From Asparagopsis taxiformis (taxonomy: Eukaryota > Rhodophyta > Florideophyceae > Bonnemaisoniales > Bonnemaisoniaceae), in assembly GCA_030407315.1 (NCBI GenBank), contig JALQPE010002272.1:23635-87634 (forward strand): DNA of 64,000 nucleotides, read 5' to 3'. Below the pieces are notes generated by a model. The model made no database searches, had not been told where the DNA came from, and saw nothing but the letters and a program-made list of their open reading frames with translations. Each line of letters opens with the position of its first letter. Positions within the stretch are counted from its first letter, which is position 1. Shown here in pieces: positions 1-64,000 of this stretch. Both the position numbers and the translations under genes were made by a program.

Positions 1-2550
1 CGCGCCCGACCCAGTGAATGTACTGAAGAAACTACGAATATGCTCCGAAGAGTTTCCGAAAATTGTGACACATGTCAAAGAATCTCTCAAGCCCCGATGC
101 GATTCAAAGTGACACTACCGTCCGAAAAAGATCTCGTGTTCGGAGAAGAGCTCTCAATGGACCTCATGTTCATAGACGGAAACGCAATCTTGCACGTAGT
201 GGACACTGCAACAAGGTTTTCTTCAGCCACCTTCCTTGATTCGAATGGATCTGAATATGGACAGACTGCATATGGAGTCTGGCTAGCATTCCTGGAATGC
301 TGGTGTACGTTGTATACTGGCTACCCCAATAGACTAAGAACTGACTACGGGTCAATTTTTACTTCCCCTAAGTGGAAAGAGCTTACCAATGAGAACGGAA
401 TCCAGCTGCGAATCTCCGGAATCGAAGCTCACAACTCGCTTGGAATCGGGGAGCGACTCCATGACCCACTTCGTCGAATTTACCGAAAAATACGAAAAGA
501 TGCGACCGGCACAAACCAACAGACAGCGCTTCGACTCACCTTAAAAGCAATGAATGATACAATGGGAGAAAACGGACTAGTTCCATCCCTATTAGTTTTC
601 GGGATTATTCCCAGGTTTCCTGTCATCAGCAGTCAACTTCCAGCTCAATCCGAACGGATGGAAGTATTAGCCATGGCTCAACGCGAAATGAACACTATCA
701 TTGCCAAAAGGAGAATCATTACCGCTCTCACAAAAAACATACCTTCTGCATCTGATCGTTTTTACTCGATCGACGATGAAGTACTTGTCTACCGCGAGAA
801 AGAAAAGGAATGGGTTGGACCCTATCGAGTAGTATTCATTGACGGAAAGATGATTACTATACAAAATCCAGAACGAACCTATGAAGGCACGTTCAGCTCT
901 CAGCAGATAAAACCATACTTGAGAGACGAAGGGACTGAGGAGAAAGGACCTGACTCTCTCAGCGTTTTATACCAAATGCTAAAGCCATTTCGACTATCCC
1001 CAGAAAGCGGTTCCCAAGAGCATCCTATCCAAATTACAGAAATCATCAAACATGGAGACCCTCGAGAGTCTGAATTCGATGACGCAAAAAGAGAAGAGAT
1101 CCAAGGACTCATTGAACGCGGAACATGGGAAATTGTCCCCAAATCATCCGTTCAAGAGGGAGCTAATATCCTTGGAGGAAGATTCGTACTCACTATCAAA
1201 GACGTTGGAACTGATAAACAAAGACGTAAAGCACGTTATGTTGTACAGGGCTATCGGGACCGCATGAAGACGTCACTCGTCCACGATACCTCTACTGCTA
1301 AACAATCTTCTGTCAAAATACTTGTCGGAATATCAGCGATATATGGATTCCGAATATTTTCCATAGATGTTACTCAAGCCTACCTGCAGAGCTCCGAAAA
1401 TCTGAAACGGGAAATTTACGTCAAGCCTTCTCGAGAATTTAAACTCCATGATGGAGAACTACTTAAATTACGAAAACCCCTATATGGACTTCCCGATAGT
1501 GGTGACTATTGGGGAAGAACTATCTCTGACCACCTTACCAACGTCTTGGGTATGAAAAAAACAATTGGAGATGAAGCCTTCTTCTATAAGCTTCGCAATA
1601 ATATCTCCATGGATTATGCGTAACTTATGTGGACGACTTACTTCAAACAGGTGATGAATCATTTTCAGAATCTTCGAAAGCGACTGAGAAAATATTTCAA
1701 TGCCGAGAACGAGAATGGGATACCGTTCAATTTGCCGGCGTCGAAATCAAGTCTAGTAGAGACGAAAAACAGATTCACCAAAGTACCTATATCCACAAAC
1801 TTACTAAGATTAGTGAGGAAGCTTCATTTCAAGAATACAGATCACTCCGAGCCCAACTTGCGTGGACAACACATACCAGACCGGACATCACTTGTGCTGT
1901 AGCTTTAGCTACACAAGTTACAGAAGAAAATTTCAACGAGAAAAGGAAGGATCACATCAAATCCTTGAACGCTGTCCTAACTCATCTATGTAAACTTAGG
2001 AACCTTCCTTTGCGTTATCCGAAACTAGAAAGAAAGGACTTGAGACTTCAAGTATATTCAGATGCATCCTATGGAAGCAATTATGACGGATCGTCGCAGA
2101 TCGGATTCATCGTCTTCTTAGCAGACGATACAAATCGATGCCAACCGCTGTATTGGACTTCACATAAATCCAAACGGGTGTCTAGATCAGTACTTGGAAG
2201 CGAAACAATGGCGTTTGCTGACGCCTTCGACTTCAGTTATGCGCTGAAATATGATCTCGAACGCATACTGGGACTGACTATTCCGATCATTATGCTTACT
2301 GACAGTTTATCCCTTTTTTGACGTGATCTCTAAAGCAACAGCAACTGCTGAGAAACGTTTAATGATAGACCTGAAAGTAGTCCGAAATGCATATTCGTCC
2401 AGGGAAATGGAAAAGATATGCTTTATTCGGAGTGAATTCAATCCCGCTGATGCCCTTACAAAAATTTCAAAGTGCAGGATACTTGAAAACATATTACAGC
2501 TAGGAAAATTGGATCACCCAATCGAACAATGGGTAGATAGAACCCATTAG
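1..2550 (+). pseudogene. Ty1/Copia retrotransposon pol remnant (integrase, RT, RNase H), 5'-truncated by the window edge
   Basis: Three consecutive frames together spell a Copia polyprotein. The first (40-1620) begins with the end of the zinc-binding pre-integrase region (NCDTCQ). It continues through an integrase core (VDTATRF, then TDYGS, then GERLHD, the expected D-D-E spacing) into a Copia-type reverse transcriptase (FSIDVTQAYLQ, LYGLPDSGDYW). The catalytic YVDD lies at about 1626-1637, but in another frame, so a single-base shift breaks the RT just before it. The second frame carries the rest of RT and RNase H (VYSDASYG, LGSETMAF) up to TDSLSLF. A shift in the T-run near 2311-2317 moves the end (NPADALTK) to a third frame ending at 2550. 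Two frameshifts and no gag in view indicate a dead or mis-assembled copy. Copia is certain from the domain order; the 5' part lies outside the window. Confidence 0.9.
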
Positions 2551-2559
2551 ATATTGAGA

Positions 2560-2910
2560 AAATTATTTACGAAGATTTGTTGAGCGAAAAAAGAATTGGG
2601 AATGTCAGAAATCTTCAAGCCACTGTAAACAGTACAAGTTACTGTAATGAAATTTTCTGGACTAATACTCGCTACAACAAATTGCTCAGACTTCATGGCA
2701 GAGATCATTTCTAAACGTCTAAGTGTCGGCAAGGGTGGAGGTTTGTGGTGTAGAGTGAAGGCAGATAGAGCATATAAAGAACTCCAGGTAGAGCCAACTC
2801 GGAGATAGAAAACACACAACAAGCACACCCAGCAACACAATAAAAGGAGCACAAGCTCAATTCTACTGGCAAATCACACGCGACCGCGTTTGCCTCGATC
2901 AGACATATTC
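2560..2910 (+). repeat. Possible 3' LTR or downstream tail of the Copia element
   Basis: Immediately downstream of the Copia RNase H there is a non-coding stretch with a TATA-like TATAAAG at about 2774 and AATAAA at about 2840. That is what an LTR carrying promoter and polyadenylation signals would look like. I cannot show a matching 5' LTR or TG...CA ends, because the upstream copy is outside the window. The boundaries are therefore guesses. Confidence 0.3.
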
Positions 2911-3886
2911 GCGAACGCGAGGCTCTGACCGGTTATCATTTGTTTCACCCGAGAAACACCAAATTGCCCGACCTTTCTCAACCATACTCGCCCACTCTGG
3001 AATTAACATTGCAACACCAGGACGAAATCTATCAACAATCATTGGAACTTTCAAATAATTTCGGAAAACACTAAGGCTCACGACACAAATGGTCGATCTG
3101 TGATGATTCAATCTGCAATTATTCAAGTGTTATGTTTTAGATCAATTTTCTAGGATTTTTTGAAATGAACATATTATATAGTCGCTTTCTAAATATTTAC
3201 TTTAAAAGCCATTATTTGATCAAGAGGTCTACTGTATGACAATGCTAACAGAACATTGCTCACGTAATGCAGAATTCTGCTGCTCCGTAAATCCTAAATT
3301 GTTAATTTAGTTGGTTGCAAGAAAAGAGTATGTGGCATGCTGCGTGGCCGTTGTCAGTTTGTGACTTGTTCGGAAGCTCATAAAATAGATTGGATGCCTG
3401 ATTGCACACGATTCACCGGGCCAGAACACCCATTTCTCGCATAATCTATTTCAATCTTTGGCAATTCTCGCACTACACCTGTATACATGTGCACGGAGCA
3501 GCGCGTGTATACACAACTTGTAATGTATTGACATTGCTCCACTCTGCCGCCCATGAGCAAGTCAACACCCCCTCTACTTCACACGAAGACGTCAACCATT
3601 CTCATCAAACGAATGACACCTCGTCACATACACCTGCATGCTCCACACACCCCAATTTGCGCACATCGCTGTGCATGCACACCGCGAAGTATACAAAGCG
3701 ATGGCATGGTAGGTTGCCAAACATAGTGTACGAATTACCATTGGTTGCGTTTGGTGAAATGGCCGTCGCATAGCCACTTAAACGCCATGTTTACGATAGC
3801 ACCACTCGCTATGCATTCGCCCGTTTTGCACGCTCTGGGCGTCCTGCCTGTTGACAACACCGTCCAAAACACAGCACACATGTGCC
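2911..3886. other. Intergenic, no supportable gene
   Basis: Only short overlapping open frames with no recognisable domains. A segment near 3284-3315 (CAGAATTCTGCTGCTCCGTA then AATCCTAAATT) is repeated imperfectly near 6298-6330, so it is probably an old dispersed repeat. Confidence 0.5.
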
Positions 3887-4750
3887 ATGCCTCTTGACGC
3901 TCAATCGACGGTTGTCAACAACCCAAACCCGTTTGCCAACCACTATAAAGAACCTGTGTACAACGCCCCAAGCATCTCATCCAATGTTCACCACATCCCA
4001 CAATTCACCATCGCAATGTACCAAGACCAAGACAGCTTCAGCTCAGATGCCAACGAGCAAATTCGTCTAAACCCTCGTATCCAAATCTGCAAATCAAGAG
4101 CACGCAGCAGTGCTGAAATAGAGCACAAAATTCTGACCGAGAACAAAAAAAGGACCAAGCCAAATGCCCCGACCAGGGTCACTAACAGAAGACAAGCAAG
4201 CAACAAACGCAGTGCAGAGATCTGCCGCATCGCCGACAAGTTTTACACGGATAATCTCGAAAAGGAAATCAGTCGAGATGAAAGCATCTCAAGGAACACT
4301 CTTTCTGCCATGTCTCGAATGCAAGCCGAAATGTGTGCTATGAGAAACCGCATCGAACAATTGAAGTGCATCGAACGGAATACAATGCCACAGTCGTGGT
4401 TGCATGACAACCTGATTCCGTGTGATGAAATGCCTGACTCGGATGCTAACGTTGATTTGATAGACTGTGAGTTAGATGCACATGAATTCGAAGAGGGCGA
4501 TGATAAGTGCACTTCTGACCCTGTGACATTTTGCACCAATGAACGATGCATCGATTTGAACATGAAGATTATGGAAGAGGACACGACATGGTTTACAAGG
4601 CAACGACGGGCAGAACGGGTGATTCAACGAGAGGTACACACTCCGATTGCGCAGATAGAGTGTTGTCCGCCAAAGAGAACAAACAACAGATCTCCTGTGT
4701 CCATCTTCGGAACAGCCCATATTGACATCCCTATATTCCCCTGCCTATAA
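3887..4750 (+). CDS. Hypothetical protein with a bZIP-like basic region and helical segment
   Basis: An open frame with no introns; the first true ATG is at 3887, giving 287 aa. The upstream in-frame start is TTG and is not used here. A basic stretch at about residues 75-120 (RVTNRRQASNKRSAE) resembles the N-x-x-A-x-x-R pattern of a bZIP DNA-binding region. It is followed by a helix-prone, charged stretch (MSRMQAEMCAMRNRIEQLK) that could form a short zipper, although leucine heptads are poor. The C-terminal half is acidic, then Cys-containing and basic, with no known domain. A bZIP-like transcription factor is possible, but the match is weak and I do not claim a function. It stands alone in gene-poor sequence. 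Confidence 0.5.
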   Translation: MPLDAQSTVVNNPNPFANHYKEPVYNAPSISSNVHHIPQFTIAMYQDQDSFSSDANEQIRLNPRIQICKSRARSSAEIEHKILTENKKRTKPNAPTRVTNRRQASNKRSAEICRIADKFYTDNLEKEISRDESISRNTLSAMSRMQAEMCAMRNRIEQLKCIERNTMPQSWLHDNLIPCDEMPDSDANVDLIDCELDAHEFEEGDDKCTSDPVTFCTNERCIDLNMKIMEEDTTWFTRQRRAERVIQREVHTPIAQIECCPPKRTNNRSPVSIFGTAHIDIPIFPCL

Positions 4751-7256
4751 GGCCAAAACCTCTTCATTCCAGACCTGTATTATATCATTGCAGTTGTATG
4801 TATATATATTTTTCATTGTAAAGCGTCATGGTCGAAAATCATATCTCCAACAGAGCCACGATTTTGTAATTATCATACGAATTTTCACGACCTAAGTGCC
4901 GTCGTCGACATGCAATGGACTTGTTGACAACTTCATCGCGAGCAAGTATTATCGACTACGCACCCCATAGTTATTTGGCTAGATTGGTATCTCGCAGCGC
5001 TTATAAGACGCACCTTTCGCGCATGCGGACAGTCGTAGTTAGCGCCAGAACTGCTGGCTACGCAGCTCAGAGCTAGATTTCTGGCTCAAAAAAGCCTCGG
5101 TCTCTACGTTGATGGTTTCATGTCGTACGCTCTCACAATCCATCAGGCAGCTTGTAGCGACAGTCATGTCACATGCCAATGCAGGTACAGCTATATTCAA
5201 GTCGTAGACGTCTCGACGTTGATGGCGCCTCTACAGCACGAGTACTCGCTGCAAAGCATATATGCTGGACGACGGCGCACGTTGTTGAAGTTGCATGTCT
5301 GACCTCGGTTTTGTTTGTCCCCCATCAATAACCGAATTTGCAGAAGCAACGACAAAGGTTATTGGAACACAAATGCCCTTTACGCGCTGGCGCGCGCTTC
5401 GCGTGCGTGAATCTGATGCACCGAAGTTCTGTTTGCCCGAGCAGGCAGGTCTTAGCTCGCAATCCACCAGTAGATTCCCATTCCTAGATACCCATACACC
5501 CTCACATACTATGGTAGTTTAGCATGTCCTCATAAGTACCGTATTCGCATCTCTATCTAGGCTTGGATACACTTTTACAGGACTGGATTATAGTGTAGCA
5601 AGGAAAAAAATGAGAACACGTGTACACGATACTGCCCTACAGTGTAAAGGACCTGCGCCAAACTAATCGCTCCATGTGGGTCAGTTGTTGTGGACCGAAG
5701 GTCTTGTTAGCACTAAACTCACTTTCGAGGAAATTTACAGTGAAAGTTGTGAGGCAAGACCCAACACGTGTGCCTCAGATGCAGCTATGCTGCTTGCCTG
5801 CCTGGCATATCCTGAACAAGGAAATCGCTAATCATGCGGAAGCATGTGTCTGAGCTGGGTGAGCAAATTATAACTGCTCAAGGTGCTCACATGTTTGCAA
5901 CAGTCAAATTCAGTTTGTGGTCTCCATTGCAGCAGTAGATGCGATAGCAGCTATGTCTAGGTAGGAAGCACGTGGACAAATAACCCGCCATCGAAAAGTA
6001 ATCATCAATTTCAGATGATGGACTCAACGGTCGTGATGGCGTCAGCATGGATGATGTGAATGTTCAAGTGTAATTCAAAAGTATTAACAGACTATCGGAA
6101 CTAAAGCATCAGAGCGTTTCAGGCGTACTTTTCGAACGACACGTCGCGCGACCTGTCTGTACCCCTCTGAGGGGTACCACCGTCCACCCGGACCATACAC
6201 AGGTCTACCTTTACCGTACGCAAATCAGTTCATATTTGAGTCGTTTCTGAATTTCTACATGTATTGTAAGAATATGCCTACAGAAAGTTGTTCAATACAG
6301 AATTTTGCTGGTCCGTAAATCCTATATTTCGCGATTTGTGCATTTCACAAAGTGAGAATTGTGTTTCCCCGAGCCGCCCTCACACCACCGAAACAGATAC
6401 TTTGGTATGGATTTCGGGAGCCAATCAGCGGTCGAAGAAATTTGTTAGCATGCCAAGTGGCACAGAAAGATACCGAATTGTAGACATTTATTTTGCTGCA
6501 AAAGTAGATATGACAGTCAGTACTGGTAGCTTACATGTTGGGCGCCTACAAGTTGTAGATAGGTCCCCAACCACTTTCTGAACCGAACTAGTCCTCATCG
6601 GCCTGCTGTTGAAAATCCCTATCGTGTTCGAGGTCCCTCCTCACGTGCTGTCATGCAAAGGTAATAATAGATTAAATGCAACAAGTAATTTAATTGGATC
6701 GCCGACGAACAGTCCCATGGTAGGGAAGCCTGGAAGCCTTGCACACAGACATGAACCACCGGGCGCTACCAGTCTTGAATTTCCGTTGTTGTACAGTAAT
6801 GTACAGTGGCACCCGACAGGTATCATGCTTGCGTGCTAGCATCCGCCTCCCCGTAACAGGATGCTCATCCAAAGCTAACATCGATAATGCAGCACAAAAT
6901 CAAACTCTACTAAGAGAACAAAACTACAGTGGTGTCGAGCTCAGAGCTCAATGCTTCACAGCTTTACTGAACTGCTGCCATAAACAAGCGTCGAATAAGG
7001 TGCACCGCGACACATATTCCACAGAATATCCTGCAGATCCCATACCGGTTTCTATAACACATTACATTATTTCGCCCAACTCCGTAAGCTAGTTTGTGCA
7101 AAGAACGATAAGAAACTGATGCATCTTTGCACCTGAAACTTGGCAGAATTCCTGATTCCCTACTCACAATGAAGATATGAAACTGAACACAACTTGAACT
7201 TCCGAAGTATATTCAATCACATGGCGCAGTCACAATTATTCGTATCCAACACATGA
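4751..7256. other. Intergenic, no supportable gene
   Basis: About 2.5 kb with only short frames on both strands and no recognisable protein, tRNA or rRNA. It contains the second copy of the weak dispersed repeat (about 6298-6330), a TATA-like TTATAAG near 5000 and a short palindrome CCCCTCTGAGGGG near 6157. The last part presumably includes the 3' end of the F-box transcript from the minus strand. Confidence 0.5.
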
Positions 7257-8627
7257 TTACGGCGCAAGAGGCGGATACGCATTTTGCACAACACCGAGTA
7301 AACTTCTGCCTTGGTATTCGACTTGCGTGCGAGTATACTCACAAGGCGGTATGAATATGAACCGCCGCTGATCTTCGAGAGCGAGGCCAGCCCTTGTTCG
7401 CTTGTTCAAGTATTCAATGAAATCATCAAAACCGACTCTATCACTCTCCTCCTCTGGTTCAAAATACAATACAGAGGCGTCTGGAAGCACAAATGTTTGC
7501 AGATGTAAAATATTAAAGCGCCTTTCAACGACTAGAATGTTAGGAAGGCCCGTTTCACTGAGCGGGGCGCCAGAAATTTGATGTGCAATTAGATTACAGA
7601 TGAAGCGACCTGTTTTTTGCAAACGACAACGCCACTGCGATCGGCGATTAACTTCAGGATAGATGAGACGCCAACGGTTTGGTCCAGTGGGGTCAATGTT
7701 CTTGTCGATAAGCTTCCAGAGCTCTGGATCGGTGTCCAGCGATCTCCATTGTTTCAGGCAAAGGTTTTTCCATAACGGTTCTTCACATGCAAACTCATTC
7801 CAGCGGCGGCACACCTCACGAGCTCTCCCTAGATTATGACCATCTAAGAAACCAAAGATATGCTTTGCCAGTTCGTCCGGGATGAGCTTAAAACACTCAT
7901 CGGATTTACGACGTCCAGCCACAATGTCGGCCTTGTGCGCCTTGTTAGCTGCTTGAATAGCTTCTTCTGCGGCGGCGGAATTCTGTAGCAACATAGTACG
8001 CAAATAATCACGAACAAAACTGGCAGAGCCGTTCTGTAAGGTCGGCTTGCTTGCAACATAGTCGAGCAGTTGTCGCAACTGAGCAACGACGGCAGGAACC
8101 GAGTCTGGAGCGAGCACTTCTGGGTCGTCCATATCCTTACAGCTAGAACTGCCGGCGTCCGAGTCTGCACTTGAACGCATGCGCTTATAACCTGCGCCGG
8201 GACTGCTCGGCGAGTCGAGGGTGACATCATAGAGACGCTGCGCGGTAGACATTTCGTCGTCGACTTGATGGTGATGGCGGAGATTATGCGGACTGTGGTG
8301 ATGCATTTGATGTGGGGTTGAAGCGGTCTGAAGATGCGGTAGCGGGGGCTCTAGAGTTTGTAGGTTGTGATGTGCACGTCTAGGGGAGGAGATATTGAGC
8401 ATAAGCGAGGCGGGTCGCTTACGAGAGTTGTTGGTCGAAGAGGGGAAGACGGTTGGAGCGGAGGACGGTGCGGGCGGAGGGTATGTCGGGAAAGCGGAGC
8501 CGGCAACGGCGGCTGACGGAGTTGGGGAGGAAGGCCTCGAGGTTGAAGCGGACGGAGAAGCGGTGTTTGGCGGGTTGGAAGCGGATGCGGGTTGTTGTTG
8601 GTCAAAGGTATTAGTCGTCAGCGTCAT
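7257..8627 (-). CDS. F-box protein
   Basis: 456 aa from the ATG at 8627. The frame stays open upstream to 8957, but that extension is Pro/Arg/His-rich low-complexity sequence and is not used. Residues 1-240 are low-complexity and disordered (Ser/Pro/Ala, a His-rich run). A canonical F-box lies at about 248-292 (LIPDELAKHIFGFLDGHNLG, then CRRWNEFACEEPLWKNLC), which would bind Skp1 in an SCF ubiquitin ligase. The C-terminal 160 residues (KQW, RWRLIYPEVNRRSQWRCR) form a conserved-looking extension without WD40, LRR or Kelch repeats, so the substrate class is unknown. The gene lies downstream of GNL1 on the same strand. The 0.9-kb gap upstream is GC-skewed and probably holds the promoter and a long pyrimidine-rich leader. 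Confidence 0.85.
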   Translation of the reverse strand: MTLTTNTFDQQQPASASNPPNTASPSASTSRPSSPTPSAAVAGSAFPTYPPPAPSSAPTVFPSSTNNSRKRPASLMLNISSPRRAHHNLQTLEPPLPHLQTASTPHQMHHHSPHNLRHHHQVDDEMSTAQRLYDVTLDSPSSPGAGYKRMRSSADSDAGSSSCKDMDDPEVLAPDSVPAVVAQLRQLLDYVASKPTLQNGSASFVRDYLRTMLLQNSAAAEEAIQAANKAHKADIVAGRRKSDECFKLIPDELAKHIFGFLDGHNLGRAREVCRRWNEFACEEPLWKNLCLKQWRSLDTDPELWKLIDKNIDPTGPNRWRLIYPEVNRRSQWRCRLQKTGRFICNLIAHQISGAPLSETGLPNILVVERRFNILHLQTFVLPDASVLYFEPEEESDRVGFDDFIEYLNKRTRAGLALEDQRRFIFIPPCEYTRTQVEYQGRSLLGVVQNAYPPLAP

Positions 8628-9550
8628 TAGTACATGACCCGGCGACGTGATCGGGGATGTGTTTGTTGGGAGAGATATGGGGCGGAGGCGCGACGGAGAA
8701 GAATTGATTGAAAGTGATGCAAGATGTACGCTGGTGTGACGACGATGAGGGTGGGTGCGTGCGCGGCGCGGGGTGGCGACGGACGAATGCAGACTGAAAG
8801 GGCGAGTGGTAGTGTACAGGGGACGGGGTGGGGCGAAGACGGGCAAACGGGGACGCGCGGCACAAAGCGCTGGAGCAGGTTGGTTGCAGAGGGACGGCGC
8901 GCGGGGGAGGGCGCGGGTAAACGTGGGTACGATGAGTGGATGGATGGGTGGATACAAGTGAAAAGGGACGTTGGGCAGGACGGACAGGGCGCGGTGTGGA
9001 GTGGTGTAGTTTGTAGCAACGGGTCAACGACACGATGAGGATGGGCGTGTGTGCAAGTCGGACGAGTTGGAGCGCGTCTTGGACTCAGTCGGTGGTGTTG
9101 GTGCAAACGACTGCTCGTGCACGGATTGCGAGTGATGTTGAAAACGACAGGACAGGCCAGTCATTGTGCTGGTGCGCACTGACTCACTGTATGACAACTA
9201 TCGTACATGCGCATGGCCGTTGGTTGGTTGGTTGGCTGTGGAACGTGTTAAAACAGCCACGCAGTCTTTTGTCTCCCGACAGCCTGTCTTTCCATATCGC
9301 ACTCGTTTTGGTCCACAGGAAGGCGCGCGCAGGCGGGAAAGTCACGACTCGCTGTGTAAGTTTCAATTTTTTGAATTACTTTACGGCCCTTTGCGTTCCA
9401 CGTGCAGCCAACCATGCGAAAACGTTTTCAAATTCATCATTTTTTTCCAAACTGTATTCTTCCTCACCGCAGCGCCACGCCGCACCGCGCCAGCTTCCAC
9501 TTTTTTTCAAGCATATGCATGCAACCCTTTATTCGCGACATTACATTCTA

Positions 9551-11446
9551 TCATACACCGAGCTCCTGCAACAGCGAAAACCCATTGCTCCTCGTTGTCT
9601 CCCAACTCTCCCCCGCGCTACTTTCATACTCGTCCCCAGCCAGAACCGCCCAAACCTGCTTCGACGCGCCGAGCACACTCGCTTCCAGATCGTCCGCAAC
9701 GTCCAGCGTTTCCCCGTCCCCCACTTCATACCGCCCGTTGAACCCTTCCGGAACTGTAGCCAACACCACCCGACCATCTAGTGCTAATCGCAGTATGCTG
9801 TTCGCCGCCCGAAACACATCCAGCCTCGCCGCCTTGGCTGTTCGAAATCCCCGCTTCATCGCCCACGCTTCGCATATCTTCCACGCCGTCCATCCCTTTT
9901 CATCCAGGTGACGTTCTTCCTTCAATTCTTCCAGTTTCCCCAACTCGCTCTCCAGCTTGAGCGTTTCCACTAGCGCTACTCGCTCAGCTAGATACTTGAT
10001 TGCCCCATACGGTTCTCGAACTTGCGCGATAGGGTACATTCCAGCCAGAATTTGTAGCTCCCGCGGTGCAAAGCCTGGGAAAACCAATCCCGGACAGTCG
10101 CATAGTCTTACAGACTCGGAAAGGAAAATTGTTTGAAGATGTTTGGTATGTCCGGGTGTACGGCTCGTACTCACCACCTTTTTTCGGAACACTCCATTAA
10201 TCATACTCGACTTGCCAGCATTCGGATGACCTACAATACCAATCGTAATCATGTTTTCGCGCACAGAGTCCTCGTCCAACTCCGACTTGCTATCACTTTC
10301 GTGACTATCACTCCCACTTTCTTCCGCCTTCTTCAGCACCGCTTTTCTTTCAGCTCCCTCTGTTTTCGCGTTTTTCGGTCTTCTCCTGCGCTTCCGCTGC
10401 GCTTTGCCACCAGTTTCAGTTGCATTTTCTTTCTGCGCTCTATCAATAAATAGTTGCCCATTGTCGTCCTTAGCTCCAGTCTGTCCATGCGTTTCCGAGC
10501 GTCGAAGCGTTTCATGAAGAAAACTGAGATCCGCACCATCTTCATCCTCGTCCGATGAGCCAGCATGACCGTCGAGACGTGCACGCCACTCTCCCAGATA
10601 AGCTTTCTTCTTCGGGTCTAGCTTGAGCGAGTCGACAGCGGCTAGCAACTGATCTGCGCCCCAAGCAGAAAGTTTCGAACGCGCCATTCTACGCTCCCGT
10701 TTACTCAGTAGTTCCGAGTTTTCCGCCGAAGGTGCAAGCTTGGCATCCGGAAATGAACTGAACAACGCAATAGCCATACCGGGGTAGTTTTCTTCAAAAT
10801 ACTTTTTCCATGCTAACAAAACGTCAGCTGGAACCAGGTCGCACTTATTCAAAGCCAGAACCATACCTTTCTTCAAATCATCAGTGACATAGTAATAAAG
10901 ATCAGGAACAAAGTGCAAAGCAGGGAAGCGAATATCAGCGACGAGCACCAGGACATCGGAGCGCTCAATAACCCGCCAGAGCTGTCGCCAAGTCTCAATA
11001 TTTTGTTCAAAGTAGGCAGCCGACGGGTCGTTGCGCTGCACTGAGCGCATCCAAGTACGAAAAGCTTCAAGTTCGCGGGCCTCGAGCTCGGCAAGGGTGT
11101 CTGAATATTTCCACGGGGGGCGTCGAGGCATGGCGAAACGGGGGTCGGGATAGGGGCGCACGGAGGAAATGGACATTGTGCGGTCGGCGAGACGCGCATG
11201 AGTGGAGATGGGGGCATGGGCGAGTGCACGGGCCTGTATGCGCGACTGCTCAGTGTCGGCAGCAAAGGTGAGCTTGTAGCGTTGGGATGGCGTCTGATGG
11301 GATGGGGAGGAGGAAGAGGGCTTGCGATTTCGCGACGAATTTGCAGATGATGGCGACGATGGCGTCACGGATGGATTTGCAGAGGCCTGGCGCTTGCGAC
11401 GGAGCTGTTCGCGTTTGGCCTTTGCGGAGAAGGGTTTCTTGCCCAT
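9551..11446 (-). CDS. GNL1: GNL1/HSR1-type circularly permuted GTPase
   Basis: 631 aa starting at MGKKPFSAKAKREQLRRKR, which matches the lysine-rich N-terminus of animal and plant GNL1. An upstream in-frame extension to 11668 is not used. The GTPase motifs come in permuted order: G4 NKCD at about 200-203, then an acidic/basic insertion (about 290-395), then G1 GHPNAGKS at about 406-413, G2 in SRTPGHTKH, and G3 DCPG. Family landmarks PRRPPW (about 108) and FEQNIETWRQLWRVIERSD are present. This order is the hallmark of the YlqF/YawG family involved in ribosome assembly and nucleolar functions. The insertion has a basic run (KRRRRPK) suitable for nuclear or nucleolar targeting. No intron. It is transcribed in the same direction as the F-box gene. 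Confidence 0.93.
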   Translation of the reverse strand: MGKKPFSAKAKREQLRRKRQASANPSVTPSSPSSANSSRNRKPSSSSPSHQTPSQRYKLTFAADTEQSRIQARALAHAPISTHARLADRTMSISSVRPYPDPRFAMPRRPPWKYSDTLAELEARELEAFRTWMRSVQRNDPSAAYFEQNIETWRQLWRVIERSDVLVLVADIRFPALHFVPDLYYYVTDDLKKGMVLALNKCDLVPADVLLAWKKYFEENYPGMAIALFSSFPDAKLAPSAENSELLSKRERRMARSKLSAWGADQLLAAVDSLKLDPKKKAYLGEWRARLDGHAGSSDEDEDGADLSFLHETLRRSETHGQTGAKDDNGQLFIDRAQKENATETGGKAQRKRRRRPKNAKTEGAERKAVLKKAEESGSDSHESDSKSELDEDSVRENMITIGIVGHPNAGKSSMINGVFRKKVVSTSRTPGHTKHLQTIFLSESVRLCDCPGLVFPGFAPRELQILAGMYPIAQVREPYGAIKYLAERVALVETLKLESELGKLEELKEERHLDEKGWTAWKICEAWAMKRGFRTAKAARLDVFRAANSILRLALDGRVVLATVPEGFNGRYEVGDGETLDVADDLEASVLGASKQVWAVLAGDEYESSAGESWETTRSNGFSLLQELGV

Positions 11447-12123
11447 CGTGAGATAGGCGGTTTGGAGCGGGAGAGGTAATTCGCTGTGGGCTGTAGTTTG
11501 ATGGCGGTGGCGGACGGTCGGTCGGTCGGTCGCGCGTGCGTGCGTCTGGACAGTGGCACGGAGGTTGCCAACCGGCATCACACGCATCACCAGTAGCAAT
11601 GTTACAATCCACACGGTCGGTGGCAGTGTGACCCAAATTTTAAATGAGAAAAAGATTGCAGTAGACATCCATACACCGTAACGCTTATGTCACGCACTGT
11701 AAGCAAACTATGTGATGTTGCCTTGAGATCGGATCTCGACATTTTTGTCAAAAAATGCTGTCCGCCCATGTTCGCACGTTTGATTGGTCAATCCGCGATG
11801 GGTCGCTTGTCCCCTTCACCGAAACGCACGACGGTTCTTTCCCACTGCACTGATATTGTGCTGACATCATGGACACGTGTAATAATTGAGACAGCCGTAT
11901 CTGAATTGTTTTCGTGAGTTGGACAGCCTGGCGTCCAGAAATAAATCGACGTTCCATAACATTTTGTCGATCCAAACTTATTCAATATTTTCTGCAATTG
12001 CAAATTTTTTCGGCCGCTTTCATATCGCCATATCGAAAAATTTCAAGTCCACGCCCGTCGTTAAATGTTCTCCCCGACGTTGTTCGCTTCCCTCTGACGA
12101 TTCCAAAACCTGTTCAAATTAAC

Positions 12124-12606
12124 ATGAAGGCAACCGCTGTAATCCAACGCGCCAGTCAAGCGATCGCCAACTCCAATTCATCGCGTCTCGTCGAGGAGGC
12201 TGCGAAACGCATATCGGCTGCAGACATGAAAAAGCGACCGCGAGGCCTGCGAAAATATGCAAACTTGATGGTTGTTGGGGTGGCATCAGTGATTGCCACC
12301 AATTCGTTGCAAAGAAGATATGAACACGACGAGTACAAAAGCCTTGCCGAAGCGCGTCTGGAACGCATGCAGAAAGAGCGCGACGAGGCACGGCAGGCAT
12401 TGGCCGATCTGCGTACCGCTCTTGTCGATTCTAGTGCTGAAGGCGTTACAGCTGTTGATGCAATTCGAGCGAGGGGTCAGGCCGGTTTCGACAGAAAGGT
12501 CGAGGTTCTTCAACAGTGGATCCAATCATCGTTTACTATTGTTGCACGCGATGATTCTGCGCAAGACACAGACAATAGCACTGACGTCAAACCGAAGCTC
12601 GTGTGA
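12124..12606 (+). CDS. Hypothetical small membrane/coiled-coil protein
   Basis: 160 aa from the ATG at 12124 (context AACATGA); an open upstream extension to 11914 is not used. A hydrophobic segment at about residues 50-68 (YANLMVVGVASVIATNS) could span a membrane once. It is followed by a strongly helical charged region (residues 70-125: EARLERMQKERDEARQAL) typical of a coiled coil. The N-terminal 45 residues are basic and amphipathic, so mitochondrial or plastid import is conceivable. No family is recognised. It is convergent with the next small membrane-protein gene, 150 bp away. Confidence 0.6.
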   Translation: MKATAVIQRASQAIANSNSSRLVEEAAKRISAADMKKRPRGLRKYANLMVVGVASVIATNSLQRRYEHDEYKSLAEARLERMQKERDEARQALADLRTALVDSSAEGVTAVDAIRARGQAGFDRKVEVLQQWIQSSFTIVARDDSAQDTDNSTDVKPKLV

Positions 12607-12756
12607 TTGCAGTGCATATATTGATATAGAGCTGTTGAGTTTTAAGATATGTAAATTGGTTCAGTCCGATAGATATCGATTTTTATTTTACAAGAACGAT
12701 CCATACAACGCAATGTGTGTTCTAGCCAGCGCAACTGCTTCACCCAAGTAGATATC

Positions 12757-13173
12757 TCAGGTGTTGCTGCGGGAGTTGGTAGTAGGCTGTTCCTTTTGAG
12801 CTGAAGCCAATTTATCCTTTTCCATTAGTTTGGGATGCCACATGACGCCAGGTAATTTGAGTTGATTCTTTTTGTATTTCGCATTGGGATCATCGCTTGA
12901 ATCGCCAGATTGAGGCTTGATGCTATCAAACATGACTGCGAGAGCATTCTTGCTATGGCTGGCATATCGGGCTGATTCTTTATCCTTCTTGATCACGTTC
13001 TCAATTTGTTGCTTTGACGCTTCCGATGATGTTGACGTCGCCATCTGAGTGGCTTTCCCGACAGCATAACCTCCGGCTGTCGTAACTGCAACAAAAGTAA
13101 GCATGATTCGCGGGTTTCGTGTTGCAGACACAATTGCGCGCCAAAGCGCAGATTTTTCGTACAGGAGAGCCAT
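12757..13173 (-). CDS. Hypothetical small membrane protein
   Basis: 138 aa from the ATG at 13173. A hydrophobic segment at about residues 22-42 (IMLTFVAVTTAGGYAVGKA) with small residues looks like a single membrane span. The rest is hydrophilic and Lys/Ser-rich, ending PGVMWHPKLMEKDKLA. A short N-terminus before the span suggests insertion into an organelle or ER membrane. I do not recognise the family. The gene is convergent with the 160-aa membrane/coiled-coil gene and divergent from SLX1, with 333 bp between starts. That gap includes a CGGCT-type short tandem run near 13375-13400. Confidence 0.6.
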   Translation of the reverse strand: MALLYEKSALWRAIVSATRNPRIMLTFVAVTTAGGYAVGKATQMATSTSSEASKQQIENVIKKDKESARYASHSKNALAVMFDSIKPQSGDSSDDPNAKYKKNQLKLPGVMWHPKLMEKDKLASAQKEQPTTNSRSNT

Positions 13174-13506
13174 GATGAGTCACACAGGAGCAGGAGACGT
13201 TGGCGAGGCAGTGTTGTAGGTATCACATCACTCAATTGTAGCGGACATAACTTCGCAGGCGCTGTCCAGTTGTTCACCTCAGAAAATTTCTCGATTTGGC
13301 CTTGAAAGCATGGTGCTTACAGCTATTTGACACGTGTATGACACGTACACGTGGTACAGTATGTCAGCATCGGCTCGGCTCGGCTCTGCTCGGCTTGGCA
13401 TTGAATTTGAATTGGGCAATCATCCAATGCGGATGGCGTACTCTACCGCTCCGTGAAGTATCGGTACCTTTCAACAATGTGTCAAGCTTGACATTCAACT
13501 CCACAA

Positions 13507-14415
13507 ATGTCACAGTCTAGCTCATCTGCATCGTCTCAATCCGAAACGCACAGCCAGGAAACATCTCATTCCGAAGCTGCCGACGTCGCCGGCTCTCAGC
13601 GCTTTCTCGGCTGCTACTTGCTGGTATCCCGTTCCAAGCTGCCAGCCGCAGTTGGCAAGACCTATGTTGGCTTCACGGTCGATCCACCACGTCGAATAAA
13701 GCAGCACAATGGCATAACCAAAAGCGGCGGAGCTAGACGAACCAGCAAACATCGTCCGTGGGATATGGTGGCAGTGATACATGGCTTTCGTACAAAAACA
13801 CAAGCTTTACAGTTTGAATGGGCGTGGCAACACCCTTTTAAATGTAACGCTCTGCAACTACACTTTGATCGACCCGATGCGATGGCATTGCCATCTGGGA
13901 AACGCAACTCCGTATTTGGACGCTTGAAAAGTCTTTCCGCACTAGTCTCTATTCCCCCGTGGTCATTCTGCCCGTTGACTTTGACGATTTGCGCGCCACG
14001 CCAACATTGGGATGAATTTTCAATACAGTCGCTGACTTTCCCCAAACCATTTCGTGTTACATTCAGCGCTCTTGATACCCTCTGTGCTTCGGTTGCTTCG
14101 TACGACTATCGGCATCCATGCGACTCGGTGATGCCACGTCAATTACCAAATAAAGACAGTGGTTGTTTTCTATGTAAGCAGCCAGTTGAATATCCTAACC
14201 TTTCATCTTCTCGTTCATCTAGAAAATTGACTCATTGTGCACACTGTGGCGCCATTTCCCATCTGGCCTGTATGGCGACTTGTCGCATCGCAACCGAAAT
14301 CAACGCGGCTGAACGACTACTGCCGGTTGAAGTGCAGTGTAAACTGTGCAAAGGTTTGATGCACTGGTCGAGAGTGGTTCGTTTGTCACGCGCTTTGGAA
14401 AGTGATGATGATTAA
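13507..14415 (+). CDS. SLX1: SLX1 structure-specific endonuclease subunit (GIY-YIG)
   Basis: 302 aa from the ATG at 13507. The N-terminal ~30 residues are Ser-rich. A GIY-YIG nuclease domain follows at about 35-120: FLGCYLL aligns with the first strand, KTYVGFTVDPPRRIKQHNG carries the second YxG and the catalytic Arg, and FEWAWQH carries the metal-binding Glu. The C-terminus (about 215-290) has the Slx1 zinc-binding RING/PHD-like fold: CFLCKQPVE, HCAHCGAISHLACM, VQCKLCKGLMHW. This architecture is specific to Slx1, which with Slx4 cuts branched DNA such as Holliday junctions and 5' flaps. No intron. Convergent with RFC5, with only 96 bp between stops. Confidence 0.92.
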   Translation: MSQSSSSASSQSETHSQETSHSEAADVAGSQRFLGCYLLVSRSKLPAAVGKTYVGFTVDPPRRIKQHNGITKSGGARRTSKHRPWDMVAVIHGFRTKTQALQFEWAWQHPFKCNALQLHFDRPDAMALPSGKRNSVFGRLKSLSALVSIPPWSFCPLTLTICAPRQHWDEFSIQSLTFPKPFRVTFSALDTLCASVASYDYRHPCDSVMPRQLPNKDSGCFLCKQPVEYPNLSSSRSSRKLTHCAHCGAISHLACMATCRIATEINAAERLLPVEVQCKLCKGLMHWSRVVRLSRALESDDD

Positions 14416-14511
14416 TTGACGTGCAATAGACTTGCACTGCATGTGACAACCCGCTGCAAAGGAAGAGACCGCGTCCCCAAACAGTACACATTCTGTTACA
14501 TTTGTTCAGCA

Positions 14512-15618
14512 TCAAGATGCCATAGCATCAAATGCGACAGCGGAGGCAAATTTGCAACATCCCACAAGCGCAGCCAAGTTCATCTTCTCCGATCCACCAA
14601 CAGACAAACGATGTTCAATGTTGGCCAATGCTTCATACACATACATTTTTGCTGTGCGGGGGAGTTCAGAGTTAGTGACATGCGGAAGGAGCTCGCTCAC
14701 GATATCATTCAGAGCGAGTCCCTTGTCCGTTTTCAGGGATCTGACTTTTGAGCAACAGGTTGTATAGTCATCCTGCATAAGCCACTCCCAAAGTACCTTG
14801 ATATCACTGGGATGAGGGGCGCCTGTATTGGTATACACAGAATCTGCAGTAACAGAGGGTGAGCCGGTTGCAATGGCAGCCATATGACTTGATTGCAAGA
14901 CATTGATAATGCGTCGCATATCACCCTTGCCAAGATCAAGCAAGGCGTCCAGGCCATCTGGCTGGAGGTCGACGCCTTCCAATTTGGCAATTTCAGAGAC
15001 GCGGAGACGGACATCTTGAGCTGGCAACGGACCGAATCTGAATTTTGTGCAACGTGATTGTAGAGCTGGGATGATTTTGTTCACATAGTTGCAAATAATA
15101 CAGAATCTTGTGTTTGCTGCATACTTCTCAACCACTCGACGTAATGCCATTTGAGCAGCAGATGTCATTGCGTCAGCTTCGTCGAGAATGATCAATTTGA
15201 CACCGGAAGAGAATATGCGGCGAGTTGAAGCAAAGTCTCGTATTTGTTCGCGGACAACATTGATTCCGCGGTCATCAGAAGCGTTGAGTTCGAGAACCAT
15301 TGCTTTAAAGGATGAACCGTACATCTGCTTTGCACAAGCGAGAATAGTTGAGGTTTTGCCAGTACCTGGTGGACCACAGAATAATAGATGCGGAAGACGA
15401 TTATTGGAGATCAAGGTTTGAAGGGTTGCGATGATCTCCTGATGAGACAGTAATTGATCAAGACCAGCTGGTCGATATTTCTCAATCCACATCAGGGTGT
15501 TTGTCGATTGGGGCTTGGATGGCAGTTTTGATTTTTCCGCTTCTGTCTTGGAGGGCTGTGGCTTTTCCACTGGCTCTATCTCCATGACATCGGGTTCTTC
15601 TGAGGCGGGGGGTGACAT
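14512..15618 (-). CDS. RFC5: Replication factor C small subunit (human RFC5 / yeast Rfc3 orthologue)
   Basis: 368 aa from the ATG at 15618 (AAAATGTC context); the six codons before it begin with GTG. After a ~45-residue acidic/basic leader the AAA+ clamp-loader fold starts at WIEKYRPAGLDQLLSHQ. Walker A is GPPGTGKTSTI, followed by VLELNASDDRGI. Walker B is LIILDEADAM, the SRC box is LQSRCTKFRFGPL, and sensor 2 is near GDMRRIINVLQ. The C-terminal collar domain (VYTNTGAPHPSDI, IEHRLSVGGSEKMNL) matches the RFC5 subgroup rather than RFC2 or RFC4. It loads PCNA as part of the RFC pentamer. Intronless. Confidence 0.93.
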   Translation of the reverse strand: MSPPASEEPDVMEIEPVEKPQPSKTEAEKSKLPSKPQSTNTLMWIEKYRPAGLDQLLSHQEIIATLQTLISNNRLPHLLFCGPPGTGKTSTILACAKQMYGSSFKAMVLELNASDDRGINVVREQIRDFASTRRIFSSGVKLIILDEADAMTSAAQMALRRVVEKYAANTRFCIICNYVNKIIPALQSRCTKFRFGPLPAQDVRLRVSEIAKLEGVDLQPDGLDALLDLGKGDMRRIINVLQSSHMAAIATGSPSVTADSVYTNTGAPHPSDIKVLWEWLMQDDYTTCCSKVRSLKTDKGLALNDIVSELLPHVTNSELPRTAKMYVYEALANIEHRLSVGGSEKMNLAALVGCCKFASAVAFDAMAS

Positions 15619-16029
15619 TTTGAGGATCGTGAGCACTGTTGTAAAAAAGTTGAGCTTTCGTTGGTGCGACCGGGACAGGATGTTGAGCGAAGGAGGGTCG
15701 AATTAAGGGTGGATCACGCTGTGTACGAAGCGTTCAGAAAAGGTTGTTGAGCTTCGGGTTGGCGAAATTTTATTTGTAATTTAATAACCTATTCGATTTC
15801 CCGCCAACTGCACTCGTGGACAACGAAGGGTATGGGCTTGGTCTCTGGAAATGTATAGCGTACCCATGCGAATGCTCACGCGATAAATCCTCTGACCATC
15901 CCTCTCCGATCACAAGTTCCTAACCTTAGTATAGCGGAGATGACGGTGTGCGCTGCAGTTGTTGGTTCATCTGTTCCTTCAGACGACATTGTACTCAATG
16001 GCAGTTTGTGACAACAACATACGACAGTG

Positions 16030-16534
16030 TCATTTACTATCCTCGTTATTGTCTAGAGAAGAGTCAGTAAACACGCAGCGTCCAATCTTCATGAGGGCCA
16101 TCCGCAGAGCTCCCGATCTTGCATACGCGACCGTCTCTGTTGCGCCACCAATCAAAACTTTGTCCACGAATACACGCGGTACAGTTGCTTCGCCCGTCAT
16201 TCGTTGTAACACGACTTGAACCTCTTTTGCCACTTCCGTGGGCAACGAGCCGTCATCCAATTCAATAACTGCTGCGCCAGGTACAGTACATCCTGCAGTT
16301 TTCAAACGGTGTGTTTCCTGTGATAGCGTTCTTTTCGCTGCTTCGCAATATCCGCATGTGGTCTTACTGAACACCTGCAAGAACACAGTTTCACACAAAA
16401 AATGTCAGTATGCCAAAACTTCCAATGCTGTCTTGGTGATATGTTAAGCGTACCACTACCTTATTTTCCTCAATTGCTTTCTCTACGATATCCTCCGCCA
16501 CGCTGAGGGCAGGTTTCGTAGCAGTGTTTCCCAT
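16030..16534 (-). CDS. Glutaredoxin, two exons (joined 16454-16534 and 16030-16374)
   Basis: Exon 1 (81 bp) encodes MGNTATKPALSVAEDIVEK and eight more residues; exon 2 encodes VFSKTTCGYCEAAKR onward, 141 aa in total. The intron 16375-16453 (79 bp, GTACGC...TTGCAG) joins in frame to give ENKVV-VFSKTTCGYC, exactly the expected beta strand and active site. The CGYC motif is a variant of CPYC and resembles class I dithiol glutaredoxins. TVPRVFVDKVLIGG has the cis-Pro and glutathione-binding loop. There is a 20-residue insertion before the second strand and an acidic tail. It reduces protein or glutathione mixed disulfides. The Gly after the second residue (MGNTATK) could be myristoylated. It is divergent from the FHY1-like gene, sharing a 320-bp promoter region. 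Confidence 0.88.
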
Positions 16535-16853
16535 TGTACGACAAAGCAACAGCGCTATGTTAACTAAATTGGGTCGAGTACATGCAACAAATTTATCCAC
16601 TGATACAAACGCCGATATCATACATACAGTATATGGGACACTTGTAGGTACGAGGTCACTGGCAGATAAATTAAACTGCGTCTCTGATGCGAGTACAACC
16701 CCAGCGTTTCCTTCATCCTTCCAATTGCCTTTCTCGCGCAATTTCTCACCAATCACAATCACAACCCTGCAGCTGTATCACTTGGTCGATTGGTTTACAG
16801 CTACTCTTTAACCGCAGAATACCATTTCAGTAGTGACAACCTTCACGTCCGGT

Positions 16854-17579
16854 ATGGTGCTGAGCATAGCCTTCGCAGTTGTCGGCGTTCCAAATTCCCG
16901 AGCGTACCGTCGTCGTACAATGACATGTCGCATCACACGTACACCAGTAGCTCCGGTTCTCATTACCGATATTTTGGATACAATTGTAGTTGACCCTTTC
17001 TTCAATGGAATGGCATCCCATTTCGGCTTTAGTCAGTTTGATGCCTTTCTCAAAGCCAAGACGCCGAACTTATGGATCCAATTTGAAAGGGGGGAAATAG
17101 AAGAGAATATGCTTGCCGATAACTTCTTCCGAGACGGCCGAAAGATTGATGTCGATGCGCTTAAACAATTTCTCAAAAACAGTTACCATCTCGTGCCTGG
17201 CGTAGATGACATGCTGTTCGCTCTCAGAGGTGCTGGAATTGAAATTCATGCCTGCACAAACTATCCTATCTGGGCTGATTTGGTCGAAGATGCTCTGCAG
17301 CTTGAGAGCACTTTCGGACTCAAGTGGACGTTTGTGAGTGCAAGAGAAGGCTGTCGGAAACCAGAAAAACGCGCTTATCTGCGAACAGCAGAGAAAGCCC
17401 AGGTCGACGCTTCAGACTGCATTCTTCTTGACGACAAAAAGGTAAATTGTGACGGAGCCATTGAGGCCGGGTACAGGACCGCGATTCATTTCCAAAACGC
17501 CAATCAAGCGATGGAGCAACTTGAGAAAGTCTACGCTGACGCCGGCGTTACTTTGCAGTTCAATTCATCTTGCAGTTAA
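16854..17579 (+). CDS. HAD phosphatase resembling plastid FMN hydrolase (FHY1)
   Basis: 241 aa from the first true ATG (16854); the frame opens 21 bp earlier with GTG. The N-terminal ~30 residues are hydrophobic then basic (RAYRRRTMTCR), consistent with a plastid or mitochondrial transit peptide. HAD motifs follow in order: motif I ITDILDTIVVDPFF, motif II HACTNYPIW, motif III CRKPEKRAY, motif IV ILLDDKKVN. The phrases DILDTIV-DPFF, FERGEIEE and TNYPIW are those of the land-plant FHY1 group, which hydrolyses FMN to riboflavin in chloroplasts. Note the lysines after the acidic motif IV pair. Substrate assignment is by resemblance only; another small phosphoester is possible. Convergent with the PP2A subunit gene. 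Confidence 0.8.
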   Translation: MVLSIAFAVVGVPNSRAYRRRTMTCRITRTPVAPVLITDILDTIVVDPFFNGMASHFGFSQFDAFLKAKTPNLWIQFERGEIEENMLADNFFRDGRKIDVDALKQFLKNSYHLVPGVDDMLFALRGAGIEIHACTNYPIWADLVEDALQLESTFGLKWTFVSAREGCRKPEKRAYLRTAEKAQVDASDCILLDDKKVNCDGAIEAGYRTAIHFQNANQAMEQLEKVYADAGVTLQFNSSCS

Positions 17580-17887
17580 ATTTACTATCTGTGGAGAACA
17601 CGCTTTTGCTCAGGTTGACACACTTTACATTAAGCCGATTTCCTCTAAGAGTAGGCTATATTCAAGGGCCATGTTGTCACAATTCGGCGAGGCATATTGC
17701 AGACTTGTTAACTGCACATAACTCTTCAGGATGACATACATATGTTAGCCTTGAGGTTGCAACAACATTGTGTTAATTGTAAGTACAAAATACGTCCAGT
17801 TCGGTACATACTTAGTTTGCAACGCAAACTCGTGACACATCCCCCGTGCACCGAGATATTTGCAATCGTTATGTACCCTGGCGTAGA

Positions 17888-20800
17888 TTAAAATGGCGCT
17901 TCCCCAGCTATCAACGGATTCGATGCCTCTCCCACGTCTTCCCATGATTCATCTTCCTCGCCCTCTTCTTCTGCACTCAATCGCAAGTACTCCAGAGCTG
18001 CAAACCTGTCCCAGTCTGTCAGCTCAGGCGTTGCGTGCTCCTGGCGAATTTGCAGTGGGTCCCTCGCCTCAATTGCGAAAAACTTGTTGAGGTTGAACAG
18101 AACATTGAAAAAGTTGCCCGCTAATCGGCAACGTTTCAAATCTCGCCGCCTGATGACAGGCGGATTCACACTCGGTTTGATCATGTCGAGAAGTTGACAG
18201 AGAATATCTCTGATTTGAACTGGTTCATGACCAAAACATTCCATCCTGTGCAATTGTTCCTTGTAGAAAAACTCCATGTCATACATAGTTATTAGGCCAT
18301 CGCCATCCATATCCACACAACGAAACCAATAATCAATTGCAGTATCACTGGTTTTGTCTTCCTCGCTCAAACAAAACCAAATGAAGTCTGTGTAAGACAT
18401 AAACCCAGGATTGTCAGGCGAATCCAATGGTCGAGCGTAACCACCAAATATTCGATCAACGATGCGATATGTCAAAGAATGCCCACCATAGCGCATGAGG
18501 TCTTCTCGATCAATTTGCAGATCATGGTTGGCGTCCAATTCCCAAAAGCGACAATAAAGAACATAAAAGTGTTCGTAGCTGAAGTACTTTCGTTCTCGGT
18601 TGATGTCTTCCTCCTCATCTACAACCATGAGCGTATCGAGTAGCTTTGAACGATTGATGTCCTGCAGGGTAAGCCTGCCATTGTGCTGACGAGTACAGCC
18701 AAAGTATATCCTCTCGATAACAGTTTCGGAGTATCTTTGCTGAAATTCTGGAGTTGCGTGCAAAAACGCCAATCCCTGGTGACACATCAGCAATGCTCGG
18801 AGAAGAGGCTTGAAGTCATTGGGTATCAAGTAGTTGCGCTTGGCTCCTGGCTCCAGTAAAGCGAAAAACAAGCGAGCTTCTTTTGTGCGACCAGCACACA
18901 TCGCATTATAATATGCGACGAACTGAACTTCTGATATCACCTCCCCTGCAGTTTCCACAGGTTGAGTCCTGGGATTTTCTAGAGGGGCGCTAGCTTCGGG
19001 CACAGAAGCACCCGAAGTTATACCTTGATCACGAGATGCTGAATGAAAGCCGTTGGCTTGTTTGTCCTCGGCACTTCGTGAATCTTCAACATCACCCATC
19101 GTTGTATCGGAATTGGCTCCATCGTTTGAATTCTTGTGTCGCTGATTGGCTGCAACACCGTCTCCCTGAAGCTGATCAAAACCAGGATTAGGTGTTTTCC
19201 TAACCGCATCTGGCGAAGTTCGGTTAGTCCCGTCAACCGCCATATCCTGCTTTTCTACAGGAGACATTTTGGCATCAGTCTCGACAGCAGAAGGTGGATA
19301 AAGTTCTTGGATTACATTGAACACAATGCTCGCAAAGTAAGTTGGTAAACCAATAACTTCTACGACAAGTTCGACTATTTCCGATCGAGTTACTCCAGCA
19401 CTATTCTTCTGCGTCCGCTGCGCTTTAAATATCTCACTAGCGGTGTCTCGCTCCCTTTTCTCACGTGCTTCGGCATCTTTGCCACATGGGAAGTAGAATT
19501 TGGGTAAAGTAGTACGCTTCCTAGCTGGTTTGGTCATAGCTGAGTCATCCTTTGTTGGCGGCTTCACATCGTTTGAAGGGGGAGGAGCCGGGGCAGTTCT
19601 CTCGGCATGATCGACCATACCAGACTCGTCCTTAGTTTCCTGCACCATACCTTGCGTAGGTTGAGCGGAATTGGGGGCATTGGCAAGAGATGGTGATGCG
19701 GAAGCAATAGATTGATGAATCGATTTTACGCCTTCTGAATATAGCCCTGCTACCAATGTTGTGGTAGTTGAGTTGACCGTAGAATTGTCCGACACTGGGG
19801 CAGTTTCAGCCTCATGTTGGGAAATGAGTTCAATCGGTTGTGCTTGTGCGTCCGAAGTCGGTTTCAGTGTTTCTGCGCCAGAAGAATACTCTGGCTGCTG
19901 ATTGAGTGAAGGCTGAAGATCGTTGTTCATAGACGGAACAGTCGTCATTTGATCATCTGCAGATTTCTTGGGAGATTCCGGTGGATAATCAATCTTCATT
20001 TGAGTCGGGGAAACATCACCAGTTTGAGGAATGTCCACAACAGCTCTCATGCCAGCAATACCGTCCGCGACACTGTCGAGTGCTTTGCTGTCGGGTACCT
20101 GCTCCGTGTGTGCAGCAACAGTGGGCGAAGATTTGGATGGTTCGTCACTTGTATTGGCGGAAGCGTTGGGGGCTACAGGGGCAGCTTTTTCGGAAGGAGT
20201 GCCCTTGGTGGGTGTTCGCGTCGATTGAATATCTAAAGGAGTCGGAAGTGTTGCGAGAGGGGATGCGGAACCGCTTCGACCGAGATCAAAGTCAGCAGCA
20301 AGCGGGGAATTGAGGGAGGGTCGAAACGGAGATACGGTTGCGGAAGGGGTGGAAGGGGGAGATTTAGGGGAAGAATCTGTATCACCAAATGGGACGTGAG
20401 TGCTGAAGAGACGGGAAACGGGGGAGCCTGGTGTTTGTGTGGCATTAGGTGTTGAAAGTGAAGAGGTTGGGGAGCGCGAAGGGGTGACGGACATGGCTCT
20501 CTCCAAGCGTGTTCGTGTAGCATGAGCGGCTGCCAAGGAATCCGAAGGATTGGCAGTGCGAGCATCGTCTAGGAGGGTATCGAGCCAAATCTTGGACTCT
20601 GGGCGCGCGAGCCACTCGACAAACAGCTGATCGAGCTTGAATTTGGGCCATGCGGTGAGGTCGGAGGAGGTGATGAGCACGACGGGGGGAAGCGGGACGG
20701 TGCGGGACGCGGAGAGAGAGGCATCCAGAATTCGGGGGGATGAAAGAAGCGGGGAGAGAGCATGGGGATTGTGGGGGTCTTGAGCGGGGGAGGTCATTAC

Positions 20801-20899
20801 TGACAAGTCAGGTTCGACTTCCATCATGACATCATCGGAAGCAGGTAGGTCGAGCTGCATAGCTGGGCGAGTGTCATGTTGGGTGGTGTCAATATCCAT
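17888..20899 (-). CDS. Protein phosphatase 2A regulatory subunit B'' (EF-hand type)
   Basis: 1,003 aa from the ATG at 20899, longer than animal PPP2R3 because of a ~400-residue Ser/Pro/Thr-rich disordered region (about 120-520). The conserved part begins LPKFYFPCGK near 495. A second disordered insertion lies at about 585-680, and the B'' core runs from VQFVAYYNAMCAGR to near the C-terminus. Two canonical calcium loops are visible: DANHDLQIDRED and DMDGDGLITMYD, within FWELDANHDL and YWFRCVDMDG. The subunit targets the PP2A A/C dimer to substrates in a calcium-dependent way. The C-terminal tail is acidic (EEEGEEDESWEDVGE). Intronless. Divergent from the DDX20-like gene, convergent with the FHY1-like gene. 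Confidence 0.9.
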   Translation of the reverse strand: MDIDTTQHDTRPAMQLDLPASDDVMMEVEPDLSVMTSPAQDPHNPHALSPLLSSPRILDASLSASRTVPLPPVVLITSSDLTAWPKFKLDQLFVEWLARPESKIWLDTLLDDARTANPSDSLAAAHATRTRLERAMSVTPSRSPTSSLSTPNATQTPGSPVSRLFSTHVPFGDTDSSPKSPPSTPSATVSPFRPSLNSPLAADFDLGRSGSASPLATLPTPLDIQSTRTPTKGTPSEKAAPVAPNASANTSDEPSKSSPTVAAHTEQVPDSKALDSVADGIAGMRAVVDIPQTGDVSPTQMKIDYPPESPKKSADDQMTTVPSMNNDLQPSLNQQPEYSSGAETLKPTSDAQAQPIELISQHEAETAPVSDNSTVNSTTTTLVAGLYSEGVKSIHQSIASASPSLANAPNSAQPTQGMVQETKDESGMVDHAERTAPAPPPSNDVKPPTKDDSAMTKPARKRTTLPKFYFPCGKDAEAREKRERDTASEIFKAQRTQKNSAGVTRSEIVELVVEVIGLPTYFASIVFNVIQELYPPSAVETDAKMSPVEKQDMAVDGTNRTSPDAVRKTPNPGFDQLQGDGVAANQRHKNSNDGANSDTTMGDVEDSRSAEDKQANGFHSASRDQGITSGASVPEASAPLENPRTQPVETAGEVISEVQFVAYYNAMCAGRTKEARLFFALLEPGAKRNYLIPNDFKPLLRALLMCHQGLAFLHATPEFQQRYSETVIERIYFGCTRQHNGRLTLQDINRSKLLDTLMVVDEEEDINRERKYFSYEHFYVLYCRFWELDANHDLQIDREDLMRYGGHSLTYRIVDRIFGGYARPLDSPDNPGFMSYTDFIWFCLSEEDKTSDTAIDYWFRCVDMDGDGLITMYDMEFFYKEQLHRMECFGHEPVQIRDILCQLLDMIKPSVNPPVIRRRDLKRCRLAGNFFNVLFNLNKFFAIEARDPLQIRQEHATPELTDWDRFAALEYLRLSAEEEGEEDESWEDVGEASNPLIAGEAPF

Positions 20900-21308
20900 A
20901 TGTCCTTCGCGCGGCGCGCGCGCGGAGGTGAACGCTGCACCAGGCAGTGGGGCGGGTTTGGTGAGGGCGGAGCGGACGGGCAGTGCGAGAGGGTGGTACG
21001 AAAGGATCGGCGCGGTATAAATGGTGAAAGGATGGGACGCACTGAAGCGGGCTGAGCACGACTCGGCTGGACTGAACTGGACTGGAGTGGGCGGAGCAAC
21101 GCAACGCAGCGCTACGCAACGCTGTGGTATTATTGACTTGGTGAGAGTTTAGTGCACGCGCCACACGAGTGTAGCTGCGCGACGGAGTGTGTAACCATCA
21201 AATTAGCGGCGAACAGCGGCTGTTGCATGTGGCGCAGTTTCGACATGTTTTTCAAAATGTTCGCAATACTTTTTACCCAAAAATCTGCCGCTTGCGAGAT
21301 TCTCGCGC

Positions 21309-21315
21309 TATAAAT
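21309..21315 (+). promoter_or_regulatory. TATA box upstream of the DDX20-like gene
   Basis: TATAAAT in a GC-rich setting. It is 49 bp before the ATG at 21358 and 118 bp before the ATG at 21433. With transcription starting about 30 bp downstream, the second ATG gets a leader of about 90 nt and the first less than 20 nt, which favours 21433. Confidence 0.4.
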
Positions 21316-21432
21316 GGCCTACTGTAATGCTTCCGATCTCGCCCGTCCGCTACTGTAATGTCCGTATATAGGGTTTTCGTCATTTGTTTCTCTCACACTG
21401 CACACACACGTGCGTTGAGTCTTGCTCAAGTT

Positions 21433-23320
21433 ATGACCGATTCCAATTGCGATGATCTTCACCATGTGAGACGACTTCTTCAGCTTCCACAAAACGCCCA
21501 TTCGCCCGCTTCCCTCTGGTCGATTCCCGCCTCCCTTCAAATCACCAGACGCCGCTATCCAATCCAAACTCTCCAACAACTTCGACATGATCGCGTCCAC
21601 CCTCTCCCCAACCACCCGGCGATTTCCAAAGCGCCCAATCAACCACCACCCCTCCCGCTTCTAGCCCTCGATCATCCCTCTTCGCCATCTGCCACCCGCA
21701 CTGACGATGTCCTCCTCACCGGTCCCGATACAAACCTCACCTTTGCCGATCTCATGCTACCGCCGTTCATAACTACAGCACTGTCAAATTCCCGTCTCTT
21801 CCATCCCAGCCCCGTTCAGTTTCGTGCCATACCAGTTGCCCGTCTGGGTGCCGATATCATCGCCCAGGCCAAGAGTGGCACAGGAAAAAACAATTGTGTT
21901 CACCGTTGTGGCATTGGAAATCGTCGCCGCTTTGATGCCGAGCAAACCAGCCCTCGCCGTGCTCATCCTGTCCCCGACCCGTGAACTGGCTATGCAAATT
22001 GAAAACGTCTTGAAAAAACTCTCGGCCGCGATGCAGCCCCCTCCAACTCTTGCATTGCTCATCGGTGGCCTTTCCGAGAAAGAAGATACAGCAAAGCTTG
22101 CCGCCGCACAGCCTCATATCATCGTGGCCACACCAGGAAGACTTTTAGCTCTTATCAACCGTGGTGTCGTGGATGTTCATGCCTTACAGTTGCTCGTGCT
22201 CGACGAAGCAGACCGATTGCTCGATGGAAACTATGACAGCTCCGTTCCAGATATTTGTTTAGCGCTACCCAACCATAAGCAGACTCTCGCGTTTTCGGCA
22301 ACCTATACACCGCAGCTGCGTCAGATATTGAACAGCGTTATGCGAAATCCGAAGCACATTCGTTTGTTCAGCGCCAATCAATCAAAACAGGACGAGGATG
22401 TCACGTCCGGCGCTCAAGATGTTAGCTCTGTCGCACACATTCAGCATGAAACAGTCCTCCGTGGAATACGTCAGCAAAAGTGCACTACGTTGAATCACCG
22501 CGAATCCTCGTCTCCGTCAAGTTTCACAGACAAGCTCAATCTTCTTACCACATTGTTGGGGAGGCTTCCGTTCAACTTTTGCATGCTCTTTACAAACGAC
22601 AAGTCTAAAGGACGTGCAATTTCTTCATACGTTAACCAGAATGGTTACCAAAGTGTGTATACCAGCGCGGGTGTACCGCAAAGTGAGCGGTCCTCTGTGA
22701 TGAACTCGGTTCGGAGTGGCAAAATACAAGTATTAGTATCTACAGATCTGCTTGCTCGAGGTGTGGATTTCGAGTCATGCGACATTGTTGTGCACATGGA
22801 CATTCCCAGAGATCCAGCAACTTACCTCCACAGAGTTGGACGGGCTGGAAGATTCGGAAAACAGGGATTATCAGTACTTATATATGTGGGGGCAGAGGAA
22901 TCTTCGAGCCTTGCGGCGTTGGAGAGGAAGCTTGGGTACCGACTGCAAGACTGCCAATTGAGCATAAATGACTCAACCAAAGGTGCTAGAGCAACTGTTC
23001 CAACACGTAGTTTTGGGAAGAGGAAGCACCAGGGGTCAGCCCCGGGGCCGAATAGTGCAACGCAACCTGTTCAAGAAAAGAATTACGCTGTGGACAGGAG
23101 ACTAGAAATTGAGAACCAAGATGATGTGTTGAGCAAAGAAAAAGACTACGTGAGATGGCATGATGACGAATTGCAAGACGACAGAGTGAAAACGTTTAGT
23201 ATAAAGCAGATCGATTGGGATGCTTACGCTCGGCAAGCTTATGAGGAAGGGTATGAAGAGGGCTTCACCCGAGCGTCGAGAATAGCACATGAAGTACGAT
23301 CACGATTATTTGAAAATTGA
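21433..23320 (+). CDS. DEAD-box RNA helicase, DDX20/Gemin3-like, with one frameshift
   Basis: Two overlapping frames together make one helicase. The first carries TDDVLL (the family's TGDVLL-type entry), the Q motif SPVQFRAIP and the start of motif I, AKSGTGK. The A6 run at 21885-21890 has one base too many, and the next frame continues TIVFTVVALE. Then come PTRELAMQ (Ia), TPGR (Ib), DEAD (II), SAT (III), STDLLARGVDF (V) and HRVGRAGRFG (VI). Entry motif, spacing and the C-terminal helix (YEEGYEEGFTRA) fit DDX20, a component of the SMN complex in snRNP assembly. The first 85 residues are Pro-rich and poorly supported, so the start is uncertain (21358 or 21433). Since everything else is intact, the extra A may be a sequencing error. 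Confidence 0.85.
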
Positions 23321-23504
23321 CGATGTTGTAACATCTTTTCTTTGACAGGCGGCGATGCTTGCTAAATAATTGCAGATACAATCGCAGGGAACGCTTCGAA
23401 AAGCGGCGTTGCGCGATCCGGTATATGGCATGAGTCGTTTGTGTAAATTATCTGGACGAGTTGTGCGCGTTTCATCGCTCCCGTCAGAAATTAGTGGAAT
23501 ATGA

Positions 23505-25130
23505 CTATGATAGTTCGCTGGCTAGTTGTACTTCTGAAACCGAGTCTGATGGTGAAGGTTCACGCAGTGGCAGCTCTTTCGCAAGTTGGGCGTTCTCAGC
23601 TGGATCATACACGCTATGTTGGACGCATGCCGGCACAACTCTCCCGGCGTCGGGATGAGCCATAGCATAGGAGCAAGATGCTAAACGCTCCATGGTTTCA
23701 CGGATTCGAGGTCCAGCGGCATCAACCCTCTCGTCATCACTAGATACTCCGTCATCCATCAATCCCCATGCTATCTCGACGTCCTTGGCGTCCATGAACC
23801 GATGCATAACAATAGTAACGGGATAGAAGCCGTATCGCAGGACGCGCAAAATTCCTCCGGCGCGCCCTACAATACGCTGAAAGAAGAAAAACAGAGGGAT
23901 TAGTAACCACGGTCTTGTCAACAGCGAACGAGTTGCCTTCAAAATAAGCAGTCGTGGTTTCAAAACTATATTACCCATGTGCTCCATGATCAAATCACGA
24001 ATGTACACGTCAGCTTTGCACTGATCGTCAAAAAACGGGAACGGAGTGACTGAAGTATCACCACGACGCCCCACAAATCCGCAGATACACATGCGATTGC
24101 AGCGCACATCGCCCATTTGGAACAATGTGTACGGCAATCGAATGCCCATGCCTTTTTCTATTTCATTCCACACCATTTCACCGTCGTCATCGGCAAGGGT
24201 TCGCAAATTTGTAACCCATCGGCGTTTGTTCCCCTGTTGGGCAGCTGGCTGAAATGACATGAGTCGAAAACCCATCACTTTTGCCTCATGTACAGCATCG
24301 GCAATATGCTCAAGATTGCTGGGTTGTACTGTCATATTATGTGCAATATAATATTCTACGCCATGCTCGCGTTTCAAACGCTCGAACATCTGAATGAATC
24401 TTCGTCGATACGGGGAAAGTTGAAGCTCGCTAGTTGGCCGTTCAATGCCAGTTCGTCCTCGCATTTCCATATCGAAATGCACTGCAAAATCGAGTCTGTC
24501 GAAGCGCTTTGTTCCATCGGGTCGAAGTGCCAACGCTTTCAAATACTCGTAAGAGAAGTCACCGTGGGTAAAGGACATTGGAATTCGCCCATAAAACCTC
24601 ATTGTCTCCAACGCCAATGCATGGTCCTCCGGGGACAAGAGCGAGACTTCACCACCAATCAATTGACAATGAGCGGTTGGACCGCGATGCTGCTGCAAAA
24701 ACTTCATCTGACGCGCCACTTCAGTGACGGTATGCATGCCGTCCACGCGAACGCGATTGGCATCGGCGGAGTGATAGCACGGCTGACAGCCGAAATTGCA
24801 GCGTGGAAAGACACCCTTGGTGCCTTCACAGCCGGGAGATAATCGGCCGAGCATTTGCGATGGGGTTTTCACATGCGCTGGAAGATTGTCGAAGCGATCT
24901 TGCATGCGACCCTCGGCGCCTCGGATACTGCCCGGACGAGTGAGCAGTTCCAACTCGCGCAGGGTGTCGCTAAAGACGGAGATTTGACGCGCGATGGCAT
25001 GCAATGGATTGGGGATTGAGCGGTCGTGCATCGACGGCTGACGCGGTGCTAGCATGCACGGGCGTGCGTGCACACGCGCGGTTGTTGGCCGACGAGATTG
25101 GGGGATTATGGGTGCAATGAAGGCGTCCAT
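23505..25130 (-). CDS. Radical SAM domain protein, unassigned
   Basis: 541 aa from the first true ATG (25130). After a ~100-residue leader, the radical SAM cluster motif is CNFGCQPC (Cys 111, 115, 118; the canonical CX3CX2C) preceded by FPR. GGEVSLL follows as the SAM-binding GGE motif. Strands with FDRLDFAVHFDM and VEYYIAHNMTVQP fit the TIM barrel. A second Cys group (CNRMCICG, about residue 345) could bind an auxiliary cluster. Beyond it, a hydrophobic segment (WLLIPLFFFFQRIVG) suggests membrane association, and the acidic tail is Ser-rich. I do not recognise the subfamily. The layout looks like a bacterial-type oxidoreductase adapted to eukaryotic use. Convergent with the DDX20-like gene. 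Confidence 0.75.
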   Translation of the reverse strand: MDAFIAPIIPQSRRPTTARVHARPCMLAPRQPSMHDRSIPNPLHAIARQISVFSDTLRELELLTRPGSIRGAEGRMQDRFDNLPAHVKTPSQMLGRLSPGCEGTKGVFPRCNFGCQPCYHSADANRVRVDGMHTVTEVARQMKFLQQHRGPTAHCQLIGGEVSLLSPEDHALALETMRFYGRIPMSFTHGDFSYEYLKALALRPDGTKRFDRLDFAVHFDMEMRGRTGIERPTSELQLSPYRRRFIQMFERLKREHGVEYYIAHNMTVQPSNLEHIADAVHEAKVMGFRLMSFQPAAQQGNKRRWVTNLRTLADDDGEMVWNEIEKGMGIRLPYTLFQMGDVRCNRMCICGFVGRRGDTSVTPFPFFDDQCKADVYIRDLIMEHMGNIVLKPRLLILKATRSLLTRPWLLIPLFFFFQRIVGRAGGILRVLRYGFYPVTIVMHRFMDAKDVEIAWGLMDDGVSSDDERVDAAGPRIRETMERLASCSYAMAHPDAGRVVPACVQHSVYDPAENAQLAKELPLREPSPSDSVSEVQLASELS

Positions 25131-25859
25131 GAGTTTGGTCGAGTTGGAGGCGTTTGGTTGATTAGTGAGGCGGAGTATTAATGACGAAAAAGAATGTATG
25201 TCAGTTAGATTTCTCTGATGCACGTGCACGAGAAATTCTCAAGGTAATAACAAGACATCTATCAAAGATGCGCTGCAGTTGTACGGACCGTCGATCAACT
25301 TGATTGGGCCAATCTTATGCTCTTCATGGATTGATGACTCGCCTCGGTAGAAAATAACTTGGATTCTTGCGTGGCAATTACAAACCACGCATTTCAATTG
25401 ATCGGCGCGAGTCGTGGAGAGTCCGAAGAGGTGATTCGGATACGCACACGCAAGCTGACGCATGCAGGAGGCTCGCATCACGCTGTTCAAGTTGACCAAC
25501 GCTGCCGTTTCGTCTGCTCGCAACGCACAATGCTACCAAGCCTTGAACAAGTGATCCTGATCCAACGCACTGTGAACCAATTTGCAATTGCCTGTGCAAT
25601 ACATTGCTGCCATCATTCAACTGGATGAGAAGAGAAGCTGATAAGCATTGCCAGTCAACACGTGTTTGCACAATTCACTGGTTACGCCAGCTGCCGCTGC
25701 TCAGCAGGATATCATCTCGATGTCTACTTACAGCTCAGGAGGCGGCGCAACCGATTTTCCCATACACGACCTACAACTCGTCTAATACCGCCTCGACTTA
25801 AAAATGCGCCGACACTCTCCCTCGTTGACGACCACAACAGCGACCAAATCGGACCCATC

Positions 25860-26447
25860 ATGCACCCGGCCAGCGACATCTCATCCTTCCTCCTATGGGC
25901 TCTGCTAACTTCACAGAGCGTATTGGGTGTCACACAGACAGTTTCCCGGCAAGAATCGCAATTACCAACCACGCTTCCGTCGCGTAAACGCGCCGCTTAT
26001 AATGGACCCATGCTGCGTGCAAGCGCATGGCTGATCGGCAGTTTGCTGCTGCTATTGTTCCATCACAAAATGTCGCAACAGACGCTACTCACCGTCTCGT
26101 CGCGCATTCCACTCATCGACACGGCGCGCGACCCCAACCTGAAGCGCTGCAGCGAGTCGCTGAACCGACTGCAAATCGCGCTCATCGTGGAACTGTGTAT
26201 TGAGATTGTGTTTTGGTTTATCGTGTGCTGCGGCAGGAAGGGAATGTGTTACAAGGAGACCCATTTCATCGGTGTGCTGCGCACCCTGTACGCCATTCCC
26301 GTCGTTGTCGTCAATGGCGGCTTGTTGTGGTTCGGCAGTCAAGGTGGCAGTTGTTTGAAAGTTGAAGAGGTCCGCATCGCATTTGCCGAACTCATATTAT
26401 ATGCTATGTTGTCTGTCCTCAATGTCATCAGTGCAGTGCTAAATTGA
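25860..26447 (+). CDS. Multi-spanning membrane protein, paralogue 1 of a tandem pair
   Basis: 195 aa from the ATG at 25860 (CATCATGC context); an open extension upstream is ignored. Hydrophobic segments: a signal-like N-terminus (FLLWALLTSQSVLGVTQ), LRASAWLIGSLLLLLFH, LQIALIVELCIEIVFWFIVC, LYAIPVVVVNGGLLWFG and LILYAMLSVLNVISAVL. That gives about four or five spans. The phrase CSESLNRLQIALIVELCIEI aligns with CRFALRRMQVVLLLEFCAEL in the next gene, and LYAIPVVVVNGGLLWFGS aligns with VYAIPVAAMNISVLWWGS, so the two are paralogues. This copy has no intron and lacks the Pro-rich loop. Function unknown; no known transporter motif. Confidence 0.65.
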   Translation: MHPASDISSFLLWALLTSQSVLGVTQTVSRQESQLPTTLPSRKRAAYNGPMLRASAWLIGSLLLLLFHHKMSQQTLLTVSSRIPLIDTARDPNLKRCSESLNRLQIALIVELCIEIVFWFIVCCGRKGMCYKETHFIGVLRTLYAIPVVVVNGGLLWFGSQGGSCLKVEEVRIAFAELILYAMLSVLNVISAVLN

Positions 26448-26821
26448 TCGTTGTCGATGTTGAACATTTTCGCCCGACTTGTCGTGGACACCTGACGTCG
26501 TCGCATGGCGCGTGGCTGGCAGTCTTTTCGAGAGCTGTGTCCCACTTGAATTTCTAATTTCTATTTATTTGTACGGGCACCCGAGCAGAGCAGAGCAGAG
26601 CCGTTATAAAGTTGGAACATCATTAGAGTACTGTATCAAGTCCGAGTCGTTTTCCGCAATGTCAATGTCAATAGAGCCGTTTCACACCGTCACCAAACCA
26701 TCCAAACTACAACTGCCATCTCCGTTATGGTTCACCTCAACCTGCATCCCCACCAGTAACCGTGTATCTATATTCCGCAGCACCCTCCATCCAACTTGAT
26801 CCCGTGCTATCCCTAGCCGCA

Positions 26822-27987
26822 ATGACAATCACACCTGCACCGCCATGTTCAACCTGCAACCCGCTGCAGACGCTGCCCATTTTATCGCTCTTCAACGCGC
26901 CCGTCGGCACCATCGTTTCCTTTCGATTATTCTCCTGTCTCGCCGCCCTGTTATGGTTCCTCCTCCTTGTGGCCCGCCTCCCCAAACGACTCTCGTCCTG
27001 GCGGCATCCCAGGATACTGCTGCTCTTGCTACCACTACTTTTATGTCTGCGCGCCCTAATTGATGCTGCTGCCGGTCCGCCCACTCAATTGCCGATGGTG
27101 CTCCGACAACCTGGCAACGTGCCGGTGATAGACGAGCCCACACTCGGTGAATCACCATCGCCAAGCCCATCGCCGCCACCTCCGCCACCTGCAGCGCCGC
27201 CGTCGACTATTGACGACGGTAATGGAAACGGGAATGGTGAAAGCACTTCCATTCCAGCTCAGGACGAATTTATCCGAAAGCCTACCTTGGATGAGTGTCG
27301 TTTTGCGCTGAGGAGAATGCAAGTCGTTTTGTTGCTCGAGTTCTGTGCTGAACTACTGTTTTTGATGGTCAGATGGTTTGGTGATAGTGAAGCTAGCTTG
27401 GTGGCCCTCAACTTTCGCGGTTTCATATTTGCCAGAATTGTGTACGCTATTCCTGTTGCGGCAATGAATATCAGCGTTTTGTGGTGGGGAAGTAGTCCCA
27501 CTGGTACATGTACGTGCACAAGTTGTTCCAGATTGTGTTGCGCTATCGCGATACGCTTAAAGTCACTAACCTTTCGTTGATTTGCAGGTCTCACGTTTCA
27601 CACCGAGGTTCGGCTCGCCTTTACACACTTGCTGTTCTATGCGCTGTACACAACAGTCAACGTCGTGATTGGCATCTTGCAAATGGAAAGAGCGTACGTG
27701 TCCTCATCGTTTATTCACAAATGATACGATATAGTTGCGGTTTTGGCTAACATTGCAACCCTTTACTGAACAGAACGTTTAAGAGCTCCAATACTCGCAG
27801 TGATGAAAATTATACTTCCTCATACAGTTACTCGCTTCCTACACGATCTGAAAGCTATTTTCAAACGTACGGACCGAGGAGATCCCGTACCCGCGTCGAC
27901 TCACCCACAAGCACTACTGATACTGGCGATGAATACGATGACATGAAGTGCCGCATCAATTGTGGCTGCTGTGCGTTCAACTTTTAG
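26822..27987 (+). CDS. Multi-spanning membrane protein, paralogue 2, three exons (26822-27503, 27588-27693, 27774-27987)
   Basis: Starts at the ATG at 26822. Exon 1 encodes two hydrophobic segments (FRLFSCLAALLWFLLLVA, ILLLLLPLLLCLRAL), a Pro/Gly/Asn-rich loop and the paralogous core CRFALRRMQVVLLLEFCAEL. Intron 1 (84 bp) begins GTACAT, has a branch-point CACTAAC at 27564-27570 and ends TTTGCAG. It splices in frame to LTFHTEVRLAFTHLLFYALY, matching the end of paralogue 1 (VEEVRIAFAELILYAML). Intron 2 (80 bp, GTACGT...GAACAG, branch-like GGCTAAC) leads to a hydrophilic tail ending in a Cys motif, KCRINCGCCAFNF. Both junctions keep frame. The terminal CGCC may be lipidated or bind metal. Function unknown. 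Confidence 0.75.
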
Positions 27988-28231
27988 AATTGCATATGCC
28001 CGTTTCCATCATGTGTTTATTGTACTTGAATTCCGAAGAGTACTGTCGATGGTATACAATGTAGTTAGTGAAACTGACCGGTACATGTCACATATTAACA
28101 TCATGTCATTTCTGTTCTATGCAGATCCGGTTCTTTCCATTGTTTACACAAACTATGGCACCTACCGCAACCACATAAACCTACTGCAGATGCAACATGA
28201 AGCGCTTTGAGAGGATACAATGGTTGTAAGA

Positions 28232-30343
28232 TTAGCCACTAAGTGCGCTCTCTATATCCGTCAGTCTTGTGATAATTTCGCTGAAGAACGGGCGCTTCTC
28301 CCTGGCGTCATGCCAGCATTCCGCAATTAGAATTCGAATCGACTTGGGTACAGCTTCATCGTACGCACCTCTAGGCCGCAATCCTTCCTCGGCTACTCCA
28401 AAAAGAACTTGCATGGCTCGCAAGCCCTCATACAGCACGTCGCCTGTGAAGATTTCATGAAGCAATACCCCATAACTATACACATCATCAGCTGCCTCGT
28501 ACTTTTCACCTCGGATAACGCCTGGTGACATGTACGCTGCTGTTCCCATTGCATTTGTACTCCCTGGACATTGTCCGCCCCCCGATACGCATGCTGTACT
28601 CTCTCCGAACAATTGACAAAGTCCGAAATCACATATTACGACATGTGGTGCGCCATTGCGCCCCTTGCGACCGCTCAGCAACACGTTTCTCGATTTTAAA
28701 TCTCGATGCAATATGCTCGGGTCGCTCGCGTGTAGATAGTACATCCCTCGAGCGATGTTGACAGCAAAGCTGATCGCTATTACTAGATTCGGTCTAAATG
28801 CTGCGTCGCCATGCAAATATTCATACAGCGAACCGCCCTCAAACAATTCCGACACAATGCAGAGCGGCGTGTTCAGATCACCACAAGCACCCATGTACAG
28901 CACCAAGTTTGGATGTCTCACCACTGACATCATTTCAACTTTACGTACAAAGTTTCTATATTTGCCCTGCGTATTCTCACTTGCAAACCTGTGCATAGCG
29001 CTCGTGGATAACCGACGATTGAATTGAGTGGGATCCTGATTATCATTGCCCGAATCACGTTCTTCGCCGGATTCAAAGCGAGTAACATTATTTCCGATAG
29101 ATGGCAAAATATTGATGTTGAACTGCTTGATGGCCACTGGACTCATTAGAAACCGCCCTTTGTAGACATCACCATGAGCACCGGAACCGATTTTTTCGCC
29201 AAATTGTAGACTAGAGAAATCGATATGAAACGGTGAAGTGCCAGACACATACTGTGTTCGTCGGATGGAGGAAACGCCTGAGACGGTGGAATTGGTGCGG
29301 GACTTTCGGAGTCCTAGAGTACATGGAGGTTCGTCAACGCGTGCTGAACCAACGAGGATGAGGTCTTTTTGGTCTTCGGAAATATCAGCTGATGAACATT
29401 CCTCACTGGTTGGACAAAGGATAGACATCTCCCTTTGGTTTGCGTAATCTTGACGCGAGGCACTAGCAGAAATAGATGAGCCTAGGTTGTCCAGCAAATT
29501 GCTCAGGACACCACTGTTGTTGATTTTCTCTGTATCGACACTGTGAAAATTGGACTGCGCCTCGCGCTCCTCATCAGGATCATCAATTGTACCAGACGGC
29601 ATCGCATCCTCCTCTGATGAGGCTAAAGCTATTCGGGAGATTGCATGTGTGACATACTGGGACAGAAAAGGAGTTTCAGCATCACTGTGCCACACTGGTT
29701 TATCTTTTTTGTTGGTATCATCCAACAGATCAAGTACGGCATGTGTGAGCAAAAAGCCGATGGCACGCAAGGCAGGAATCAAACCAGCAAGATCACGTTG
29801 AGAAAACTTTAAAAACGAAGCAAAATCCAGCAAACTCCATTTGGTCCTGCCCCTCCAGAAGGCCGATCGCGAAGTGCGTCTCCAGCGTTTGTGCAGCGAG
29901 ACAGACACAGTCTCATCGGGCATTGAATCAACACCGCCCACACCGATACCAACGTCGGCAATGCAGCGTTCAAAGGCGGGCCATGCAAGCGCTTCGGCAT
30001 GCAGGTCGCGAGCGGCTGCGTGAAACACGAGCCAAAGCGCATGTGCGATGGCGTCATTGCGGAGAGGATTGAAGGCGAGATGACGGAGAATGCGGTATGC
30101 CATCAGCAGCGTGGACACGGTTGCGACAGAGTCGGTGAGGGTGCAGAGGGCGAACAAGGCGTCGTGAAAAGCGGCATTGTTCAAATTGGTGTGCGTAAAC
30201 GCGGCACAGAGCGATTGTGACGTGAACGTCTGCTGCGTGGACAACAGCACGCGTAGAGCATCCAGCTCGACGGGCGGGACATGCAGTGTCGCGGACGCGG
30301 CTGATGCCGCGATTGTGGCGGCGGTTTTCGCTCGGGAACGCAT
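28232..30343 (-). CDS. Raf-like (TKL) protein kinase
   Basis: 703 aa from the ATG at 30343; the frame opens slightly earlier with GTG. Residues 1-370 have no known domain: an Ala-rich helical part, then a Ser-rich linker. The kinase domain fills the C-terminal half. It has P-loop IGSGAHGDVYKG, VAIKQF (catalytic Lys), HRDLKSRNVLL, CDFGLCQ and a 19-residue activation segment. The next motif is MSPGVIRG where kinases normally have M-A/S-P-E-V, so the APE glutamate is Gly here. It ends with DVYSYGVLLHEI and CWHDAREKRPFFSEI. HRDLKSRN and the overall layout place it with Raf/CTR1-like MAPKKKs. It is convergent with the second tandem membrane-protein gene. Likely active despite the E-to-G change, but this is unproven. 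Confidence 0.88.
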   Translation of the reverse strand: MRSRAKTAATIAASAASATLHVPPVELDALRVLLSTQQTFTSQSLCAAFTHTNLNNAAFHDALFALCTLTDSVATVSTLLMAYRILRHLAFNPLRNDAIAHALWLVFHAAARDLHAEALAWPAFERCIADVGIGVGGVDSMPDETVSVSLHKRWRRTSRSAFWRGRTKWSLLDFASFLKFSQRDLAGLIPALRAIGFLLTHAVLDLLDDTNKKDKPVWHSDAETPFLSQYVTHAISRIALASSEEDAMPSGTIDDPDEEREAQSNFHSVDTEKINNSGVLSNLLDNLGSSISASASRQDYANQREMSILCPTSEECSSADISEDQKDLILVGSARVDEPPCTLGLRKSRTNSTVSGVSSIRRTQYVSGTSPFHIDFSSLQFGEKIGSGAHGDVYKGRFLMSPVAIKQFNINILPSIGNNVTRFESGEERDSGNDNQDPTQFNRRLSTSAMHRFASENTQGKYRNFVRKVEMMSVVRHPNLVLYMGACGDLNTPLCIVSELFEGGSLYEYLHGDAAFRPNLVIAISFAVNIARGMYYLHASDPSILHRDLKSRNVLLSGRKGRNGAPHVVICDFGLCQLFGESTACVSGGGQCPGSTNAMGTAAYMSPGVIRGEKYEAADDVYSYGVLLHEIFTGDVLYEGLRAMQVLFGVAEEGLRPRGAYDEAVPKSIRILIAECWHDAREKRPFFSEIITRLTDIESALSG

Positions 30344-32403
30344 GGGGGTGTCGGCGAGATGTGTGGCTGATGGTGCCCACTCGCGCGGCACGCCGGTGCG
30401 GTTGGGGAAGGGATAGGTTTTGTCGAGCTAACATGGCGAATGTACGCATTGGCTGAGCGTGTTCTCGCTCGGGCGATTGGGCGAATGGTGCGTAGAGATG
30501 AGTTTTGTTCTGGACCGATGTTTCGATGGTTTCATCACATAGATCGCTTTTGTATGAACGGTGGCGGAATCTCGTGTTTCTACTAGTTTTATTGGACCAC
30601 TTGTGGGTATCTCGTAAAGGAAACTCCAATCATAACGATGCAAATTTTCTTGTGTACCTTCCGAGTCGTGTTTGATCGTGAGGTCACCTGTTCAAGTTTC
30701 TTTCGAGAAGACGACTCAATCGCGCTTCAACCAAAACGTGTAATATGATATTAGTCAACGTGTAACGAGTTTGCCGGCCTAAGCTATGATATTCCTACCT
30801 ACCCTCGAGGGTACTGCCGTCACCCCTCGCTGGACAGCAGCTTCAGTGTACCACCTCCGGTAAAAATTCCGCTTCGGCAAATCAACTTGGCATAAGTACG
30901 ACAACACATTTCAAATGTTCACGACTATCATATCACACATTTTCGGTCCGAGGCGCGATCTGTCACCTCCATCAATACTTGCTTTGGGATGTTTCTCTTC
31001 CATTTTTCCTAGCTTCTTCCGCACGCTAGCACTCAACACCAATTGGTCAAGTTTCTCAGAAACTGTGGCGAGAAGATAGTAAAATACAACTACCTCCACA
31101 GATGGGAAATGCAGTGATGAAACCCCTGACATACCTTGCATATTATCAGATGCCTCAAGAGGTTATCAGGCTTCCCCACGGTTCGTGTCAAGTTGAGAAA
31201 ACTTAATCTCATTTAATCCGGAGGAAAAAGGAATACAAAGTAGTAGACTACTGAACATGATGGTATCGGTGCGTCTTGTGCTTTTCAATCAGAGGTAAAT
31301 CATGGCATGGTTATGTTAATAAGCAAACAAACTTAAATCACCCACAGGGACAGCATTATCGCAACAGACAAAGCCTCTGGATGCCTCATAGCCAACTTTG
31401 GGAAAGAAAATTGTTACCAGGAGTATGTCATGGAGGTCAATGAACCTGGTAATGGTGAAGGGAGACTTGTGCTGTCCTCTCTCATTTTGGGGTGCCGGGT
31501 CACCGAAAGTTGCTCGCCTCTGCACCTCAGATGAACAGATTGTGAGCATGTATCAGTCTTCTAGATTTCTGATGCAGCGCATACTCTGCTTGATCTTCTC
31601 GTCCGCATGGTTCAAGTCCAAGACCATTTCGCATTTGTTGCGCAAATGTCTACAAGTACAATTTAAAATCATTGTAAGAAATAGATCTTTATAGATCTTT
31701 ATACGAGCGTGGAACAAGTTGTCATTGCGTCTGCGGCGGGGTGTTCATGGCGTTTTACAATTTGTAGATTGTTGGCTAGTTTGCCGGTGCTGAGTACCTT
31801 CTTGACAAGTTGTTTTGCAATATCGCAATACCATTCCTCGAAACTTTGTTTACAGACGGATGGCTTCCACTCAATCCGCACGCATATCGCTAAATATCTT
31901 TGCCACCTCGGTAGAAATATCATGACATCTGCTTGCGGCCCAAAATATGATGATCCGAAACAAATGCTCTGTGTGATTACGCTTAAAGTTTGGCGGCATG
32001 TTACGTGTATCTGAGGTCTTGGAACATGAACCGAGCATTGACAGGGACAAGACTTTTGGGCTGGAGAAATCAGTTGATTATCGGATTTCCGGTAAATATC
32101 GTGAACGGACAACCCGATTATACAAATACGATCCATAATTAATGCGTGCCATGATGAGTGTGGAATCCTAATTGAAGACTGCATCTATGGTGAATTTATG
32201 ACCAAATGGAACGAACACTACTGCGGTGCATACAACGGCTTCGTCTGGAACCATCCCGTTTGAGAGCTTGTGTCCTGGAAGACCAAGTCATGATTTCTAC
32301 TAGATACCTTTTTTCCCAGCAGACAATGAAATGTCGGGATTGCGCATCTGTAACATTAATCTAGATATGGTAGTGCATGAAAGACCTGATTGCCGAACAG
32401 CCC
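30344..32403. other. Intergenic, no supportable gene
   Basis: About 2 kb. The longest frame is 161 codons on the minus strand (31699-32184); it has no recognisable domain and no good initiation context, so I do not call it. A short direct repeat TAGATCTTTATAGATCTTTA lies at about 31682. The right end grades into ~30 bp of diverged sequence that continues the inverted duplication outward. Confidence 0.5.
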
Positions 32404-33129
32404 AGATTCCGATTGTCCCTCTAGCCAACGGATTCATCGCACCTTACTACTCACCAAACTGCTCATGTTCGGCCACGCTTGGTGCCTCTTTCCGGGACAC
32501 AATGATGTCATCCGCTCGCCGAGGCCCCGAAAGCACCCCTCGACTCGCATCTGTGCGCCAGCACAGCACAGAGGTGTCGAGAGTTTCCAGCTCTTCGCGT
32601 ATCGCCGTTTCCCGATCATGTATCTAGAAGGCGAGAGAGACCACTCGCCTATCACAAGAGCACTCTTGTATGTGCATTCCTGTTTCGTGCTATGATGTAC
32701 GGGTGGATCAACAAGATATCGGTATGGAGCGTTGGCCAAGTCAGCTGAGCTTCTGGAGTCTTCGAGGCGGCGTATTGTACAAGTATCGACTAGGGTTGCA
32801 CTCTCGAGATTAGGGTCGAGTCAAGAGTGGCGCGAGGCTCGGCATGGTTGCGTGTTACAACACAGCAAACGTTTGTGGAAGGAATGTTGTCCTGTAAATT
32901 TCATGTGAATTATTGGCCGCGCCTGACGTCCTCGTTGTGTCCCATTGAGAAATGTTTGGTTTTAAATGTTCAAAACTGCATTTCGTCTGTCCAATCATAA
33001 TACGCATATTTCAATTCAAAACCATGTCCACTCAACTTGGCTGCGCTGCGTGTCGAAATGACAGGGGGGAACGCGCGCATTTGCCTCTGTATTCTCCGTC
33101 CAGCTCAGCAATCAGCGGTGTTTGACGGC

Positions 33130-33136
33130 TATAAGT
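33130..33136 (+). promoter_or_regulatory. TATA-like box of metallothionein copy 1, with an MRE-like site upstream
   Basis: CTATAAG about 120 bp before the ATG. About 55 bp further upstream is GCGCGCA, the reverse complement of TGCGCGC, which fits the animal metal-response core TGCRCNC. Both lie inside the inverted repeat, so the second copy has the same elements. The MRE reading is speculative, because a red algal MTF-1 is not established here. Confidence 0.35.
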
Positions 33137-33250
33137 ACGCTCCCAACCGGCGAGTTTGAACTTTTGAATTCCGCCACAACTCAAACCAACCACTCCAACA
33201 TTCAAAGCTTCTTACTGTCGTCGTCGATTTCAAACTTTTCAACCGCTACC

Positions 33251-33319
33251 ATGAAGGGCAACTGTGGATGTCAATCCGGCGCTACCTGTGTTTGTGAGAA
33301 CTGCACCTGTGCCAAGTGA
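33251..33319 (+). CDS. Metallothionein-like peptide, 22 aa, copy 1
   Basis: MKGNCGCQSGATCVCENCTC plus AK: six cysteines in 22 residues, arranged CxC...CxC-xx-CxC. This matches small fungal copper metallothioneins in size and Cys pattern, but is otherwise unrelated in sequence. The ATG at 33251 has a good context (CTACCATGA). The frame stays open upstream but only reaches a TTG, so the long version is not credible. AATAAA at about 33426 is the probable polyadenylation signal. Its role would be to bind copper, zinc or cadmium in the cytosol. An identical copy lies on the opposite strand 1.1 kb away. Confidence 0.8.
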   Translation: MKGNCGCQSGATCVCENCTCAK

Positions 33320-33369
33320 TTTGCTAGTGCTGATGCCAAGTCTTGTAGGACTTTAATGGCGGCGGGTGT

Positions 33370-33640
33370 GTGGCACGATGGATAGTCTTTCGGTGCCAAT
33401 CGCTTCGCTCCAGTATCTCTTTCATTAATAAAGCAGCAGCCTTTTCTGTTCTATCTTTTGCATTCTAGTACATCACTATCGACGTACATTACTTGTGTCT
33501 TGTATACGGGCGTGCAGCACAAGATATAGTTGTTCGGTGTCAGCAATTCGCTCCAGAATAGTATCTCTTCCACTCCGAAACAATTAGCTTTTCTGTTCCT
33601 TTTGGGCTTTACTTCGTCCCCTATGACTTACATTATTTGA
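33370..33640 (+). repeat. Degenerate tandem duplication of the metallothionein 3' region
   Basis: About 125 bp from 33370 (GTGTGTGGCACGATGGATAG ... GCTCCAGTATCTCTTTC ... CTTTTCTGTTCTATC ... TACATTACTTG) recurs from about 33508 with roughly two-thirds identity (GCGTGCAGCACAAGATATAG ... GCTCCAGAATAGTATCTCTTCC ... CTTTTCTGTTCC ... TACATTATTTG). Only the first unit lies mostly in the inverted-repeat arm; the older degenerate unit sits in the spacer. Confidence 0.7.
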
Positions 33641-34214
33641 ATAGGAGATGCTCAAGTTCTAGTTCACGCACCACAGATAAGGCTAAGAACGAATGGTAGG
33701 GTCCAAATTCGATTGATTTGGTGCGTTTTTCTTGGTAACTTGTCGATTCAATATAATGATAGTACGAATCTAAGGTACCTGACGTGATCTGGGGAATGTA
33801 TTGTTGCCAGTGATACCGGAAACTTTCCTGGCAGTATGGCAGATTTTTAAAAACGGACCTCATGCCATGTGACATGGGGTACGTCCAGTAGAAATGGCAC
33901 AAAGCTCTCACGTCACCCTAGCTTTATTTAACGGGGCTATGACGAAGGCAGTGGACTTTTGGAAACAAGTATCCTAATCTAATCTCTATCAATATCTGTG
34001 TAGTGCCCCATTACCGGAGCGAAACAGTTCCCACACTGTGTCAACTCGGGATTTCACGAAGCCATGAACCATGCAGTTTTTTTCTAGAGAGGAAACCAGT
34101 GGAGGTAGGATTTTTGCTGATCAGGAGTCTACATCAGGAGGACGGTTGAAGTGATTCTAGGAGATTGGGAACAGTGTGTACGGCATACAAGTCCGATGGA
34201 GACACTGGAAAGAC
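33463..34214. other. Spacer of the inverted duplication, no supportable gene
   Basis: 752 bp between the two arms. It contains the degenerate second copy of the metallothionein 3' region (to about 33640) and otherwise only short frames without recognisable content. Confidence 0.6.
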
Positions 34215-35273
34215 TGCAAAAGATAGAACAGAAAAGGCTGCTGCTTTATTAATGAAAGAGATACTGGAGCGAAGCGATTGGCACCGAAAGACTATCCATC
34301 GTGCCACACACCCGCCGCCATTAAAGTCCTACAAGACTTGGCATCAGCACTAGCAAATCACTTGGCACAGGTGCAGTTCTCACAAACACAGGTAGCGCCG
34401 GATTGACATCCACAGTTGCCCTTCATGGTAGCGGTTGAAAAGTTTGAAATCGACGACGACAGTAAGAAGCTTTGAATGTTGGAGTGGTTGGTTTGAGTTG
34501 TGGCGGAATTCAAAAGTTCAAACTCGCCGGTTGGGAGCGTACTTATAGCCGTCAAACACCGCTGATTGCTGAGCTGGACGGAGAATACAGAGGCAAATGC
34601 GCGCGTTCCCCCCTGTCATTTCGACACGCAGCGCAGCCAAGTTGAGTGGACATGGTTTTGAATTGAAATATGCGTATTATGATTGGACAGACGAAATGCA
34701 GTTTTGAACATTTAAAACCAAACATTTCTCAATGGGACACAACGAGGACGTCAGGCGCGGCCAATAATTCACATGAAATTTACAGGACAACATTCCTTCC
34801 ACAAACGTTTGCTGTGTTGTAACACGCAACCATGCCGAGCCTCGCGCCACTCTTGACTCGACCCTAATCTCGAGAGTGCAACCCTAGTCGATACTTGTAC
34901 AATACGCCGCCTCGAAGACTCCAGAAGCTCAGCTGACTTGGCCAACGCTCCATACCGATATCTTGTTGATCCACCCGTACATCATAGCACGAAACAGGAA
35001 TGCACATACAAGAGTGCTCTTGTGATAGGCGAGTGGTCTCTCTCGCCTTCTAGATACATGATCGGGAAACGGCGATACGCGAAGAGCTGGAAACTCTCGA
35101 CACCTCTGTGCTGTGCTGGCGCACAGATGCGAGTCGAAGGGTGCTTTCGGGGCCTCGGCGAGCGGATGACATCATTGTGTCCCGGAAAGAGGCACCAAGC
35201 GTGGCCGAACATGAGCAGTTTGGTGAGTAGTAAGGTGCGATGAATCCGTTGGCTAGAGGGACAATCGGAATCT
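34215..35273 (-). repeat. Right arm of the large inverted duplication
   Basis: Reverse complement of 32404-33462. Identity ends abruptly on the inner side at 34215 (TGCAAAAG shared, then GTCTTTCC against TTCTAGTA) and becomes weak on the outer side beyond 35273. Confidence 0.95.
34358..34426 (-). CDS. Metallothionein-like peptide, 22 aa, copy 2
   Basis: Identical in sequence to copy 1 and transcribed convergently with it, because the arms are inverted: the two genes point at each other across the 752-bp spacer. Promoter, leader and 3' end are also duplicated, so both copies should be regulated alike. Six cysteines, no intron. Confidence 0.8.
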   Translation of the reverse strand: MKGNCGCQSGATCVCENCTCAK

Positions 35274-35514
35274 AGACCGTTCGGCAATAAGGTCTTTCTT
35301 TCCCTTCCAGATCTGGATTGTTCACATGTATGCAATTCTATACAGATGAGATCAGTAGTGGAATAATACATCATTTGCTGTCCTAAGCTTCAGTGTTTGA
35401 CTCATCCGTCCCTGGACCAACACTTGGTGAACAGTAAGAACGTTTAATCCACGCATAACATAATATACTATCCTACAAAGTATATCACGTATGCGTGCGC
35501 GCCAGACTTGCAAC

Positions 35515-35550
35515 CCAACTTTGAGTTTCTGATATCGCACTCAAAGTTGG
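35515..35550 (-). other. Perfect stem-loop just after the flavoprotein stop codon
   Basis: Arms CCAACTTTGAGT and ACTCAAAGTTGG (12 bp each, no mismatch) around a 12-nt loop, starting 7 bp downstream of the stop at 35557. It would be in the 3' UTR or at the 3' end of the minus-strand transcript. Confidence 0.6.
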
Positions 35551-35556
35551 AATCAT

Positions 35557-37434
35557 CTATACCCCTTCTACCATAAGACGAGTATCCGGCAGACTACGGT
35601 ATCTCGGTACCCTGTAATTGACAGTAGCAACCAGAAGGGCTTGCAGTGCAGACGCAACTGCTCCTTCCTGCCATCCTGGCAGCGAAGAAGCCTGGTCACC
35701 AACAATGAAGAAAGTCTTGTTGGGGGACCCATTCACACCCGTACCGTTCACAATATTGCAATAGTGCTCCGTATTGTTATCTACTGCATGCCACTGCGTC
35801 CAGCCTCCGTTGATGTATTTCATGTTTTGCCATGCGATAGCGACACCATTGTCCAATCCACGAGCGAAAGCGTCCCCAAAGTTTTCTGCTCCCTCTCGAG
35901 CTGCTTCAATACGCCAGTCAGGGATTTCGTCTCCGAAGGCGATTGCGTTTCCACCGAAGTTGTAACATCCAGTTAGGATTCCTAGCCTATCGTGGTATCT
36001 ATTCGAGGGGTACCAAATCTGCGTGATTGGGTTATCTGTCCATGATATTCCTCCGAAAATCGGCACAACACCAACTTCGACTCCTGGAGTCTTTGTGCTC
36101 TTCGTAGTTGGTTCTGAGGGCTTTTGCCATAAGCTGCGATCAGCTTGCCACCCCACTTTAGTAGTATTTGCCAGGAACCTCTGGGTGCGATTAGTGCTTT
36201 TCTGTGTTGTGAACACCGCACTCAACGCGCTACAAAACTCTGGTGAGAACCCAGTGTTTGCGGCTTTGGGAGTGGGTGCAGGAAGTAAGTTTTCAGACAA
36301 GAGAAGTTCAAGGAAGGGAATAGCTGCGTTGCAGAACACATAGTCAGCCTCGTGATCCACAGAACCCTCATCATTCGTGGTGGTTATGATATATTTGGAA
36401 GATGCCGAATCATAATCGATGTGTGTCACGGGACAGTTTGTAACAATAGTGTTGACCCTGATATTTTCAATCGCGTCTGCAAAAGCTTTCTGCACTTGAT
36501 CCATACCGTTGACAGGGTGGAATGAAGTTTGTTGCCAGAGAAAATCACATGGCTGATACGCACTCGTGGAATCCCAGTAGTATGAATCCAAGATCTCATC
36601 AAGAGTGAAAGAGGGAGCAATTTCTCCAGGACGAATACCAGGAACCTCAGTAAATCCAGCACGGGTTGCACCTCCCGAGGCACTACCAGGGTCTGTCTCC
36701 TCGACGACATATCTTCCCTCGCCATCTAGTTCACCGAAAGTTGTCATCAGACTTTGCAGCTGTTTAACCCGTTCCGGAATGCCTTTTGCTGAGAATCCAA
36801 GAAGTGATTCTGCGTTCTGATACACTAATTCAGCAATTCGACCGCGGGTGTTGTGCATGATACGTCTGTACACCACAGGGTCTTCAGTTTCCGGACCAGA
36901 TTTCACACCTCGGGTAGTTTGAACCAGGTTGGACTCGCTATTCATGATATAAACCTCAATAGGGACACGGAATTCCTCCAGATAATTGAGAAGAAGAATG
37001 TGGGAAGAGGGAATTCTTCCAGGTCCGGCATTGAGATATGGTTCATACCCGTCTCTAGCATCATCTTCTCCGGCTTCAAAGTGGACGGTCTGCTCTGTTG
37101 GAGGCGGAGGATTAGGATCATAAATGTCGGAGGTTGAACCCTCAATAAGGACATCTTTGTCACGCAGCGAGAGGCAACGCCCACCAGTTATTTCCCGTGC
37201 TTCAAACACTTTGACATCAACAGTGGTGTTGTTCTTGACAAGTTCGTACGCAGTGGTCAAGCCTCCGACACCCGAGCCGATGACGACGACTTTCTTGTCA
37301 TTGAAAATGGTGAAGTCGATGTCGCCCTTGTTGAACGCAGTAGTGGTGCGCCTAGTGGCTACATCAAGAGCGGCAAAGGCGGCTGCCCTGGGGTTTTTGC
37401 GGAGAAAATCCAAACGACCTGTGAAGTCTGGCAT
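35557..37434 (-). CDS. FAD-dependent amine oxidase, L-amino-acid-oxidase-like
   Basis: 625 aa from MPDFTGRLDF (ATG at 37434, CACCATGCC context); the open extension upstream starts with GTG. The FAD-binding Rossmann motif VVVIGSGVGGLTTAYEL is at about residue 45, followed by VFEAREITGGRCLS. The C-terminal flavin motif is FFIVGDQASSLPGWQEGAVA, ending ALQALLVATV, as in monoamine and L-amino-acid oxidases. Substrate-domain sequences in between are divergent. Such enzymes oxidise amino acids to keto acids, ammonia and hydrogen peroxide; red algae are known to have defensive L-amino-acid oxidases. There is no clear signal peptide. TATTTAAA near 37517 (about 83 bp upstream) is a plausible TATA element. 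Another FAD amine oxidase substrate is possible. Confidence 0.85.
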   Translation of the reverse strand: MPDFTGRLDFLRKNPRAAAFAALDVATRRTTTAFNKGDIDFTIFNDKKVVVIGSGVGGLTTAYELVKNNTTVDVKVFEAREITGGRCLSLRDKDVLIEGSTSDIYDPNPPPPTEQTVHFEAGEDDARDGYEPYLNAGPGRIPSSHILLLNYLEEFRVPIEVYIMNSESNLVQTTRGVKSGPETEDPVVYRRIMHNTRGRIAELVYQNAESLLGFSAKGIPERVKQLQSLMTTFGELDGEGRYVVEETDPGSASGGATRAGFTEVPGIRPGEIAPSFTLDEILDSYYWDSTSAYQPCDFLWQQTSFHPVNGMDQVQKAFADAIENIRVNTIVTNCPVTHIDYDSASSKYIITTTNDEGSVDHEADYVFCNAAIPFLELLLSENLLPAPTPKAANTGFSPEFCSALSAVFTTQKSTNRTQRFLANTTKVGWQADRSLWQKPSEPTTKSTKTPGVEVGVVPIFGGISWTDNPITQIWYPSNRYHDRLGILTGCYNFGGNAIAFGDEIPDWRIEAAREGAENFGDAFARGLDNGVAIAWQNMKYINGGWTQWHAVDNNTEHYCNIVNGTGVNGSPNKTFFIVGDQASSLPGWQEGAVASALQALLVATVNYRVPRYRSLPDTRLMVEGV

Positions 37435-37730
37435 GGTGAGAGGATGGTCGACCTTTTTGCTGAAGGAGAACACTTACCAGTGTTTTGATACGGGATGTAG
37501 AACTGAGTAGTGGACGTGGGTTTAAATAGGCGATCTACTCGCCTTTTGTGGCTTGGGCAAGGCATGCGATTGGCTGATAGAGATCTGTGCGATGCAGAGA
37601 TTTGAGATGGAAGATGCAGAGAATAGATTGGTCGGGGAGATTGCGTGTGTGGTCGAGGCGGAAAAGATATATGAAAAGTCAGCTCAGAGGCGAGCGCGAA
37701 GTGTGAGACATCGCCACGAGGGATGAAAAG

Positions 37731-37751
37731 CACGTGATGAAGGCACGTGGG
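37731..37751 (-). promoter_or_regulatory. Two G-box motifs upstream of the amine oxidase gene
   Basis: Two CACGTG palindromes 14 bp apart about 300 bp upstream of the start codon. In plants CACGTG binds bZIP and bHLH factors. A role here is only a guess from position and spacing. Confidence 0.3.
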
Positions 37752-38646
37752 CAGAAATATATCGTTTCAACATCGATGAATGTGCGACAAAAGTTTTGTC
37801 ATCACAGGAGTTTGTCTTAATACATCGTTCGGCCCGGTGCAAATTCAGGTAGTGCAGTGGGCAGAAGCACAGTGTTGAGCGAGTGCAGTAATATATGAAG
37901 GTCGGCACTCGCATTTGTTCTCAGATTGAGTAGTGCTTCAATGTGGCGATTCTATTGGTCTACTTTCTCAATGTGCCGTAAAACGTGTCTCCCACAACAG
38001 ACAAGATGACAAAAAATATCTTTTTCGCTGGCCGCAGCTACTACAGAAACTGCCCTTCAGGTCCAGGGCTTCAATACAGGTCGCAAAACTACAATTGCTT
38101 TCATTCGAGATATTTTCGTGGCCATACCCTTCTCGTTGTTCTCTTCATTCTTCTTCGTTTCTTTACTCACGGCTCTCGCAAGGATGGTGCAATTTGGCAA
38201 AATTGGAATGCACGCTTGTGGATAATCCTGCGCAGCGGCGGTGTTTTCATGATGCAGGAGTTTGTATTCCAGTTTTCAAGGCAAGGGTATGATATAATCC
38301 AGGCAGATGTGCACGATTTAAGGACAAAGCTATTTTCTGAAGAATATTCTTGGGTTACCATACCATGTTGGAAGTGTGCAAAGTTCGATTCCCTCGAGTT
38401 CCACATCTTTCACCACTACCTTGGACGAAGATGCAACCCTCCTCCAGCTTCAGACACAACTGTTATTGAGTAACAAGTGCCCTCTGCGCGCTTCGGGCGC
38501 GCGACACGCCAGAGTTTCTGCAGTGGATGAAGTAGACATTTGGATTTTTTTGAAAAAGATAGGAAACAACATTTTATTTTGAGACGCGGACACATATGAG
38601 GACTTGTAGAAGAAGAGATAGAGAGAGTAATTTCATAGAGTACTAT
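37752..38646. other. Intergenic, no supportable gene
   Basis: About 0.9 kb between the flavoprotein promoter and the Helitron remnant. The longest frame (162 codons on the plus strand from 37985) has no domain and an unlikely composition. Confidence 0.5.
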
Positions 38647-41175
38647 CTAGTTGGAAGTATCGCCTTCAGCAAAAGCAACAGACTCTGGTAGGAAAGGATT
38701 TGATACTGTGATAGGCATGTTGTGAATGCTCGGAGCTCCATTAGGTGTGTCTTCCGGCTTGTGAAGGAGGAGGATGTGTTCAGACTTCCTCGCTCTCGAT
38801 AGAGCGACATACAATTGCCCATTAGAGAAGAAGTTGGATCTGAGGTCAACACACACTTTCTTCAGTGTCTGCCCCTGTGCTTTATGTACTGTTGCAGCAA
38901 ACGCGAGACGTATCGGGAACTGCCTTCGGAGAACCTTGACGCCGTTGAAGTCGAATGCAAAGTCGATGCGATGCAGTAGGAATGTAGATGTTCCTTGATT
39001 GCTTTTCTGTGAAACGAAGATAGTTCTCCTCCCAATTATGGCAAAAGTGAACAAAGAGCCATTAAAGATGTATGGATGGAGTACATTTCGGATTAACATG
39101 ATGGGAGCACCTTCCTTCAACTCGAGTTTATGCGGAGAAACTCCAGAAGAGCAGTGATTGTAGGTCATCTCTGGAAATACAACATCCTGAACAGGATTAT
39201 GCTGATTGCGAGGCCCAGGTTTAATGATTTTCGCTGAGAAAAGCTTCTTTGAATGTCCTGGAAACAGATCTAGGACTTTTTTGTTGTGTTCTTCTACCAG
39301 AGTATTCGTTGGACAGACCATCATTCTATCCAGATCAAAATCAGCCTTATTCAGAGAGGCGAGCCATTTACAGAGGACCCTGTACGAACTATTTATATAT
39401 CCAGTTGACTTGAGAGGAAGCTTTCTCTCTGTGTCATATGTACCCTTCGCTAGTTTCAGTAGAAGTATTCCTAACTATTGGTCTTCCGCTTGTCGGACTT
39501 GTTGTTGTATACGGAGGACGGATACATTTCTCCAAAGAGGAGAAGACCACGGTAGCTCATCAAGTAGCGCAACGTTAATGTAGCTCTGGTTTCCATTCTC
39601 GTCCTCGATAAGTCTTCGTGATGGAACCACAGGAAGAAGTTGCAGATAGTCACCTGCGAAAACTGTTGTGATTCCGTCAAATCTCGGACGACGGGATTAA
39701 GAAGCTTCTACATCTGGGTTTGAAACGGGAAGATACTTGAGAATGGTGTCTACGTGCTCGAAAAGGATCTTCTGCATCATTGAAGATTCATCCATGATTA
39801 ATAGGGAGGTTTGCCGAATCAGTTCCCCATGCTGAGACCTCGGACCGTACTTGCAAAGGCGCGCGTGATTGTCAGAGCTGTCTTTGTCATCGATTCCAAT
39901 TCCCAGCAGACTGTGAAGAGTTCTTCCTCTCTTAGAGAGAGAAGCTGCAATGCCCGTTGTCGCAGTAATTTCCACAAAATATCCCTCTGACATTGACTTG
40001 TCTCGGAGCAAAGAAAGAAGATATGTCTTTCCTGTACCGGCCATTCCTTGCAGGAAAAATGCTTTTCCATCGGTCTGTAGCACGTTTTCATTCGCACGAG
40101 AACGAACTGTACCAAGAATCGAGTGAAACACCCTCTGTTGTGAATTCAAGGAGTTGTAGCGATTGTTGATTGTCTGCCGGAAAGAAGAGGAAGAAAAAGT
40201 TTCAACGTCCTGACGGGCTCTTTCAAACTCTGAGGTTCGAGAATTGGAAGGCAGTTTGTGCTGGAAATATGGAATCTCACGCAATAACTTTCCGCCATGT
40301 CGATCAGATATAGAGAAGAGCCTTGAAACTAACTCTCGCTCTTCGCTTCAGGTGATGATCTACTTATGTCTGACATCAAGAAGTTCTTGTGCTTATTGTA
40401 CATTCGTTCAGGATCAGCACTTTGCTGGTACAGAGTTACCATCTGAAACTGGATGCGAAATGGGGTGCAATGCATTCGAAAAGCTTCATCAAAGCTTTTC
40501 TGAAACTCATTTCCGTCTCCGTAAAGCCCCATCGCCACAGCAGCATCTCGAAAAGACCTATGCAGGTGAAATTCAACTTTTTTGCATCGCTATAAGAGGA
40601 AACAGCCTTGTGAAGAAGAATGATCCGGAGGGAGAAAAGCTCAGAGTTTGAGGGGTGGGGACGAAATGAATTCGCGCGACTGTTTCACCATCTGATCCTT
40701 TGTCAATGACATAGTGAGGGGAAGAGACAGAGTCCCGGGGTGGAAGTACGTCTGCACGTCTCTGAGTTACAGTCAAGTTCTTGGTGAGCTTCACTTTTTC
40801 TATGTAGTCCAGAAATTTCAAAGAGCTGTATGATGCAGGGCGCTTAAAGTATCGAAGAAGCGGGGAGTTGTCTAGGATCTCACTGGGTAAGTTGGGGTTT
40901 CTTATGATCATTTGGCGCTCACCATAAAGGTGAATTGTGTACGCATTGACAGTCGGATGGATTCAAACATGTCTGAACTCGAATAGAAACCAGGCGGCTT
41001 CGATGGCTCCAGTAACCCTGGCACGCATGAAAAGCCTAATGTCGTTTCGAATGTTGTCTCGTGCTGGATTGCGTGTAGCAGTACTCGAAGAAGCTCCCCT
41101 GGATTCCTCACGGGAGTTTACGAAGACATCATGAAGTTTTGGTGGCTTGAAAGTGTACTTCATGAGGTACGCAAC
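38647..41175 (-). pseudogene. Helitron Rep-helicase remnant, multiply frameshifted
   Basis: Reading right to left on the minus strand, pieces in different frames follow the Helitron order. The region after Rep comes first (MKYTFKPPK, RARVTGAIEAAWFLFEF, HPTVNAYTIHLYGERQMIIR), then YLFF-like linker parts (RIHFVPTPQTLSFSPSG, FRDAAVAMGLYGDGNEF). The PIF1-family helicase follows: Walker A GMAGTGKTYLL, TATTGIAA, Walker B LLIMDESSMM, FAGDYLQLLPVVPS, TVHKAQGQTL and LYVALSRAR near the end. The catalytic Rep HUH domain is missing or beyond recognition. At least four frame changes show it is dead. The helicase halves at 39697-40284 and 38647-39324 are the longest intact pieces. Confidence 0.9.
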
Positions 41176-42503
41176 TGTGGAATGATAGTTCGTTAGACGT
41201 AGTTAGGTGGTACGAGCTACGGACACGCTGTCCTTCAACGAAACGGAACGACGAAACAGTGCCACCCGCTGGTGTTTGACTGTATTGGTAGCGAAGTAGA
41301 AAGGATAGGGTAGAGTGGGTTAGCAGGTAGACACGGGCGTCACGACGAAACGATCCACGCGAGGATTACGTCAACGAACGAGGTGGCACGTCATCCGAGG
41401 CGCTCTCAACCAAACCCGTAGGCACGACACGCGATCAGCCTCACGTGTGGCAATGGGAAGGGAGTATGCAGCTCGACGGAGACGAAGCCTCGTTAGGCGT
41501 AAACGTAAACGTAAAACGTAGAAGTCAGTCGTAGACTAGAGCACGTTTCCCGATTGTTAATTGTCCCCTTTCCCTCCCGGCACGATGCCAGTACCCATTT
41601 AGCCACGATGGCATCGCATTACAGTGAAAACATTGCTCATAACGTCCCCGAATGGGAAAGGACCTTGTGGGTCGCACGTGGGGACCCGTTGGTCCGTTGG
41701 CCGCGTGCCAGTTCGTTCGCTGCACACGTGCGCCGGTGGCGCGCGCGCACGCGCCAACAATGTTTGTACATTGCTGTTATCGCTCGGGTCCGCCGAAATT
41801 CGAATTCCGCGGAAATCGTAAATATTTGCCATTTTCGAATTGGCCACGTATACTACACAGCCCCACCCCCACACGTGGACGTCCCGGCCACGCGAGGCCC
41901 GTCAGGACGCGCCTGAGACACGGGGCCTGGCGCCTTTTCGGGTACAACTGCGGACGTGGCAGTTGTCCCGAAAAATCTGCTTAAACGTACGCGGCCCGGT
42001 TGGCTGATCGGTTGGCCACGGCGCCGGAGCGCGCGCGTGCGCTCCGACTCCTCGTAATCATCGGGGCCCGCCCGTTGGCATCGTGCGTCAATGCCTCGCT
42101 CAGGCGTTTCCTGCAATCGAATGCAGTGTCCAATTCCACCACGCTGTAGGACCTTAGCCCTTGTAGATAGATTATACCTCCGAGGAGGATTAGAGGATAG
42201 GGATAAGGCTTCGAACTCACGAGTGAGAGCGCCGATTCCACGAGGCTGGTGCTTCGTGCGATCCTAGTAGCCCGAGGGCGGTGTCGGGTGGATCGATCCC
42301 TCGGAGCCCGGACACCAGTCTCCAAACCCGGTAGCGGGTGGTAGAGCGGGGTCCGGGACGGCTGGATCTAACCTGCCGGAGGGATCTATCGGCCGTGGCC
42401 GTCCTCAACCCACTTAAGGGTTAACTAGGCACTTAGCGCGATGGATCCCCGCGGGGAATTGTGGTCGCCTCCACGCGTGGCTGCCCACAAGACGGATTCC
42501 GCA
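41176..42503. other. GC-rich intergenic stretch, nothing identified
   Basis: About 1.3 kb that is clearly more GC-rich than its surroundings (CGCGCGCACGCG near 41738) with several open frames but no recognisable protein. GGTAGAGC near 42331 resembles a tRNA D-arm, but no tRNA cloverleaf follows. The composition change at about 42500 marks the start of the mobile island. Confidence 0.4.
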
Positions 42504-43240
42504 CACTACGGTGTTGAAAAGGGGGCCTCAGACAGTACTGCGAGACAGTGATTTTTACTGTCTGAGACAGTAAAAATCACTATGCGGCAAATGAAAATTA
42601 ATGCCACACTTGGAGACAGTGATTTGCACTGTCTGGCAGACAGTACGGAACACTGTCTGCAGACAGTAAAAAACACTGTCTCACAGTACTGTCTGAGGCA
42701 GTGAATGGAGACAGTAAAAATTAATGATTTATTCAATAGTTGGATATGATGTAATTTACTGTACTGGGCAGTGTTGGCGGATAGTGTTTTGTATTGGCCA
42801 AGGCAACATGGCCGGATAGTGAAATACGCTGCCTGGGACAATAGATGGAACCAACACGGTGCACTGTCCTGGGCAGTACCTGGAGACAGTGATTTTCACT
42901 GTCCTGGGCAGTACCTGGAGACAGTGATTTTCATTGTCCTGGGCAGTACATGTAGACAGTATTTCGTGCTGCCCTGGGCAGCACCTGTAGACAGTATTTC
43001 GTGCTGCCCTGGGCAGCACCTGTAGACAGTACTTTGTGCTGCCCTGGGCAGCACCTGTAGACAGTACTTTGTGCTGCCCTGGGCAGCACCTGTAGACAGT
43101 ACTTTGTGCTGCCCTGGGCAGCACCTGTAGACAGTACTTTGTGCTGCCCTGGGCAGCACCTGGAGACAGTATTTCGTGCTGCCCTGGGCAGCACCTGGAG
43201 ACAGTAAAAGTAGTGTCCTGATATAGTAAAATTCGGTGTC
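42504..43240 (+). repeat. Candidate transposon end: CACTA terminus and tandem subterminal repeat array
   Basis: CACTACGGTGTTGAAAAG at 42504 starts an abrupt change into ACAGT-rich repeats. From 42530 to 42720, ACAGTG/CACTGT motifs occur in both orientations. From about 42858 to 43205 a 35-bp unit repeats about ten times, drifting from CACTGTCCTGGGCAGTACC to GTGCTGCCCTGGGCAGCAC, a 19-bp palindrome around GACAGTA. Dense subterminal repeats behind a CACTA end are typical of En/Spm-type transposons. The matching right terminus was not found in the window. Confidence 0.55.
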
Positions 43241-45012
43241 TGGGAGTGGTGGATGAGATGGAGCGTCACGCTGTCGTGGGCATTTTTCTGGGGTAGAGGA
43301 AGGCAGTTCTAGCGCTATGAGGATGGGGCATGGACGGTATTCATATGGGAATGGACAGAATAGTACGGCTAGGAATTTTTATTTCGTAGTGACTATGAGC
43401 TAGCGAGAGGTATACGCGGTAGGATAGGTAGCAATCTAAGAGGGTGCGATATGGGAAGCTTCACTCTGGATTTGTTTATTTGCGCAGGCTACATTGCGAA
43501 TAAACAATCCCTATGTTAAAAATGCTACTACAACTAACACTATTCCGACGAGTAAAACTAAAACTACTAGAAAAGTCTACAAATCTGTCAACTGATTGAG
43601 CTGCATGAATAAGCTAGGAAATGAAGAGAAGAAGAAAAAATGATGTAGAGAAAGGAAACAAGTTAGTGACGTTGAATTGGAGAGGGAAATTGATGGTGAT
43701 TAGGAGACTAACGTACCTTAACAAATACCATTGCATCCCAAATTGAGATATGTACTCACAGGCAGAAAAGAAAAGTAGTGGAGAAGTGGTAAGAGAGAAA
43801 GATAAATGAAAGTAGAAGTGGAACACTCACCGACTGGAAACCTGAGAAAGAGAAAACGAATAGAAAACTGGGTTAGTGGCGTGAGTTGTGGAAACGTACC
43901 ATCATGGTTCATATCTGTCGGAGACAAAGCAACAACTTTGGCTCTGGAAGCAGTATTGATGATCTACAACTTACGCTTTGGAAGCAGTATAGATGATCTG
44001 TACTGCTTCCACAGCCGGAGTTGTTGCTTTGTTTCCGACGGATATGAAGATGGAAACAGGGATCTCCAGAATCTGTTGTTTAAGTAGCACTCTGCGGGCG
44101 GAAATGACGTGTAGGAGAACAATAGAGTGATGAATTTGAAACGGAGCGGTGCGATGGGTGGCCCAGAAAAACGATACCTAGGGTGCGAATTACGCTTTGA
44201 AGCACATGACCTGGCAGAACAGGCGCAAAATTATTGTATCTTCTACCGCCTTCTCTAGTCTATAATGACGTCATCACTACAGAAATATAGGAAAAACACT
44301 AGCATATGGGGCCTACTGGAAAGGGGGAGGCGAGGAGTAGGAAAAATGGCGCACTTTCCTGGACGAGGAGTCCGCGCTTCCAGTGATGATTTGGACGGTA
44401 TATATCGATGACGTCATTGCATGCTCTGAGCACACTTGGCAGGCAGTCAAAGCGGGCCACGTGGATGTGGGCGGCTAGGAAACAGCAGTGTGGGAGAAAT
44501 TTTATAATTTTCATGTTGCAAGCGAGCAGTGAATCTGCATTGCAATATATAAATTTATGCTAATTTAAGATATCACACCGAGTACGATTCAACGAGAGAT
44601 TGTGCTTTCAACTTGTAAATAGGGCCGAAAATGTGGTAGAGTATACGAGTAGGAAGTACGTTTATGAGAAAATCAGATTCAGTATTAGTGCCTAGAGCAT
44701 CACTGCGAAATAAACGGCCGTTTTCCGGAAATGGATACATCTTGGCTGGTTTTTTTGTGGTTAGGGAATGCGATACAAGATAGCAAAACGATGTTGAGTC
44801 CGGATGAAATAGCAATCAATGTGCATAAAGCAATGAGCATAGGGCAAAGCATTGTGGTGAACCAGTTCATTGGATCGAATGAAAGCCTGGAAAGGTTTCG
44901 TAACGGTTAAAAGTAGTAGTACTGTATTGAGATAGTAGTCATGTCATAGAAGTTTAGAGTTGTATTCTATGGAACAAAACTGAGCGAAGAAGAAAAGAAC
45001 AAAAACATCAAG
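43241..45012. other. Non-coding stretch before the transposase gene
   Basis: Nearly 1.8 kb without a supportable gene. It contains the 139-bp hairpin at 43909-44047 and presumably the transposase promoter and leader. No clear TATA box was identified. Confidence 0.45.
43909..44047. repeat. 139-bp foldback hairpin
   Basis: Left arm TCATATCTGTCGGAGACAAA... and right arm ...TTTGTTTCCGACGGATATGA pair over about 60 bp each with few mismatches. Each arm holds a GGAAGCAGTA motif (GGAAGCAGTATTGATGATCT). It may be a MITE-like foldback element or a regulatory hairpin; there is no detectable target-site duplication. Confidence 0.75.
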
Positions 45013-48000
45013 ATGGCTCCGAGACGGACTCCTATTCGAAAGAAAACCACAAGTCGTAGGACAAAGGCGAGATTCGATTCACTCAATGTGGCCAGTCCCA
45101 GTAAACAGCTTCCTGGGAAACTGCAGGGAGAAATCCGCAGCAGTGATGCAGCCTGCATGAACAAAGAAATCCCGAGAGGTAATGAGCTACGACGTGAGTG
45201 TACCACAGATGACCTATTGGAGTCCCCAATCCCTATGGGTGACACAATAGAAGGTTGTATTGATGTGTACAGCAACAACGATGAAGCTGGAAGTGACATC
45301 TACGTAGCATCGAGCACGCTAATGGAATCGGAAGAAGCAACCGGACGAGGTTCTGATTCCATTTCAACTGGAGGCCCGATAGACCGAAATGCTGGGGATG
45401 AAGCATGTGGTGATTTCAAGGCATTACTACAATGGCCTGCAATGTATGGGGCTCTTCAGCTGAGTGGAACTCAAAGAATGACAAGAGCCCACTATGAAGG
45501 TACCCTGTTCGGAATGAATTTCCGCAGAGATCCAAGTGAGCACGTCCCGTCGGACTCTGTGATGCGACAGAAGATACTACCATTCTTGAGGAAACACTGC
45601 TATGCAAAGAGCTGTGACATCGAGTTTCCGATAGACCTTCGAAAGAGCGGAGCAAGAGCTGCACAGCATCGAGGTGCAGTAGGAACCCGTGGAACAACAG
45701 ATGACAGAGACAATTGTGGAGGAATGGCGAAAGTTCGTATTGTACTCCCAAGCACATGGGCTCTGAAAGATGTCCAGACTCGACCAATCTTTAAAGCATT
45801 CCGCAGTGATGCGAACAATCGAAGCTCGGAAGGAGAAAAATCAACCGCAGAGTGCAGCATTGAAGATTCGTTCATTGCAAAGTGCAGGAGGGGTGTTTTG
45901 AGCGACCCATTCGTTCGCACAGCAGTTGTTCCCATTGACAGCGATGGGAAAAAGGGTTTGAAGCACATTTATGTACCTGATGGAACAGCAATTCGAATCC
46001 GATGTCATCCAGGAGCTCGTCAGGTTGCCGTCATCGAAAGAGCAAAAGGGTTCAGGAAGAATGACAGAGATGGTGGGAAACCGAAGAGGAGAAGAGTGGC
46101 GGTTACGTCGTTGTGGGAACTTCATGCTAGGACCATAGTTACCTATGAGGCTCGACACGACGGTGAGCATGATGTGCATGTCGAAAAATATCTGCAGCCG
46201 CGAATGTCACATCTATTGGAATGGGAGAGGCAGCATGCTCTGCGAGCGATATCGCAATGTGTAATCGGAGCAGGAGCCAAGGGAAAAGGAACACGAGCTG
46301 GGGACGTGATAACCGTTCTATTACCAATTGGAATGGAAGAGGGTGATATTGTTCCACACGTCGTATTGGTGAACAGGTATTTGAAAGAGCAGGTCGGAGA
46401 AGCATCCACCATGTTACTTTGCTTTTCACCGGGCGCGAGCTTTGCTGAAGCCAGAAACCCGCCCGATAGACTAGGAAGCCCCAACTATGAAGAAATTCGT
46501 GTTTCAGGGGTGTTCTCGGATGGTTTCGGAGACCACAGGTCGCAATGGCACCCAGCGTCTCCGCGAGAAGATGCACCATGTTGGGGAAAGCTGGAGGATG
46601 GTCGAAACTACTTTGTTTACCGATTTCTCCTTTACACGGATGACTTTGAACCATTCACAAGCAGGAAGGGAAGTTTTGGTGGATGCTATATGTTACCTCT
46701 CAATCTACCGCCTCGGAAAAGGGGAAGCTACCAAGCGGTTCGAGTGATTGGTTTGCCACCTCCGGGAGTGTCCACAAATTGTGTATTGCGATATATCGTT
46801 CAAGATATAGTGCGAGGAAGCACAGAGGGTTTCCCAACGAAAAATGCAGAGGGAGAAGATGTTGTGGTATTTCTAGACCCAGTGGGGAGCATTGGAGACT
46901 ATCCTGCAGTTTCACATACCCTGGATGTTCTTGGACACACATCAAACTCTCCGTGCCACATCTGCAGTTTCCGCAAATATGACCTGAGCAGTACTGGTGG
47001 CACGAAGAATGCATACACTTCGGTAGTGAACGGGCAAACATCGACGCATGCCAGGAGCAAGTATCGGAATGCATCGACACGTAAGGATGCCACAGAAACC
47101 CAGCTTCGCACTCTCGGACTGGCTGCAGAAGAAGGGGAAGATTTACCATTTCATGTCCTGAGCACTTCCTTGGAAGCAGTGCAGGAAGAAGTACCGAAGA
47201 CGGAAAACGGAGTTTCAGTTGTCCCAGCAATTTTTGACCCGTACCGTTCCGCAGTGATAGCACCTGACCATCTATTGTCTGGACTGGCACAAGATGTACT
47301 GAACGCTTGTATTTCAGCTGCCAGCCCACGAATTCGAGAGGTAGCTGAATTGCAAATTCTGGGCGCTCTGAAGAAGTTCAGGATGGGAAGGCAGAACCGT
47401 TTATTTGGAACCAACAATCTGCTTTCCATGAACATGAGTGACATATTCAGTGTGCTTCTGATAGCACCTATGGCATTCGAAAACGCAGCTCGAATGATGG
47501 ATGGGAAAGGGGAAGGTCATCGTGAAAAATTTGATGGGGCCGTCAAACTAGTAGTGATGTTTCAGAAGCTGGTTTCGTGTATTAGTTTCATGCCCGTATG
47601 GTGGAAAGACGGTCCACATGAAGTAGAGACGGCTGACGGAGAAGGTGGCAGGAATGAATACATTCTGGGAAGAACTGTAGACTACGTGGAGACGTTGAAT
47701 GAGTATTGTCGGAAAGTGAAGGGAGCAGGAGCACATTTGGACAAGCCTAATGTTCATCGTCTTGTCGAGTTTTGTGTTCATACGCTTCCTGCCTACGGCT
47801 CTGTGAAGCACGTGCAGGAGCTTATATTCGAACGGATGCATCAGCCGCTGAAGAAAGGTGTGAGAATGTCCAATCACCAAAGCGAACAGCTTTCAGCGCT
47901 GGAATTAGTTCTTGCGGATGACTGGCAGACGAGAGTGGCCATTGTTTTGCGCGAAATCGGCATGGAGCCACAACATTGGTCCTCGTCCGAATGCTCTCAA

Positions 48001-48816
48001 ATGGTCAACGTTCTTTCACAGGAGCTAGGGAGAGAAATAGATGTGGAAGACGAGGTAGTGAAAAACTGCTTCCAGGAACCGGTTCTCCAGCTTCTCTCCC
48101 AGCGTCGAGGAAAGATATTGTCGGCGGATGGTGAAATTGTGACGTGGAGAGGGCATGGAGGTATATCTATTGACGAGGTCAAGGAGTACATGAATGGAAA
48201 ATGTGATATGGCAGAGGGTGCTGTAGGTGTTTTCAAACGGTTCTTTACCGAAAGGTACGGAAGCGGAACAAGCGGGTGTGGAAAGTATGCCGAATGGGTG
48301 AGAAGAGTTTCTAGAAGCACTACGACAGAGTGGGGAAGGAAAACAGTGCAGAGGTCTGGCTCTCTAGAATCAGGAGCTATCATCCATGCTGTTTGCCCTG
48401 AACAGATGACATGTGAGGATGGTGCAACTTCACAAGCGATTCTGTACCCGGCGTCTCGTCTCACATCAGAGATAATGCGGGGAAGAATTAATTATGAACC
48501 GCGGTTTTTTATTGTTCTAGCGTTCTTTATCCTGAGGAACGAGAGTGCGAGAGATGAGCAAGGTACAGCTTATGGAGTTTGCCTGGGTTTGCAAAAAACT
48601 GATGAAGGAGTGTTCAAGGTCGAAGAGAGGCGACGAACAGTAATTGTGGAGATGAGTGAGGGAGTCACTGAGGTGTTTGGTATGCACTATTGCAATGGGA
48701 GTGTATGCGAATATGATGAGAACATGAGGGAGGTAAGGCACGGACCCGGACTGCTGGAGGGTGGAGAGATATATGCACTATGTAGGCGAGACGGATTTCC
48801 ACCGAGGGCTGCATGA
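45013..48816 (+). CDS. CACTA/Plavaka-like DDE transposase
   Basis: 1,267 aa, intact, from the ATG at 45013. Residues 1-130 are basic then disordered. From about 530 the sequence follows the CACTA (En/Spm) transposase pattern. LLYTDDFEPFTSRKGSFGGC aligns with the first catalytic Asp region (D-G-F-x-P-F). YMLPLNLPP and GDYPAVSHTLDVLGHTS resemble the second Asp region (DFPA), followed immediately by CHICSFRK, the small zinc-binding CxxC. APDHLLSGLAQDVL and LSALELVLADDW lie further on, where the final acidic residue is expected. Related fungal Plavaka transposases look the same. It would cut and paste the element bounded by the array at 42.5 kb. An intact reading frame of this length suggests recent activity. 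The exact superfamily (CACTA against KDZ) is inferred from motifs only. Confidence 0.75.
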   Translation: MAPRRTPIRKKTTSRRTKARFDSLNVASPSKQLPGKLQGEIRSSDAACMNKEIPRGNELRRECTTDDLLESPIPMGDTIEGCIDVYSNNDEAGSDIYVASSTLMESEEATGRGSDSISTGGPIDRNAGDEACGDFKALLQWPAMYGALQLSGTQRMTRAHYEGTLFGMNFRRDPSEHVPSDSVMRQKILPFLRKHCYAKSCDIEFPIDLRKSGARAAQHRGAVGTRGTTDDRDNCGGMAKVRIVLPSTWALKDVQTRPIFKAFRSDANNRSSEGEKSTAECSIEDSFIAKCRRGVLSDPFVRTAVVPIDSDGKKGLKHIYVPDGTAIRIRCHPGARQVAVIERAKGFRKNDRDGGKPKRRRVAVTSLWELHARTIVTYEARHDGEHDVHVEKYLQPRMSHLLEWERQHALRAISQCVIGAGAKGKGTRAGDVITVLLPIGMEEGDIVPHVVLVNRYLKEQVGEASTMLLCFSPGASFAEARNPPDRLGSPNYEEIRVSGVFSDGFGDHRSQWHPASPREDAPCWGKLEDGRNYFVYRFLLYTDDFEPFTSRKGSFGGCYMLPLNLPPRKRGSYQAVRVIGLPPPGVSTNCVLRYIVQDIVRGSTEGFPTKNAEGEDVVVFLDPVGSIGDYPAVSHTLDVLGHTSNSPCHICSFRKYDLSSTGGTKNAYTSVVNGQTSTHARSKYRNASTRKDATETQLRTLGLAAEEGEDLPFHVLSTSLEAVQEEVPKTENGVSVVPAIFDPYRSAVIAPDHLLSGLAQDVLNACISAASPRIREVAELQILGALKKFRMGRQNRLFGTNNLLSMNMSDIFSVLLIAPMAFENAARMMDGKGEGHREKFDGAVKLVVMFQKLVSCISFMPVWWKDGPHEVETADGEGGRNEYILGRTVDYVETLNEYCRKVKGAGAHLDKPNVHRLVEFCVHTLPAYGSVKHVQELIFERMHQPLKKGVRMSNHQSEQLSALELVLADDWQTRVAIVLREIGMEPQHWSSSECSQMVNVLSQELGREIDVEDEVVKNCFQEPVLQLLSQRRGKILSADGEIVTWRGHGGISIDEVKEYMNGKCDMAEGAVGVFKRFFTERYGSGTSGCGKYAEWVRRVSRSTTTEWGRKTVQRSGSLESGAIIHAVCPEQMTCEDGATSQAILYPASRLTSEIMRGRINYEPRFFIVLAFFILRNESARDEQGTAYGVCLGLQKTDEGVFKVEERRRTVIVEMSEGVTEVFGMHYCNGSVCEYDENMREVRHGPGLLEGGEIYALCRRDGFPPRAA

Positions 48817-48935
48817 TTTTTAGGGAAGAATAAAATGAATAACCAGATGCATCACATATGAATTGTACACTCTAGGGCGGTGGTGGATTGGTGCAAAGTA
48901 GTGGGGAGAGGATCTGAGAGGATGGAGGGAGGTAT

Positions 48936-49333
48936 GCTTACAGCAAAGTCATCGTTACGATGACTTTGCTGTAAGAAAACGTTTCCATTACAGTGGCCAA
49001 GAATTTTTTACCGGGTAAAAAAATCGTGGCAGCTGTAATGATTTGCTTTCTTACAGCAAAGTCATCGTAACGATGACTTTGCTGTAAGGAACCGTTTCCT
49101 TGCAGTGGCCGAAGAATTTTTTACCGGGTAAAAAATCAGCAAGAAATTTTACCGGGTAAAAAAATTGTGGCCGCTGTAATGATTTGCTGTAAGAAAACGT
49201 TTCATTACAGCGGCCACAATTTTTTTACCCGGTAAAGAAATCATGGCTGCTGTAATGTTTTCTTTTCTTACAGCAAAGTCATCGTAACGATGACTTTGCT
49301 GTAAGAAAACGTTTCATTACAGCAAATTCATCG
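48936..49333. repeat. Palindrome cluster 1
   Basis: Three copies of a 38-bp palindrome (half-site CAGCAAAGTCATCG with a TTACAG edge) at about 48937, 49050 and 49267. They alternate with a second palindrome built on TTTACCCGGTAAA inside CAGTGGCC...GGCC(A/G)CTG contexts. The cluster starts 120 bp after the transposase stop. Unlike the other clusters it lacks the outer GCTTACAG...GTTTACC arms. Confidence 0.85.
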
Positions 49334-50004
49334 ATAGTTAAGGTTAAGTAACCAACTTTAGGATGTCCAGAGGACCTGCTCGTTGTAAGGAATAAGGAAT
49401 ATTGATCAACTGACGAAGAGGAAGCATTTTGAATCGACTAGGGTAGGAACGCAATGAGATTTGGTATGCAAGAAAACTGAATCGCAGTAGTGAATAGGTA
49501 GTTGAAATGAATTCATATTGATGTTCTTTGGTGTATTGTCCATTGGAGCACATTGAAAACCATTTATATGATCACCGTTTAAATAGTCTATGAATCCTTT
49601 GCAGCCGAGTACGCCAATAGGAAGAAATTCAAGCAGTGGCCTGCACGGGAACCGTTCATTTGTGAGTAGCAAAAGTTAGTGTAGAAATGAATTTTTCAGA
49701 CTTGTAGGAGAGGTGGATCGTAGTAAATGTATAAAACTCACGTAGAATCGATTGATAGGAATCAATGGTACGGAAGAAGAAGCGAGGTGGAGAGTGTGGA
49801 TGAAATAGGTTGTTGGAATATGAATGATAATTGACGTGGTGAGGTAAACGGGTTCGATTGCATTATATGCGCTAGAGGTACATACTATTAGGTGTAGATT
49901 GATGGAAAGGGCTAAACGCTTTGTGGAGGTATCAGGATCAGGTAGAGTCAGAGGTGCTGAGCGGGTGCAGCGTAAGGTTCATCAGGACTGAACGTAGGTA
50001 GGGA
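49334..50004. other. Promoter-side gap of the ParB-dioxygenase gene
   Basis: About 670 bp, AT-richer than its neighbours, with only short frames. It presumably holds promoter and leader for the gene starting at 50005. No definite TATA box was located. Confidence 0.4.
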
Positions 50005-53000
50005 ATGTCTTGTCCGGACAGTATAAGAGAGGAAGCTGAGAGACGGGAAGCGCACTCGGAGGTACCACAATTGTGGATTTCATCGTCTACACAACATTTG
50101 AACAGAGAACCGATTGAACGAACTGAGATTGCAGGGATTACAATGGGAGACAATAGTATCATGAATACTACAGCGGAGAAGAGCAATTCTCCTTCTGCTG
50201 AAGAGAAAAGCATCACTATTGCTCAGTACAGCTCTTCTAAAGTGCAAGTTGATCCTCGCAAAGTGAAATTTCCGACAGTGACCTCCCGTTTGGTGCGACC
50301 GGGTCGTGTAAACGAACTGGCCAGCATTTTCATGGATAGAGGTTTCTCTACCACTGGAACTATGATTACAGTCTGCAAAATGGAAGATAACGAAGGAGAC
50401 GAGTTTTACTGCATCGATGGCTCTCATCGCATAGCTGCTCTGCAACTATGCCTGGAGAAGTACTCAGGAAAGAACAGGGATTCCTTGGAATTGGTTTGGG
50501 TACAACAGTTGATTGCGCCGAACGGGCGTCTAATTTTCGATGCGCTGGAGGTTCTGAAACTGTCTCTCGAAGCCAATATACAAACTCACGATGTCGCTTC
50601 TGTGAGCATTGCCGACAATGTCTGTGCGGTCATAGAGTTTCTCAGGTTTTCCAACCAGATGGATCTTCCTGTTGTCCGGCTTATTCCTATTCTGAAAGAA
50701 GTGAGCTATATTCTGCCGTCCGACAGGAACCGTTCGGAGAACTCGTATAGGCAGTACATCAACATTGCGAAGGGGTTCAATCGCACAGACAGCGTTGCTT
50801 TCGTGTACTGGAGCTCTATCCCTAGCGTTTACAATGCTTTGGATAGGAACAGAGAAATCGAGGATGCAAGAACCGAGGGAAGAGATCCGGACTTTTCTCG
50901 AATTGACTCTGCCGATATGTACGGGTGCGTGCTCGATCTTGTCAATAACGCAATATTCCGCAATGGCACGGACGGACGCGGGACGCGCGATAAGGAGTGG
51001 TTCCAGTGGTTTGTGCTCGAGATGACAGCGTCGTGGACAAGGATGAGGAGGAAGAGAGGACTTGTCAGAAATATCGGAAGCGGAAGTCCGTTCACGATGC
51101 GCACTTGGCTACTGGCTCTGTTGGCCATCTATGATATGGCAGAGGTCGTCCGCAAGTGGTTGAACTCTGCAACGATGGAGGAATTCGTGCGAACGGATTT
51201 GGCAGCAGAAAACGCGAAGGAGGTCGGGGATAATGATCATCGCATTGGAGAGCGCATTGTATTCGTCCTTGTCGACTTTCATGACGACGTGGTAGACAGT
51301 AGCAGTCTGAGAACCAAGAACGGGATGTTTACAAACAGTTTTTACGACAAACTGGAATATGCTACCGGGACAAAGGCAATGCAGGAGACGAAAGCGGAGG
51401 AGGAGAGGGAACGGAATCGCATGACCCCCGGAGAAATAGAAAAAGCACTTGTTGATGGCGCCAAAGCAGAAGACGAAGAAGCACCTACTGCCGCAGAACA
51501 GGGAAATAATTCTACAGAGAAGGAAACTGTGGAAACTTCTGGTCCTGTTCAAGCAGAAGAAGGAGTATCTGCCGAAGCCCAAGTAGAGCAGGAAGTTTCT
51601 GCTGTTGTGGAGGAAGAACAGGAAATTACTCCAAATGTGGTGGCTGAAGAAGTGATTCCTGCTGTCGCGACGAAAGCAATAGAAGAGGCACCTCTGAGCA
51701 CCCCGAAAGAAGCAGAAGACCGTCCTGCCGCAGCAAAAGAGGGAGGACAGGAACGTCCTGCCACGCGTCTTGCAGCAGCTGAGAAGAGGGAAGCAGAACG
51801 TCTTGCTGTTCTCCAAAAAGAACAGGAACGTCTTTCAGCTTCAAGGGCAGAGCGGGAAAGTCGTGCCAGGGATAATTCGCCGGGAAGGATTGTCAGAGAA
51901 GATCTTCCTCAGGGAAGGAAACAAAGCGGCGATACGCAAAGTCTGGATATCAACTTGGACAATAGTGGTCGCATGGACATAGACACGCCTGGACAACAAG
52001 CTGGAGATGCGCAGAACCGCTCTGTGATATTGAAACTTCGAATCAGGACACCAGAAACTTACAGCACTAGCCCGGCCGAAGTGGACAAGGAGAATTCGGG
52101 AAGAAGCAGGAGTTCTGGTGGAAGCGGCGATGAAAACGAGTCCAGGTTGCATAAGAAGCGAAGAAGGGAAGATACTAGCGCGAAGTTTTCTGAGCCCAAT
52201 ACGCCGGATGACAACATTGAGATTGGGCCTCCCCGGGAAAAGAAGAGTAGAGTCAATGCAAGAAAACGAACGACTGGAGAAGAAGCACCACTCTTCACTG
52301 ACGAGCAAGAAAACTCCCTTCCAGACCGCACATTCGCAGAGGACATACCTGAGAAGCTGCCTTTATGCGTTCCTTCCAACTCGAGAATGAAGTATTATAT
52401 CACAGAAGAAGACATTGATACAATCCGGACGGAGATAATGGAAGCAGCTGCAGGCTACTCTACTTTGGTATGTCCCCTCGGTTCTTGTGAAAGCCAACAA
52501 TACTTCAGCTACCAGAGAAGAATGATCGACGAGCTTGGTTACGTGGTGTTGCAAGACATTTTCTCTTCTACTACAGTGGGAGCAGCTACGCACGAGTTAT
52601 TCACACAGATGGCCAGCACATTCCAAGGTACTACAAGTGGCTCAAGTGCAAGTCAGAAGAACCCGTGGAAACCACTTCGACCGAAAGACAGCACTGGTGT
52701 ATTCAAGACGGACCGGAAAAGCATCTGCGATGACCTTGAGCAAGAAAGCGCGCGGCAGTACAGGAACAAGCTGATTCTGGAGCTAGGTAAGGCGATTTGT
52801 GCGGAGAACCTGAAGCTCGGGTTTGGAAGAGAAGAAGCGGTGGTCTTTCCAGAAACGGGTCTTCGTCTGATTTTGACCGCAGAAGGTAGTCAGGAGCAAC
52901 TTATGCATACCGATGTTCCCGTCCGTGAGGGAACTGGAACTGGTCCTCTCAACTCGCCATCATATTTCATGATGGCTGCTGGTGCGGATGGGTTCATCAT

Positions 53001-53265
53001 TCGTATCGCCAAGTTCAGCCATGTGTGCCTAAGTCATCCAGCGAAAGACAAGTACCGCGTGCCAGTGACGAACGTGCGCATCCCACCGTATTCCCTGCTT
53101 GTATGCCGAACGGACGTGTATCACGGAGGAATGGGATTCGCGGAGGGTCGTTCTTCGGTGAGGTACCAGCATCCTATCCGGTCCCATCTATCACTGCGAA
53201 CTTCCAGGGAGAAGTTGCTACAGCCTCCCTTCAATGTCAACTACTGGGAGCGTTTAGATATCTGA
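50005..53265 (+). CDS. ParB-like domain fused to a 2-oxoglutarate/Fe(II) dioxygenase
   Basis: 1,086 aa, intact. A second in-frame ATG at residue 47 (MGDNSIMN) is the alternative start. A ParB/Srx-like domain covers about 80-155, with RLVRPGRVNELASIF and the signature CIDGSHRIAAL (DGSHR 138-142). A helical region follows, then at about 470-780 a charged, low-complexity linker with basic nuclear-localisation-type clusters (HKKRRRED, KKSRVNARKR). The C-terminal ~300 residues start SRMKYYITEEDI and carry a double-stranded beta-helix signature: MHTDV (H968, D970), then DVYHGGMGF (H1040) and Arg 9-13 residues later, the HxD...H...R set that binds iron and 2-oxoglutarate. The DNA-binding-type front end and nuclear signals suggest oxidation of DNA or chromatin. 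TET/JBP-type dioxygenases are known from fungal DNA transposons. Substrate unknown. Confidence 0.8.
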   Translation: MSCPDSIREEAERREAHSEVPQLWISSSTQHLNREPIERTEIAGITMGDNSIMNTTAEKSNSPSAEEKSITIAQYSSSKVQVDPRKVKFPTVTSRLVRPGRVNELASIFMDRGFSTTGTMITVCKMEDNEGDEFYCIDGSHRIAALQLCLEKYSGKNRDSLELVWVQQLIAPNGRLIFDALEVLKLSLEANIQTHDVASVSIADNVCAVIEFLRFSNQMDLPVVRLIPILKEVSYILPSDRNRSENSYRQYINIAKGFNRTDSVAFVYWSSIPSVYNALDRNREIEDARTEGRDPDFSRIDSADMYGCVLDLVNNAIFRNGTDGRGTRDKEWFQWFVLEMTASWTRMRRKRGLVRNIGSGSPFTMRTWLLALLAIYDMAEVVRKWLNSATMEEFVRTDLAAENAKEVGDNDHRIGERIVFVLVDFHDDVVDSSSLRTKNGMFTNSFYDKLEYATGTKAMQETKAEEERERNRMTPGEIEKALVDGAKAEDEEAPTAAEQGNNSTEKETVETSGPVQAEEGVSAEAQVEQEVSAVVEEEQEITPNVVAEEVIPAVATKAIEEAPLSTPKEAEDRPAAAKEGGQERPATRLAAAEKREAERLAVLQKEQERLSASRAERESRARDNSPGRIVREDLPQGRKQSGDTQSLDINLDNSGRMDIDTPGQQAGDAQNRSVILKLRIRTPETYSTSPAEVDKENSGRSRSSGGSGDENESRLHKKRRREDTSAKFSEPNTPDDNIEIGPPREKKSRVNARKRTTGEEAPLFTDEQENSLPDRTFAEDIPEKLPLCVPSNSRMKYYITEEDIDTIRTEIMEAAAGYSTLVCPLGSCESQQYFSYQRRMIDELGYVVLQDIFSSTTVGAATHELFTQMASTFQGTTSGSSASQKNPWKPLRPKDSTGVFKTDRKSICDDLEQESARQYRNKLILELGKAICAENLKLGFGREEAVVFPETGLRLILTAEGSQEQLMHTDVPVREGTGTGPLNSPSYFMMAAGADGFIIRIAKFSHVCLSHPAKDKYRVPVTNVRIPPYSLLVCRTDVYHGGMGFAEGRSSVRYQHPIRSHLSLRTSREKLLQPPFNVNYWERLDI

Positions 53266-53485
53266 TGAAATTAGTTCTTAATAGCATTCTATGGCAGGCA
53301 TCAAGGCCGCCTTCAAGTAAACGATGAAAGTTAGGCTAGTACATGACGTTTGCGTATGTAGACGGGTCAGGAGATATACAATACTCAATTTAATATGAGA
53401 AGGGGAGGAAACTATGGTGGGCACTACTAGAATAGAACAAGGTAATATCGCAGTCGTCTTTGGTTACAACATTGAGGTGAGGAAG

Positions 53486-53780
53486 GCTTACAGATGATGC
53501 AGTTTCGCTGGGGTGCTGACAGCAAAGTCATCGTTACGATGACTTTGCTGTAATGATTTGATTTCTTACAGCAAAGTCATCGTAACGATGACTTTGCTGT
53601 AAGAAATCAAATCATTACAGCGGCCACAATTTTTTACCGGGTAAAAAATTCTTGCTGATTTTTTTACCCGGTAAAATTTTCTCACCACTGTAATCAAACC
53701 TTTCCTTACAGCAAAGTCATCGTAACGATGACTTTGCTGTAAGCATCCCGGGTAAACGGCTTCGGCTGTAAGCGGTTGGG
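53486..53780. repeat. Palindrome cluster 2
   Basis: Three 38-bp palindromes at about 53518, 53565 and 53704, plus two TTTACCCGGTAAA-type palindromes. Its own ends are inverted: left GCTTACAG-N23-T(T/G)ACAGCAAAG and right the complement, with GTTTACC inside. About 100 bp to its right (GGGAGTTTCGTCC...GAGAAGGGAAGTG) recur inverted to the left of cluster 4. Confidence 0.85.
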
Positions 53781-54309
53781 AGTTTCGTCCGTCTCCCACC
53801 CTGGGAAGGGTGAGAAGGGAAGTGTGGAGCCGGGAACATCGTACAACGATGGTTTGGACGACTGTTGACGGCTCTGGGGAGCACTCTGCGTCGTGCAAGC
53901 CTGGTTTGCGCTGGCTGCACTACCTGGTATTGAACGGTTCTGTGCGCAAAGTTTACTCATGAAGGAGGTAGGGTGTTGTGTACCACACCAACCATAGTTA
54001 CTAACATTTGCAGTGTACTCTAGTGATGTAATTATTATTCTAGTTTCTAACTATACAATGATATTAAGTAAGTCAGATGTGCACAGAGCATGGTCTAAGC
54101 CTAGCACGGTAGAGAAAGATGGAAGAAAGATTGAAGGGTAGGCATGCAGAGGTATGAAGGCAGCAGTATGTGTAGACTATGGCAGTGGTAAGAAAATATT
54201 TCATGCACCAAAGGGTGGGCAGAGTGACATTAGAGAGGTGGTGTGTAGGGGGAAGGTAGGTGGAGATGATGGAGGACAACAGAAACGAGAGCGAGGGTTG
54301 AGACCAACG

Positions 54310-54634
54310 GCTTACAGATGGAGCAGTTTACCAGGGATGCTTACAGCAAAGTCATCGTTACGATGACTTTGCTGTAAGGAAAGGTTTCATTACAGTGGCC
54401 ATGATTTCTTTACCCGGTAAAAAAATTCCTGGCCGCTGTAATGAAAACGTTTTCTTACAGCAAAGTCATCGTAACGATGACTTTGCTGTCAGGAAACAAA
54501 ACATTACAGTGGCCATGATTTCTTTACCCGGTAAAAAAATTCCTGGCCTCTGTAATGAAACGTTTCCTTACAGCAAAGTCATCGTAACGATGGCTTTGCT
54601 GTAAGGATCCTTGGTAAACTGCCTGAGCTGTAAT
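54310..54634. repeat. Palindrome cluster 3
   Basis: 325 bp with three palindromes (half-site CAGCAAAGTCATCG; the last has one change to CAGCAAAGCCATCG) and two TTTACCCGGTAAA-type palindromes. It is bounded by inverted ends carrying GCTTACAG and AGTTTACCA. It lies 200 bp upstream of the broken ParB-dioxygenase paralogue. Confidence 0.85.
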
Positions 54635-54837
54635 TGTCGTACAACGAAAAGTGATGTGGAAGGTTCGGATTGGTCAACCGCTGAATATCATTACCAGGGT
54701 GTATACTAATAGGAATATGTCAGTCTCTAAGTTTCGCCTATCTTACTCAGCTTACGCAGCAAAACAGCTTGTCGTTCAGATCTTCTTCTCTCTTTCTCAA
54801 TCTTTCACTCTTCGTTTGTCAATCACTCACCAAAGCA

Positions 54838-57800
54838 ATGGCTCAACAATCCCCCAACGCTTTCGACCGCCAGGTGCGCTCTGCCAGCCGCCGTGACAAC
54901 GATTCTCCCACTCCTTCTCCCTCTCCTTCTCCTCTCCTTCTCCTTCTCTGGCCCCCCCTGTCCCCATGGACGTTTGCGAAGCTGCTGCAGCGCTGACCCA
55001 GCTCAGCCCAGCACCTAAGCCCGTCCCCTCCCCCCTTCCGCTTCCGATCCCGCGGTTGTCCCGACAATCGACGCTGGCGTTCCCGCAACTCCGCTTCCGG
55101 CTCAATCTGCCGAAGCGGCGCCAGCCGTCGAGGGATCTGGTGCTCCTCTGCCTAGCTCGCCTGCTCCGGACATGATCATCGCGTCCGGCAGCGACTTGGC
55201 AGAGGATGCGGAGAAGGTCGATGATCACAACGCTCGTGACATCGTACCGAACAAGCCTCTCCGCAGCACCAGGCTGGCCTACCCTGGCACAGTGCCCATC
55301 CCGGTGGATGTGGACTACGACATAAGTCCGGAGAGCTGCCGAAACATTCCAGTCTTCATTTCCCCTCTGGATGTTTCTCCTCCGGCAGTCGTGTCCAGGG
55401 TGGTCAGGCCGCATCGCGTTGATGAGTTGAAGAAAACGTTTCTCACTCAGGGATTTTCCGTGATTGCTTCACGCGTGTCCGTCTGCGAGGTGATTGATTC
55501 CAATGCAAAAGTACGACTGCAATATGTCGATGGATCTCACCGAGTGACCGCGTTGAAGGCCATTCTCGAGTCGGCTGGACCTGCTCCTGCGAAGGACAGT
55601 CCAGAGTGGGAGGAGTTTGTCAAGTCTGACATCTACCGTCGATTTGGAACTATTCCAGTCGACTTTCTCCTCCCACCGACTCGGCTTGGCCGGGATGTCT
55701 TCTGCTCCGAAGAAGTACTCCCGCTTTCACGGCTGATGAACTTCCACACCCACAATGTCAGCGAGGTAACAGTTGCTGACAATGTGTGCTCTGTGATGGA
55801 GTTCATCAATATCCACCGCCTGGGAAAGAAGAAGATCGAGCCGACCGTTCAATACATTAAAGAACGGAAAGCGCTGAGCTGGATTCGTCCGAGACAGCTC
55901 ATGCGCTACGTCTCGATCGCGCGAGGGTTCAAGACCATTGAAAGCCCTGCTTTCAAATACTGGTCGAGCATCCCGAACAGGCCGGAGTTCGTTCAGTTTT
56001 CTTCGACGAGGATCTGGCTGGGTGTACGGTGAACTTGTTGTTCAATGGGTCGTTCAGGAGTGCTCCGGATGTGCAGAAGTGTTTCATCCTGGAGATGACG
56101 GCGCGCTACACTTGTAGCCGTCGGTCGGCCGGGCTGAAACCGTACTCGGTTGGTACCATTGGGCAGGAATGGATTGCTGGTTTGTTGGAAATCTTCGGGT
56201 ACGTGAAGGAGGTGGCCGAGTACTGGAACGTGTCGGATGTGTTGAGGATGCTGGATGGGTCAATTCCCAGCGGGGTGACCCGAGCAAGAGCTTCGACATT
56301 CGCTCGCGCGTTGTCGAAGTTCTTGCTCAGATGGTCCCCAAGAAGGGGTGCTGGGCAGACTTCCGTCCCAAGGAAGGCCCCCCCGATGGTTACAAGTCGG
56401 AAACATTTTTCCCCGTAAGAAGTCTGTCTTCGGGAAGGACGCCAGGAAAATGCTCCTGCGCGTCACTGGGTACCGCGACATGATTATGCGGAAACGCTTT
56501 CACGCGATGTACCCAGACATCCCACATGCTGCGCTCCCAGCCACATGTGGTGATGATGCCCCCATCCCTTCCTCTTCCAATTCCTTGCCCATCCCTTCAT
56601 CCTCCATTCCTTTGCCCCCACCACCTCAACTGGAATCTTCCAGCAATTCCGAGGTTGCCCCTGTTCCTGTCTCTACCCCTGCCGTGTCGGCATCCTCCCC
56701 TGCGGTGACCCCGGTCAAGCCGACTGCGCGTGGTCCCCAGGATGGCAGCGAACGCTCTGGTCCAGTTTCCCACGCCGGGACTGGTACCCCCAACCGTCCT
56801 GTCCAAGCCGCGCAGGAGCAGGTCTCACCGGCTTCGCAGCCTGAGCCTGCGACTCCGGCTGCCGAGCAGCACCCTGCTGCTCCGGCCCCCGCTGTCGAAG
56901 CTTCCCGTTCTGCATCTGCTAGCAGTTCGGGAAGCTCCAGCGATGACAGTTTCGTCCCTTCACCATCCGGTGGGGTTGGACAGAAGACGGTTGCGAGGAT
57001 TTCGACGGAGGGCCCTACTCCCGAGAATGTGGTCGAGGGCAGCAGTGCGAAGGGCGGTGCAGATCCTGACGAAGATGTCATTGAAGTCAGTGATTCTGCA
57101 CCGCCCGGAGTGGAAACTTCTGGGAGGAAAGTGATGCCCAGAAGGAGTACCCGCCTGCAAGCGAGTCGTTCCGGTCGTGGTGGAACGGCGGGTGGTGCTG
57201 TGGAGGTCGTCGAGCTGGAGAGCGCCCCCGAGGATGCGGGTGAAAACTCCATCCTCGGGAAGCGTAACTTGGAAGCGCTTCTGCGACGCCCGAGCCTTCT
57301 ACCAAAAAGAGAAGGCTCGGTGAGACTTCATCAAAGTCGTCGTCAAAGAAATCCAAGTCGGCTTCCCGAGGTCGCTCTCGGGAGCCGGTTCTCCAGTTCG
57401 ACGACGCCCAGGAGAATCCCATTCCCGACAGTATCGTCGATGAGAATGTGGCCGCCGTTCTCCCCAGCGCAATTGCGTCTGGCAGCCGGATGAAGTACTA
57501 TATGGAAAGTACGACGGTGGAGACGGTTCGGGCGGAAATGAGGGCGGCAGCATTCCAGGCAGCTGCATCGCCGGGTGCTGAGGATACGGTGGTGGAACAG
57601 TACTTTGCGGTGAAGCGGGCATTGCTGGAAAACTTGGGGGTTATTGTTATGGAAGGCTTGTTGGCATCGTCCACGGCTGGGAATGCGACGCATGAGTTGT
57701 TCGGTCACTTCGCTAGGCAGTTCCCGCTGGTTGAGGAGGTTGAAAAACCCTCCCAGCAGTCTGATTCTAACGATGACGACAGGGAGCCACAGGACGAGCC

Positions 57801-58477
57801 GCCAGCTTTCGCAAAGCCCGGCTTCGATCCTTCGCCGTGGCAGTTCATCCACAACGTGGGTGATGCGAAGGACCGCATCGATGGTGGTCGTGGGCGCCTC
57901 TCTCTGCCGCGGCGTGAGTTGTGCGACAAGTTGGAGGAGGGGAATTTGGAGATGTATAAGAACAAGTTGGTGGCAGAGCTTGCTCTTGGTGTTTGTGCGG
58001 AGTTCTTGAAGTTGGGAATGGAGGGTGAGGATCCTGTCTTCTTCCCGAAGACAGGATTGCGGCTGCTTCTTACAGCAGATGGGGCTGCGGACCAGGATGG
58101 GCACACGGACTTCAAGGTATCGACGAATAGTGTTGGAAGTCCTACCGAGTCTCCATCATATTTCATGATGTCGAGCGGAGCCGATGGGTTCTCTATAGTA
58201 GCTGCCCCTTATAGTCATGTATGCCTGGCCAATCCGGACGCCGATATGTGGAAGGTTCCCATTCATAGGCTTTTGTGCCACCCTATTCCGTATTGGTTGG
58301 TCGCGGTGACCTTTACCATTACGGGGTCGGCTTCAGCGAGGAGATCTTCCTGCGGGCGAAAAGTTAGTCTATGGCCTGCCCACGCGCGGCCACATCTACT
58401 TGAAGACGGAGAAGGACGTCCTCACGGACCACATCCACACCGTCGAATATTACAAGTACGATAGGAGCAATAGATAG
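54838..58477 (+). pseudogene. Second ParB-dioxygenase gene, broken by several frameshifts
   Basis: It begins at MAQQSPNAFDRQV (ATG at 54838) and ends at 58477. In turn the frames carry a Pro-rich leader, the ParB-like domain (RVVRPHRVDELKKTF, YVDGSHRVTALKAIL), the helical region (YWSSIPNRPEF, CFILEMTARYT), a Ser/Pro/Ala-rich linker and the dioxygenase domain. That domain has SRMKYYMEST, GHTDF, NPDADMWKVPIH, DLYHYGVGF and RGHIYLKTEKD. The order and motifs equal the intact gene upstream, but at least five frame changes are needed (near 54955, 56000, 56350, 57295, 58275 and 58360). HTD and the distal His are still present. It is GC-richer than the intact paralogue, so the two are not a recent duplicate. 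Either decayed or carrying sequence errors. Confidence 0.8.
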
Positions 58478-58950
58478 CATATCAGAAGTATTAAAACCTA
58501 TACTACTGTTCCCTGCTATAAAGTTCTGTCTTTCTCATCTCAACATTGTTACCTTAGCCCATTTTCAGTTCTCATCTATACATCTGTCCTTCATCTCATA
58601 GTTTAGTGCTACTCAGCAGATTGCTTGCTACTTTTTAATATTAGTCTACAACGTTGTATGATTTTACTAGCTAGGCCGTAGGGGGAGACTAGTTTCAACC
58701 CTTGACAACGCGCAGATTTCGACTACGAGAGCCGTCACTGTGATAAATTATTTGTAGAATTTTCGTCTATCTTCCCACCTACACTAGGCTACCTATATAT
58801 ATACAGGGTATAACCTGAACAGAGACCACGTGAGGTAAAATACTCCTGAGAGCTGCTCACAGCCGTACAGACCTTTGCTGAGCAATTTTCCCGACTTCAC
58901 ACTTCGCTTCTTACCTTTACCAAGATGGGAGAAGGACGAAACTCCCTGCT
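58478..58950. other. Gap between the broken ParB-dioxygenase gene and cluster 4
   Basis: About 470 bp without a gene. The right part (from about 58870) is the inverted counterpart of the sequence following cluster 2. A TATATATATA run is at about 58793. Confidence 0.55.
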
Positions 58951-59250
58951 GCTTACAGCCGAAGCCGTTTACCAGGGTTCCTTACAGTGGCCAAAGAATT
59001 TTTTACCGGGTAAAAAATCAGCAAGAAATTTTACCGGGTAAAAAATTGTGGCCGCTGTAATGATTTGCTTTCTTACAGCAAAGTCATCGTTACGATGACT
59101 TTGCTGTAAGAAAACGTTTCATTACAGCGGCCACAATTTTTTTACCCGGTAAAGAAATCATGGCTGCTGTAATGATTTGTTTTCTTACAGCAAAGTCATC
59201 GTAACGATGACTTTGCTGTCAGCATCCCCGGTAAACGGCCCGCACTGTAA
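58951..59250. repeat. Palindrome cluster 4
   Basis: 300 bp with two palindromes (about 59076 and 59186) and three TTTACC-type palindromes. In reverse complement its order and outer arm (GGGGATGCTGACAGCAAAG) match cluster 2 (GGGGTGCTGACAGCAAAG), including the shared TGACAG variant. This suggests that clusters 2 and 4 are the inverted ends of one element. Confidence 0.85.
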
Positions 59251-59525
59251 TGGGGTGACTGCTTCTCCTACATCGCTCTCTTACTGGTGTTCTACATGCT
59301 GCGTTGCTACACAATTTCGCACTCACATCTTTCTAGTTTCTCTCCTTTTCGTATCCATAGGTATAGCAGTAGAAAAGTGGATAGTTTGCACTCCAGGCCG
59401 CAGATGCCTTCCTGCAGTCATGTCACGATTGTTGTAGTGTAGTCTATAATATCTAGCGCTCTTGGAAGATGATGCACAGTCTATTGTCTCTGCAATGCGT
59501 GTTTACTCAAATCTATCAAAGTAGC

Positions 59526-60158
59526 TCAGTTAGCTGGCCAATATTTTCTACCATAGTCAGCAAATATCTCCTCATCAGCTTCAACGTCTCTGGTCAGAAC
59601 GACCTTGACAGCATGGGGATTCTTGATATTTGAAGCAAAGTCCGGTTTGTCTATGGCATCGCCTTGTCGAAACTCGGCTGACTGTGTTCGACTCACCTCG
59701 GTCGCTTTCTCCGTTCCGTCAATGACCCGACAATCATTGAGGTAGCTGGTACAATTATAGACCGCTGGAACGAGCCAGACCTTCCGAACAGGTGCACCCC
59801 TCCCTATGTACGTGGTTTCCAATTCCATGTTGTAGTCCTGGAACCTCTCTCCTGTGCACCCAAATCCTTCCGGGCCGTACATCACTGATCTCTGCGGTTC
59901 CGAGTCTCGAATCTTCGCATAGAAAATCGTCCCGTTGTACCAGCCAATGACCGTCCCCTTCTTCAGTTTCTTCGCCGCGAATACGCCAAACCCACCACCT
60001 CTTACCTCCGATTGCGAAACATAGACACCGTAGAATGCGGCATCAGCAGCCAGAATCGCGTCCGGGTCTATGCTCCAAAACGAGTGCATGTCCTCGGCCG
60101 GCCACTGGTCCATAGGCACCCCGCTCAATCTGTGAAGCATAGACCCGTCCTTCTTCAT
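59526..60158 (-). CDS. SET-domain protein
   Basis: 210 aa from the first ATG (60158). The frame opens at a GTG at 60200 that overlaps the stop codon of the ParB-methyltransferase by two bases. SET motifs are clear: GGGFGVFAAKKLKKGTVIGWYNG (N-terminal SAM loop, in two blocks), YNCTSYLNDCR in place of NHSCxPN, and EEIFADYGRKYWPAN as the catalytic DYG/Tyr end. There are no pre- or post-SET cysteines, as in some viral and PR-type SET proteins. It probably methylates lysine in a histone or other protein. It may be expressed from the same transcript as the methyltransferase upstream of it, an unusual arrangement for a nuclear genome. Confidence 0.82.
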   Translation of the reverse strand: MKKDGSMLHRLSGVPMDQWPAEDMHSFWSIDPDAILAADAAFYGVYVSQSEVRGGGFGVFAAKKLKKGTVIGWYNGTIFYAKIRDSEPQRSVMYGPEGFGCTGERFQDYNMELETTYIGRGAPVRKVWLVPAVYNCTSYLNDCRVIDGTEKATEVSRTQSAEFRQGDAIDKPDFASNIKNPHAVKVVLTRDVEADEEIFADYGRKYWPAN

Positions 60159-60196
60159 TGACGCAACGAACACAAGCAGATGGTTCGGCAATGCTG

Positions 60197-62990
60197 TCAC
60201 AGCAGGTAAACTTCTGGTGCATCTGAGATGTGCTTCTGACGAAGCCTTGGAGCTTTTCCTGTGACCGGTACCGACTCGTCCCCAAGAATACTCTCCACCT
60301 CACGCTGCAAGATCCCCCCATATCGCCCGGCTTTCACCTCACTGACGAAAGCATGCAGTATCCACTCCTGCGATGCATCGTGGCACCTTTTTTCCTTCTC
60401 ACACCCAATGAACCGACGATACGTACCATCCCTCAACGTCATACACGCTATGGCTGTGCTGTATGTTCCCGAGAAGAAATCCATCACGATATCGTTCTGC
60501 TTCGAAAATCGTTCCAGAAGCTCACGAAGAGTGGTCAACGCCTTCTGCTCATGGCGCAGTCGGTTGTTCTGCCCATCGTATTGAGCTTCACCAGCCGACA
60601 ACCTCGGAACGTTGTCAATCGCGTTGGTGAACCCAGGGTGCCTCGATATGTCCGGATTGTGCAACCTGTAATCCACCATATCGTATGCAGCCATACCCTT
60701 CCCCCGCTTATACGCATGGATAACGAAATCGTGCATATTATGCAGTGTGCACGTTTTCGTCGATGGATTGGACGTAAAGCTGTGTGGTCGGCGAGATAGC
60801 ACGACTGGAACACTGTCCACAATCATCTTGCCAGGCTCGGCATTTCTGATTGCATCCATCCATGCCACGAGTTGGCGCACGCTGGAATAGATTAGAGCAT
60901 GACCGCCAGGCCGAAGAACTCGAACTATTTCACACGCAACACTCGCCAACTCTTCCGGCTCCAGAATATCGTACTCCGAGTTTTCTCTGCCGCCTTCCCG
61001 CCTCGTGTTGAATGGAGGATCAGTGAGCACAAGCTGAACACTGTCCTCCAACACGCCATCTTCCAGGAAACTAATTTTGTCCTCCACCTCTTTGGCTACA
61101 TCAGTGGCGTCACAATTCACAGTGTGAATGTAACGCCCCATCACAGCTTCCAGCTTGGTGACATATTCCGGCTTGGATTCCTTTCCGACGTCAACGAGCG
61201 GTGCTTCTGTAGGCGATACAGTGTCAACCTCCATAGCGTCATCCTCGGCCGCACCTTCTCTTGTTGCTGTTTCGCTAGCAACCGCCGCATTATCGTCCTC
61301 TCCACCACCGCGCTCCAGCCTAGCCTTCTTCCTCTGTGGCTCCAGACTATCCTCTTCTATATCCTCGCTGCCATTGTTTGGCACTGCTGCGGATATTTCC
61401 ATCTGCGCAGGTGCACCTTCAAGGATGCCAGGCTCGGGCGTATCCTCAAGACTGTGCAACTCATCCATGGTCAGAGGAAGCTTTCGTTGCTCTCGGGTTC
61501 GCAATAACCAAGCCTTCAGCCTCCTCTGACCATCCAGGGCATGAGACGTGTTCAACTTGGCTCGCATGAACGAGTTCAAGCCGAACTTGTCAGGAGTGTC
61601 GAAAAGCAAGGCTCGAAGTCTCTGCATCAGCTGACCACGCTCGGCGAACACATTCACCTCAGTGACACATTGGCGTATCGACAGCAGGAAGGCGCTTGTC
61701 AATGATCGCAGCCTTGCATCCACAGCCACTGGAAGGTCGGCACAGAACCCGTTTTCACTGTCTACAGTTTTCGGGACAATGGTCAGGTTTTTCCGATGCT
61801 CCTCGACCGCGCAGCCATCAGACCGATTCGGGAGTGACCTGAAGCAAAGGCTCGCAGGATCGAATACCATGAACGGCCAGCACATCGATTCAACATCCTC
61901 ATACCCCAACACTCTTGCCCCGGTATCCCACGCAGCTAACACACGGTCGACAACAAATCCAAGCTGGTTGGCTTGCGCACTGGATGTTGCAATTCCAACC
62001 ATTCCACCACCACCAATGGCCCCGGATGTGGCTCTGGCCCGCCTAGATGGCACACTGCCCATCTCCTTACTGCGAATAGCCAAGATACACTGGCACATCA
62101 TAACCATCAGCCTCCTGAACCGCTTCTGGCTAGCCTGCAAAGAATCTTGCATGTCGGATGTAGCGCCGTCTAGAAAGTACCTGCTCGAAAGCAGTTCGCG
62201 GTTCAGTGGAGAGGACAATTCTCCGCGGGGTGTCTTGCCAAACATTTCGACGGCACGAGAACTAGTCACCCCCACCTGTTTCGGAAACTCAACCATCCTC
62301 GGAGAATCACCCATCTCTGCATTGAGTCCCCATGCATGACAAAACATTTGCCACAGACGCAAATCAATCGCACTCGAATCTTCTGCTCGGTGATACGGCC
62401 GAAGCACAGCCAGGATAGACATGCATGAGCTGTACTGCGGTTTACCACTCAGGCTTGAAGCAATTTGGCCGCTTGGATCGCAGGACTTGATCCAGCCCAA
62501 CACATCGGCCATCCTCACAGACGAAATATGAGCGTACTTGTCCTTTCCGTTTTGGACCCAGTACTCGTCTCTGAGATCAACGGCGATCATCAGATACTCA
62601 ACAAACATCATGCGCCTTTGCAGGCCTGCAATGTCGTTGGATGTCGTCGCTCTCACACGGTCCAGCACAACAGCAGTACTGCTGTTGGTGTCCGCCACGA
62701 TAGACTCTTCTCGCATAGGAATCGTAACGCCAGGAGGAAAGACGCCCTTCTCCATTCCACGTACAATTGCCATGCAGCGGTGCGCTCCATCCAATATCTC
62801 CAGAACGCCTTCTCGAAACCTGCCAGTCACGGGGAGCTGTGTCATAACCGCTGTTGCGAATGCTCTCCATGAGCGCTTCCACATGACTTGCATCAACATC
62901 GCGAATCGATACGAATTTGCTGACTTGATTGGGGTCGATGAACACCCATCCGTCGTGCTTTTCACCGTGATTGTGGAACGTTCCTTCCAT
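60197..62990 (-). CDS. ParB-like domain fused to a beta-class DNA amino-methyltransferase, one frameshift
   Basis: About 930 aa from the ATG at 62990. The first ~50 codons (WVFIDPNQVSKFVSIRDVDA) are in one frame. At the C4 run (62831-62834) the reading shifts by one, continuing PVTGRFREGVLEILDGAHRC, so the two parts rebuild a ParB-like domain with DGAHR as signature. A long helical middle part includes an NLS-like PQRKKARLE. The C-terminal methyltransferase has motif IV TDPPF (61010-61021) before motif I VMDFFSGTYSTA and FIGCEKE, the order of beta-class N6-adenine/N4-cytosine enzymes of bacterial origin. DPPF suggests adenine, but cytosine N4 is not excluded. It lies upstream of, and overlaps, the SET gene. 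The single shift may be an error, since the rest is intact over 2.6 kb. Confidence 0.82.
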
Positions 62991-63440
62991 GGCGAACAAA
63001 GGTAGAGGTTTTTAAGAAAGGGATAGTTGGTTGCTGCTTGACCAGGGTGGCGCAAAGCAGAAGTTGGTTGTTTAAAACAAAGTGTCAGCGAGTGGTAGCA
63101 CTTCGGTGGCTGTTTCCTTTCCACCCCTGTCCGAACCTTTACAAGATAACTACATCGACTGTTAGCTCAATAATCAATGTAATACTAAAGTAATACTCAA
63201 AATATTTTTCCATGCAATTTATTGGGCCCCGTAACATCTCTAAGCGTATCTTTGTAGTCCAATCGTATGCATCCGACATTCACTTCTAGAACGATTATTC
63301 ACATCAAATTTTATGCTGCAATCAGTTCATGGCAGACATCATCCACACTGACGTGTCAATTTTGTCAATTGTCCATTCTATTTCTACACCACCTAAACAT
63401 CTCTTCGGACCTTTTCCTCCTAGTATATACTACTCTTTAG
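62991..63440. other. Promoter-side gap of the ParB-methyltransferase gene
   Basis: No supportable gene. It separates the minus-strand methyltransferase from a plus-strand partial frame, so it is likely a divergent promoter region. Confidence 0.4.
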
Positions 63441-63881
63441 CAGAAGGTAACGGTTAGGCTTTCACTAATACAACAATTCTATCCCATAGCTATCCCAACA
63501 TTCCTTCCTCTCGCTCCAAACGACGTTATAGAAGTTCAATGGGAACTTCGGCCGTTTGGGAGGAAACGAAAAATTGTGTGGTGGTCTGCAATCGTCAAGG
63601 AAATTACTCAGGTCAAGACCGAAACAGACCCATTCTTCCATGCATTGCTCGAATACAAAGCTGAAATATGGTTTCGACTCTACCCTTCTCAAGTCAAGAT
63701 TTCAGATCGTAACGAGCTCGTCGACAAGGATTCCGGAAGGGTTCTCCCGTGGCGAAGTGGTGAGCTTCGCAGTATGGACTCACCTGCATCCCCAGCAGAG
63801 AGAGACCCGGACTACGGCATTGACCACATCGCTCACACCGCCACCGCGGCATCCTTCAAGATTGCACTGCGGATCAAATGA
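63441..63881 (+). CDS. Partial hypothetical protein, possible Tudor-like domain
   Basis: An open frame without an ATG, starting after a TAG at 63438 and a CAG that could be a 3' splice site. It reads PNDVIEVQWELRPFGRKRKI, then WWSAIVKEI, then EYKAEIWFRLYPSQVKI. The alternation of WW-x-A-x-V and a later Y-K-A-x-x-x-F resembles Tudor/agenet-type reader folds, but the match is weak. It ends at 63881, overlapping (ATGA) an ATG at 63878 whose frame runs open to the window edge (MKKTIAEMLARLEKLES). The two may be one gene split by a frameshift or intron. Confidence 0.35.
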   Translation, partial: QKVTVRLSLIQQFYPIAIPTFLPLAPNDVIEVQWELRPFGRKRKIVWWSAIVKEITQVKTETDPFFHALLEYKAEIWFRLYPSQVKISDRNELVDKDSGRVLPWRSGELRSMDSPASPAERDPDYGIDHIAHTATAASFKIALRIK

Positions 63882-64000
63882 AGAAGACCATAGCAGAAAT
63901 GCTGGCAAGATTGGAAAAGCTGGAGTCAGCTGCCAAACATCCTCTTTCCCCCTCCATTCGATTCCAACAGCTCCATGACCTCCTCTGCTCTGACTGTATT
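63878..64000 (+). CDS. Partial open frame running off the window
   Basis: 41 codons without a stop, beginning MKKTIAEMLARLEKLES, helix-prone and Lys/Glu-rich. It overlaps the preceding frame by four bases (ATGA). Too short to name; it could continue the preceding protein in another frame. Confidence 0.25.
   Translation, partial: MKKTIAEMLARLEKLESAAKHPLSPSIRFQQLHDLLCSDCI

What the first reader, a model, noticed from the sequence alone, without database searches (positions are those of the whole stretch)
50005..53265. ParB-like domain fused to a 2-oxoglutarate/Fe(II) dioxygenase in a eukaryotic mobile island
One intact 1,086-codon frame has a ParB/Srx-like signature (IDGSHRIAAL) at the front and the HxD...H...R iron/2-oxoglutarate set at the back, with nuclear-localisation-type basic clusters between. 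I know of no described eukaryotic family with this order. TET/JBP dioxygenases carried by fungal DNA transposons are the nearest functional parallel. A DNA- or chromatin-oxidising enzyme targeted by a ParB module is a reasonable hypothesis.
Basis: partly seen in the sequence, partly recalled or inferred. Interest (0 to 1): 0.9.

Follow-up and report, generated by a model that had tools for sequence, protein, structure and literature searches.

The report
Epigenetic-enzyme genes in a giant transposon
The odd fused gene is cargo of a very large jumping gene, present in hundreds of copies in what appears to be a red alga, which carries its own predicted enzymes for adding and for oxidising chemical marks on DNA or chromatin; if these work, the element may edit its own epigenetic state.

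Summary
The 1,086-codon frame is real and intact. It is cargo of a 26-27 kb CACTA-type DNA transposon; the window holds its left 21.5 kb. Termini are CACTACGGTGTTGA…TCAACACCGTAGTG. At up to 3 mismatches the genome holds 1,027 left ends, 697 right ends and 437 copies of this gene's HxD site. Two of three full copies read keep six intact ORFs: a Transposase_21-like transposase; this ParB-like/dioxygenase-like fusion; a diverged paralogue; a ParB-like–N6/N4 DNA methyltransferase–SET fusion; two unknowns. Each full copy has 17-18 37-bp palindromes between its first four genes; none was found in 42 kb outside. Profile comparison with controls supports the ParB-like domain; Pfam ParB_N does not detect it. 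HxD…H…R is invariant in five diverged members, including P0003, a full-length fusion from another dataset. No Pfam, PDB or usable AlphaFold support for a double-stranded beta-helix was obtained, so the dioxygenase call rests on motif conservation. Best reading: an autonomous transposon with ParB-targeted writer and eraser/oxidiser enzymes. Enzymology and targeting are inferred.

The parts
42504..42525 (+). left terminus of the transposon, CACTACGGTGTTGAAAAGGGGG
   Evidence: homology of full copies C632, C337 and C44 begins here, with unrelated flanks; 1,027 copies of the 45-bp end in the genome at up to 3 mismatches, reversed control 0
42530..43210 (.). subterminal repeat region (GACAGT/ACTGTC units, 35-bp tandem array)
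   Evidence: GACAGT/ACTGTC is concentrated at the two ends of three full copies
45013..48816 (+). 1,267-aa transposase, distant Transposase_21 (CACTA) relative; C(2)C motif CHIC at residue 648
   Evidence: blastp E 5e-9 to one of two Pfam Transposase_21 proteins of the same genome; hhalign of its 580-residue core 57.7 against a maximum of 25.3 in 20 shuffles; no Pfam hit by itself; motif
48937..49323 (.). palindrome array 1 (37-bp P1 palindromes and TTTACCSGGTAAA P2 cores)
50005..53265 (+). 1,086-aa ParB-like/HxD...H...R (2OG-Fe(II) dioxygenase-like) fusion, the given finding
   Evidence: 437 copies of its HxD site in the genome
50242..50647 (+). ParB-like N-terminal domain (about residues 80-214) with DGSHR motif
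   Evidence: profile comparison with controls; BLAST to P0003
52342..53262 (+). C-terminal dioxygenase-like domain with H968, D970, H1040, R1059
   Evidence: invariant in 5 of 5 diverged members; fold not confirmed
53485..53779 (.). palindrome array 2
54310..54640 (.). palindrome array 3; used as the probe that revealed the copies
54838..58477 (+). second ParB-like/dioxygenase-like gene (1,215 aa, intact in copies C632 and C337; interrupted by small frame-shifting indels in the window copy and in C44); window limits read off by eye
58973..59250 (.). palindrome array 4 (larger, with extra units, in the full copies read)
59526..62990 (-). ParB-like/N6_N4 DNA methyltransferase (DPPF)/SET fusion, 1,155 aa intact in C632, C337 and C44; split by small indels in the window copy (window ORFs 60197-63124 and 59526-60200); upper coordinate approximate
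   Evidence: PF01555 2.3e-16 and PF00856 4.2e-6 in the intact frame; window pieces; ParB-like N-terminus; identical ENA protein P0004; copies
63500..64000 (+). start of a 453-aa ORF of unknown function (start approximate; disrupted in the window copy); contig and window end here, so the 508-aa ORF and the right terminus lie outside

Best explanation
The gene is one of six in an autonomous 26-27 kb CACTA-type cut-and-paste transposon. Shown by sequence: termini, subterminal repeats, transposase relationship, hundreds of copies of the ends and of the gene's HxD site, near-identity of the copies read, intact coding frames, three proteins that share a ParB-like N-terminal domain, and palindrome arrays that were found only inside the element. 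Inferred: the ParB-like domains bring the three proteins to the element, most simply to its palindrome arrays in a parS-like way. There the methyltransferase-SET protein writes an N6-adenine (or N4-cytosine) DNA mark and a histone mark, and the two dioxygenase-like proteins oxidise or remove a mark made by the host or by the element. This would keep copies transcribable, or set when they move. It is a self-carried writer-plus-eraser system for escape from, or control of, silencing.
For: Transposon: ends and full copies, counts, transposase. Writer: PF01555 and PF00856 in one intact frame, identical protein in an ENA contig. Oxidiser: HxD...H...R invariant in five members, the other four 33-48% identical to the first row, and kept in two paralogues and P0003. 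Shared targeting domain: hhalign scores 67.4 (dioxygenase-like set) and 66.6 (methyltransferase-SET) against ParB, 50 shuffles at most 20.4, six unrelated pieces of the element at most 16.5; the two kinds match each other at 44.0. Palindromes: 18, 17 and 18 P1 copies in three elements, 0 in 23.5, 6.0 and 12.9 kb outside. Precedent: fungal DNA transposons that carry TET/JBP dioxygenases, and SET genes in oomycete transposons (PMC12730594; abstract, outline and passages seen).
Against: No structural or profile support for the 2OG fold. Pfam ParB_N found none of these domains in the genome, only one hit on a bacterial-looking contig, and no ParB family matched P0001. Plain BLAST between the ParB-like parts of the given protein and the methyltransferase protein gives only E 6, though colinear. 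Nothing shows that the ParB-like domain binds the palindromes; these could be hairpin, termination or transposase sites. The methyltransferase's target base and the dioxygenase's substrate are unknown. Five of six ParB references were chosen by similarity to the methyltransferase protein, so that comparison is partly circular. The transposase lacks the H(3-4)H motif, and no consistent target-site duplication was found in 4 copies.
Confidence: 0.5

Rival explanations
1. The ParB-like domain is not a DNA-targeting module but an NTPase, nuclease or regulatory domain as in DndB and other ParB/Srx-superfamily conflict proteins; the C-terminus hydroxylates protein (for example histones or the transposase). 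The element then modifies chromatin or its own proteins rather than DNA at palindromes.
For: The only weak Pfam matches over the ParB-like region of the given protein are GmrSD_N (E 0.066) and DndB (E 0.11), both below their cut-offs. ParB-superfamily proteins are discussed as nucleases or NTPases in DNA-modification systems (PMC10853773, passages seen). A SET domain in the same element points to protein substrates.
Against: All three enzymes share the domain while their catalytic parts differ, which fits a shared targeting role; the element has palindrome arrays of its own.
Confidence: 0.25
2. The dioxygenase-like and methyltransferase-SET genes are captured passengers that do nothing for the element.
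For: Large transposons can carry captured gene pieces (PMC6431247, passages seen). No expression or activity data were available.
Against: Frames are intact in separate copies, catalytic residues are invariant between paralogues at about 34% identity and in further families, and 437 copies of one site remain.
Confidence: 0.12
3. The C-terminal domain is not an Fe(II)/2OG oxygenase: the HxD...H...R set binds another metal or is structural.
For: No Pfam match for five members and no plausible PDB match with their profile; AlphaFold without confidence.
Against: HxD, the distal H and an R after it (19 residues on in the given protein) are all among 21 columns invariant in five diverged members, with order and spacing usual for 2OG oxygenases (recalled); the pattern arises in 4 of 2,000 shuffles.
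Confidence: 0.2
4. Integrated virus or recent bacterial import rather than a DNA transposon.
For: The methyltransferase part resembles phage enzymes (phrog_67, E 2.9e-23), and ParB-like domains occur in phages.
Against: CACTA ends, subterminal repeats, a Transposase_21-like transposase and hundreds of dispersed ends; pattern-based scans confirmed no relative in viral contigs or genome contigs.
Confidence: 0.02

Closest known systems
[quoted passage not shown] known here only through PMC6431247, passages seen)
   Same: CACTA transposons enlarged by extra ORFs, in a red alga
   Different: this element is 26-27 kb with six ORFs; the contents of the Chondrus ORFs were not available to me, so overlap cannot be excluded
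Fungal TET/JBP-carrying DNA transposons: Plavaka, EnSpm, KDZ, Helitron and others (PMC12730594; abstract, outline and passages seen)
   Same: DNA transposon, including EnSpm/Plavaka types, carrying an HxD/E...H dioxygenase thought to counter silencing
   Different: ParB does not occur in that paper's main text; here no Pfam-level similarity to TET/JBP was found, the domain is fused to a ParB-like domain, exists twice, and travels with a DNA methyltransferase-SET fusion
SET genes in oomycete HarbingerS and MuDR transposons (named in PMC12730594, passage seen)
   Same: transposon-borne histone-methyltransferase-type domain
   Different: here fused to a DNA methyltransferase and a ParB-like domain in one protein
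Phage and bacterial ParB proteins and N6/N4 DNA methyltransferases (phage ParB hits, PHROG phrog_67, PF01555)
   Same: ParB-like DGxHR signature; methyltransferase with DPPF before DFFSG
   Different: eukaryotic transposon, SET domain added, and a parallel dioxygenase-like fusion; scans of viral and prokaryotic contigs for the dioxygenase-like part confirmed none
ParB-parS partition systems
   Same: ParB-like domain together with clustered palindromes
   Different: palindromes are 37 bp and unlike the 16-bp parS (recalled); binding untested; no ParA partner recognised among the ORFs

Membership tests
CACTA/EnSpm (CMC) DNA transposon | terminal inverted repeats starting CACTA and ending TAGTG | tested here: met
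   CACTACGGTGTTGA...TCAACACCGTAGTG in C632, C337 and C44; 1,027 left and 697 right ends
CACTA/EnSpm (CMC) DNA transposon | subterminal repeats at both ends | tested here: met
   GACAGT/ACTGTC 32-37 times in the first ~1 kb, 16-17 times in the end bins (last 0.4-1.2 kb) and 9-10 times elsewhere, in each of three copies
CACTA/EnSpm (CMC) DNA transposon | Transposase_21-related transposase | tested here: met
   blastp E 5e-9 to one of two in-genome Transposase_21 proteins (0.24 to the other); hhalign of the core 57.7 against a 20-shuffle maximum of 25.3; Pfam itself gave no hit
CACTA/EnSpm (CMC) DNA transposon | C(2)C between second D and last E | tested here: met
   CHIC at 648 after GDYPA at 628; assignment of D and E by resemblance, not proven
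CACTA/EnSpm (CMC) DNA transposon | H(3-4)H between second D and last E (stated in PMC12730594) | tested here: not met
   no H(3-4)H after residue 628; the aligned place by eye is HRLVE. Hence 'CACTA-type', not a strict member
CACTA/EnSpm (CMC) DNA transposon | 3-bp target-site duplication | tested here: inconclusive
   no 3-bp repeat in 4 of 4 two-ended copies (C632, C44 and, with ends paired by distance, C74 and C168; C74 has a 2-bp match)
ParB/Srx superfamily domain | GxxRxxA motif (here DGxHRxxA) | tested here: met
   DGSHRIAA, DGSHRVTA, DGMHRLTA, DGAHRCMA
ParB/Srx superfamily domain | profile similarity above controls | tested here: met
   67.4 and 66.6 against a 50-shuffle maximum of 20.4 and unrelated pieces at most 16.5; reference set of 6 proteins, 5 of them chosen through
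ParB/Srx superfamily domain | Pfam ParB_N over its cut-off | tested here: not met
   no hit
ParB/Srx superfamily domain | three-dimensional fold | tested here: inconclusive
   AlphaFold mean pLDDT 33
ParB/Srx superfamily domain | DNA binding or CTP/NTP hydrolysis | not testable with these tools
   bench test needed
Fe(II)/2-oxoglutarate dioxygenase superfamily | HxD...H...R residues | tested here: met
   invariant in 5 of 5 members
Fe(II)/2-oxoglutarate dioxygenase superfamily | double-stranded beta-helix | tested here: inconclusive
   without confidence; no Pfam or plausible PDB match
TET/JBP dioxygenases | sequence or profile similarity to TET/JBP | tested here: not met
   no Pfam family at E<=10 for 5 of 5 members and only two unrelated weak Pfam hits for P0001 at E<=1; a test of limited sensitivity; not filed there
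N6/N4 DNA methyltransferase (PF01555) | match over the curated cut-off with DPPF and FSG motifs | tested here: met
   60.9 bits against 26.7; DPPF 658, DFFSGT 838
SET domain (PF00856) | match over the curated cut-off | tested here: met
   27.6 bits against 22.4; activity not tested

The most novel reading that the evidence does not exclude
A eukaryotic transposon carries a complete, self-addressed epigenetic circuit: its own parS-like palindrome arrays are read by one type of ParB-like domain fused to a DNA N-methyltransferase with a histone methyltransferase (writer) and, twice, to a new dioxygenase family (eraser or hypermodifier). The element marks and unmarks itself independently of the host, which would explain a burst to hundreds of copies.
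Probability: 0.3. Interest if true: 0.95.

Novelty: new variant of a known kind. Interest (0 to 1): 0.82.

Why it matters
Transposons that carry single epigenetic enzymes are known (SET, TET/JBP, anti-silencing factors; PMC12730594, passages seen). An element that combines a DNA methyltransferase-SET fusion with two dioxygenase-like proteins, all on a bacterial-type ParB-like domain, plus private palindrome arrays, would be a self-contained writer/eraser system. It makes a question testable: can a mobile element set its own DNA and chromatin marks rather than only dodge host silencing? It also offers a candidate source of 6mA or 4mC and its oxidation in an alga, and a possible ParB-palindrome targeting module that works on eukaryotic chromatin.

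Tried and rejected
Tried without result: Pfam, PDB, PHROG and NCBIfam sequence searches for P0001 (weak or no hits); Pfam and PDB searches for the C-terminal domain; AlphaFold on the full protein and on the C-terminal domain (no confidence, so no fold search was run); relatives in viral contigs (2 and 34 pattern matches, none confirmed) and genome contigs (71 pattern matches, none confirmed); Rfam: none. Protein search with words from the first 500 residues found only the protein itself, with only the 8,000 best candidates scored; the C-terminal region search found itself and P0003 among 1,958 candidates; the methyltransferase-SET search found only itself among 8,000 scored. Target-site duplication not established. 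Alignment A3 holds a wrong third row and was not used; A2 was too diverged for contig scans. Counts for the methyltransferase and second dioxygenase-like sites could not be had.

Considered and rejected: isolated host gene (437 copies of its site); integrated virus (no virion gene recognised, CACTA ends); contamination as the source of the ORF (the copies read sit between unrelated flanks on several contigs; of the contigs looked at, only C1526 looked bacterial).

Literature: in searches no listed paper describes, from its title or the start of its abstract, a ParB-dioxygenase fusion or a ParB-methyltransferase-SET transposon. Searches listed only the top 20 of 75, 155, 535 and 37 papers; one search listed 3 of 4; two found none. 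This is not proof of absence. The Repbase report on Chondrus was not seen.
Full report
WHAT IS THERE. The ORF at 50005-53265 is one uninterrupted frame of 1,086 codons. It has the stated motifs: DGSHR near residue 138 and H968, D970, H1040; the arginine that fits the 2OG-binding position is R1059. A second, diverged full-length copy of the same architecture lies just downstream in the window but is interrupted there by small indels.

IT IS PART OF A TRANSPOSON. Repeat analysis showed palindrome arrays between the genes of the region. Array 3 as a DNA probe found 40 exact 341-bp copies, one for each of the 40 candidates scored, out of 2,212 first-look candidates. All 20 of the fetched 2.8-3.3 kb loci match the window at 98.5-99.8%, five of them in two pieces. 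Larger stretches give three two-ended copies, C632 26,511 bp, C337 26,406 bp and C44 27,188 bp, with sharp ends CACTACGGTGTTGA...TCAACACCGTAGTG and unrelated flanks (C337's contig stops at the right end). In the window the left end is at 42504 and the contig stops at 64000 inside the element. Genome-wide, at up to 3 mismatches and with reversed-pattern controls of 0, there are 1,027 left ends, 697 right ends and 437 copies of the HxD site of the given gene. If all 437 were full length they would fill about 11.6 Mb of 141.5 Mb; this is arithmetic, not a measurement. The excess of ends over gene copies suggests internally deleted derivatives or broken contigs (inference). Subterminal GACAGT/ACTGTC repeats crowd both ends: 32-37 in the first ~1 kb, 16-17 in the end bins, 9-10 elsewhere. 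No 3-bp target-site duplication was seen in four two-ended copies; two of these (C74, C168) were paired by distance only.

THE TRANSPOSASE. The 1,267-aa ORF (45013-48816) has no Pfam hit, but matches a Pfam-confirmed Transposase_21 protein from the same genome (C582) at E 5e-9 over 235 aa; a second such protein gave only E 0.24. The profile comparison of its 580-residue core scores 57.7 against a maximum of 25.3 in 20 shuffles; pieces of the given protein and of the methyltransferase protein score 16.1 and 19.4. It has the C(2)C motif of CACTA/CMC transposases but no H(3-4)H after the presumed second D (motif definition from PMC12730594). I therefore call the element CACTA-type.

THE CARGO. 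C632 and C337 have all six ORFs intact; C44 has five, with the second ParB-like gene shifted. The window's two separate ORFs, methylase and SET, are one 1,155-aa ParB-like/N6_N4 methyltransferase/SET protein in the other three copies, and an identical protein, P0004, is in an ENA contig of 6,935 bp. The given protein likewise has an identical entry, P0002, in a 4,228-bp ENA contig. DPPF precedes DFFSG, the order of beta-class methyltransferases; DPPF rather than SPPY favours N6-adenine (recalled family knowledge). The 453- and 508-aa ORFs have no clear family; the first 331 aa of the one and all of the other were tested.

THE ParB-LIKE DOMAIN. Pfam ParB_N does not see it; its single hit in the genome is on a bacterial-looking contig. 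By profile comparison, the three dioxygenase-like N-termini (two paralogues and P0003) score 67.4 against a six-protein ParB set, with 50 column shuffles at most 20.4 and six other pieces of the element at most 16.5; the methyltransferase protein's N-terminus scores 66.6; the two kinds score 44.0 against each other, although plain BLAST between them gives only E 6. Five of the six ParB references were fetched because they resembled the methyltransferase N-terminus (8 records, best E 2e-3, the others 0.07-0.8), so that part is not independent. Weak Pfam matches to GmrSD_N and DndB lie over the same region of the given protein, below cut-off.

THE DIOXYGENASE-LIKE DOMAIN. A full-length fusion from another dataset, P0003 (851 aa, contig 3,766 bp, organism unknown), matches at both ends (29% C-terminal, E 2e-26; 30% N-terminal, E 1e-10). 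Searching the own genome with P0003 gave 84 matches from 53 scored of 4,028 candidates, at most 42% identical, so P0003 itself was not among them; in 17 places both an N-terminal and a C-terminal stretch match on one contig with one open-frame length (1,047-1,115 aa), that is, further diverged members of the same fusion. Pieces of two such members (L058, L060) aligned with the two paralogues and P0003 leave 21 invariant columns, among them HxD, the distal H and the R. Of the four pieces fetched, L059 proved close to the second paralogue and L061 close to L058, and these two were not used. Against the reading: no Pfam family at E<=10 in 5 of 5 members, only implausible PDB chains (4 at E 0.58-1.6), and AlphaFold models of mean pLDDT 33 and 32. 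The fold is unproven.

PALINDROMES. Each of three full copies has 17-18 copies of TTACAGCAAAGTCATCGTWACGATGACTTTGCTGTAA (up to 3 mismatches) and 16-17 TTTACCSGGTAAA cores (up to 1), all between the transposase, the two ParB-like/dioxygenase-like genes and the methyltransferase-SET gene; none occurs in 23.5, 6.0 and 12.9 kb of neighbouring DNA. In the window all 11 P1 matches lie in the element, with none expected by chance. ParB-like proteins beside clustered palindromes suggest parS-like targeting; this is inference.

HOST. Of 13 phycobilisome matches in the genome, 11 sit on one large contig, C469, which with a 141-Mb eukaryotic-type genome fits a red alga; the species was not determined.

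MECHANISM AND NOVELTY. Best reading: an autonomous CACTA-type transposon with its own ParB-targeted epigenetic writer and oxidiser. Shown: structure, counts of ends and of one site, domains by sequence. Inferred: catalysis, targeting, benefit. Known relatives are fungal TET-carrying transposons (PMC12730594; abstract, outline and passages seen) and enlarged EnSpm families in Chondrus (cited in PMC6431247; passages seen). The combination did not appear among the papers listed, several of which showed only their top 20, and the Repbase report on Chondrus was not seen. Hence 'new variant of a known kind' with high interest.

Noticed in passing
window 40-2321: Copia-type retrotransposon pieces: a 527-aa ORF with integrase core and RVT_2 and a following 230-aa ORF (not searched).
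   Followed up: no
window 38647-39324 (-): 225-aa C-terminal piece of a Pif1/UvrD-like helicase, perhaps a Helitron remnant.
   Followed up: no
window 42145-42502 and L003 2258-2615: The flank left of the transposon is itself a repeat (93% identity).
   Followed up: no
G000 contig C1526 (L001): Bacterial-looking contig with ParA/ParB-like plasmid partition genes in the algal assembly, probably contamination or an associated bacterium.
   Followed up: partly
window 54838-58477 and 59526-64000: The window copy has small indels against another copy in the second ParB-like gene, the methyltransferase-SET gene and the start of the 453-aa ORF, while the first two genes are clean; this may be decay or assembly error near the contig end.
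   Followed up: partly
G000, many contigs: Further diverged ParB-like/dioxygenase-like ORFs of about 1,050-1,184 aa suggest other large elements of this kind in the same genome.
   Followed up: partly
G000 C104 (90699 and 95003): Two left ends in the same direction only 4.3 kb apart, hinting at short derivatives of the element.
   Followed up: no
window 35557-37473 (-): Flavin amine-oxidase-type gene of 638 aa next to the repeat-rich region.
   Followed up: no
C632 58643-60169 (508-aa ORF) and 57006-58367 (453-aa ORF): Two conserved element ORFs without a clear family; the 508-aa one has only weak hits, near its start, to helical or coiled-coil-type families.
   Followed up: no
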